From Alphaproteobacteria bacterium 65-37 (lineage in GTDB: Bacteria; Pseudomonadota; Alphaproteobacteria; Reyranellales; Reyranellaceae), in contig MKRV01000037.1 of NCBI GenBank assembly GCA_001897995.1, positions 1 through 39,172 on the forward strand: DNA of 39,172 nucleotides. The letters are read 5' to 3'. Made by a program: the position numbers and the translations under genes. Within the stretch, counting starts at the first letter, position 1, and each line of letters begins with the position of its first letter. Under the pieces are notes generated by a model that did no database searches, was not told the origin of the DNA, and saw only the letters and a list, made by a program, of their open reading frames with translations. Of this stretch, positions 1 to 39,172 are shown piece by piece.

Positions 1-15
1 CGAATTACATGCAGA

Positions 16-2604
16 TCATCCGGGCTGCAGAGGTACCGGCGTAGGACCGACGGCGCTTACTGTCATTGCCGCGCTTCTTTCGGCGGAAAGACGTCCCCAC
101 CACTGGAGCAGGGCGGAGACGACGATGGGAAGCGGCTCGTTCGCCGAAAGAAGGAGATTGCCGCCGACCGTCTTGCATTGCTGCACCGCGTGATCGAAAT
201 ACGCCACCGGCAGGCCAAGCGCCAAGACTGCATCGACGCGCGTATCACTCATGCCCCATCGACGCGACGGAAAGAAAACGCCGCGCGTGGGTGTGTGGCC
301 GGTCGCAGGCATCAGGCTTTCGCCCGACGGGCGTCCGAGAACAAAGACGTTGCCGAGCTCCATGGTCTTGAAGTCGTCGGACAACGCACCATCGACGATC
401 ACACCGGCCTCGGGATGGGCGTCCCGCAGCCGTGCAGCGAAGGCGTGGATCAACTCCGAGTCTTCGGCCGAAGAATCCGCGCCGACGATGAGCAGTCCGC
501 TGCTCTCTTCGGATGACGACTGAACGGTGGCATTTCCGAGCGGTGCGTCGGGAAGCAAGTCGATCTTCGAAGCGAGGTCCGGCATCCGGGAAATTAAGGC
601 ACTCTGGAATCGCGGGGTGGTCGTCGAGATCCGGCGCGCTTTTGGAAGGATCGCGGCTATCACGGGCTTCCTGTCACCACGGATGTCGAAAATGCCGGTG
701 TCCGCCAGCAGCACGTCATGGACCACGCCGATTTCGGCGATGGCTTGAACGAAACCCACTGGCAAGTTTCCGGGATCCGCGATGGCGACTTCGACGACCT
801 GCAGTCGCGAGAAGGCGTCAGCCAGCTCCCGCGGAGCGCGGTCCGGGCCATAGGCGAGGACCAGGTTCTGCGGATAGCCCCCCGCATGATCGCGTAAGTC
901 GACGGTAACGCCGTCCGACGTGACGTCCAGTGTCGCTACAATAGTGTCGAGGCCCGAGCTTCGTTTTGCGTCGGCATGGCGGCCGATCAGGCACGGATCG
1001 GGCTCGCGCGCAGTGACCACCAAGGAAAAGCCTTTCTTCCTGGCGAGAAGCCATTTCCATTCCAGTCGGCTGGCCGGCTCCCGCAGTGGATCCCGACGCA
1101 CGAATTCTGCCGATTGCCGGCGATAGGCTGGATAGAGATCGTCGATCCGCGACAGATTGCTCAGAACCAGCGCGCGCTTCTCGCTCTTGAACGACCGTGT
1201 GCCGGCATGGCCGACGAACACGCCGGTGGCGCACACATTGCGAAATCCGGCTTGCCTGGCGCGGAGGCAGAAATCGATATCTTCGCAGTACCCCCGCCCG
1301 AATTGCAGCGACAGGAAGCCGACGGCGTCGAGCACGGCGCGCTTCACATAGAGGCAGAACCCGATGCCGTTCGGAAGCTCCACGAAACCGACGCCTGCTG
1401 AAGTCTCTGCCGCCAACCGGTCCAGCACGGCGAGGGCGTCTGCCTGCGGGAGCGGGTTTTCCCGGAAGCGGACCGGCAGGCTGGTATACTCGCCATTGTT
1501 CGACAGTGGCGTCACGGTCCCGATGTCGTCGTGCAGATAGGCGACCCGTGCCAGCCGGCCGCACAAATCCGGTGGTGGAACCGTGTCGGCGTTGAGGAGC
1601 ACGGCATCCTCGTCGTCGGCCAGCATGGCAAGACCGCGGTTGACGCTGGCAGCAAAGCCTTGATTCACGTCATTGCGCAGGAGCTCGATCTTGCCGTTAC
1701 GCGCGAGCTCGTCCAGCAGCACCGCGATGCGCTGGTCCGGTGTGGCATCATCGACCGCAATGATGCGCCTCGCGACGTGACGTTCAGGATGCGCCAGGAC
1801 GGCCTCGAGGCATTGTTTCGTCGCTTCGAAGTCGTCATAGACGGGCACGATCACCGCGATCCGACGGGTTTCAACGGCTGCGGCTGTGGCCTGTGGCCGC
1901 TGGCTCCTCGGCGTCGGTGGCACGGCGTGCCGCCGCAGCCGCTCTGGCAGCAGCACGCTGGGGGCCGCGTCGCAGGCCACCTCGACCCACTCGGCGTCTC
2001 CCGGCCACGGCCAGGAGATGTCGGCCGCGTGCACGAGCGCGCTGGCGATGCGATGCCCGGGCTCCGGCTCGACGCGGTGTTCCATGCGACCATGGCTGGA
2101 GTCCAGATAGCACTTGAGCGTCGAGCCGCTTCGCCAAGCGAGCCAGCCTCGGATGTGCCGAGGTGCACTGTCGAGGCGGCCAGCGGCCGCCGCGCCCTGG
2201 CTCCACAGGACGCCAAGCGCATCCTGGATCTGGGCCGTCGTCCCGTCGCTGCGCAGAAGTCGGCGCGCCGCCGCCGTCCGCTCTGCCGGGTCCGGGCTCG
2301 ACAGCATCAGACGATTCGCCATCGGATGCCGCGGGTCGATCGCCAGCGCGTTGCGAACGTCATCTCGCGCAAGCCCGCCGTTGTTCATCGCGGCCAGCGT
2401 AATCGCACGCAGCACGAGATCATCTGCGATCAGCCCGAAGCGCAGCCTCGTCAGGCGCTCGGCAAGTAACCAGCTCGCGATGCCATCACGACGTTGCAGA
2501 AGGTGCTTGGCTTGCGCGGCCAGATCGGCGGCATGCGTGACCGGCGCCAGCGACAACCCCGCCAGCGCGCGATGAACCGCCGAGACCGGTGAGGGCCGCG
2601 TCAT
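16..2604 (-). CDS. Large multidomain glycosyltransferase with a central GT2 domain
   Basis: An 862-residue protein. The central part (about 248-480) is a family 2 GT-A fold: the nucleotide-binding start IAVIVPVYDDFEATK, a D/N-A-D metal site in VLLNADTVPPP (about 335-345), and the acceptor/catalytic region GRGYCEDIDFCLRARQAG (about 437-453). Residues 1-240 form a helical N-terminal region of unknown role. Residues about 540-860 form an alpha/beta region that faintly resembles a GT-B half (GLLIVGADSS) but lacks a clear donor motif. No signal peptide or membrane segment is visible, so it probably acts in the cytoplasm on a polysaccharide or a glycosylated protein. It lies 57 bases downstream of a methyltransferase on the same strand, probably in one operon. 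The GT2 assignment is firm; substrate and linkage cannot be read from the sequence. Confidence 0.85.
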   Translation of the reverse strand: MTRPSPVSAVHRALAGLSLAPVTHAADLAAQAKHLLQRRDGIASWLLAERLTRLRFGLIADDLVLRAITLAAMNNGGLARDDVRNALAIDPRHPMANRLMLSSPDPAERTAAARRLLRSDGTTAQIQDALGVLWSQGAAAAGRLDSAPRHIRGWLAWRSGSTLKCYLDSSHGRMEHRVEPEPGHRIASALVHAADISWPWPGDAEWVEVACDAAPSVLLPERLRRHAVPPTPRSQRPQATAAAVETRRIAVIVPVYDDFEATKQCLEAVLAHPERHVARRIIAVDDATPDQRIAVLLDELARNGKIELLRNDVNQGFAASVNRGLAMLADDEDAVLLNADTVPPPDLCGRLARVAYLHDDIGTVTPLSNNGEYTSLPVRFRENPLPQADALAVLDRLAAETSAGVGFVELPNGIGFCLYVKRAVLDAVGFLSLQFGRGYCEDIDFCLRARQAGFRNVCATGVFVGHAGTRSFKSEKRALVLSNLSRIDDLYPAYRRQSAEFVRRDPLREPASRLEWKWLLARKKGFSLVVTAREPDPCLIGRHADAKRSSGLDTIVATLDVTSDGVTVDLRDHAGGYPQNLVLAYGPDRAPRELADAFSRLQVVEVAIADPGNLPVGFVQAIAEIGVVHDVLLADTGIFDIRGDRKPVIAAILPKARRISTTTPRFQSALISRMPDLASKIDLLPDAPLGNATVQSSSEESSGLLIVGADSSAEDSELIHAFAARLRDAHPEAGVIVDGALSDDFKTMELGNVFVLGRPSGESLMPATGHTPTRGVFFPSRRWGMSDTRVDAVLALGLPVAYFDHAVQQCKTVGGNLLLSANEPLPIVVSALLQWWGRLSAERSAAMTVSAVGPTPVPLQPG

Positions 2605-2661
2605 GGATCGCGGATTTCGTGCGCCCCTCGTGACGGCACGCCTGGCAAGCCGCTTCCGATG

Positions 2662-3372
2662 TCAGCCTTCGTGATCAAACGCCACTCCGCACCGGGCCAG
2701 TTCGGCCAGGACCGCCGAAGGCGTCGCTTTCTCCATGAAGGCCACGGCCCACAGATCGAAATCCGTCGCCCGCTTTGTGTGGACCTCCGAAAATCCCGCG
2801 TCGATCAACAATCGCCCCAGCCGGTCGGCCGTGAAGCCCGTGTGATGCCGCATCGTCATCTTGCCGTCCGCAATCGAGGCACCATGGCCGTAGAGCATGT
2901 CGAGCACCGAGATCGGGCCCGACGGAGAGAGGTAAGCCGTATGGTCGGGCCCGTTCTGGAGCAACGATTCGGCGACCGATTCGAGATCAGGACAGCGGAG
3001 CAGAGCGAAGCCGTCTGGCTTCAGCACCCGGCAAAGTTCCTTGAATGCGAGCGGCACCTCATGGGCGTGCAGATGCTCGATATTGTGTGACGACCAGATC
3101 GCATCGTAGGTTCCCGATGGAACAAGCGATCTCATGTCGTGAATGGAGCAGACGATGTCGGGCTGAACACTGCCGTCGACGTCGAGTCTCGTCTCGCGCC
3201 AGCCGCGCCCTCCAAACATCGGGTGGAGCTTTCGGGCGGAATAGATGCCACAGCCAGTGTGCAGAACATTCCGTGTTTGCCGATCGTGCGGCCGCACCGA
3301 CCCGGCCGGCATCGTCTTGAACACCACGGTACCGGCATCGCGCCGTCCGTCAGCCATCGGCCTGAAATTCAT
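2662..3372 (-). CDS. Class I SAM-dependent methyltransferase (Methyltransf_11 type)
   Basis: A 236-residue protein. VLHTGCG near residue 36 is motif I, slightly unusual because T replaces the more common D or V before GCG. It is followed by an acidic residue after beta-2 (RLDVDG), the post-III segment YDAIWSSHNIEHL (about 88-100) and LKPDGFALLRCPD (about 117-130), as in small-molecule or sugar methyltransferases. The C-terminal half carries FTADRLGRLLIDAGF, the usual end of this fold. It sits just upstream of the large glycosyltransferase, so methylation of a glycan or its precursor is a reasonable inference, but the acceptor is unknown. The start at 3372 gives a somewhat long N terminus; a later start is possible. 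Confidence 0.8.
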   Translation of the reverse strand: MNFRPMADGRRDAGTVVFKTMPAGSVRPHDRQTRNVLHTGCGIYSARKLHPMFGGRGWRETRLDVDGSVQPDIVCSIHDMRSLVPSGTYDAIWSSHNIEHLHAHEVPLAFKELCRVLKPDGFALLRCPDLESVAESLLQNGPDHTAYLSPSGPISVLDMLYGHGASIADGKMTMRHHTGFTADRLGRLLIDAGFSEVHTKRATDFDLWAVAFMEKATPSAVLAELARCGVAFDHEG

Positions 3373-3762
3373 TCGACGCCTCGTTTGCCTGGCCTCGTTT
3401 TCATGGATGGGAGCGTCAGGAGATCCGAGCGGTCGTGCTGCGCAAGAAGCAGAAACGATCGACCATCATCGCCCGTCGCAATGCCTGCCGGATAGGACGG
3501 GCAACCCGCCAGCCACCGGCATGAATCCTACGCCAGGCGACGCTCGAAAGCCAAATGCTTCGTCGGGCGGGCAGTGTTGGTTTACCGTTCGATTGCGCTC
3601 GCCGCTATGTCGCCGACGTGACGAATTTGTTTGCTCGGACGGTCAGCTCGCATCGAGCCGCGAGCGCCGAATGCTCGCGCGAGCAAGCGGCCTGGACCCA
3701 GCCGCCGTAACGTGTTCGAGGCCGGTCCAAGGCAGCCGGTCGTCCAATCGAGGCACTGCCCT
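3373..3762. other. Intergenic stretch with no recognised gene
   Basis: About 390 bases between the divergent methyltransferase and monooxygenase genes. Reading frames here have atypical composition and no recognisable domain. The region must contain the methyltransferase promoter, but no convincing -35/-10 pair was found for it. Confidence 0.5.
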
Positions 3763-3792
3763 TTGACTCAAAATTCTAAATATGATTAGAAT
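3763..3792 (+). promoter_or_regulatory. Sigma-70-type promoter of the monooxygenase gene
   Basis: TTGACT (3763-3768), an 18-base spacer, then TAGAAT (3787-3792). The start of transcription would fall near 3799, giving a leader of about 50 bases to the ATG at 3852, which has AGGAGG just upstream. The palindrome at 3771-3794 covers the spacer and the -10 box. Confidence 0.6.
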
Positions 3793-3794
3793 TT
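3771..3794. promoter_or_regulatory. Palindromic operator, copy 1 (TTCTAAA-N5-TTAGAA)
   Basis: Arms AAATTCTAA and TTAGAATTT form a 9-base inverted repeat around six central bases. The same TTCTAA-N6-TTAGAA core recurs at 12279-12302 beside the tetR-type gene, in the same position relative to a TAGAAT box. Covering the -10 element implies repression. The regulator is inferred to be the TetR protein at 12359-13120. Confidence 0.7.
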
Positions 3795-3851
3795 GTCGCG
3801 GCGTCCGGCCAGCCGTTCCCGGTCGGTACCCTCGAAGGCAGGAGGCCTCGC

Positions 3852-4973
3852 ATGCATGTCGGCTTGGGGTTGAGTTTTCAGAACCTGATTGCGGGGCAGA
3901 CCGATGCTCAGGTCTATCGCAACGAGCTGCAGTTGGCCGGCCGGGCCGAGCAGGTCGGGTTCGATTCGGTGTGGACGCCGGAGCACCATTTCACCGACTA
4001 CATGCTGACGCCCAACGTCACGCAGTTCCTGTCCTGGGTGGCGGGGCGGACCAGCCGCGTGAAGCTCGGCTCGATGGTGACCGTGCTGCCCTGGCACGAT
4101 CCGCTGCGCGTGGCGGAGAACTTCACCCTGCTCGACCATCTGTCGGAGGGGAGGGCGGTGCTGGGTATCGGCCGCGGCCTCGGCCGTGTCGAATTCGACG
4201 CCTTCCGGACGCCCATGGCAGAATCGCGCCGGCGCTTCACCGAGTACACCGAAGCCATCCTGACCGGCCTGGAAACCGGCGTCATGGAGTATGACGGAGC
4301 GCTCTACAAGCAACCGCGCACGCACATCCGTCCCGGCCCCTATGCCAGCTTCAAAGGCCGGACATTCGCGTCGGCGATCTCGCCCTATTCGATCGATCTG
4401 ATGGCCAAGCTCGGTGTCGGCCTGATGGTGATCGCGCAGAAGCCCTGGGAGATGGTGAAGAATGAGATCGTGGGCTACCGGCAGCGCTATTTCGCCGTGA
4501 ACGGCACGCCCGCGCCCAAGCCGATCCTCAACATGTTCGTCGCGGTCAACGAAGATCCGGCCGAAGCACAGCGCATGCGTGAGGTTTATCTGCAGCGTTA
4601 TGCCCGCTCGACGGTCGAGCATTACGAATTCGGCAATGTCGGCTTCGCCGAGATCGAAGGTTACGAGTACTACGCGGGCCTCGCGCGGAACATCGAGAAG
4701 CACGGCCTTGAGAAATTCAACGGCTTCCTCGCCGACCTGCAGGTCTGGGGCACGCCGGGCGAGGTTGCCGAGAAGCTGATCAAGTATGTCGACTATCTCG
4801 ACGCGGGCGCGCTCCTGGTCATGCTGAGCTACGGCGGCATGTCGGCGGACGTGGCGAAGCGGAACTACGATCTCTTCGTGTCGTCGGTGCTGCCGAAGCT
4901 CAAGCGCTATGACGTCGGTGGCGACATCGGCGTGCTGTCCTCGCCGGAGACGGCAGCCACCGCGGCGGAATGA
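3852..4973 (+). CDS. LLM-class flavin-dependent monooxygenase (bacterial luciferase-like)
   Basis: A 373-residue TIM-barrel oxidoreductase. Family features are AGRAEQVGFDSVWTPEHHF (about 30-47), LGSMVTVLPWHDPLRVAEN (about 72-90), LSEGRAVLGIGRGLGR (about 96-111) and a late WGTPGEVAEKLIKYVDYL segment. Such enzymes use FMNH2 from a separate reductase with O2 to hydroxylate, cleave or Baeyer-Villiger oxidise a substrate. No reductase is encoded nearby. The ATG is preceded by AGGAGG at good spacing. Its promoter carries the same operator as the acyl-CoA synthetase/Rieske operon 8 kb away, so it probably oxidises an intermediate of that pathway. Substrate unknown. Confidence 0.88.
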   Translation: MHVGLGLSFQNLIAGQTDAQVYRNELQLAGRAEQVGFDSVWTPEHHFTDYMLTPNVTQFLSWVAGRTSRVKLGSMVTVLPWHDPLRVAENFTLLDHLSEGRAVLGIGRGLGRVEFDAFRTPMAESRRRFTEYTEAILTGLETGVMEYDGALYKQPRTHIRPGPYASFKGRTFASAISPYSIDLMAKLGVGLMVIAQKPWEMVKNEIVGYRQRYFAVNGTPAPKPILNMFVAVNEDPAEAQRMREVYLQRYARSTVEHYEFGNVGFAEIEGYEYYAGLARNIEKHGLEKFNGFLADLQVWGTPGEVAEKLIKYVDYLDAGALLVMLSYGGMSADVAKRNYDLFVSSVLPKLKRYDVGGDIGVLSSPETAATAAE

Positions 4974-4996
4974 AGTGATCCGGGCGGGGGCTTGGT

Positions 4997-6274
4997 TTAC
5001 TCACCATCGTCCTTCCTTCCAACACCGCCCAACAAGGTGAGCAGCACCGCCGCGAAAAGCACTGTGCTGCTGGCGACGAAGACGCCGACAATGTTGCTGG
5101 CATCGAGCACCACGCCGCCGATGCCGGCCCCCAGTGCGATGGCGAGCCCGATGGCGGCGACGATCAGTGCGTTGGCGCTCTCCGGTTGATCGGGAGCGGC
5201 ACGGGCCGCCCAGGTCGTCCAGGCCACTGGCACCCCTCCGAAGGCAAGCCCCCACAGCGCCACGAGGAAGGCGACGAGGGCAACGACCGGCACGGCGCCG
5301 CCGAACGGCGTACCGCCGAGGGTGGCCAGAAAGGCGCCGAGCAGGCTCATGGCGAAGGGTAGCGCGACCAGGGTGGTGCGCAGGCGGCGCGCCAACAGGA
5401 AGCCCGCCAGATAGGTGCCGAGGAAGCCCGCAACGCCGAAGCCCAGCAGGATGGCCGACATCGCGTCGACGCCGATACCGGCCATGCCCTCGAGGAAGGG
5501 CCGAATGTACGTGAAGAACATGAAGTGGCCGGTGAAGACCAGGATGACAGCCGCAAAGCCCGGTCCGAGGCGAGGACGCCTCAGCAGCTCGAGGAGCGAG
5601 CCGAGCCTGGTCGCACCGCGCGACGCAAGACGCGGCAGGGCGATGGCTTGTGCAAGGAGTGCCACGACGCCGAGTCCCGCCGTGATGGCGAACACGACCC
5701 GCCACCCTGCGAAACTGCCGACATAGCTGCCGAAGGGGATGGCGAGGACCGTGGCTGCCGAGATGCCGCTGTAGACGATCGCGACGGCACGAGGCATCAG
5801 CGAGGGCGGGACCAGGCGCATGATCGTGGGCGTGGACAGCGCCCAGAAACCACCGAGCGCGATACCGAGCAGGACACGCCCGGCGAACAGCACGGTGACG
5901 TTGGTCGCAACGGAGACCAGGAGAGCAGAAGCGATCACCAGTGTGGAGAAGGCGAGCATTACCGTCCGTCGGTCGAGGCGTTGCGTCAGGGTGGGGGCCA
6001 GGAGGGCCATGATCGAGGCGACAGCGGCGGTGGTGGTGACCGCCTGTCCTGCCAGCCCTTCGGTGACACCGAGATCGCCGGCAATCGGCGTCAGGAGGCC
6101 AGCCGGCAGGAACTCGGCGGTAACCAATGCGAAGACGCCGAGCGCCATCGACAGCACGGCTCCCCAGTGAGCCGGTTCGTGCGCGGCATATATCGTGCGA
6201 GGCGGATCTGCCGACGGTGAGGCCGACGAAGAGAGGCTATCTTGTGAGGTGTCGTCAGATGCTGTCCTGCTCAT
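4997..6274 (-). CDS. MFS transporter, DHA1 family, NepI-like
   Basis: A 425-residue protein with about 12 hydrophobic segments after a soluble N-terminal tail of about 35 residues. EFLPAGLLTPIAGDLGVTEG in TM1 and the following loop, GRVLLGIALGGFWALS in TM4 and FTYIRPFLEGMAG in the second half closely recall the NepI/AraJ group of drug:H+ antiporters; NepI exports purine ribonucleosides. It is divergent from an AraC-type gene with about 50 bases between starts, the usual arrangement for a locally regulated exporter. It interrupts the two halves of the proposed TetR regulon and has no copy of that operator. Substrate is uncertain. Confidence 0.88.
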   Translation of the reverse strand: MSRTASDDTSQDSLSSSASPSADPPRTIYAAHEPAHWGAVLSMALGVFALVTAEFLPAGLLTPIAGDLGVTEGLAGQAVTTTAAVASIMALLAPTLTQRLDRRTVMLAFSTLVIASALLVSVATNVTVLFAGRVLLGIALGGFWALSTPTIMRLVPPSLMPRAVAIVYSGISAATVLAIPFGSYVGSFAGWRVVFAITAGLGVVALLAQAIALPRLASRGATRLGSLLELLRRPRLGPGFAAVILVFTGHFMFFTYIRPFLEGMAGIGVDAMSAILLGFGVAGFLGTYLAGFLLARRLRTTLVALPFAMSLLGAFLATLGGTPFGGAVPVVALVAFLVALWGLAFGGVPVAWTTWAARAAPDQPESANALIVAAIGLAIALGAGIGGVVLDASNIVGVFVASSTVLFAAVLLTLLGGVGRKDDGE

Positions 6275-6327
6275 CGTGGTAGAAGCTGGGGGTGACGCTT
6301 CGGGGGCGCTTTGTCGGAAGGTCCAGA

Positions 6328-7380
6328 ATGATTGATCGTTCGTCCAAATCGGACTCGCGCGACCGCGATGGGTTGCCGAACGATCTCATGAGCGAGCTGC
6401 TGCTCTGTCTCAGGCTGAACGGCGTCTATTGTCGCCGGCTGCATGTTTCGCCACCTTTCGGCATTCGCTTCGATGCCGTACCGGGGCGCGCCCAGTTTCA
6501 TTTTGTCGCGAATGGCGAGGCGTTCCTGCGCCTGACCTCGGGTGCCGTGCATCGGCTCGCGGCAGGAGATGCGGTGCTGTTGCCCCATGGCAGCACAGCC
6601 GACCTGGTTTCTGCGCCGAACCTGCCGGCGACGGTGCAGACACGCCTTCATGCAATGACGCCGCAGCCCCGCGAGACCGGCAGGTCACCCGAGCGCCTGG
6701 GCGGGGGCCAGAGACGGCAGCCGCCTGATCAGACGACGCACGTGTTCAGCGGCTGCATGGCGTTCGACCTCGGCAGCCTGCGGCCGCTGATCAAAGAGAT
6801 GCCCGAGGTGATGCTGATTGGCCGGCTGATCGACCGCCAACCCGAGATCGACGCGCTGCTGCAAGCGATGGAGCGCGAGGTGCTGGCCGAGCGCATCGGC
6901 TCGGGCGGTGTTCTCGCCCATATCGCCGGGGTGATCTCCGCCTACATCGTGCGCGACTGGGTGGAGTTCGGCTGCAAGGAGGGACGAAGCCACGATGCTG
7001 GACGCTGGCTGGGGACCTTGCGCGATCCGCGTCTCGGTCGCGTGATCGGCGCCCTGCATCGCGACCCCGGGCGCGACTGGACGGTCGCGGAGCTGGCGAC
7101 CATGACAGGCATCTCGCGTTCTGCCTTTGCCGAGCGCTTCCTGGCTGTCACCGGCCGCACGCCGTTGCGTTACGTCGCGGAGCTGCGCATGCGTCTGGCC
7201 GCGGAATGGATCGTCGAGGACGGTCTGGCGATCGACGTCGCCGCACAACGCCTGGGCTACGGTTCGCAGGCTGCCTTCAGCCGCGCCTTCAAGCGCCTCA
7301 CAGGCCAACCGCCCGGTGCTCTGCGGGCCGGGCGCGCGGCGGTGGCGCGCACGCCTGCCGTTCGGGCGGCCGGTCGGTGA
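6328..7380 (+). CDS. AraC-family transcriptional regulator
   Basis: A 350-residue protein. The N-terminal half looks like a cupin-type AraC ligand domain (FHFVANGEAFLRLTSGAVHRLAAGDAVLL is typical, about 60-90). The C-terminal 100 residues hold the two helix-turn-helix units: WTVAELATMTGISRSAFAERF followed by TPLRYVAELRMRLAAEWI, then AQRLGYGSQAAFSRAFKR. I chose ATG 6328 over 6292 because GGAAGG lies at proper spacing before it; the upstream start would leave only 17 bases to the divergent MFS gene. It most likely controls that exporter. Confidence 0.87.
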   Translation: MIDRSSKSDSRDRDGLPNDLMSELLLCLRLNGVYCRRLHVSPPFGIRFDAVPGRAQFHFVANGEAFLRLTSGAVHRLAAGDAVLLPHGSTADLVSAPNLPATVQTRLHAMTPQPRETGRSPERLGGGQRRQPPDQTTHVFSGCMAFDLGSLRPLIKEMPEVMLIGRLIDRQPEIDALLQAMEREVLAERIGSGGVLAHIAGVISAYIVRDWVEFGCKEGRSHDAGRWLGTLRDPRLGRVIGALHRDPGRDWTVAELATMTGISRSAFAERFLAVTGRTPLRYVAELRMRLAAEWIVEDGLAIDVAAQRLGYGSQAAFSRAFKRLTGQPPGALRAGRAAVARTPAVRAAGR

Positions 7381-7386
7381 GGCCGC

Positions 7387-8502
7387 TCAGCGATCCCGTT
7401 GATCGCGCAGCTTTCCGGCATCCTTCGGATGGGCGTAGGGGTGCCATTTGATCTCTTCTTCCTCGCCGACAGCCGACTGCAGCAGTGCCTGGCCCTGGCG
7501 GTAGAGTGCGATGAGCCGGTCCTCGGCGGCATAGTCGAACGTGTCGCCCAGCGCCCGTTCGATGTCGCCGCCGCGCTCCGGCGGATGGGCGAGGTACCAG
7601 TCGACGGTGCGGGCGAGCGCCTCGCGAACGCCCAGGAGGTCGCGATAGCCCAGCTCGGTGCGGATCCGCGTCAGGTCGAGCAACTGGTGTCCCTGCGGGC
7701 TGAGAACCCGCGCCCGATGCGGGCCGGCGACTTCGTAGGAAACCGGGATGATCTCGACCTCCCGGCCAAGTGTCGCTGCGATCGTCTGGACGACCTGTGC
7801 CAGGGTGAGCTGTTCGAGGTCGCCGCAGTTGTAGACCTTGCCGGCCGCGATTTCGGGCTGGTCCGCCGCGAGCAGAACGGCATGGCCGAGATTGCCGGCC
7901 CAGCCGTGGGTCGAGAGGCTGAGGCCATAGTGCGGCAGGATGATCTCGCGCCGGCCCTCGAGCAGGCGGCGCATGAAGGACCATTCGCGCGGTCGCACCT
8001 GATAGGGGCCGTAGACATAGGGGTAGCGAAAGACGGTGGCGGTCGGGTGCGCAGCGAAGACGGCCTGTTCCGACTGAGCGATCTTCCAGGCGAAGCTCTG
8101 CTCCTGCTCCGTCGCCACGACTGGCGCTTCCTCCGGCACGGGGCTGGTCATGCCGGGCGGCTCGAGGCGGTAGGGATCGACCCAGCCGCGATAGGCGGCA
8201 TAGCCGCCGATGCCGATGAACTGGCCGGCGCGACCCTTCAGGGCAGCCGCCAGCAGGCGCAGGCGCCCGTAGCTCGCCACGACGAGGTCGAAGGTTCGAC
8301 CCACGAGTGCCGCCTCGATGGTCTCGGCGAAATGCGGATCGCCGTGAATATGTTCGACGTCGTCGGGGATCTCGGGAATTTCGTGGGTGCCGCGATGGAA
8401 GATGGTGACGCCATAGCCGCGCTGGCGCAGCCCGTTCACGATGAACGGGCCGGTGGGGCCGGTGCCGCCAACGACGAGGGCGCGCTTGCGTTGACCGCTC
8501 AT
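7387..8502 (-). CDS. NAD-dependent epimerase/dehydratase-like extended SDR, atypical active site
   Basis: A 371-residue extended SDR. VVGGTGPTGPFI (about 10-21) is the nucleotide-binding glycine motif and FRYPYVYGPYQ (about 158-168) matches the conserved R-P-x-x-V/Y-G segment. The usual catalytic YxxxK is not intact: the aligned stretch is SFAWK (136-140), so the Lys remains and the Tyr position is Ser. Its start overlaps the stop of the upstream Rieske gene by four bases (8499-8502), implying translational coupling as the last gene of the operon. A role in reducing, epimerising or binding a pathway intermediate is inferred. The missing Tyr suggests altered chemistry, or a structural or binding function as in CSP41-like relatives. 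Confidence 0.8.
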   Translation of the reverse strand: MSGQRKRALVVGGTGPTGPFIVNGLRQRGYGVTIFHRGTHEIPEIPDDVEHIHGDPHFAETIEAALVGRTFDLVVASYGRLRLLAAALKGRAGQFIGIGGYAAYRGWVDPYRLEPPGMTSPVPEEAPVVATEQEQSFAWKIAQSEQAVFAAHPTATVFRYPYVYGPYQVRPREWSFMRRLLEGRREIILPHYGLSLSTHGWAGNLGHAVLLAADQPEIAAGKVYNCGDLEQLTLAQVVQTIAATLGREVEIIPVSYEVAGPHRARVLSPQGHQLLDLTRIRTELGYRDLLGVREALARTVDWYLAHPPERGGDIERALGDTFDYAAEDRLIALYRQGQALLQSAVGEEEEIKWHPYAHPKDAGKLRDQRDR

Positions 8503-9641
8503 GCGCCGATCTCCCGGTTGATCGCGGCGTGCAGATGGATCAGCGCAGGCTCGATGCGGCCGTAGACCACTTCGGGCAGCGCACCGGAGGCGAGGTTGGC
8601 TTGCACGCGCTCCTGCAAGGGGAAGTCCTCCCGGCCCGTCACGTCGAGCAGGATGTCGAGGTTGCGCTTCCAGTGGGCGCGCGTCTTGTCATCCGTCGGA
8701 GGCTCGGGTGCGAACAGGCTGGTCGATACCGTGCAGGATCCGGCATCGTGCGGTGTCACCTTCCAGACTTCGATATGGTCGAGCTGGTAGACGAGGAGGC
8801 CGTTGGGCACGAGGAAATACTGGGTCGTCGAGAAGGGCAGCAGCCGCCACTCCTCGCGCGGCTTGGTTTTGAGCTGTTCGACGACGTCCTTGCGCAGACC
8901 GATGGTGCGCGGGTGCGGGCCGTAGGCGTCGAAGATCAGGTCGCACATGAAATAAGGCGCGATCGAGGTCCGGTGCAGCCAGCGTATGTGGTAGGCCTCG
9001 GTGAAGGTGTCGAGGAACAGCTTCCAGTTCATCTTCCAGCTGTTGACCCGCGTCTCGACGTGGACGTAGTCGGCCAATCCGTAGTCGGCCAGCTCGTCCT
9101 CGGCGCCGCACAAGACCGTGTCGACCTCGAACGGCGCCTCACTGGTCGGATGGACGAAGATCATGCCGTATTTTTCGGCGACGGCGCGCCGATGCAGATC
9201 GCAGCTCGCCGCCACATCGTCGAAGCCGCCGGCCGAGCCCGGCCGGTTCAGCAACCTGCCGTCGTTGTCGTACGTCCAGCCGTGATAGGGGCAGACGATG
9301 CGCCGCATGCCGCCCTTGCCATTGCCGCCCAGCAAGGGAGCGCCGCGATGGCGGCAGGCATTGACCAGGGCGCGGAGACTGCCGTCAGGTTGCCGCACGA
9401 CAGCGATGGGGATGCCGCCGAGATCGGCGGTGATATAGCCGCCGGGCTCGGCGCACTCGCCGGTCAGTCCGACGAATTGCGGCCGGCCCCGGAACAGGAT
9501 CTCGCGTTCCCTGGTGAATCGGTCGGCATCGGTATAGGCGGCGGCGGGATTGCGCATGCTTTGTGGACCGAAGCCCCAGGGGAGTTCGGTATCGGCACCG
9601 ACCAGCCGGTCGAGCAGTTCGATCTGTCGTGAAACGCGCAT
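8499..9641 (-). CDS. Rieske non-heme iron oxygenase, alpha (catalytic) subunit
   Basis: A 380-residue ring-hydroxylating-type oxygenase. The [2Fe-2S] Rieske ligands are C96-x-H98 and C117-x2-H120 (ACRHRG and CPYHGW; the 18-residue gap is slightly long). The mononuclear iron site is in DTFTEAYHIRWLH, with H218 and H223, and a likely third carboxylate near D339 (REDFPLQERVQ). The start is set at ATG 9641 because AGGAGGAG precedes it; the open frame continues upstream with an Arg-rich run that is not credible protein. No ferredoxin or reductase gene is in the window, so electrons must come from elsewhere. It lies between SDR genes in a TetR-controlled operon, consistent with hydroxylation or demethylation of an organic acid. 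Confidence 0.9.
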   Translation of the reverse strand: MRVSRQIELLDRLVGADTELPWGFGPQSMRNPAAAYTDADRFTREREILFRGRPQFVGLTGECAEPGGYITADLGGIPIAVVRQPDGSLRALVNACRHRGAPLLGGNGKGGMRRIVCPYHGWTYDNDGRLLNRPGSAGGFDDVAASCDLHRRAVAEKYGMIFVHPTSEAPFEVDTVLCGAEDELADYGLADYVHVETRVNSWKMNWKLFLDTFTEAYHIRWLHRTSIAPYFMCDLIFDAYGPHPRTIGLRKDVVEQLKTKPREEWRLLPFSTTQYFLVPNGLLVYQLDHIEVWKVTPHDAGSCTVSTSLFAPEPPTDDKTRAHWKRNLDILLDVTGREDFPLQERVQANLASGALPEVVYGRIEPALIHLHAAINREIGA

Positions 9642-9690
9642 TGCTCTTCTCCTCCTGCGGCGCCGCGGGCTTGCTACCCGTTGGCGATCG

Positions 9691-10476
9691 CTATCGCGGC
9701 ATCTGGAAACCGCCCGAGACGCTGACGACCTGGCCGGTAAGCTGGCGGGCACGTTGCGATGCCAGGAACAGGACCGACCAGGCGATATCGACGGCTTCCG
9801 AGCGGCGGCGCAGCGGAATGCCGGCCTCGATGTTCTGGATCTCCTTCGGGCCCATGCCGATGTCGATGCTCCAGAGGCTGCCTTCGCCGATCTCCTCGGC
9901 CGGCGGGATCACCAGGCCAGGCGCAACCGCGTTGGCGCGGATGCCGTAGCGGCCGTATTCCTTGGCGATGGTGCGCGTGAAGGCCAGCACGCCGGCCTTC
10001 ATCGCACCGTAGTCGGACATGCGGTACTCGCCGAAAGCGGCGTCGCTGGCGATCGAGACGATCGAGCCCGCGCGCCGTTCGACCATTCGCGCCAGTACCG
10101 GCTGGGTGACGTTGAAGGTCGAAAAGAGATTGAGCTCGAAGGCCTTCTGCCAGCGGTCGGGCGACAGACCGAGAAAGAATTCGGCCTTGCCGTTCCACCC
10201 CACGTTGTTCACCAGGACGGCAATGGGACCGAGTTCGGCCTCGACCTGCTTCACCGTGGCAGCCGTGCCGTCGACGTCGGTGACGTCGAGGGCATAGACC
10301 GCCGCTCGCCCACCACTGGCCTCGATTTCCGCCTTGGTCTTGCCGGCCTGGGCGGCATCGCGATCGAAGATGGCCACGGTCGCGCCTTCGCCGGCGAATT
10401 CCTGGGCGATCGCGCGGCCGATATTCGAAGCGCCGCCGGTGACGACGACGACCTGATCGGTGAAACCGAGATCCAT
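9691..10476 (-). CDS. Short-chain dehydrogenase/reductase, BadH-like
   Basis: A 261-residue classical SDR: TGGASNIG (13-20) cofactor motif, NNVG (90-93, variant of NNAG), catalytic S144, Y156 and K160 (YGAMK), and a C-terminal GQVVSVSGGF typical of the family. MVERRAGSIVSIASDAA strongly resembles 2-hydroxycyclohexanecarboxyl-CoA dehydrogenase (BadH) of anaerobic benzoate and cyclohexanecarboxylate degradation, pointing to a hydroxyacyl-CoA substrate made by the acyl-CoA synthetase encoded 19 bases upstream. AAGGGGAAG precedes the ATG. Exact substrate unknown; family assignment secure. Confidence 0.9.
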   Translation of the reverse strand: MDLGFTDQVVVVTGGASNIGRAIAQEFAGEGATVAIFDRDAAQAGKTKAEIEASGGRAAVYALDVTDVDGTAATVKQVEAELGPIAVLVNNVGWNGKAEFFLGLSPDRWQKAFELNLFSTFNVTQPVLARMVERRAGSIVSIASDAAFGEYRMSDYGAMKAGVLAFTRTIAKEYGRYGIRANAVAPGLVIPPAEEIGEGSLWSIDIGMGPKEIQNIEAGIPLRRRSEAVDIAWSVLFLASQRARQLTGQVVSVSGGFQMPR

Positions 10477-10495
10477 GCTTGCTTCCCCTTGCGGC

Positions 10496-12250
10496 TCAGG
10501 CCTGAGCCGCCTTCAGACGTTCCTTGGCCATGGCGATCAGGTTGAATTTCTGCACCTTGCCCGTCGGCGTGGTCGGAAGCTCCGATGCCTCCAGGAAGAA
10601 GACATGCTTGGGCACCTTGAAGCGGGCGAGATGGTCACGGGCGAGCGCGATCATTTCGGCTTCGTCGAGCGCGGCGTCGGGCGTACGGACGATCCAGGCG
10701 CATCCGATTTCGCCCCAACGTTCGTCGGGGACGCCGACGACATAGGCTTGGGCCACGGCCGCGTGGCCGGTGAAGAGCTCCTCGATCTCCTTGGGCGAGA
10801 CAAGCTCGCCGCCCGACTTGTAGAGTTCCTTGGAACGGCCCGTGAGCTCGAGGTAGCCGTCCGGCCGGATGCGTCCAAGGTCGCCGGAACGGCGCCAGCC
10901 GCCGGGCAGCAGCAGCTCGGCCGTTTCCTTGGGCTTGCCGAAATAGCCGGAGGTGGCGATCGGGCCGCGGGCACAGAACTCACCTTCGGCACCGGCCGGC
11001 AGGTCCTCGCCCGTCAGCGGGTCGACGACCTTGTACTCGGCGATCAAGCCGCCCAGGGCCGGAATACCGGCCACGCCGGCATCGAGCGGCCGCCCGACCG
11101 TCGCCGACACGATCTGCAGAGGATCGCCCGGTGCCGTGAGCGTCGTCGCCGACGAAAGCTCGGTCATGCCGTAGCCGGTATAGACCTCGTCGAGGCCCAG
11201 CCGATCCTTCAAGGATTGCCAGGCCCAGACCGGCGAGGGTGCCGCCGCCATCAGCACGTCGACCAGCGAGGAGAGGTCGTAGCGACCGAGCTCCGGATGA
11301 TTGGCCAATGCCACGCCCATGGTGGGCACGATCATCATGTAGCTGGCGCGGTGCTGCTGGATGCCGGCGAAGGTCTGCACCGGATCGAAGACGAGCTGCG
11401 GGACGATTGCGCCGGCGACGAACAGGGCGGCGACCAGCCCTTGCACCAGGGCGAAGGCGTGATAGAGCGGCAGGGCCGAGAGGATGCGGCGGCCGTCCTC
11501 GAAGGCCAGATGATAGGCGCCGCCGAAGCCGGAACGCGCCAGGTTGTCGTGGGTCTGGATGACGCCCTTGGGCAACCCGGTCGTGCCCGAGGTATACATC
11601 ACGACGGCGGTATCGTCGGGGCCGGCAGGATTGGGTCCGAGAGGCGAACGATCCATTGCTCCGGCTTGCGCGATATCGCCGAGCGACAGCAGGCCGGCGT
11701 CGTTGTCCTCCAGGACGGCAACATGGGTGAGGGCATCGAAGGGGCCGAAGTTGCCCTGGCGCCAGCCCGGCGCCATCTCGTCGAAGGAGGCGAGATAGTC
11801 GAGCCCCCGGAAGGACGACATGGTCACGACCACCCGGCAGCCGGACTGCCCGATGACATAGGCCAGTTCCTTCGTCTTGAAGAGGTAGTTCACGGGGATC
11901 GCCGCCGCGCCGAGGCGCCAGATGGCGAAGACCAGCGGCACGAATTGCGGCACGTTCGCCAGCACCAGGGCGACACGGTCGCCCGGACCGACACCGAGCT
12001 TGCGCAATCCCCGAGCGATGGCCTCGGACTGCTGCAGGACATCGGCGTAGGTGAGCGTGGTGTCGTCGGTGATGACCAGCGGCCGATCGGGATATTCCCC
12101 TGCGACCCGTGCGAGGTGAGCGTCGAGAGTGGTGGCGGGCCAGGTCGGGTAACGTGCCTCGAGCAGAGCGCGCCGTTCGCGGAACGGCGCCAGCTTCGGC
12201 GCCGGCTGGCCTGGAGCCTGAGCGGCGGGGGCAAGGGTCGCAGTTGGCAT
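10496..12250 (-). CDS. AMP-forming acyl-CoA synthetase (ANL superfamily)
   Basis: A 584-residue ligase with the full motif set: YTSGTTGLPKG (219-229, P-loop), YGMTE (360-364), SGDLGRIRPDGYLELTGRSK (455-474) and the C-terminal catalytic Lys in PTGKVQK (about K566). It adenylates a carboxylic acid and transfers it to CoA; the acid is not predictable but aromatic or alicyclic acids fit the neighbours. It is the first gene of the minus-strand operon ending at 7387. GGGAG is near 12259-12263 and the promoter/operator is at 12279-12310. About 108 bases separate it from the divergent TetR gene. Confidence 0.92.
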   Translation of the reverse strand: MPTATLAPAAQAPGQPAPKLAPFRERRALLEARYPTWPATTLDAHLARVAGEYPDRPLVITDDTTLTYADVLQQSEAIARGLRKLGVGPGDRVALVLANVPQFVPLVFAIWRLGAAAIPVNYLFKTKELAYVIGQSGCRVVVTMSSFRGLDYLASFDEMAPGWRQGNFGPFDALTHVAVLEDNDAGLLSLGDIAQAGAMDRSPLGPNPAGPDDTAVVMYTSGTTGLPKGVIQTHDNLARSGFGGAYHLAFEDGRRILSALPLYHAFALVQGLVAALFVAGAIVPQLVFDPVQTFAGIQQHRASYMMIVPTMGVALANHPELGRYDLSSLVDVLMAAAPSPVWAWQSLKDRLGLDEVYTGYGMTELSSATTLTAPGDPLQIVSATVGRPLDAGVAGIPALGGLIAEYKVVDPLTGEDLPAGAEGEFCARGPIATSGYFGKPKETAELLLPGGWRRSGDLGRIRPDGYLELTGRSKELYKSGGELVSPKEIEELFTGHAAVAQAYVVGVPDERWGEIGCAWIVRTPDAALDEAEMIALARDHLARFKVPKHVFFLEASELPTTPTGKVQKFNLIAMAKERLKAAQA

Positions 12251-12271
12251 GGCGTCTACTCCCGTTGTTCT

Positions 12272-12310
12272 TTGCCGAAAATTCTAAAACACTTTAGAAA
12301 AAGACTGCAA
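12272..12310. promoter_or_regulatory. Divergent overlapping promoters of the acyl-CoA synthetase operon and tetR-type gene
   Basis: Minus strand: TTGCAG (12305-12310), an 18-base spacer, TAGAAT (12281-12286). This has the same spacing and -10 box as the monooxygenase promoter at 3763-3792. Plus strand: TTGCCG (12272-12277), a 17-base spacer, TAGAAA (12295-12300), a weaker match. Both -10 boxes lie inside the palindrome, so one bound repressor would block both directions and autoregulate. Confidence 0.55.
12279..12302. promoter_or_regulatory. Palindromic operator, copy 2 (TTCTAAA-N5-TTAGAA)
   Basis: TTCTAA (12282-12287), six bases, TTAGAA (12294-12299). It is identical to copy 1 at 3771-3794 over the first ten bases (AAATTCTAAA) and the TTAGAA arm, while five central bases and the last three differ, as expected for conserved repressor contacts. 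It is located between the acyl-CoA synthetase operon and the divergent tetR-type gene. Confidence 0.7.
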
Positions 12311-12358
12311 CCCATCTTTCCCGGAAGGCTGCACTCGCGAGAGGCTGCATTGGCAAGA

Positions 12359-13120
12359 ATGGTGTATCCGTATGGTTCCAGTTCTGGACCAATCAGGGGT
12401 GGGTCTTTGGCGGCCAGGCAAAACACCAAGTCGACGCGCGGAAAATCTGCAGGCAAGCCGGCTGCACCGTCATCATCGAAACCGAAGACGACCGACCTGC
12501 CCGCAGCGTCCCGCGCGGCATCGCCCCGCAAGTCCGACCTGACCCGACAAAGGATCCTGCAGGCGGCAGCGCGGGTATTCCGCGAGCAGGGCTATGCCGG
12601 CACACGCTTGTCGGACGTGGCGACTGCGGCCGGGATGAAGACGGGGAGCCTCTACTATCACTTCGATTCGCGCGAGGCGCTGGTCGAGGAGGTGGTCCAG
12701 GAAGGGGTGCGCCGCGCCCACGAGGTCGTGACCGAGCGGCTGCGCAAGCTGCCAGCGGATACCGGCCCACTGCAGAAGATCGAGGCGGCCATCGAGACGC
12801 ATCTCGCTTTCGTGTTGCGCGAGGGCGATATCAGCTCGGCCAGCATCCAGCTCATCTCGCAGGTTCCCGCCGAGATCCGCGAACGTACTCTGGCCGTGCA
12901 GCGTATCTATGGGGCCTTGTGGCGGCAGCTCCTGGAACAAGCACGCGACGCCGGTGCCCTTCGAGCCGACGTCAACCTGTCGGCGATCCGAATGTCGATC
13001 CTGGGCGCGCTCAACTGGGCGCCTGAATGGTATCGCCCCTCTGGGGCCAGCCCAAAGCAGATTGCCCACGACATCTCGGTCATGGTCCTGCACGGCCTGG
13101 CAAAGGGCAAAGGCTTCTAG
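12359..13120 (+). CDS. TetR/AcrR-family transcriptional regulator with a long basic N-terminal tail
   Basis: A 253-residue protein from ATG 12359. The TetR helix-turn-helix is clear: LTRQRILQAAARVFREQGY, then TRLSDVATAAGMKTGSLYYHF, preceded by about 60 residues rich in Ser, Lys, Ala and Pro that look disordered. The C-terminal domain contains LPADTGPLQKIEAAIETHL, as in TetR proteins of acyl-CoA catabolism. An alternative start is TTG 12407, preceded by GGGGTGGG, which would shorten the tail by 16 residues; neither site is decisive. The frame stays open far upstream, antisense to the acyl-CoA synthetase, but that part is not coding. It probably binds the palindromes at 12279 and 3771 and is released by a pathway acyl-CoA. 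Confidence 0.85.
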   Translation: MVYPYGSSSGPIRGGSLAARQNTKSTRGKSAGKPAAPSSSKPKTTDLPAASRAASPRKSDLTRQRILQAAARVFREQGYAGTRLSDVATAAGMKTGSLYYHFDSREALVEEVVQEGVRRAHEVVTERLRKLPADTGPLQKIEAAIETHLAFVLREGDISSASIQLISQVPAEIRERTLAVQRIYGALWRQLLEQARDAGALRADVNLSAIRMSILGALNWAPEWYRPSGASPKQIAHDISVMVLHGLAKGKGF

Positions 13121-13129
13121 ACCTTATTC

Positions 13130-13210
13130 TTGGACCGCGGGCCTCCAGGCCCGCATTCATGAGCGGACTTCGCGCGGGGTAACCCCCGCGCTTTGAGGTT
13201 CGCGGTCCAA
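13130..13210. repeat. Three-way-junction palindromic element (REP-like)
   Basis: Outer arms TTGGACCGCG (13130-13139) and CGCGGTCCAA (13201-13210) are a perfect 10-base inverted repeat. Inside are two further hairpins: GCGGGCC/GGCCCGC (13137-13154, loop TCCA) and GCGCGGGG/CCCCGCGC (13172-13191, loop TAAC). The element exactly fills the gap between convergent genes ending at 13120 and 13220. Such structures are usually dispersed extragenic repeats and can stop transcription from both sides. No second copy is in the window. Confidence 0.6.
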
Positions 13211-13219
13211 TGATCTCTT

Positions 13220-14512
13220 TCAGGCCCGCGCGACCGCCGATTCGAAGAGGGACTCGAAGCGGTCTGCAATGGCCGAAATGTCGAACGAGCCTTCGGCATA
13301 GGCGCGAGCCGCTTCGCCGAGCTTCACCCGTTTCTCCGGCGCGTCTCGCAAGCATTGGGCGGCTGCGACGAAGGCGTCGCGATGCCCTGCCGGGACGCAC
13401 TCTCCGGCGGCTGCCCGGCCGAGAACCTTCACCGACAGATTGTCGGTCGGTGCGGACAGAAGGATGGGACGGCCGGCACAGAGATAGTTCAGGACCTTGG
13501 AGGGCACCGAGAACGGACCGGCGTCGCTCTCCAGCAGGGCGACCAGGATGTCGGCCGAAGCGAGAACGTCGGCGAAGACTTCCATGGGTTGCAGCGGCAG
13601 GAGCACGAGATTGGATTGGCCCTCGGCTTTGGCACGAGCCTTCAAGGCGTCGTAGCTGACGCCCGCTCCGACGACGACGATGGCGACATCGGGATCATGC
13701 TCGAAGGACTTGGCCAGAGCCCACAGGAGGTCTGGATTGTGCTTGAGCGCCAGCGTTCCCGAATAGAGGAAGACGAACTTGTCTTCGAGGCCGTGTTCGC
13801 GGGCCCAGCGATTGTTCCTGGACCGCATCGGCAGTTGGTCGAGCGCGCCCCAGTTCGGGATGACTTCCGACTTGTCGTCGGCGACGCTGAGGCTATGCAA
13901 GGCCTGCTTGAAGTCGTCGCTGATGAGCACGATCCCGTCGCTGCGACGCAACAGGCTCGCCTCGAGATGCTTGTAGTACGCGCCCACCATATGGCCGAGG
14001 ACAGGCACCTTGCGGCGCAGGATGTGGGCGGCCGCCAGGCTGTAGAAATCCTGCATCCAGAAGACGAAGGCGGAGTCGGCGCGGCGGGCGCTTCTCAGGA
14101 TCGACGCCTGCGCTTCCAGAGGCGTATTGCCCGAGATCGTCACATCGGGGGAGAAGGACTCGATCTTCGCGCCGGCAAGCCGACCATAGAGGAGGTCCGC
14201 CTGGCGCCGTTGGATCAGGTTGCTCTTCGAATAGGCTCGACCGATCGAGATCGGTTCCACCGAGAAGCTGTCGGGATCGTCGGGTGAGCGCTGCGTGGCG
14301 CCCTTGGGGCCCGCATCCTCGGCGAAAAAGAAATGACGGACGTCGTGTCCCCGCCGGGCGAGCTCCCGCGAAAGCTCGAACTGGAAGGGATGGCCGCAAT
14401 AGTCGTGGACCGCGATTCTCTGGGACCGGATCGGCCTTTGCATGTAACGCGCGTCGACAATCGTGGCGCCGGCCCTGGTGGCGGCGCTCTCCACAGTGCT
14501 GATCTGGACCAT
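13220..14512 (-). CDS. GT4-type glycosyltransferase
   Basis: A 430-residue GT-B enzyme. The C-terminal nucleotide-sugar domain shows FLYSGTLALKHNPDLLWALA (about 248-267), VVVGAGVSYDALKARA and ESDAGPFSVPSKVLNYLCAGRPIL (about 328-351), resembling WbuB/WcaI-like transferases of exopolysaccharide or O-antigen synthesis. The N terminus contains the acceptor-side HDYCGHPFQFELSRELARRGHDV. I set the start at ATG 14512 because AGGGAG lies just before it; another ATG in frame is at 14527. It is 60 bases downstream of the epimerase gene on the same strand. Sugar and acceptor unknown. Confidence 0.85.
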   Translation of the reverse strand: MVQISTVESAATRAGATIVDARYMQRPIRSQRIAVHDYCGHPFQFELSRELARRGHDVRHFFFAEDAGPKGATQRSPDDPDSFSVEPISIGRAYSKSNLIQRRQADLLYGRLAGAKIESFSPDVTISGNTPLEAQASILRSARRADSAFVFWMQDFYSLAAAHILRRKVPVLGHMVGAYYKHLEASLLRRSDGIVLISDDFKQALHSLSVADDKSEVIPNWGALDQLPMRSRNNRWAREHGLEDKFVFLYSGTLALKHNPDLLWALAKSFEHDPDVAIVVVGAGVSYDALKARAKAEGQSNLVLLPLQPMEVFADVLASADILVALLESDAGPFSVPSKVLNYLCAGRPILLSAPTDNLSVKVLGRAAAGECVPAGHRDAFVAAAQCLRDAPEKRVKLGEAARAYAEGSFDISAIADRFESLFESAVARA

Positions 14513-14572
14513 GAATGCTCCCTGCACGACCTTGCGCGGACGCCGCCTTGGTGGCGGCTCTCCATGAGAAGG

Positions 14573-15598
14573 TTATTGCGCCGCCATCGCCTGTTGCGGC
14601 AGGGCGTTGACGACCGAGGCCTTGCCCGAGGTCATCTCGTCGTAGATCCACTTGTAGGTCTTCTCCATGCCGTCCTCGAGACGGATGGAAGGTGCCCAGT
14701 TCATCACTTGCTTGATCAGCGTGTTGTCGCTGTTGCGGCCGCGCACGCCCTTGGGCGCGTCGAGCTTGTAGCTGCGCTTCAGCTTGATGCCGGCGATCTT
14801 CTCGACGATGTCGGCGAGGCGATTGATGCTGACCAACTCGTCGCTACCGATGTTCAGTGGCTCGATGATGTCGCTTTCGGCGAGCTTGATCGTGCCCTCG
14901 GTGCAGTCGTCGATATACATGAAGGAGCGGGTCTGCTCGCCGTCGCCCCAGATCTCGATCTCATGCTTGCCCGAGAGCTTGGCCTCGATGACCTTGCGGC
15001 ACATCGCGGCCGGCGCCTTCTCGCGACCACCGTCATAAGTGCCTTCCGGCCCATAGACGTTGTGGTAGCGGGCGACGCGGGTCGCCATGCCGTAGTCCTC
15101 GCGGAAGTGACGGGCCATGCGCTCGCTGAACAGCTTCTCCCAGCCGTAGCCGTCCTCCGGCAGGGCGGGGTAGGCGTCCGACTCCTTGAGCGCCGTCACG
15201 TTGGCGTCGGTCTGCTTGTCGCCGTTGTAGACGCAGGCCGACGACGAATAGAAGAAGCGCTCCGTACCGGCTTCCTTGGCGGCGACCAGCATATGCGTGT
15301 TGATCAGCACCGACAGCATGCACTCGGCCTTGTGGGTCTCGATGAAGCCCATGCCGCCCATGTCGGCCGCCAGGTTGTAGATCGCCTTGGCATCCCTGGC
15401 AGCCTTGCGGCACGGCTCGAGCAGGGCGAGGTCGCCCACCTGGTTCTCGACGCCGGGATGCTTCTGGTACCACTCGGCAAGCGGCTTCACGTCGACGGCG
15501 CGAATCTTGGTATGACCACGCTGCTGCAGCACCTTGACCAGATGGCCACCGATGAAACCTCCGGCGCCGGTGACGACGATGAGATCATCCTTGGACAT
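14573..15598 (-). CDS. GDP-mannose 3,5-epimerase-like NAD-dependent epimerase
   Basis: A 341-residue extended SDR: TGAGGFIGGHL (10-20), catalytic YxxxK at Y151-GWE-K155, plus C122 (SSSACVY) and K194 (GGREKAPAA), the positions that in plant GDP-D-mannose 3,5-epimerase act as acid/base for double epimerisation. NLAADMGGMGFIETHKAE, WGDGEQTRSFMYIDDC and GVRGRNSDNTLIKQ match that enzyme almost word for word. It should convert GDP-mannose to GDP-L-galactose and/or GDP-L-gulose, here presumably for a surface polysaccharide rather than ascorbate. GAGGAA precedes the ATG. It is probably cotranscribed with the GT4 downstream. Confidence 0.85.
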   Translation of the reverse strand: MSKDDLIVVTGAGGFIGGHLVKVLQQRGHTKIRAVDVKPLAEWYQKHPGVENQVGDLALLEPCRKAARDAKAIYNLAADMGGMGFIETHKAECMLSVLINTHMLVAAKEAGTERFFYSSSACVYNGDKQTDANVTALKESDAYPALPEDGYGWEKLFSERMARHFREDYGMATRVARYHNVYGPEGTYDGGREKAPAAMCRKVIEAKLSGKHEIEIWGDGEQTRSFMYIDDCTEGTIKLAESDIIEPLNIGSDELVSINRLADIVEKIAGIKLKRSYKLDAPKGVRGRNSDNTLIKQVMNWAPSIRLEDGMEKTYKWIYDEMTSGKASVVNALPQQAMAAQ

Positions 15599-15643
15599 GA
15601 ACGAATTTCCTCACGAATAAATGTCGGTCTGCACACAGAAGAT

Positions 15644-15659
15644 TTCGGTGCTCACCGAA
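15644..15659. promoter_or_regulatory. Palindrome in the epimerase upstream region
   Basis: TTCGGTG-CT-CACCGAA, a perfect 7+7 inverted repeat, lies about 46 bases before the epimerase ATG on the minus strand. It could be an operator or a leader hairpin; nothing distinguishes these. Confidence 0.35.
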
Positions 15660-15747
15660 GCGCTACTGAAGAGCACGACAGCGCCGCGTGCAGTCGCCTC
15701 GAAAACTGATCGTCGACGACGACGATTGCAACGGATCGCGCGCCCAA

Positions 15748-15850
15748 CCACAGCGATGTCACGTGCGCAGCAACAGCACGACTAAGCGCAATGCATGGAC
15801 TGCAACGCATGAAACGCAACGGGCAGAGTTCCTGCCACAACGATGTCACG
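15748..15850. promoter_or_regulatory. Pair of 16-base direct repeats, CCACARCGATGTCACG
   Basis: CCACAGCGATGTCACG at 15748-15763 and CCACAACGATGTCACG at 15835-15850 differ at one base and lie 87 bases apart, in the roughly 300-base gap (15599-15894) between the LysR gene end and the epimerase start. Apart from these and the palindrome at 15644, nothing recognisable occupies the gap. They may be activator or repressor sites for the epimerase/GT4 operon. The core CRATGTCAC also appears twice before the beta-helix gene (32561 plus strand, 32658 minus strand). Confidence 0.4.
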
Positions 15851-15894
15851 GGAAAACAGAATTGCCATAAACGGCGGGATGCGGGCCGCGATCC

Positions 15895-16797
15895 CTAAGA
15901 TCCCGCGGCCGTGTCGAGCGCATCGGCGATCAATCGCACGAGCTCACGGCCGAGCGGTCCTGGGCGGCGGTCGGCGAGCCAGGCGGCGCTGATCGTGCGG
16001 CTGGGCTGGAGCTGGGCGTCGCTGCAGGGGAGGAGACGGACGATGCCGTTCTGCAGTTCCTCGGCGAAGAAGTCCTCGCTGGCGAAGCACCAGCCGACGC
16101 CGTTGCAGATCAGGCGGCGGATATGTTCGAGATCGTTGGCGGTCCAGACATCGAGGCTGAAGACACGGCCCACACGTTCCATGTCGATGCTGGGTGATTC
16201 CACGAAATAGATCTGCCGCTCGCGTTGCATGTCGGCGAGCGTCAGCGGTCGCCCCAGCAGCGCGAGCGGATGATCCACTGCGGTGGTGGGCCGGAGGACG
16301 ATCTGGCGGAACGACTGGCCTTCCATGTCGAGCGGCAGGGCGGCGACCAGGGTGAGGGCGAAGTCGATGCGGCCGGCGCGCAGCTCGTCCCAAAGGTTGT
16401 TCAGCGAGCTGTTGAAGATCTGCAGTTCGACCCGCTCGTGCTGGGAGATGAACGTCTTGAGGGCGCGATGCAGGGCGGCATGGGGGAAGACGACATCGAC
16501 GGCGATGCGGATGCGCGTCTCCGCACCTTGTTCCAGCGACGCGGCATGCGAGGTGAAACGCCGCGCGCGCTCCACGACCGCCTTGGCCTCGCCGAACAGG
16601 GCGCGGCCCCGCTCGGTCAGTTCCGACCGCCGCGTGCCGCGTTTCAGGAGCGGGAAGCCGCACTGCGTTTCGAGCTGCGCGAGGGAGTAGCTGATCGAGG
16701 AGACCGCCCGATTGAGGGTGCGGGCGGCGACCGAAAAGCTGCCCGTCTCGGTAACGGCGATGAAAGCTGCCAGGTGGTCGACCAGATTGGGCTGCAT
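15895..16797 (-). CDS. LysR-family transcriptional regulator
   Basis: A 300-residue protein with the LysR winged HTH at 5-65 (FIAVTETGSFSVAARTLNRA, then SYSLAQLETQCGFPLLKR) and a periplasmic-binding-like effector domain from about 92. It is divergent from the ABC transporter/ligase operon with about 90 bases to the first possible start codon, the classic layout in which LysR activates the divergent operon in response to substrate or its CoA ester. Confidence 0.9.
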   Translation of the reverse strand: MQPNLVDHLAAFIAVTETGSFSVAARTLNRAVSSISYSLAQLETQCGFPLLKRGTRRSELTERGRALFGEAKAVVERARRFTSHAASLEQGAETRIRIAVDVVFPHAALHRALKTFISQHERVELQIFNSSLNNLWDELRAGRIDFALTLVAALPLDMEGQSFRQIVLRPTTAVDHPLALLGRPLTLADMQRERQIYFVESPSIDMERVGRVFSLDVWTANDLEHIRRLICNGVGWCFASEDFFAEELQNGIVRLLPCSDAQLQPSRTISAAWLADRRPGPLGRELVRLIADALDTAAGS

Positions 16798-16803
16798 TTT
16801 CTA

Positions 16804-16836
16804 TTTTTCCGTAAGAAATGTTCAGATTTTTTCGTA
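16804..16836. promoter_or_regulatory. Candidate LysR binding region
   Basis: An AT-rich island in otherwise GC-rich DNA between the divergent lysR and ABC genes. TTTTTCCGTA (16804-16813) is repeated as TTTTTTCGTA (16827-16836), 23 bases apart (about two helical turns), with TTTCCAGAAA just downstream. This fits LysR-tetramer binding but is short and low-complexity. Confidence 0.3.
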
Positions 16837-16888
16837 TTTCCAGAAAGGTGTCCAATTGCTAGTGCTAGTGAAAAATCAGACGTAGACG

Positions 16889-17779
16889 TTGGCGGACCGC
16901 GCATGCGGATCCGGTTGTGGGGGAAACGATGGTCCGAGGCGCTGCTTCAGCGTTGCCGTCTTGACCGAGGCCCAAGGGCCCGGAGCCGAGCCCACTGGTA
17001 CCGAGCCGGTGCTGGTCTGTGACGGCATCAGCCGCTGGTTCGGCGGTGTCCGGGCGCTGGCCGACGTGTCGATTTCCATTAATCGAGGCGAGATCTGCGG
17101 CCTCGTCGGCCCGAACGGGTCGGGCAAGACCACCATTGTCAATGCCGTCACCGGGTTCTATCCGCCGCAGAAGGGCCGGATCCTGTTCGAGGATAAGTCC
17201 CTGGTCGGGCTGAAGCCCCATCGCATCGCCAAGCTGCGCATCGCGCGTACCTTCCAGAACCTGGCGCTGTTTCGCGGCATGAGCGTGCTCGACAACATCA
17301 TGATGGGCCGCCACATCCACATGCAGCCCTCGGCGCTGGCGACCTTCTTCTACTGGGCATGGGCCGAGCGCGACGAGCTTCGCCAGCGCGAGCTGGTCGA
17401 GGACACGATCGACTTCCTGCAGCTCCAGGACGTGCGCGATGCGCCCATCGAAGTCGTGCCACTCGGCCTGCAGAAGCGCATCGAGCTGGCGCGCGCGCTG
17501 GTCGCCGAACCGCGCCTGCTGATCCTGGACGAGCCGATGGCCGGCATGAACCAGGAGGAGAAGGAGTACATGGCGCGCTTCATCCTCGATGCGCGCGAGG
17601 AGCGGGGGCTCACGGTGCTGCTGATCGAGCATCACATGGATGTCGTTGCCGCGCTCTGCGATCGCGTCACGGTGCTGAGCTACGGCGAGAAGCTCGCCGA
17701 AGGCGCACCGAGCGAGGCACTGTCCGACCCCAAGGTCGTTGCCGCCTATCTCGGGAGCAAGAAGCGCCATGCCGCTTGA
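16889..17779 (+). CDS. livG: ABC transporter ATP-binding protein, LivG type
   Basis: A 296-residue ATPase: Walker A GPNGSGKTT (74-82), Q-loop ARTFQNLALF, signature region PLGLQKRIELARAL (the PYGLQKR-like form common in LivG), Walker B LLILDEP, and the His switch EHHMDV. It powers import by the branched-chain-amino-acid-type (HAAT) permease. The start is uncertain. The frame opens with TTG 16889; TTG 16961 or GTG 17009 would remove an unconserved 24-40 residue leader, and none has a good ribosome site. Its stop overlaps the start of the acyl-CoA ligase. The symbol reflects family, not proven substrate. Confidence 0.85.
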   Translation: MADRACGSGCGGNDGPRRCFSVAVLTEAQGPGAEPTGTEPVLVCDGISRWFGGVRALADVSISINRGEICGLVGPNGSGKTTIVNAVTGFYPPQKGRILFEDKSLVGLKPHRIAKLRIARTFQNLALFRGMSVLDNIMMGRHIHMQPSALATFFYWAWAERDELRQRELVEDTIDFLQLQDVRDAPIEVVPLGLQKRIELARALVAEPRLLILDEPMAGMNQEEKEYMARFILDAREERGLTVLLIEHHMDVVAALCDRVTVLSYGEKLAEGAPSEALSDPKVVAAYLGSKKRHAA

Positions 17780-19718
17780 TATGGAGGCCGATCCACAGGC
17801 CGTGCCGCGTCGGCAGGCCGGCCTCGACGGCGGCACGTTGCTGACCTTGCTGGCGGCCAATGCCGAGGCCCATGGCCAGGCCGTCGCGATGCGTGAGCGT
17901 GACCGCGGGATCTGGCGCGAGTTCACCTGGAGCGAGATGCTGGGCGAGGTCCTGGCTTTTGCCGCCGCGCTCGATGCCATGGGGCTGGCGGCCGGCGAGG
18001 GATTACTGGTCGTAGGCGACAATCGGCCCAGACTCTATTTCGGGATGCTGGGAGCCGCCGCCCTGCGTGGCCTGCCCGCGCCGGTCTATCCGGATGTCCC
18101 GCCCGACGATCTCGACTTCTATGCCAGCAACAGCCGCGCCCGTTTCGCGCTGGCCGAGGATCAGGAGCAGGTCGACAAGCTGCTCGATCTGCGCGCCCGC
18201 TCCGGTCTGCCGGAGATCATCGTCTACGACGATCCGCGCGGTCTGGCGAACTACAGCCAACCCGGGCTGCTCGGCTGGAACGACGTGGTGCGGCGCGGCG
18301 CCGAGCGATTGCAGGCTGAGCCGACGCTGCGGGCCGGCCTCCTGTCGCGTGCTCGTCCCGACGATGCGGCCGTGCTACTTCATTCGTCGGGCACGACCGG
18401 CAAGCCGAAAGGCATCGAGTTGCAGCATCGCCGCGTGATCGCCGCGGCACGCAACGCCGAGAAGGCCGGCTACTTCCATGTCGGCGACGAGCTGGTCGCC
18501 TACCTGCCGATGGCATGGGTCGGCGATTTCGTGTTCACCATCGCCTGCGGCATCGTCCTGCGCTTCGCCGTCAATATCCCGGAGCGGCAGGAGACGGTGC
18601 TGCACGACCTGCGCGAGGTGGCCCCTACCGTCTATTTCGCGTCGCCACGCAGTTGGGATGCCATGCTGACCCACGTGCAGGTCGGCATCGCCGAATCCAC
18701 GCCGCTGAAGCGCCGTCTCTACAATTGGCTGATGCCGCTCGCCATCGGCGTCGAACGCGACCGGCTGGCCGGACGCGCCCCCGGCACCATGCGCCGTCTG
18801 CTGTGCGCTCTCGGCGATGCGTTGGTCTATGCGCCGTTGCGCGACCATCTCGGCCTGTCGCGCGCCAAGCGTGCCTATACGGCGGGCGAGGCGATCGGCG
18901 AGGATACGTTCCTGTTCTTTCGCGCCCTCGGGCTCGATCTCAAGCAGTTCTACGGCCAGACCGAGAATTGCGCGCTGACGGCCGCACAGATGTCGGGTGA
19001 CGTGAAGCTCAACACCGTCGGCAAGCCGTTGCCCGGCGTCGAGGTGAAGATCGGTGAGGACGGCGAGATCCTGATCCGCGCCGACAGCGTGTTCGACGGT
19101 TATCTCGACGATCCCGGCGCCTCGGCGAAGGCGCTGGAGGGCGGCTGGCTGCATACCGGCGACGCGGGCTATCTCGACGATCAGGGCCACCTCGCCGTGC
19201 TGGGGCGGGTGGGTGAGGTCGTCTACACCAAGGCCGGCGTGCGCTACATCCCGAACTACATCGAGAACCGCCTGAAGTTCAGCCAGTACGTGAAGGATGC
19301 CGCCGTCATGGGGGCCGGCCGCGACGATCTCACGGCGTTGGTCTGCATCGATATGGCCGCCGTCGGGCACTGGGCTGAGGAGAACGGCGTCACCTATACG
19401 TCGTACGCGGAGCTGTCTCAGCGCCCCGAAGTCTACAAGCTGATCGACGGTGTCGTGACGCACGTCAATGCGCAGTTGCCGGAAGGGCTGGCCGTTCGGC
19501 GCTTCGTCAACCTGCCCAAGGAATTCGATCCCGACGACGGCGAGGTGACGCGCACGCGCAAGCTGCGCCGCAATGTCATCGACGAGCGCTATGCCGCGGT
19601 CATCACGGCGCTTTATGGCGGCGTCGATACGATCGAGCACGAGACTGCCATCACCTACGAATCGGGCGCGACCGGCACGTTCAAGCGTCGTCTCGCCATT
19701 CATTCGACGCGAGGATAG
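17769..19718 (+). CDS. AMP-forming acyl-CoA ligase (long-chain/bubblegum FadD type) inside the importer operon
   Basis: A 649-residue ligase: SSGTTGKPKG (206-215), YGQTE (395-399), WLHTGDAGYLDDQGHLAVLGR (460-480) and TRTRKLRR near the C terminus, which places it with long-chain/FAA1-like enzymes. The usual DRKKD hinge is replaced by GRVGEVVY. It starts within the end of the LivG gene (ATG 17769, or 17781) and ends eight bases before the LivH gene, so it is fully embedded in the importer operon. The inferred role is to trap the imported carboxylate as its CoA ester at the membrane. The substrate could be an aromatic, dicarboxylic or fatty acid. Confidence 0.88.
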   Translation: MPLDMEADPQAVPRRQAGLDGGTLLTLLAANAEAHGQAVAMRERDRGIWREFTWSEMLGEVLAFAAALDAMGLAAGEGLLVVGDNRPRLYFGMLGAAALRGLPAPVYPDVPPDDLDFYASNSRARFALAEDQEQVDKLLDLRARSGLPEIIVYDDPRGLANYSQPGLLGWNDVVRRGAERLQAEPTLRAGLLSRARPDDAAVLLHSSGTTGKPKGIELQHRRVIAAARNAEKAGYFHVGDELVAYLPMAWVGDFVFTIACGIVLRFAVNIPERQETVLHDLREVAPTVYFASPRSWDAMLTHVQVGIAESTPLKRRLYNWLMPLAIGVERDRLAGRAPGTMRRLLCALGDALVYAPLRDHLGLSRAKRAYTAGEAIGEDTFLFFRALGLDLKQFYGQTENCALTAAQMSGDVKLNTVGKPLPGVEVKIGEDGEILIRADSVFDGYLDDPGASAKALEGGWLHTGDAGYLDDQGHLAVLGRVGEVVYTKAGVRYIPNYIENRLKFSQYVKDAAVMGAGRDDLTALVCIDMAAVGHWAEENGVTYTSYAELSQRPEVYKLIDGVVTHVNAQLPEGLAVRRFVNLPKEFDPDDGEVTRTRKLRRNVIDERYAAVITALYGGVDTIEHETAITYESGATGTFKRRLAIHSTRG

Positions 19719-19725
19719 AGCCGCG

Positions 19726-20616
19726 ATGGACACGATCTACGAGCTTGCCGAGCTGTCGGCCAACGGCGCCCTGGTCGGCCTGATGTATTCCCTGGTGGCG
19801 CTCGGCATCGTGCTGGTCTTCAAGTCGTCGGGTGTGGCCAACCTGGCGCAAGGTGCGCTCGCCATGCTGGGCGGCTATCTCGCCTGGGCGGCGCTGGTGT
19901 CGCTGGGGGCACCGGTCTGGGCCGGCATTCCGCTGGTGGTGCTGCTGATGTTCTTCGCCGGCCGCGCCGTCGAGCGGATGGCGCTCCGGCGCATGATCGG
20001 CCAGCCCGTCATCATGGTGATCATGTTGACGCTCGGCATCGAGATCCTGCTGCGCGGGCTGGCGCCGGCGATCTTCGGCTCGGTGAAGAAGCGTTTGGAT
20101 ATCGGCATCGACAACGCGCCGGTGATCCTGGGGCCGGTGCTGATCGATCGTGCCTATCTCGTGAGCGGTGTCGTGTCGCTCGCCCTGATCGGGCTCGCGC
20201 TGCTGTTCTTCGGCACGCGCCAGGGCATTATGCTGCGCGCGGTGTCGGACGACCAGACGGCGTCCTGGGCAGTCGGCATCCGGGTCGAGCGGGCGATCGG
20301 CATCTCCTGGGGCCTGGCGGGTATTGCCGCGGGCGCTGCCGGCATCCTCTGGGGGTCGATCCAGGGTGTCGACTGGACCTTGTCCCTGCTGCTGATCAAG
20401 GCGCTGGCCGTCGCCATCCTGGGCGGGCTGGACAGCATCGTGGGCGTGCTGGTGGCGGGCCTCGTACTGGGCATCCTCGAGAATGTGGCGCCGGTCTATC
20501 TCGAACGCTTCGGCATTGCCGGCACGCGCGACGTCGTAGCCTCGCTGGTGATCCTGCTCACGGTGATCATCCGGCCCTACGGCCTGTTCGGCCGCGAAGA
20601 TATCGAGCGCGTCTGA
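19726..20616 (+). CDS. livH: Branched-chain-type ABC permease, LivH family
   Basis: A 296-residue integral membrane protein with about eight hydrophobic segments. GLMYSLVALGIVLVFKSSGVANLAQGALAMLGGYLAWA (about 15-52) is the typical LivH beginning. RAVSDDQTASWAVGIRVERAIGISWGLAG is the cytoplasmic loop that docks the ATPase, and GGLDSIVGVLVAGLVLGILENV is the conserved end. The start at ATG 19726 is chosen because the longer frame from 19573 only extends into the ligase gene. Its stop overlaps the ATG of LivM by one base (TGATG). Confidence 0.9.
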   Translation: MDTIYELAELSANGALVGLMYSLVALGIVLVFKSSGVANLAQGALAMLGGYLAWAALVSLGAPVWAGIPLVVLLMFFAGRAVERMALRRMIGQPVIMVIMLTLGIEILLRGLAPAIFGSVKKRLDIGIDNAPVILGPVLIDRAYLVSGVVSLALIGLALLFFGTRQGIMLRAVSDDQTASWAVGIRVERAIGISWGLAGIAAGAAGILWGSIQGVDWTLSLLLIKALAVAILGGLDSIVGVLVAGLVLGILENVAPVYLERFGIAGTRDVVASLVILLTVIIRPYGLFGREDIERV

Positions 20617-21689
20617 TGTTCTACCGTCTCGCCGGCATCCGCCACACCAGCTACCGGTCGGCCCGCCGGCTGTTTCCCGTGCCTTTCGACCGCTGGCTGC
20701 TGCTCGCGGTGCTGGCGCTCGCGGTCGTGGCGCCCTTCTTCTTGTCGAAGCTCCACCTCAACAGTTACCTGCTGCCCTGGGTGATCTGGGCGACGGCCGC
20801 CCTCGGCCTCAACCTGCTGATGGGCTTCGCCGGCCAGATCCATCTCGGCTATGCCGCGGTGATGGCGATCGGCGCCTATACCGCGATCCATGCGGTGCGG
20901 GCCGGCGTGCCGTTCGAGCTCGGCCTGATCGCAGGCGGGTTGGTGAGTTCCGTGATCGGCCTGGTGTTCGGCGCGGCGGCGCTTCGGGTGAAGGGCCTCT
21001 ATCTCGCCGTCACGACGCTTGCCATGCAATCCATCGTCGACTGGATCATCGTCCACGTTCCGGTGATCAGCGGCGGCAGCCAGGCGACCCTGCAGGCGCC
21101 GGCCATTCGCGTGCTGGGCCAGCCCGTTCTGTCCGACGAGGGCCGCTACTGGATCGCCCTCGTGGTCTGCGTGCTGGTGACCAGCTTCCTGCTGAACACG
21201 CGGCGCACCAGCTTCGGTCGCGCCCTGGTGGCGGTGCGGGAAAAGGACTTCGCCGCCGCCATCATCGGCGTCAGCCCCTTCCGCTACAAGCTGCTCGCCT
21301 TCTGGTGCTCGTCCTTCATCGGCGGCGTCGCCGGTGCCGTGCTGGCCTTCTGCTACTACCAGGCGGTGACGCCCGAGCAGTTCCACCTCGAAGTCTCGAT
21401 CCAGGCCGTCGCCATGGTGATCGTGGGCGGGCTGGGCAGCGTGCTGGGCAGCTTCTTCGGGGCCGGGCTCGTGCTGCTGGCGCCGATCTTCCTCAACAAT
21501 CTGGTGGGCTGGATCGCGGCGACGCTCAGCCTGCCGGTGGGGCCCGAGGTGCTGTCGCACATTCCGCTCGTTCTGTATGGCGGCCTGATCGTCGGTTTCC
21601 TGCTGTTCGAGCCGCTCGGCCTCGCCAAGATCTACGACAACCTGCGCAACTACTTCTACGTGTGGCCCTTCCGCCATGCGCGGCACTGA
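20616..21689 (+). CDS. livM: Branched-chain-type ABC permease, LivM family
   Basis: A 357-residue membrane protein with about ten hydrophobic segments. LGLNLLMGFAGQIHLGYAAVMAIGAYTA (about 62-90) is the LivM hallmark. VREKDFAAAIIGVSPFRYKLLAFW is the ATPase-coupling loop, and VGGLGSVLGSFFGAGLV follows. It pairs with the LivH-type protein and is translationally coupled to it by a one-base overlap. A periplasmic binding protein gene follows 39 bases later. Confidence 0.92.
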   Translation: MFYRLAGIRHTSYRSARRLFPVPFDRWLLLAVLALAVVAPFFLSKLHLNSYLLPWVIWATAALGLNLLMGFAGQIHLGYAAVMAIGAYTAIHAVRAGVPFELGLIAGGLVSSVIGLVFGAAALRVKGLYLAVTTLAMQSIVDWIIVHVPVISGGSQATLQAPAIRVLGQPVLSDEGRYWIALVVCVLVTSFLLNTRRTSFGRALVAVREKDFAAAIIGVSPFRYKLLAFWCSSFIGGVAGAVLAFCYYQAVTPEQFHLEVSIQAVAMVIVGGLGSVLGSFFGAGLVLLAPIFLNNLVGWIAATLSLPVGPEVLSHIPLVLYGGLIVGFLLFEPLGLAKIYDNLRNYFYVWPFRHARH

Positions 21690-21728
21690 AAAATGGAACG
21701 AACCGAACACCGCATCAGGAGGAAACCG

Positions 21729-22970
21729 ATGAGAAAGACGTTAGCAACCATTGCCGCGTTGGGCACACTGGCGCTCGGTGCGACAAGTTCCTGGGCCCAG
21801 GACAAGGTCGTCAAGTTCGGCCTCGCCGAGGATTTCACCAAGGTCTACACCTTCGTCACGTCCGAATATAATCAGGGCCAGCGCGACTACCTGGCCCTGA
21901 TCAACGGCCGTGGCGGCATCAAGGGCCACAAGTTCGAGGCGACCGTGGTCGATACCGGCAACGAGCCGCAGCGTGGCATCGAGGCCTACGACCGTTTCAA
22001 GTCCGACGGCGCGGTGCTGATGGACTTCCTGTCGACGCCGGTCTCGCGCGCGATCGTGCCGCGGGCGCTCAAGGACAAGGTGAACGTCCTGACGCTCTTC
22101 CACGGCCGCTCCGACGCCGCCGACGGCGAGGTCTTCCCGACCATCTTTCCGGCCAGCGCCCTCTACTGGTCGCAGGCGACCGTGATCCTGAAATACATCG
22201 CCGACCAGGAGAAGGCGGGGCTGAAAGGCAAGAAGATCGCTCTCGTGGGCATCGATTCGCCGTTCGGCAAGGAGCCGCTGCCGGTTTTCCAGGCGATCGC
22301 CGCCAAGGAGGGCTTCGAGCTGCAGACCTTCTTCTACCCCTCGCCGGGCAACGAGCAGTCCTCGTCCTGGACGGCGGTGCGCCGTTTCGCGCCCGACTGG
22401 GTGGTGATCTGGGGCGCCGGCGGCGGGCAGACGGTCTCGCTGCGCGACGCCATCCGCAACGGCATCAAGCTCGACAAGCTGCTTTCGGTGATCTGGCTCT
22501 CCGAGACCGACACCGAGATCGCCGGCAAGGACGCCTCCAAGGGCGTGCTGCGCTTCGAGGGCGTGAGCCACGGCCGCGATACGCCGATCGTGAAGGCGAT
22601 CCTCGACGAGGTGGTGGCCAAGGGCAAAGGCGCCGGCCCGGCCGAGAAGGTCGGCAGCAGCTACTACAATATCGGTGTCGCCAGCATGGCGATCGCCGTC
22701 GAAGCGGCGCGGCTCGCCCTCGAGAAGGGCAATGCCGTGACGGCGGAGTCGCTGAAGCAGGGCTTCGATTCTATCAAGGATTTCGATGCCCAGGGGCTGA
22801 TGCCGGCGATCACGATCACGCCCAAGGACCACCAGGGCGGCGGCCGCGGCCGCATCTCCCAGTGGGACGGCGCCAAGTGGGTTCCCAAGACCGACTGGTA
22901 CGCCGCGTACCAGGACATCGTCTGGGAGCTGGTCAAGAAGAACGCCGAAGAGTTCAAGAAGTCCAACTGA
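21729..22970 (+). CDS. Periplasmic substrate-binding protein of the HAAT ABC importer
   Basis: A 413-residue protein with a Sec signal peptide (MRKTLATIAALGTLALGATSSWAQ, probable cut after the AxA-like SWA) and a type I periplasmic-binding fold (YNQGQRDYLALINGRGGIKG, ATVVDTGNEPQRGIEAYDRF). AGGAGGAAA precedes ATG 21729; the frame upstream to 21693 is an unlikely basic extension. ABC binding proteins of this family bind amino acids, amides, urea or aromatic acids. The adjacent CoA ligase favours a carboxylate. Confidence 0.92.
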   Translation: MRKTLATIAALGTLALGATSSWAQDKVVKFGLAEDFTKVYTFVTSEYNQGQRDYLALINGRGGIKGHKFEATVVDTGNEPQRGIEAYDRFKSDGAVLMDFLSTPVSRAIVPRALKDKVNVLTLFHGRSDAADGEVFPTIFPASALYWSQATVILKYIADQEKAGLKGKKIALVGIDSPFGKEPLPVFQAIAAKEGFELQTFFYPSPGNEQSSSWTAVRRFAPDWVVIWGAGGGQTVSLRDAIRNGIKLDKLLSVIWLSETDTEIAGKDASKGVLRFEGVSHGRDTPIVKAILDEVVAKGKGAGPAEKVGSSYYNIGVASMAIAVEAARLALEKGNAVTAESLKQGFDSIKDFDAQGLMPAITITPKDHQGGGRGRISQWDGAKWVPKTDWYAAYQDIVWELVKKNAEEFKKSN

Positions 22971-22986
22971 CGGCGGGTCGCTCCCG

Positions 22987-23772
22987 ATGCTGACCATCGA
23001 GAACATCGAGGTCGTCTACGACCACGTCTTCCTCGCGATCAAGGGCGTCTCGCTCGAGGTCGGCGAGGGAGGCGCGGTCGCCCTGCTGGGCTCGAACGGG
23101 GCCGGCAAGAGCACGACTTTGAAGGCGATCTCGGGCCTGCTGGCACCGGAGCGGGGCGAGGTGACGCGCGGCGAGCTGGCCTTCCGCGGCCGCAATCTCG
23201 GCACGCTGCCGGCGCCGCAGCGGGTCGGTCTTGGTATCGCGCAAGTGCTCGAGGGGCGGCGGGTGTTCGGCCACCTGACGCCGCTCGAGAACCTGATCGC
23301 CGCCACCTCGATGCATCGCAGCCGGGCCAAGATTTCCGACCTGACGGAGCGGGTGTTCACCTATTTCCCCCGGCTGAAGCAGCGGGCTTCGACCCAGGCG
23401 GGCTACCTGTCGGGTGGCGAGCAGCAGATGCTGGCGATCGGCCGGGCGCTGATGACCGAGCCGCAGCTGCTGATGCTGGACGAACCCAGCCTTGGCCTCG
23501 CTCCCAATCTGGTCGACGAGATCTTCGACATCATCCAGCGCATCAACCGCGAGACGCGCATGGGCATTCTCCTCGTCGAGCAGAACGCCACCGCGGCACT
23601 CGACATTGTCGATCACGCCTATCTGATCGAGAACGGCCGCGTGGTGATGAGCGGCACGGCCGACGAGCTCAAGAAGAACCCCGACGTCCAGGAGTTCTAT
23701 CTCGGCGGCGTCGGCCGCGTGGACTACCGCAACGTCAAGCACTACCGCCGGCGCAAGCGCTGGCTGGCCTGA
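22987..23772 (+). CDS. livF: ABC transporter ATP-binding protein, LivF type
   Basis: A 261-residue ATPase: Walker A GSNGAGKST (36-44), GLGIAQVLEGRRVFGHLTPLENL (LivF hallmark), signature LSGGEQQMLAIGRAL, Walker B LLMLDEP followed by SLGLAPNLVDEIF, and the switch His replaced by Gln in VEQNA, as is normal for LivF. The C terminus is unusually basic (HYRRRKRWLA). It is the last gene of the importer operon and is convergent with an enoyl-CoA hydratase gene 21 bases away; no hairpin terminator is obvious between them. Confidence 0.92.
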   Translation: MLTIENIEVVYDHVFLAIKGVSLEVGEGGAVALLGSNGAGKSTTLKAISGLLAPERGEVTRGELAFRGRNLGTLPAPQRVGLGIAQVLEGRRVFGHLTPLENLIAATSMHRSRAKISDLTERVFTYFPRLKQRASTQAGYLSGGEQQMLAIGRALMTEPQLLMLDEPSLGLAPNLVDEIFDIIQRINRETRMGILLVEQNATAALDIVDHAYLIENGRVVMSGTADELKKNPDVQEFYLGGVGRVDYRNVKHYRRRKRWLA

Positions 23773-23793
23773 CCCGACGGTCAGGCGTCGACG

Positions 23794-24606
23794 TCAGGCG
23801 CCGGAGAAGCTCGGCGATCGCCGGCCGAGCCAGGCGTCGATGCCCTCGCGCAGATCCTGGGTCGGGGCTATACGGGCGAACTGCTCGCTTTCGGCGAGAA
23901 GGCCTTCGGCGATCCCCATGTTCAGGCCGCGCGTGACGGCTGTGATGATGCCTGCCACGGCGAGCGGCGAATGGCGCAGGATGCGGCGGGCCAGCGCCTG
24001 GGCGCTCGCCATCAGCTCGGCATGAGGGACAACGCGGTTGACGAGACCGAGTTCGAGCGCCCGCTCGGGTCCGAACGTGTCCCCGGTGAGCAGGTGCTCG
24101 AGCGCGCGCTTGCGGCCACCCAGGCGCGACAATCTCTGGGTGCCGCCGAAGGTCGGTGGCATGCCGAGCCTGATCTCGGGCTTGGCGAAGGTCGCCTGGT
24201 CGCTGGCGACCGCCAGATGCACGGCTTCGGTGATCTCGCAGCCGCCGCCGAAGGCGAGGCCGTTCACGGCGGCGATGATCGGCTTGGGAAACGCTTCGAG
24301 ACGGGCGGTCATGGACTGGCCGCGGCGGACGAAATCCCTGACGGCGACGACAGGGCCCTTGCGCACGCTCTCCGAGAACTGGGCGATATCGGCGCCGGCG
24401 GAAAAGGCCTTGGGGCCGGCACCGGTCAGGATCACCGCGCCGATGCTGCTGTCGATCTCGAGCCTGTCGAGCAGGCCAAGCAGCCGATCGGCCATGTCGT
24501 AGTCGATAGCGTTCAGCTTCTCGGGGCGATTGAGCGTGAGGACGGCAATACCGTCGGACGCGCGGTACAGCACGGTATCGGTGAGGAGGATGGAAGTGTC
24601 TGTCAT
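23794..24606 (-). CDS. Enoyl-CoA hydratase/isomerase family protein
   Basis: A 270-residue crotonase. The oxyanion-hole segment AFSAGADIAQF, GLAFGGGCEITEAVHLAVASD and FAKPEIRLGMPPTFGGTQRL are present. Both catalytic glutamates of true hydratases are retained (GGCE and KPE), so trans-2-enoyl-CoA hydration is likely. I chose ATG 24606 (MTDTS); in-frame ATGs at 24618 and 24642 would add 4-12 residues, and none has a strong ribosome site. It lies convergent to the importer/ligase operon and may act on the CoA ester made there. Confidence 0.88.
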   Translation of the reverse strand: MTDTSILLTDTVLYRASDGIAVLTLNRPEKLNAIDYDMADRLLGLLDRLEIDSSIGAVILTGAGPKAFSAGADIAQFSESVRKGPVVAVRDFVRRGQSMTARLEAFPKPIIAAVNGLAFGGGCEITEAVHLAVASDQATFAKPEIRLGMPPTFGGTQRLSRLGGRKRALEHLLTGDTFGPERALELGLVNRVVPHAELMASAQALARRILRHSPLAVAGIITAVTRGLNMGIAEGLLAESEQFARIAPTQDLREGIDAWLGRRSPSFSGA

Positions 24607-24712
24607 ATGCCCAGACATGGGACCCGATCGCGGGTCCGGCAAACGAGTAGTAGGAACCTCGGAGGAGAAGCACTCATCTGCCGACGTGAGGTCTTCTTGA
24701 ACGCAAGCCGCT

Positions 24713-25303
24713 CTATGCGCGCGGGAACTGGTCGGTGCGTTTCAGGAGCTGCAACGAATGCGTGGGAAAGCGCTGTGTTACGCGGCGCGCGCTGCGCAGG
24801 GTGTTGCGGGTCACGACATTGAAGAAGTCGGGCGCATCGTCGACAGGGGACGCCGCAAGACCGTCGACCCCGGCCGCCCAGTAGCCGATGGTGAAGAACA
24901 CGCCTTTTAGCTCGACCACCTCGTAACGCCGCAGCGGTAGGTCGGCGAAGTAGGGGCTGCCTTCCGCGAAGGGCAAGGGGATCTCGATCTGGCCTTGCAG
25001 AATTTCGCCCGGCGCCAGTCGGCGTGCCAACGGCACGATAGGCCGCGCCACCCGCCGGTCGGTCGGCAGTGGCGCCATGAATTTGCCGACGGTCGCATCT
25101 TCGCCAGGGCCGGCCAACACGACGACCGATTGCGGATCTGGCGTCGATGTGCCCGATTCGCCGTCGACGCTCGCAACGGCGTCCATCACATAAGTCTCGA
25201 CGGTTCCCAGATTCTCGACCTTGTAGGAAAAGACCAGCAGGTTACCTTCCTTGCCAGGCTGGCAGGCAAGCTTCAAATCGGCGACACCAGCGGCTGTATT
25301 CAT
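24713..25303 (-). CDS. Unknown protein, last gene of the VgrG cassette
   Basis: A 196-residue protein with no family I recognise. It has no signal peptide or membrane segment. Residues 8-45 (LVFSYKVENLGTVETYVMDAVASVDG) and the alternating hydrophobic pattern to about 130 suggest an immunoglobulin-like beta-sandwich, followed by a basic helical tail. Its ATG overlaps the stop of the M91-like gene by four bases (25300-25303), so it is translationally coupled and probably functionally linked. A chaperone, adaptor or immunity role is possible; none is shown. Confidence 0.7.
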   Translation of the reverse strand: MNTAAGVADLKLACQPGKEGNLLVFSYKVENLGTVETYVMDAVASVDGESGTSTPDPQSVVVLAGPGEDATVGKFMAPLPTDRRVARPIVPLARRLAPGEILQGQIEIPLPFAEGSPYFADLPLRRYEVVELKGVFFTIGYWAAGVDGLAASPVDDAPDFFNVVTRNTLRSARRVTQRFPTHSLQLLKRTDQFPRA

Positions 25304-25728
25304 GGTTCGATGCTCGTACGTTCGGCTCGTTTGGCGTTGCGCTCGCGCAGGTAGGCCTCGATCTCGGGTGGCGTGTCGCCGTCGAAGGGATCCGGTAGTG
25401 GTGTGCCGGTCGCCAGGGCGACCGCATCGAGAAGCCGGCCGAACAGCACGACGTCGCTCGGCTGATCGGCGGAGGGCGGCCAGTCGGCCGGGTCGTAGAG
25501 GATCGCCGTGTCGCCGCGGCGCTGCTCGGGGTTCATGAGTTGGGTCCAGGCATTGGGTGGCCTGGTCGGCGGCTGCGGCTTGTCGATGGTAACGCTCGAT
25601 CCCGCCTCGAGCAGGCGGCGGAACAGCGCCCGGCCTGCCGCGGTTGCCCTGAGGCGGCCAATATCGGCCATCACGGCATCGGCGAACCTTGGATCGGCAG
25701 GATTGAGCCGGAGCTGCGGCGTGCTCAT
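25300..25728 (-). CDS. Peptidase M91-like protein lacking the zinc motif (VgrG-linked)
   Basis: A 142-residue protein. From memory of the M91 (NleD-like) effector family, the order T-x-x-G-R-x-L-x-x-L-L (29-40, TAAGRALFRRLL), a GSSVTI-like strand, then ILYDPADWP and PSDVVLF (76-96) is characteristic. The expected HExxH directly after VVLF is here G97-R-L-L-D101, so all three key residues are gone, while the trailing PEIEAYLRER resembles the downstream Glu-rich helix. It is probably catalytically dead, or performs another role. The frame upstream of ATG 25728 belongs to antisense VgrG sequence and is not used. It overlaps VgrG and the next gene by four bases each. Confidence 0.65.
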   Translation of the reverse strand: MSTPQLRLNPADPRFADAVMADIGRLRATAAGRALFRRLLEAGSSVTIDKPQPPTRPPNAWTQLMNPEQRRGDTAILYDPADWPPSADQPSDVVLFGRLLDAVALATGTPLPDPFDGDTPPEIEAYLRERNAKRAERTSIEP

Positions 25729-28463
25729 TGATTGTTGCCGCTTGGAGTGCAAAGCAACGACAGGGGCATGCAGATCATCTGAGAAGAATCCTGTGTGCAT
25801 GGCGGAGCGTGCTGCGCCGGCACGGTGCGCTCGTGGCGCTGGCCACCGCCGCCGCGCTTGCCGCGGCAGCCACCCTCCATTTCCCTGCGCATGAAGGCCG
25901 GCTCGCCTGGATCGGCCTTCACGGCATCGGCGACGTCCTTCATGGTCGCGTCCGACGCCGTGCCGGCGGGGCCACCGGACTGGAGGTAGATCATCGGGCC
26001 GTCGACATAGACGCCGCAAGGGTTCAGCACCACGGTGCTACCGCCTACCTTGAGCGTCAGCTTCTGCGAAGCTTCGAGCACGATATTGCTGGCATTCAAG
26101 CTGTAATCGCCGCCGACGACCGTGGTCCATTTGCCCTTGAGGTCGAGCTGCGTGTCGCCCTTCACGGTGAGTTCGTTGTCGCCGTCGACCGCTTCGTAGC
26201 GGTTGGTGCCGATATGGGTGTCGACTTCGCCCCCCACTGTCGTGAAGGACGAACCGCCCATTTTCTTTCCGTTGGCGTCCTTGCCGGAGACGACGCGCAC
26301 ATGGCGGTCGCCTTCGGTCGTGTCGTAGTGCGAGCATTTGGCGGTGACGTCGAGGCGCCCCTGCGAACGCAGGAGCAGCTGCTCGTCGTTGTAGTGGTCG
26401 TCGAAGCGCAGCAGATGATAGCGGACATCGCCCTTGTCAGGCTTGGGCACGCTGCGTGTCTCGATGCCACTCAAGGTCAGGTTTTCCTTGCCGACGGCAT
26501 TGAAGACCGACTTCACGTCGACCGGCTGGCTGGCCATGGATTGATCGAGGAAGGGCAGGTTCGAGTGCCCCTTGTCGGCGTGATAGACGCGGCCCGAGAT
26601 GATAGGCCGTTGCGGGTCGCCGTCGACATATTCGACCAGCACCTGATCGCCGATGCGCGGCAGGAACTGAGTGCCGAAACGCGAGCCGGCCCATGCCTGC
26701 GAGACCGGCACCCAGGCGCACCGCCAGTCGTCCTCGAACGGCCCGGCCCGATTGGGTCGGCGCGAGATCTCGCGATGCCACGGGAAGCGAACGCGCACGC
26801 GGCCGAGCTGGAAGTCGGCGAAGATCTCGCCTTCCTTGCGACCCTGCGGCCCGATCACGGTAGCGAGATGGGGCCCATTGGCGACCGGCCGCGGCGCAAC
26901 AACCGGTGGCCGCTGGAAGAAGAACGCTCCCCAGGGGACCGCGCCGATCTGGATGGAGAAGCCGCCTTTGCCCGCCTTGAGGAAGTCCGCGAGTGTCGTG
27001 CCGATGCTGCTGAGCAGCAGAGCTGCCCCCGCTGGGCCGAGCGCGCCCTTGAGGGCCGGCAGCAGCAGCATGTCGACGGCCTTGTTGCCCATCGCATTCC
27101 CGGGATACAGCCACTCGGACTGCGCGATCCCTTGCTGGCTCTGCACATACTTGGACCATGCATCGCTCACCATGGCGCCAGACGTGTCGAGTGCTTTGCC
27201 GGGGCTGTCGCCCTTGAGGAAACCCAGCCCCAAGGAGTTCAGCACGTCGAGACCGAGGCCCAGCAGGAAGTCGCCGATGCTCTGGCTGAGATGGCTGTTC
27301 TCGAAGGCATGGATCCTGAGCACCGTCACCTGAAAAACGTTCTGGCTCATCCGTCCGAGTTTCTCGCTCTGGTCGAGCTGGAACGTGCGGCCGGCAACGA
27401 AGTGAGGATTTTTGACTGTGCCGCTGATCTCGATGACCGGGTGCTGTTCTTCCTGCACTGCCTCCTCGGCGTACTGGGAGATGGGGCCCATTTCCTTGCC
27501 TTCGGGCGCCCTGTCCACCGGCACAGGGAATTCCTCCCACGAGAGCCTCGCTTCCTCGGGCGAGTTGCCGTGCATGAGATCATATTGCGGACCGATTTTC
27601 TCATCGGCGTGGACTGGCTTGGTCGGTGTCAGCGGATCGAAGTTGCCGGCTGATATCTCGTGCCGCGATGCACGAAAGGTGCGGGTGAAGTTCGCGATGG
27701 TGTTTGCTTCACCAGTGCCGCTTTGGGCGTCGCCGGCGGCTATCTTGAATTTCGCCGTGGTGCAGGACTTCGCAGCCGTATCACGGGGTCCGGCCAAGAC
27801 CAGGGTGTCATTCTGGGCGATCTCGCTGCCGGGATTTCCTTGAGCATGGCTGTGCTTGCCGCGATCGAAGAAATACGAGATGCCGTGCTCGGCCATCAGG
27901 CGGCAGGCAAAACCGAAGCTGCTTTCGCGAAACTGCACGACATAAGGCAGCTTGGGGAAGTCAGCAGCTCGCAACCGCGACATGTCGAAGAACACGTCGT
28001 TGGATTTCTCGCGGATATCACCCAGGGTTTCAGAGAGAATCTCGAAGGCGCTCATCTTCTCGAAGACGCGGAAGGTGACGTCGCCGCCCCACAGCATCAC
28101 CGCAGGGATGAGGCGTGCCTTGTAGAGCTGGAACTGGGCCTTGATCGGCAACCCGACCTTTTCGAACTGGGAGAAGGTGCCCTTGCGATGGAGGTAGGTC
28201 GGCCTGCCTTGGGCGAGCTGATTCGAGGTGAGCAGGCCGACACGCGCAGAGGTGCCGAGCATGTCCAGCGCCGTCGGCTCGTGGTGGTCCTGGATCCATT
28301 TCAGCGGGCACAACATGACGAGATCGTAAGTGAAGGGCATGGAAACGCCCTCCTGCCCGTCGAAGCTGGTCGGCAGAAACGGGTCGGGGTCGTCCTTGTC
28401 GCGTTCGCCGCCGAAGTTGGTGGCGGCACCCAGAACGGTATCGATCGTCAGAAGTGGCGGCAT
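25725..28463 (-). CDS. vgrG: Type VI secretion spike protein VgrG with an internal hydrophobic insertion
   Basis: A 912-residue VgrG. Residues about 40-390 are the gp27-like base (VQFRESSFGFACRLMAEHGISYFF). PHLATVIGPQG through GRVRVRFPW (531-562), AWVPVSQAWAG and LPRIGDQVLVEYVDGDPQRP (601-620) are the gp5-like OB fold. Residues about 690-870 form the repeat-rich needle. Between base and OB fold, about 395-500 is an extra segment rich in Gly, Ala and Leu, not usual in VgrG. The C-terminal 50 residues are Gly/Cys-rich. AAAAGGAGG precedes the ATG. No sheath, Hcp or baseplate genes are in the window, so this is an orphan spike cassette that would rely on a type VI apparatus encoded elsewhere. Confidence 0.92.
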   Translation of the reverse strand: MPPLLTIDTVLGAATNFGGERDKDDPDPFLPTSFDGQEGVSMPFTYDLVMLCPLKWIQDHHEPTALDMLGTSARVGLLTSNQLAQGRPTYLHRKGTFSQFEKVGLPIKAQFQLYKARLIPAVMLWGGDVTFRVFEKMSAFEILSETLGDIREKSNDVFFDMSRLRAADFPKLPYVVQFRESSFGFACRLMAEHGISYFFDRGKHSHAQGNPGSEIAQNDTLVLAGPRDTAAKSCTTAKFKIAAGDAQSGTGEANTIANFTRTFRASRHEISAGNFDPLTPTKPVHADEKIGPQYDLMHGNSPEEARLSWEEFPVPVDRAPEGKEMGPISQYAEEAVQEEQHPVIEISGTVKNPHFVAGRTFQLDQSEKLGRMSQNVFQVTVLRIHAFENSHLSQSIGDFLLGLGLDVLNSLGLGFLKGDSPGKALDTSGAMVSDAWSKYVQSQQGIAQSEWLYPGNAMGNKAVDMLLLPALKGALGPAGAALLLSSIGTTLADFLKAGKGGFSIQIGAVPWGAFFFQRPPVVAPRPVANGPHLATVIGPQGRKEGEIFADFQLGRVRVRFPWHREISRRPNRAGPFEDDWRCAWVPVSQAWAGSRFGTQFLPRIGDQVLVEYVDGDPQRPIISGRVYHADKGHSNLPFLDQSMASQPVDVKSVFNAVGKENLTLSGIETRSVPKPDKGDVRYHLLRFDDHYNDEQLLLRSQGRLDVTAKCSHYDTTEGDRHVRVVSGKDANGKKMGGSSFTTVGGEVDTHIGTNRYEAVDGDNELTVKGDTQLDLKGKWTTVVGGDYSLNASNIVLEASQKLTLKVGGSTVVLNPCGVYVDGPMIYLQSGGPAGTASDATMKDVADAVKADPGEPAFMRREMEGGCRGKRGGGGQRHERTVPAQHAPPCTQDSSQMICMPLSLLCTPSGNNQ

Positions 28464-28584
28464 CGTTGGCCTCCTTTTCGACAGGGGCGGAGACGGCTAC
28501 AGCTTGGCCATGCGAGGGGCGCGCTGTTGCGGACCAACCTGGTCAGCCCGGTGCGGAGCCTGCGTCGACGGCGCCGTAGCTTCG
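28464..28584. other. VgrG leader region
   Basis: About 120 bases between the broken DUF4280 gene and VgrG. It contains the VgrG ribosome site (AAAAGGAGG). No other gene or clear promoter was seen; transcription may begin upstream of the DUF4280 remnant. Confidence 0.4.
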
Positions 28585-28787
28585 TCACGGAATGTTCTCG
28601 GCCTGCCGCCCCGGGTTCGTGATCGTGGTCATGCCGCCCCATTGGCAGACACATATCGATGTGTCGTTGAGCGCCGGCTGCTGGGCGATGGCGACGGCGT
28701 CCGGTCGATCGGCAGCGCCGTCAAGCTAGACGGCGCCATGCCGAACGAGCAGGTGAGCTGCGTTCCGGTTACCACTTGCAAGGGCAT
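28585..28787 (-). pseudogene. Broken DUF4280 (PAAR-like spike tip) gene
   Basis: Too short for a normal ORF search. ATG 28787, preceded by AAAGGGA, opens a frame reading MPLQVVTGTQLTCSFGMAPS then SLTALPIDRT, the DUF4280 N terminus, but it runs into a stop at 28629. A second frame (stop 28585) holds the family's C terminus: QPALNDTSICVCQWGG then MTTITNPGRQAENIP. The two parts are out of frame by two bases, and the roughly 50-residue centre normal for the family is absent, so this is an internal deletion with frameshift, not one indel. DUF4280 proteins cap VgrG spikes; this one lies directly upstream of VgrG. Family recognition is from remembered motifs. Confidence 0.7.
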
Positions 28788-28887
28788 TGCGATCCCTTTC
28801 CGTGTGCCAATTCGGCGAAGAAACTATCACGGTGGTTGAGGGAGCGGAACGGGATCAATCCGCGGACGACGGTTTGGCGGAGGAGGT

Positions 28888-30246
28888 TTAGTCGGTCTGG
28901 AGTTGCAGCAATTCGGCAATCCACTGCGCCGAGGTCTGCCAGGTGGGCAGCGCTGTCGCTGCAAGCCCTGAAGCGATGCGCGCACGCGCCTCGGTGACTG
29001 CGGCGTCGTCCTGCGCAAAGCGCAGGATTTCAGCGGCCAATGCCGCCGTATTGCCGCTCTCGACGTAGGTAGCGAGATCTCGGCCGGCCTCCGGGATGCC
29101 GCCCACCCGTGTGGCAATGCAGGGCGTCCCATGGGCCAGGCTCTCCTGGACGGCGAGCCCCCAGCCTTCGTCGAAGCTCGGCACCACGGTCGCGCGCGCA
29201 TTCCTGTAGAGCGCCGCGAGATCGGCATCGGTGGCATCCCTGATCCACTTTATTCTGCCGGCGAGCCAGGGATCGTTTTTGAGGCGATGGTGTATGGTCT
29301 CCGAGCGCCAGCCGTCGCGGCCGACCAGGAGGCATGGCAGGGCGTCCATGGCCGGCTCGGTGCGCAGCTGGGCCAGGGCATCGAATAGCCCATCGAGGTT
29401 CTTGCGTGGCTCGACGGTACCGACATGTAGCAGGAAGCCCTGCCGGCGTAGTTCATGCCTCGCCAGGGCTGCATCATCATTGCCCCGCGCGGCGAGTGAC
29501 CGATCGGGCCAACCCATCGGCATGGTATTGACGGGCTGTGGCGGCAGGCCTTTGCGGTCGAGGTAGCCCTTCAGCTGGCCGCCGACGTAGTTGGAGGTTA
29601 CCAGCCACTGATCTATCGCCGGCGCCATGCGATCGAGCTGATCCACCAGCAGCTTGCCGTAATGGGGATGGGCCCATTGTGGGTTGGCGGCAGCGATGAG
29701 GTCGTGGATGAGGTGGATGAACCGGGCGTCGCTGCGGCGTTTCAGGGCGATCAGCGCATCGACGTGCCCTTGGTGACACCAGAAGTCGCCGAGACCTACG
29801 AGATGGCTATAGCGCGTGTCCGAGTCGAGGGTTTTCAGGGGCGGCGCCGGGGCAGCCCAGCTGCCGTTGCAGTAGCTCTCGAAGAAGCGCTCCGTGAAGG
29901 TAACGCCCAGTCCGATATAGGGCAGATGAATGGGGCGCATCTCGCGCCGCAGGCGCGTGGGTTCCGCCAGCCGCATGCTGGCGCCGAACAGGCCGCGCAA
30001 GCGGCTCACAGAGGCGCGCTGCCGTACCGGATCGACCAGGCCGGCGATGATCTCTCGTTCGATGAGGTAGAACCGGTCCGAACCCAATGCGCGGGCGATG
30101 AAGGTTACAGCCGAATTGTCTTGCAGCGCCGGCTGGCTGAGGATTTGTTCGGTGACTCGCTGGATGCCCGAGGGATTGGGCAGGAAAGCATACCACTGCA
30201 CGAGTCCCGAGAGGTCGAACAGGACGCGCGGTGAAGCGGGGGGCAT
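28888..30246 (-). CDS. GT4-family glycosyltransferase
   Basis: A 452-residue GT-B enzyme: PNPSGIQRVTEQ (23-34) in the acceptor half, FLLHVGTVEPRKNLDGLFDA (271-290), and the donor-site E-x7-E in SFDEGWGLAVQESLAHGTP (E360, E368). The combination resembles WbaZ/mannosyl B-type transferases that use GDP-mannose or similar donors. No signal peptide. It begins five bases after the stop of the membrane GT2 gene, so the two form an operon that probably builds and elongates a surface glycan. The exact sugar is unknown. Confidence 0.87.
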   Translation of the reverse strand: MPPASPRVLFDLSGLVQWYAFLPNPSGIQRVTEQILSQPALQDNSAVTFIARALGSDRFYLIEREIIAGLVDPVRQRASVSRLRGLFGASMRLAEPTRLRREMRPIHLPYIGLGVTFTERFFESYCNGSWAAPAPPLKTLDSDTRYSHLVGLGDFWCHQGHVDALIALKRRSDARFIHLIHDLIAAANPQWAHPHYGKLLVDQLDRMAPAIDQWLVTSNYVGGQLKGYLDRKGLPPQPVNTMPMGWPDRSLAARGNDDAALARHELRRQGFLLHVGTVEPRKNLDGLFDALAQLRTEPAMDALPCLLVGRDGWRSETIHHRLKNDPWLAGRIKWIRDATDADLAALYRNARATVVPSFDEGWGLAVQESLAHGTPCIATRVGGIPEAGRDLATYVESGNTAALAAEILRFAQDDAAVTEARARIASGLAATALPTWQTSAQWIAELLQLQTD

Positions 30247-30251
30247 GGCGC

Positions 30252-31499
30252 CTATTGCCCCTGCTTGGGCGTGCGCACAAAGGGAACCGCTCGCGCAAGG
30301 TGACCCGTGAGCAACGACCTGCCGGCCGAGGGAAGAAGGGCGAACTGCAGGATCCAGTGGGCGGCGACATCACAGATAAAGGCGAAGTCCAAGCGCCGGC
30401 CCAGGAGCCGCGCCGCCAGGGCCGCGCCGATTGTCCGCAAGCCGACCAGCAGCGCGACCGTCGCCAGCCAGCCCAGCCCTATGACGACCGCCCAGGCCGG
30501 CGCGACCAGGACGCAGGTGGCGGCAAGGGCCAGGATCGCGACCAGCACCGCGGTTGCCGTCGAGTTGAACAGCGTCAGGAAGACGAAGGCGGTGGCCTGA
30601 AGCCATCCCATGTCGCGTATCAGATGCCACGGCAGCTTACGGAAGACCTGGGCGGTGCCCGTCGTCCATCGCTGGCGTTGCTGAACGAGGACGTCGAAGC
30701 TCTCAGGGAGTTCGCCGGGCGCAGAAACGTCGAGCAACAGACGGGAGCGCCAGCCCAGCGCAAAGGCACGGAAGCTCAGATCCTGATCCTCGGCGACGGT
30801 GTCGCCGCGCCAGCCTCCTGCCTGGTCGATGGCCTCGCGCCGCCACACGCCGCAGGTGCCGTTGAACGTCATGGGCATGTCGGCCCAGTTGCGCGCCGCC
30901 TGGTCGAAGCCGAACTGGGTGTCGAACTCGAGCGCCTGCGCCCGCGTCAGCCTATTCCGGTCGCGGTTGCGATAGCCCAGCCGGGCCTGCACGAAGGCAA
31001 GCTGCGGGTCGGCCAGAAGAGCGGGTACGGTCTGGCGCAGGAAAGAGGGCAGGGGCCGATAGTCGGCATCGAAGATCGCGAAGTAGCGCGCGGCGCTGCG
31101 TTCCTGACCGGCGGCCAGGGCGCCGGCCTTGAAGCCGTCGCGATCGGGACGGACGACATGATCGATGGCGACCCCTTTGCTGCGCCATTCCGCGGTCTTC
31201 TGCGCCACGATCGTGGTGGTCTCGTCCGTACTGTCGTCCAGCACCATGATCTCCAGCCGGTCGCGCGGCCAGTCGAGGGCGCAGAGGGAATCGATGGCAG
31301 CCGCGACCAGCGCCGGTTCATTGAACACCGGAAGCTGCACGCAAACTAACGGTTCGTCGTTGTGGAGCATGGTTTCACTGCCGCTCCTGGGACGGCTCGC
31401 GCGGATATGGACGGCAATCAGGTAGAGGTCGGCCAGGACGAGCACGCCGACATAGAGGCATAAAGCGAGGCCTGCTCCGGCCAGCAACGCACCTAACAA
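30252..31499 (-). CDS. Membrane GT2 glycosyltransferase, processive cellulose-synthase-like type
   Basis: A 415-residue protein with one N-terminal membrane helix (1-30), a GT-A domain and several C-terminal helices (about 297-405). Catalytic features are LDDSTDE (D88/D89), FDADYRP (D144-x-D146), VAEDQDLS (D238) and QQRQRW (273-278), the D,D,D,QxxRW set of processive beta-glycan synthases such as CslA or BcsA. It should polymerise a beta-linked glycan and help move it across the inner membrane. The start codon is TTG at 31499: an in-frame stop lies four codons upstream and GAGGA sits at good spacing. Substrate is undetermined. Confidence 0.9.
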   Translation of the reverse strand: MLGALLAGAGLALCLYVGVLVLADLYLIAVHIRASRPRSGSETMLHNDEPLVCVQLPVFNEPALVAAAIDSLCALDWPRDRLEIMVLDDSTDETTTIVAQKTAEWRSKGVAIDHVVRPDRDGFKAGALAAGQERSAARYFAIFDADYRPLPSFLRQTVPALLADPQLAFVQARLGYRNRDRNRLTRAQALEFDTQFGFDQAARNWADMPMTFNGTCGVWRREAIDQAGGWRGDTVAEDQDLSFRAFALGWRSRLLLDVSAPGELPESFDVLVQQRQRWTTGTAQVFRKLPWHLIRDMGWLQATAFVFLTLFNSTATAVLVAILALAATCVLVAPAWAVVIGLGWLATVALLVGLRTIGAALAARLLGRRLDFAFICDVAAHWILQFALLPSAGRSLLTGHLARAVPFVRTPKQGQ

Positions 31500-31613
31500 C
31501 CGATCCTCTCAGGGCAACCGGCCCTCTCAGGCGCCGATAGGGTAACTGGCGTTGCAATTCCCAGCAAAGTCACGTCCATTGGCTTCGACCTGTCTATTTT
31601 GAGACGTCGAGGG

Positions 31614-32375
31614 ATGCAAGACCTACAGGCTTGGCTGCCGAAGATCGAGGCGAGCAACGCCGATTTCCGCCGCGGGATCGGGCCGTTCAAGATCGGCCTG
31701 TTTCGGCTCGTCTCCTATCTCGTGGCGGGGCCACGTCTTGCTCTGGCCGCGCTGTCGGGCCGCCTGCAGCCATCGCGACCGGCGCCTTTCCAATGGCCGT
31801 GGCTGCCGCGGTGGCCGGGGCTCGCCGCCAAGCCCGTCCATCTCGATCGCGACCACGCTTGGACCGAACGTGTCCGCGCCGCGGGGCATGAGATCCTGGC
31901 TGAGATGGATGCAGTGCGGGCAGGCTTCGCCCGTGCCCGCTACGATTCGGATGCCAATCCTACCGAATGGAACACCTACTACTTCTTCCTGCAAGGCAAG
32001 CCGATCGCCGAACATCTGGCGGCCTGTCCGAGGACGGCGGCCTTGCTCGACACGCTGCCGCACAACGGATTGCATGTATGCTTCTCGGCAATACAACCGG
32101 GCGGGTCGCTGCATCCTCATACCGGCCCAACCAATGTCAGCCTGACGGCGCATCTCGGTCTCAGGAACTGTGCCGGCGCGAAGTTGTTCGTCGGCGAAAA
32201 GACCGTCGACTATCGCGATGGCGAGGTTCTGGTCTTCGACGACAGCTTCGTTCACTGGGTCGAGAACAGCGGCACCGCCGTGCGCTACACGCTGATGATC
32301 ACCTTCTGGCATCCGAGCCTGACAGGGCTGGAGCGCGCATTCCTCTCGCGCGCACTGAAAGTGGGCGCTGGCTGA
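31614..32375 (+). CDS. Aspartyl/asparaginyl beta-hydroxylase-family dioxygenase
   Basis: A 253-residue Fe(II)/2-oxoglutarate enzyme. SAIQPGGSLHPHTGPTN (158-174) provides the first iron His (H169) and FDDSFVHWVENSG the second (H214). The 2-oxoglutarate-binding Arg is probably R224 (VRYTLMITFWHP). The aspartate usual in other 2OG enzymes is absent, as is normal here. It may hydroxylate protein Asp/Asn or a fatty-acyl chain, as in LpxO, which belongs to this family and modifies lipid A. The start is uncertain: ATG 31614 has GAGGG too close, while TTG 31599 would add five residues. It is divergent from the GT2/GT4 operon, suggesting an envelope-related role. Confidence 0.83.
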   Translation: MQDLQAWLPKIEASNADFRRGIGPFKIGLFRLVSYLVAGPRLALAALSGRLQPSRPAPFQWPWLPRWPGLAAKPVHLDRDHAWTERVRAAGHEILAEMDAVRAGFARARYDSDANPTEWNTYYFFLQGKPIAEHLAACPRTAALLDTLPHNGLHVCFSAIQPGGSLHPHTGPTNVSLTAHLGLRNCAGAKLFVGEKTVDYRDGEVLVFDDSFVHWVENSGTAVRYTLMITFWHPSLTGLERAFLSRALKVGAG

Positions 32376-32922
32376 GAGGCAGGACAGCGTTTTAGTTTCT
32401 TGAGGCGACTTGATGGTTCGTTGCGAAGTGCAATTCATCGCAACGTAGGGTATAGAGTCGGCGAGAGTTTGAAAATCCGATGCGGAAACTCTCAGAAGTA
32501 AGCCGATCAGAATTTCGCAGTCGGTTCGCCTTGACAAGGCAAGTCCCATCTTGGTCACCGCAATGTCACCGATGGGCGATGGACCTTACAGTTTGAGTGC
32601 CCCTAGTTAGGGTGCGAAGCCACACCAGTGAGGCTTCGGCGTAAGCTTCGTGACATTGCAGAAGGATCTCCGGAGAGAGCCGGATGCATGTTTTCGAGGT
32701 CGACGAGCGTAACGGCGCACCGGAGATGCGCCGTCCAAATTGATCGTCAGTAGTACCGACCCTTCAACAACGCATCGGCGGGGGCATGACAATTATCGAC
32801 ACGGCAACGTGCTGGGCGCGCGCGCACCGGCAGAGCAACGCTTTGTGCAAATTCTTGGCCAAGGAGCAGGGCAACCAGCTTCGGAACGGCGCTGAAACCA
32901 CCAAGCTTGCGGGGGAAGTTCT
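32376..32922. promoter_or_regulatory. Long structured upstream region of the beta-helix gene
   Basis: No credible gene in about 550 bases. Visible structures are GAGAGTTT/AAACTCTC (32463-32493, 15-base loop); GCCTTG-A-CAAGGC (32528-32540); GCAATGTCAC (32560-32569) matched by GTGACATTGC (32650-32659); inside that, CCCTA-GT-TAGGG (32601-32612) and the hairpin CGAAGCC/GGCTTCG (32615-32638); and TCTCCGGAGA (32667-32676). It could be a multi-operator promoter or a structured 5' leader/small RNA. The gene itself has GGGGGAAG before its ATG. Confidence 0.4.
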
Positions 32923-35900
32923 ATGAGTGAACTCGCCCCCCTGCTGCAGCAAGCCTTCAACAACGGTACCCTCGTCGTCGGGACCGACCACACGTATACC
33001 GTCTCGGCGCCGATCGTCATCAACGTCACCAAGGACACTCAAGGTCCGATCGGCATCGATCTTGGTGGTGCGAGAATCGTCTCCAACATCACCAACGGCG
33101 CGCCGGTCATTCAGATCAACGTCGCGGCCGGCGTCGACCTCGCCAATCTCACACTCACCAACTTCTCGATCTGGGGCAGCGGCAGCGACGGCGACGGCAT
33201 CCAGATCGTGGCCAATGGCACCGACCGGCTCGTCCATGATTGGTCGGTCAGCAACGTCACCATTCAGCATGTCGGCGGCGCCGGTCTGGATGTCATCGGC
33301 AATGTCAGCACCGGCACCGTGTTCAACAGCTGGATGCATGGCAACGCCGGCGGCGGTGCGCTCTTCTCCAACGGCGATGCCGGCGGCACGATCAGCGACA
33401 TCGAGTGGGCCGGCGGCGGCTTCCGCAAGAACGATGTCGGTGGCCTCGTTCTCGAGCATGGTGCGCAGGGCGTGTCGGTCAGTGGCGCCTACTTCGTCGA
33501 CAATTACGCCCCCGGTATCGTGGCGCCCTCGGGCATCACCTCCGTGACCACCAGCGGCTTCGAGAACAATGTCGGCTCGGCCATCGAGTTCAACGGCCAC
33601 GGCGACTTCTGGGCCAATACCTTCTCGACCTTTGGTCCACAGGCGACCGGCATCGACGGCTCTTTGTCAGGCTCGGCGAGCCTGGTCAGCAATATCAGCG
33701 AGTATTACGGCTCGGGCGGCAGTGCCCTGCTGGCCTATATCCAGGGTGCCGGCAACCTCGCGGAGGTTGGTGGCGGCATCTCCACGGGCGGCAATGTTGC
33801 GGTCGAGGGCGCGGGCACTTTTTCGGGCCAGATCGTGTCGAGCAAGGTCGACTTCCAGATGCCGTCGGTGACTCCGATCACGGCCGCTGATTCGGCTCCC
33901 GTGGCCGACAGCCACAGCGGCAGCGAGCTGGAGACGGCCCTGCGGGATGCGCTGACGACCGGTTACATCGCCAACCTGGCGGCCAAGACCTACGTGGTGA
34001 CGGAACCCATCGTCATCAACATCACCGCCGACAACCCCTATCCCAAGGGAATCGATCTCGGCGGCGCCACGATCGTGTCGCAGATCACCGATGGCCGTCC
34101 GGTCATCCAGATCAACGTCGCGTCGAACACCGACATCCGCTACCTGACGCTCTCGAACTTCACCCTCCAGGGCAACGGCCAGGAGGGCGACGGCATCAAG
34201 ATCGTCACGGATAGCCCGACCAGCTGGCTCTACAACTGGACGGTGAGCGACGTGACGGTGAAGGGGGTTGGCGGTATCGGCCTCGACATCATCGGCAGCG
34301 TGTTCGAAGGCATGGTCTCCAACTCCTGGATGATCGGCAATGCCGACGGCGGCGCACGATTTGCACACAGCGTCAATGACGGTCAGGCCAGCGCGCTGCG
34401 CTGGTACGGCGGTGGCGTGGAGGACAATGGTGTCGCCGGCATCATCCTGGCCAACGGCGCGCGCGATCTCGTCGTCGACGGGGCTGTCGTCGCGAACAAT
34501 CACGGCCCCGGCATCGTGGCGCCGTACGGCATCACGGCGGTCACCGACAGCCGGATCCAGGACAATCAGGGCATTGGCGTGGTGTTCCAGAACTACGGCA
34601 GCTTCATCAACAACCAGTTCGTGACCTCCGGGTCGCAGCTCACGGGTGTTGAGGCGTGGCTGAACGGCCCGTCGGCTCTGATCAACAACACCAGCACCTA
34701 CACGGGCTCCGGCAACGATCCGACGGCGCTGGCCAACCTGCAAGGCTATGGACAGATCGGCGTCTACGGCCATGAGAAGGTCATTGCCGGACCGTCTACG
34801 CAGGTGGTGGGCCTCGAAGGCCTGATCACGCCGCATGCGAGCGGATATGTGCCGGGCACCGACCACCCGGTGACGGAACAACCCGGTACGCCCGGCACCG
34901 ACACCCCGGTCACGGGCACACCTGGAACCGACACGCCGGTCACCGGTACGCCCGGCACCGACACACCGGTTACCGGGACACCGGGCACCGACACGCCGGG
35001 CACCGATCTGCCCGGCAATGGCGGTACCGACACCCCCGTTACGGGCACGCCCGGCACGGACACTCCCGGCACGGGCACACCGGGCAAGACACCGACCGGC
35101 GACCACATCACGCTGGGGCCGAACGACGACGTCCTGCATCACACCCTGGCCGACCTGAATGGCGACACCATCTCCGGTTTCGGCCATGGCAACACGATCG
35201 ACATCACCGGATCGTTGATCGGTCGCGACAATCTCGGCGTCACCAAGGTGGGCGACGGCGTGTCGCTCACGGCGGGCGACTCGAGCTTCCACCTGAGCGG
35301 CGACTTCTCGGGCGGCGACTTCATGGCGGTGGCGCGCGGCAGCGGTGCCGATGCCCATACGCTGGTCACGTTCGAGAACTTCCTGCCCAACCTGCAGGAG
35401 GGTGTCAGCGTCAATCCGGCGGCGGTCAATGGTGTCATCAACCAGCCGTTCTTCGAGGGCGACGGAGCCGTCCGTTTCAGCGTCGAGCTGAAGGAGGCGG
35501 TATCAGACTACCACAATACGCTCGGCACTTACCGGATCGCCGAAGACGGTACGATCTCCGACGTCCACATCGTCTTCGCGGATACGCGCGCCGTGACGCC
35601 GGGAACGACCGTCGACCTGGGTGTTCCGGGCAACAACCAGAAGATCGGGTTCTTCCTGATCCAGGACGGTCACGACGTCTATGGAAACCTGCCGGACAAC
35701 CTCACCCTCGTGGCGCCCGGCACGACCAACGCGGCAAACGCCAACAGCGGCGTTGCGCCGGTGCTGCACAGCGCCACCTTGGGGGATCTCAGCAGTGCTG
35801 CCGTCTTCCACACCTTCTCGACCATGAATGCCGGCAACGAGCAGCATGTGCTGTCCGGTACGGCACCAGGCGGCCATGAACTGCTGATGGGCTTCGACGA

Positions 35901-35985
35901 TCAGCAGATGGCCTTGAGCGACAAGGACTATCAGGACGTCTTGATCAGCGTGAAGACCAACAAGGACGGACTGCTGATCGTGTAA
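32923..35985 (+). CDS. Secreted-type duplicated beta-helix protein with DUF4114 C terminus
   Basis: A 1020-residue protein with no signal peptide. Residues about 1-325 and 330-640 are two copies of the same module. Compare PIVINVTKDTQGPIGIDLGG with PIVINITADNPYPKGIDLGG, and LDVIGNVSTGTVFNSWMHGN with LDIIGSVFEGMVSNSWMIGN. These look like right-handed parallel beta-helices as in pectate lyases, glycan epimerases or adhesins. A Pro/Gly/Thr/Asp repeat linker follows (644-724), then LADLNGDTISGFGHGNTIDI, seen in type I-secreted proteins, and a DUF4114 domain (about 845-1015; FFLIQDG, MGFDDQQMALSDKDYQDVLISV). The lack of a Sec signal plus this C-terminal layout suggests type I export. It could bind or modify the polysaccharide made by nearby transferases; no catalytic residues are evident. 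Confidence 0.85.
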   Translation: MSELAPLLQQAFNNGTLVVGTDHTYTVSAPIVINVTKDTQGPIGIDLGGARIVSNITNGAPVIQINVAAGVDLANLTLTNFSIWGSGSDGDGIQIVANGTDRLVHDWSVSNVTIQHVGGAGLDVIGNVSTGTVFNSWMHGNAGGGALFSNGDAGGTISDIEWAGGGFRKNDVGGLVLEHGAQGVSVSGAYFVDNYAPGIVAPSGITSVTTSGFENNVGSAIEFNGHGDFWANTFSTFGPQATGIDGSLSGSASLVSNISEYYGSGGSALLAYIQGAGNLAEVGGGISTGGNVAVEGAGTFSGQIVSSKVDFQMPSVTPITAADSAPVADSHSGSELETALRDALTTGYIANLAAKTYVVTEPIVINITADNPYPKGIDLGGATIVSQITDGRPVIQINVASNTDIRYLTLSNFTLQGNGQEGDGIKIVTDSPTSWLYNWTVSDVTVKGVGGIGLDIIGSVFEGMVSNSWMIGNADGGARFAHSVNDGQASALRWYGGGVEDNGVAGIILANGARDLVVDGAVVANNHGPGIVAPYGITAVTDSRIQDNQGIGVVFQNYGSFINNQFVTSGSQLTGVEAWLNGPSALINNTSTYTGSGNDPTALANLQGYGQIGVYGHEKVIAGPSTQVVGLEGLITPHASGYVPGTDHPVTEQPGTPGTDTPVTGTPGTDTPVTGTPGTDTPVTGTPGTDTPGTDLPGNGGTDTPVTGTPGTDTPGTGTPGKTPTGDHITLGPNDDVLHHTLADLNGDTISGFGHGNTIDITGSLIGRDNLGVTKVGDGVSLTAGDSSFHLSGDFSGGDFMAVARGSGADAHTLVTFENFLPNLQEGVSVNPAAVNGVINQPFFEGDGAVRFSVELKEAVSDYHNTLGTYRIAEDGTISDVHIVFADTRAVTPGTTVDLGVPGNNQKIGFFLIQDGHDVYGNLPDNLTLVAPGTTNAANANSGVAPVLHSATLGDLSSAAVFHTFSTMNAGNEQHVLSGTAPGGHELLMGFDDQQMALSDKDYQDVLISVKTNKDGLLIV
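34850..35096 (+). repeat. In-gene tandem repeat, 30-base unit encoding GTPGTDTPVT
   Basis: Within the beta-helix gene, about eight perfect or degenerate copies of a 30-base unit encode GTPGTDTPVT or shortened forms (GTDTPGTDLP, GTDTPGTGTP). They make a flexible, Thr-rich linker between the second beta-helix and the C-terminal domains. Copies in the middle are nearly identical, so number may vary by slippage. Confidence 0.85.
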
Positions 35986-36024
35986 CCTGATCGCGTAACC
36001 AGTTCGCGTAACTTGATCATTGGG

Positions 36025-36072
36025 GCGCGTCCCGTTCGGCCGAAACCGGTCGAGCGGGACGCGCTTTTTTTT
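36025..36072 (+). terminator. Rho-independent terminator after the beta-helix gene
   Basis: GCGCGTCCCG (36025-36034) pairs perfectly with CGGGACGCGC (36055-36064), followed by eight T residues (36065-36072). It lies 40 bases after the stop codon. Confidence 0.92.
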
Positions 36073-36116
36073 AAGTCCAGGGCAGTCCGTGCCCTCGTCG
36101 CTACGTCTCGCCGCCG

Positions 36117-37490
36117 CTATCGACCGGCGACGAGGTTGACGAACGAGGGGGCCTTGCGGATTTCCGGCAGCTCCTGGGCGATGGCGTCGAGCACGCCGTC
36201 GATGTGGGCCTGGGTATGCCGGCTGGTGATGAAGAACCTGAGCCGCGCCTGGTTCTCGGCAACGCCCGGGAAGATGATCGGGATCACGTTGTAGCCGCGC
36301 GCCAGCAGCCGGTGCGACAGGATCACGGCACTGGGCGAGTTGCCCACGATGATCGGCACGACCGAGGCGCCGATGCTGAGACCGACATCGAGGCCGCGTG
36401 CCTTGGCGCCGGCAACGAACGCCCGGCCGTTCTGGCGCAGCCTCTCGAGGCGCCACGGCTCGCGGCGCATCACGTCGAGGGCGGCGCCGGCCGCGGCAGC
36501 GACCGACGGGCAGCCGCCGACGCTGTAGACGAAGCCGGGCGAGGTGTATTTCAGCAGCTCGATCAGCTTGCGGCTGCCGGCGACATAGCCGCCGGTCGAG
36601 GCCAGCGACTTGCTGAGCGTGCCCATCCAGATATCGACATCGACCGGATCGACGCCTTGCTCCTCAGCGATGCCGCGGCCGGTGGCGCCGAGCACGCCGA
36701 CCGAATGGGCCTCGTCGACCATCAGCCAGGCATCGTAGCGCCGCTTCAGCCGGACGAGGGCCGCGAGATCGGGTACGTCGCCGTCCATGCTGTAGAGGCC
36801 CTCGACGATGATCAGGGCCCGGCGATGCCGCCGGCGATTGAGGCGCAGCGCCCGTTCGATCGCCTCGAGGTCGCCGTGCGGGCAGAGGATCCGTTTGGCG
36901 CCCGACAGCTTGGCGCCTTCCACGACACTGTTGTGGATCAGGGCGTCGCTGACCAGCAGGTCGTCCGGCCCCAGCAGGCCGCCAATCACCGAGACGTTGG
37001 TGGCGTGGCCGCTCACGAAGGAGAGGGCGTCCTCGACGCCGTGCAGCTCGGCCAGCAGGGTCTCGAGGTCGCGGTGGACCTGTCGCTCGCCGGCGGTCAG
37101 CCGGCTGGCGCCGACCGAGGTGCCGAACTTGTCGATCGCCGCCTTGGCCGCGGCACCGACGTCGGGATGGGTATTGAGGCCGAGATAGTCGTAGGACGAG
37201 AAGTTGACGACTTCCTTACCCTCGACGGAGGTCGTCTCGGCCGCCCGCCCGTCATGCAGGCGATAGAAGGGATTGTCGATGCCGGCGATCTCGCCCGCCG
37301 CCTTCTGCAGCTTCAGCATCTCGTATTCCGGCAGGGTGCCGAAATCGAAGCGCCTCCGTTCTTCCGAAGCGGCCGCCTGGGGCGGTCGCTGGGATGGCCG
37401 TTCGGTCCCGGCCGACGGCTGCGCCAGGGCCTGGCGAACGCGGTTTACGACATCGAGGGCTTCGTCGGAGGAGCGGGCGCCTTCGGGCAT
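36117..37490 (-). CDS. Alpha-oxoamine synthase (8-amino-7-oxononanoate synthase-like, PLP)
   Basis: A 457-residue fold-type I PLP enzyme. VNFSSYDYLGLNTHPDV (95-111), SDALIHNSVVEGAKLSGAKR (181-200), VDEAHSVGVLG (258-268; D259 and H262 contact PLP) and GTLSKSLASTGGY (290-302) with Schiff-base K294 are all present. The family joins an amino acid to an acyl thioester with loss of CO2. The first 50 or so residues are an extra linker compared with BioF (about 385 residues). The ATG overlaps the stop of the upstream polyketide synthase by one base, so the acyl donor is very likely the PKS carrier protein and the product an amino-ketone lipid, not biotin. Confidence 0.9.
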   Translation of the reverse strand: MPEGARSSDEALDVVNRVRQALAQPSAGTERPSQRPPQAAASEERRRFDFGTLPEYEMLKLQKAAGEIAGIDNPFYRLHDGRAAETTSVEGKEVVNFSSYDYLGLNTHPDVGAAAKAAIDKFGTSVGASRLTAGERQVHRDLETLLAELHGVEDALSFVSGHATNVSVIGGLLGPDDLLVSDALIHNSVVEGAKLSGAKRILCPHGDLEAIERALRLNRRRHRRALIIVEGLYSMDGDVPDLAALVRLKRRYDAWLMVDEAHSVGVLGATGRGIAEEQGVDPVDVDIWMGTLSKSLASTGGYVAGSRKLIELLKYTSPGFVYSVGGCPSVAAAAGAALDVMRREPWRLERLRQNGRAFVAGAKARGLDVGLSIGASVVPIIVGNSPSAVILSHRLLARGYNVIPIIFPGVAENQARLRFFITSRHTQAHIDGVLDAIAQELPEIRKAPSFVNLVAGR

Positions 37491-39172
37491 CAGAGTCCTT
37501 CCAGGTTACGCGACCGGTCGAGCACGGCGCGGACGGCGGCCTGCCGGTCGGTGGCATCCATCGACTCGGCGTCGGCGGCGACGTGACTGGCCGACAGGGC
37601 GGCGAGCTGACCCGGCATCGCCTCCTTCGGACCGTCACCGACGACCAGGGTAGCGATCCGTCGCGCCACGTCCACCGGCGTGATGCCGTTGGCCAGTGAC
37701 ATGATCGGCAGGTCGACCTGCAGCGACTCTTCGACGGTCGTCCTGAGCTCCAGCATCATCAGCGAATCCATGCCGATTTCGGCCAGGGCGCGATGCCGGT
37801 CGATTTCCTTGGGCGGCAGACGCAGCACGCGAGCAATCTCCTCGACAATGATGCCGAGCAGCGCCTCGCTCGCCTGGTCGACGGTCATGCCGCGCAGCTT
37901 CTCGAGCGTCGCCGCCGAATCCGTCGTCTGGCGCGTGCCGGCGGCCGGGATCACGGCACCGAACATCGGCGCACGCGTCACCGCCAGCTCGCGCTTGGCC
38001 ATGCTCCAGTCGATGCGTCCGATCGAGAGGAACGCCGTCGCCGGCTTGCCCGCCGCGTCGAAGGCGAGGTCGAGCGCGTCGAGCGCCGGCCGTGAGGCGA
38101 TCAGGCTCGAGGCGAAACGCTTCTTCAGGCTGGTATTGGCCGTGATGTTGCGCGCGAGATAGCCGGTATCCTCGATGCCGCCCCAGGCGACGGCCAGGGC
38201 CGGCAGCCCGTGCTTGTCCTGCGCCTGGCGCGCCAGGCCTTCGAGGAAGCCGTTGGCCGCGACATAGTTGAACTGACCGGGATTGCCCAGCAGGGTCGTC
38301 GCCGACGAGAAGAGCAGCAGGTAGTCGAGGCGCTGCCCAGCCGTCTTGAGCTCGGCGGCCAGGGCCTCGAGGTTGAGGCCGCCGCCCATCTTGGGCTGCA
38401 GCACCCGGGTGATGGCTTCCTGGTCCATGCCGTCGATCAGGCGATCGTCGAGCACCATCGCGGCATGGACGATGCCCTTGAGCGGCCGGCGGGTGGCCAG
38501 GCTCTTGACCGTGCGCTGCAGGGTGCCGGCGTCGGTGACGTCGAGGGCGACCGTTCGTACATCGACGCCAGTGCGGCGGAGCGCCTCGACGCGGGCGCCG
38601 GCCCCGTCGGCCAGCTGGCCGGAGCGGCTCGCCAGCACGAGATGCCGGGCGCCGCGGGCGGCCAGCCATTCAGCGGTGGCGAGGCCGAAGCCGCTGGTGC
38701 CGCCGATCACCAGGTGGATGCCGTCCGAAGCGACGGGGAAGGCGCCGGTCGCCCGCGGATCCTCGCTGGCCTGGCGGGCCGGCGTGACCACGATCTTGCC
38801 GATATGGCCGGCGCGCTGCATCAGCCGGAAGGCGTCGCCCAGCCGCTCGCCGCCGAACACGCGATGCGGCAGGGGCTGGAATTCGCCGGTCGCGAACAGC
38901 TCAATCAGTTCGCTGAACAGGCGCTGCGTGAGCTCGCGATGGTCGATGATCAGCTGGTCGACGTCGACGCCGAAGTAGCTGAGGTTGCGGCGGAACGGCC
39001 GCAGGCCGACATGAGTGTTGGCGTAGAAATCGCGCTTGCCGAGCTCGATGAACCGGCCGAACGGCCGCAGGCAGTCGAGCGAGCGGATCATCGCTTCGCC
39101 GGCCAGCGAATTCAGCACGATGTCGACGCCGCGGCCCTTGGTGTGGGCGGCAACCTCGTCGGCGAAGGCGAG
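37490..39172 (-). CDS. Reducing type I polyketide synthase, C-terminal part (ER-KR-ACP), cut by the window edge
   Basis: The frame is open to the window end, so the first visible residue is internal; the GTG at 39118 is not a start. The last part of an enoylreductase domain comes first (GRGVDIVLNSLAGEA, FGRFIELGKRDFYANTHVGL). Next is a ketoreductase with NADP motif GGTSGFGLA and catalytic Ser and Tyr in FSSATTLLGNPGQFNYVAAN. Last is an acyl carrier protein with the phosphopantetheine Ser in IGMDSLMMLELR. No thioesterase follows; instead the overlapping alpha-oxoamine synthase gene probably releases the chain. KS, AT and DH domains should lie upstream, beyond 39172. Confidence 0.92.
   Translation of the reverse strand, partial: LAFADEVAAHTKGRGVDIVLNSLAGEAMIRSLDCLRPFGRFIELGKRDFYANTHVGLRPFRRNLSYFGVDVDQLIIDHRELTQRLFSELIELFATGEFQPLPHRVFGGERLGDAFRLMQRAGHIGKIVVTPARQASEDPRATGAFPVASDGIHLVIGGTSGFGLATAEWLAARGARHLVLASRSGQLADGAGARVEALRRTGVDVRTVALDVTDAGTLQRTVKSLATRRPLKGIVHAAMVLDDRLIDGMDQEAITRVLQPKMGGGLNLEALAAELKTAGQRLDYLLLFSSATTLLGNPGQFNYVAANGFLEGLARQAQDKHGLPALAVAWGGIEDTGYLARNITANTSLKKRFASSLIASRPALDALDLAFDAAGKPATAFLSIGRIDWSMAKRELAVTRAPMFGAVIPAAGTRQTTDSAATLEKLRGMTVDQASEALLGIIVEEIARVLRLPPKEIDRHRALAEIGMDSLMMLELRTTVEESLQVDLPIMSLANGITPVDVARRIATLVVGDGPKEAMPGQLAALSASHVAADAESMDATDRQAAVRAVLDRSRNLEGL

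Follow-up and report, generated by a model that had tools for sequence, protein, structure and literature searches.

RESULTS AND DISCUSSION

What, if anything, ties a stand-alone flavin monooxygenase gene to a catabolic operon that begins more than 8 kb away? A preliminary description of the window (i.e., the whole 39,172-nucleotide stretch of DNA analyzed here) had proposed that a TetR-type protein represses both units, and itself, through two identical operators. The evidence described below makes us fairly confident of a local circuit in which a TetR repressor is predicted to act on two promoters, one for the monooxygenase and one for a synthetase-SDR-Rieske-epimerase operon.

Two promoters with the same palindrome

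The luciferase-like (LLM class) flavin monooxygenase gene (positions 3852 to 4973, + strand; Pfam Bac_luciferase) is preceded on its own strand by the promoter sequence TTGACT-N18-TAGAAT (3763 to 3792). The operon lies on the - strand behind TTGCAG-N18-TAGAAT (12281 to 12310) and comprises genes for an acyl-CoA synthetase as the first product (10496 to 12250; AMP-binding), a short-chain dehydrogenase (SDR; 9691 to 10476; adh_short), a Rieske oxygenase (8499 to 9641; Rieske and Ring_hydroxyl_A), and an NAD-dependent epimerase-like protein (7387 to 8502; Epimerase), whose gene overlaps the Rieske gene and is probably the last of the operon. Between the two units are genes for an MFS exporter (4997 to 6274, - strand; MFS_1) and a cupin/AraC-type regulator (6292 to 7380, + strand; Cupin_6 and HTH_18), which probably lie outside the regulon. 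A TetR-family regulator of the TetR_C_24 type (12359 to 13120, + strand; TetR_N and TetR_C_24), with its first possible ATG at 12359, is encoded divergently from the synthetase. The gene types named earlier were confirmed by these Pfam domains; among the matches listed, no NCBIfam model scored over its cutoff for the window proteins.

A scan of the window located an 18-bp palindrome, of the symmetric form TTCTAA-N6-TTAGAA, in both promoters without a single mismatch, as previously claimed. Operator 1 (TTCTAA-ATATGA-TTAGAA; 3774 to 3791) lies 60 bp upstream of the monooxygenase ATG. Operator 2 (TTCTAA-AACACT-TTAGAA; 12282 to 12299) lies 31 bp upstream of the synthetase ATG and 59 bp upstream of the first possible tetR ATG. 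Both are placed alike over the frame TTGNNN-N18-TAGAAT, and the second also covers the plausible divergent tetR promoter, read as TTGCCG-N17-TAGAAA on the + strand. The copies are "identical" in their arms and promoter frame but not in the spacer, the six central bases of which differ between the two. In both catabolic promoters the operator sits within the promoter spacer and overlaps the -10 box, a placement that would suit repression by exclusion of RNA polymerase.

At up to three mismatches, the window contains 5 strand matches, compared with a mean of 0.63 in 100 shuffled sequences, none of which reached 5. We then scanned the whole assembly (7,149,348 bases in 319 contigs, of which the window is contig 37). 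Exact copies occur nowhere in these 7.15 Mb except at the two window sites, and the number expected per genome is 0.02 to 0.03 from base composition or 0.003 under an order-3 Markov model trained on 160 kb of the same genome. With as many as two mismatches allowed, 18 strand matches were found in the genome, versus 13 for a reversed control, so that only near-exact sites are informative.

Conservation of the sites in related genomes

Sites are kept at the orthologous monooxygenase and synthetase promoters of related genomes. In the nearest relative (G040), the TetR protein is 74% identical to that of the window over the conserved part, and the genes are ordered LLM (+), Rieske (-), SDR (-), synthetase (-), operator, tetR (+). 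Two sites precede its LLM gene (1 and 0 mismatches), and one lies between the synthetase gene and tetR (1 mismatch). Relative to this arrangement, the window carries the MFS, AraC, and epimerase genes inserted between the LLM and Rieske genes. Gene order therefore conceals the link in the window, as had been stated, but not in G040, where the genes are contiguous. In G001, a one-mismatch site separates tetR from the synthetase and SDR genes on one contig (C162), and an exact site lies upstream of the LLM orthologue on another (C143). Three further genomes (G072, G073, and G074, the first and last from another genus of the same family) have two sites each before the synthetase gene, each with one mismatch.

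At least one site was present upstream of the synthetase orthologue in all six genomes where an orthologue was found. In an alignment of these six promoters, the operator arms are conserved together with GCAA (i.e., the TTGC of the -35 box). For the monooxygenase, we compared 30 loci among the matches listed. An exact site lies within 300 bp upstream in 3/3 genomes with orthologues of 82 to 100% identity, and a one-mismatch site in 4/4 homologues of 55 to 56% identity; none of the 23 homologues of 49 to 51% identity had an upstream match better than four mismatches. The operator arms stand out as conserved in an alignment of three LLM promoters. For the Rieske gene, matches at an E value of ≤1e-90 occur in 5 of 75 genomes of the family (the window's included), and among 385 alphaproteobacterial genomes an orthologue at ≤1e-110 was detected only in the window's own. 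In G073, a homologue of the window epimerase (77% identity) is located behind another LLM gene with a one-mismatch site of its own, which indicates that the makeup of the regulon is maintained despite changes in gene order.

The conservation of the sites, their absence from nonorthologous LLM genes, and the recurrence of the palindrome beside related tetR genes all argue for TetR action at both promoters. Support for autoregulation comes from the window's own branch, in which the window, G040, and G001 have a site between tetR and the synthetase gene; in the G071-to-G074 branch, no site was found within 400 bp upstream of tetR.

The TetR protein and a proposed mechanism

The window protein (253 amino acids) has a single TetR_N match (PF00440; E value, 6.3e-17) and a match to PF17932 (E value, 2e-22). 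Its structure model is all-helical (mean pLDDT, 86.8) and matches the TetR fold, so that it combines the TetR_N helix-turn-helix with the all-helical C-terminal domain of the family. The best fold matches included PfmR (at the top), AibR with isovaleryl-CoA, Bacillus FadR, and KstR2, along with the nucleotide-binding DarR. The predicted site is a palindrome of a size suited to a TetR dimer, and it separates tetR from a divergent target in the window, G040, and G001. The operator is very probably read by the TetR protein encoded beside operator 2.

We infer the following sequence of events. As a dimer, the TetR protein would bind TTCTAA-N6-TTAGAA at both catabolic promoters and at the possible tetR promoter and would thereby exclude RNA polymerase; its own promoter is probably blocked as well. 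The synthetase would convert a substrate to its CoA thioester, and this thioester, or a later one, would release the repressor and so switch on the flavin monooxygenase gene and the CoA-dependent operon at the same time. A CoA thioester suggests itself as the inducer given that the first gene of the target operon encodes a CoA ligase, and we regard this proposal as somewhat better than an even bet.

A paralogue and the question of operator specificity

The same genome encodes a second TetR protein of this kind (39% identity) on contig C211. It accompanies genes resembling those for BadH, BadI, and cyclohexanecarboxyl-CoA dehydrogenase (all below the cutoffs of the models), a P450 gene, two LLM genes, and ABC importer genes. 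Sites with one arm mismatch are located between badH and the P450 gene (two) and before the second LLM gene (LLM2). Clusters of this type in other genomes of the family carry such sites as well.

We compared profiles of 13 window-type and 24 C211-type distinct sites, pooled over both orientations. The arms are conserved and the spacer bases are free, with the spacer length fixed at 6, as seen in the site collections and permutation counts; arm conservation is in part a selection effect, since the consensus itself served to collect the sites, but the spacer bases are unaffected by this. Both window sites have A at position 7, a base absent from all 48 half-sites of the C211 type, which hints that the position-7 base may separate the operators of the two paralogues.

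Motif-first surveys

A search of 75 genomes of the family with the exact motif returned 7 sites in 6 genomes, compared with 2 for the reversed control. Four of the seven are LLM or synthetase promoters of the window regulon, two (G006 and G048) are some 17 kb away from a tetR gene of the C211 type, and one (G034) has no recognized TetR gene in the surrounding 12 kb. Among the 385 alphaproteobacterial genomes, 44 exact sites were detected in 34 genomes, the two of the window included. There is no excess here: the reversed pattern was more common than the motif, and many matches fell in small genomes. We therefore do not count the motif on its own as evidence.

Genomic context was more informative. 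We inspected 35 of the 42 nonwindow sites. For 29 of them, the flanks covered were at most 1.5 kb long; 19, chosen by hand with preference for larger genomes, were examined within 18 regions no longer than 20 kb; and 13 belonged to both sets. A TetR homologue was found within 1.5 kb at 4 of the 29 listed loci; these 4 were among the 6 loci with a G+C content of ≥0.50, and none of the other 23 loci had one. Six of the 18 larger regions contained TetR homologues (E value below 1e-38), and in five of these the site lies about 20 to 80 bp from the aligned tetR start (exact except for one mismatch in G337). The remaining 12 regions, most of lower G+C content, had no TetR homologue. The proximity seen in the five regions is unlikely to be due to chance because homologues at an E value of ≤1e-20 number about one per genome in the family.

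Distribution in the wider TetR lineage

We also examined the loci of the 80 best named TetR relatives. A site with at most one mismatch occurs within 400 bp upstream of the tetR gene at 14 of these loci and is absent at this stringency from the other 66. The 14 positive loci are not independent, as five are from Microbacterium and one (L090) is from a genome of the family. For 59 permuted half-sites, the same 80 loci gave a mean of 0.017 matches and a maximum of 1, and gaps other than 6 (from 0 to 12) gave 0 to 2. Over the whole loci, 33 sites with at most one mismatch were counted, versus 0 or 1 for each of 20 permutations.

In a tree of 93 TetR proteins, the 25 with a site upstream were clustered (10 changes, versus a mean of 22.5 after shuffling) and included Alpha-, Beta-, and Gammaproteobacteria and several Micrococcales. 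At this stringency, no site was assigned to a 17-member, mainly burkholderial clade or to the proteins of Pseudonocardiaceae and Mycobacteriaceae. The C211 protein is also negative, because its nearest site has two mismatches and is separated from the gene by two transposase genes. A different palindrome, GTGAA-N6-TTCAC, precedes some tetR genes of Actinomycetota and was considered as a second half-site type; it was set aside as a separate element, since in 7 of the 8 loci that carry it, it shares the promoter with a TTCTAA-type site and lies 51 to 62 bp upstream of that site. The predicted operator is found across part, not all, of a large TetR lineage.

Taken together, these observations may be read more broadly: a large TetR_C_24-type lineage of Pseudomonadota and Actinomycetota, undescribed so far, would have TTCTAA-N6-TTAGAA as its ancestral operator. 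Its members would control modular pathways of oxygenases, LLM proteins, and CoA ligases, one of them a bad-like alicyclic cluster in which a MarR protein would be expected, with the motif tying unlinked genes to the regulator and bases just inside the arms keeping paralogues in one genome apart. We offer this joint reading tentatively, at slightly less than an even chance of being right.

Alternative explanations

The motif is short, and exact copies of such a motif arise by chance in AT-rich genomes. A chance origin of the pair was nevertheless rejected and is given a negligible probability: the genome has two exact copies where 0.003 to 0.03 are expected, permuted half-sites are nearly absent from TetR loci, and the sites are conserved at orthologous promoters. 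Palindromes can also have other roles, such as in RNA structure, and some TetR-family proteins activate transcription. That the palindromes serve another purpose or that the protein is an activator is very improbable, however, since the site overlaps the -10 box within the promoter and since its arms are conserved around a spacer that varies in sequence but not in its length of 6, as expected for the site of a dimeric protein.

A further alternative is that the C211 protein reads the window sites wholly or partly, such that both clusters form one cross-regulated network. The sites before badH, the P450 gene, and LLM2 differ from those of the window by only one arm mismatch, and the LLM proteins of the two clusters are 55% identical. 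However, the window's own tetR is the one closest to both of its sites, an association kept in G040 and G001, and the A at position 7 sets both window sites apart from the C211-type half-sites. We therefore consider cross-regulation unlikely and retain the local circuit under the window's own TetR protein.

Comparison with known systems

To our knowledge, most TetR proteins have no known operator. As far as the cited texts describe them, the operators of KstR, BkaR, BadR, PfmR, Thermus FadR, and Mce3R all differ from the one described here, in agreement with the earlier remark, which did not recognize it as the operator of a known TetR regulator. BkaR of mycobacteria (PMC3920632) likewise controls itself and a divergent CoA-metabolism operon, with its motif before a further gene, but the reported operator, GTTA-N-T-N4-A-N-TAAC, has another half-site. 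KstR of mycobacteria (PMC1995591) is a TetR protein that represses genes of oxidative catabolism and regulates itself, with an A/T-rich palindrome over the -10 region; its reported site, TAGAAC-N2-GTTCTA, has the half-sites in opposite order with another gap, and its regulon comprises dozens of genes. With these differences in half-site or gap, the window genes do not belong to the described KstR or BkaR regulon. The second TetR unit of Mce3R matches the window protein (E value, 3.3e-20 in a sequence search), but Mce3R is described as a double TetR protein with a nonpalindromic operator (PMC11667970), unlike the single TetR unit and palindromic site here. Thermus PfmR/TTHB023 (PMC7022988) and FadR (PMC5597230) are TetR proteins of fatty-acid genes; the former is reported to bind a G+C-richer 16-mer around ACYGryCRGT and the latter the consensus TTRNACYNRGTNYAA.

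BadR of bad-ali clusters, which represses genes for CoA-dependent alicyclic-acid metabolism and is released by a CoA thioester (PMC9795900), resembles the C211 paralogue in role. It is described as a MarR-family protein with the operator CAAN4TTG; the window protein has a TetR_N domain and a different palindrome, which places it outside the BadR regulon. In a survey of mycobacterial TetR motifs (PMC4482099), the main text contains no TTAG or CTAA string. Among the matches listed in full-text literature, which cover few subscription papers, we found no TetR operator of the form TTCTAA-N6-TTAGAA; an earlier description in print may exist. The predicted circuit is a classical TetR circuit in kind, and its operator is apparently undescribed so far.

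Implications

If the operator holds, its near-exact 18-bp site, rare in G+C-rich genomes but found repeatedly beside part of this TetR lineage, would allow regulons to be predicted from sequence; here, such a prediction links a lone flavin monooxygenase with a Rieske/CoA-ligase pathway. The pair of paralogues, which coexist in one genome and have similar operators, would provide a test case for the divergence of operator specificity. MarR-type BadR is the regulator reported for bad clusters in Gram-negative bacteria, as described in PMC9795900, and our results suggest that in the genus Reyranella a bad-like cluster is under TetR control instead.

Neighboring genes and additional sites

Inside the window, the starts of the MFS (minus strand) and AraC-cupin (plus strand) open frames are just 17 bp apart (6274-6292), and together the two genes have the appearance of a divergent unit, complete in itself, that was inserted among the catabolic genes. 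The 1,020-amino-acid open frame at 32923-35985 contains tandem repeats with periods of 15, 30, and 60 bases (34883-35093).

An exact copy of the predicted operator, TTCTAA-N6-TTAGAA, was found in a relative of the same family (G034, contig C65, region L190, 9822-9839). A 413-amino-acid open frame begins about 0.2 kb after it, and no TetR gene was recognized around the site within the 12 kb read. Seven Micrococcales promoters (L088, L099, L106, L115, L119, L124, and L138) carry a second palindrome, GTGAA-N6-TTCAC, located 51 to 62 bp upstream of the TTCTAA site and about 107 to 240 bp upstream of the tetR match.

On another contig of the window's own genome (G000:C211, L052), the paralogous tetR and a two-mismatch site (13545-17791) are separated by IS1634- and ISL3-type transposase genes (14132-16737); in related genomes, the counterpart of this site lies a few hundred bases from tetR. 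The TetR gene and TTCTAA-type sites of this contig adjoin a BadH/BadI/cyclohexanecarboxyl-CoA-dehydrogenase-like cluster with a P450 (3005-5760 and 6593-7822). The regulator reported for Gram-negative bad-ali clusters is the MarR-type BadR (PMC9795900), whereas the C211 cluster has a TetR gene and TTCTAA-type sites alongside.
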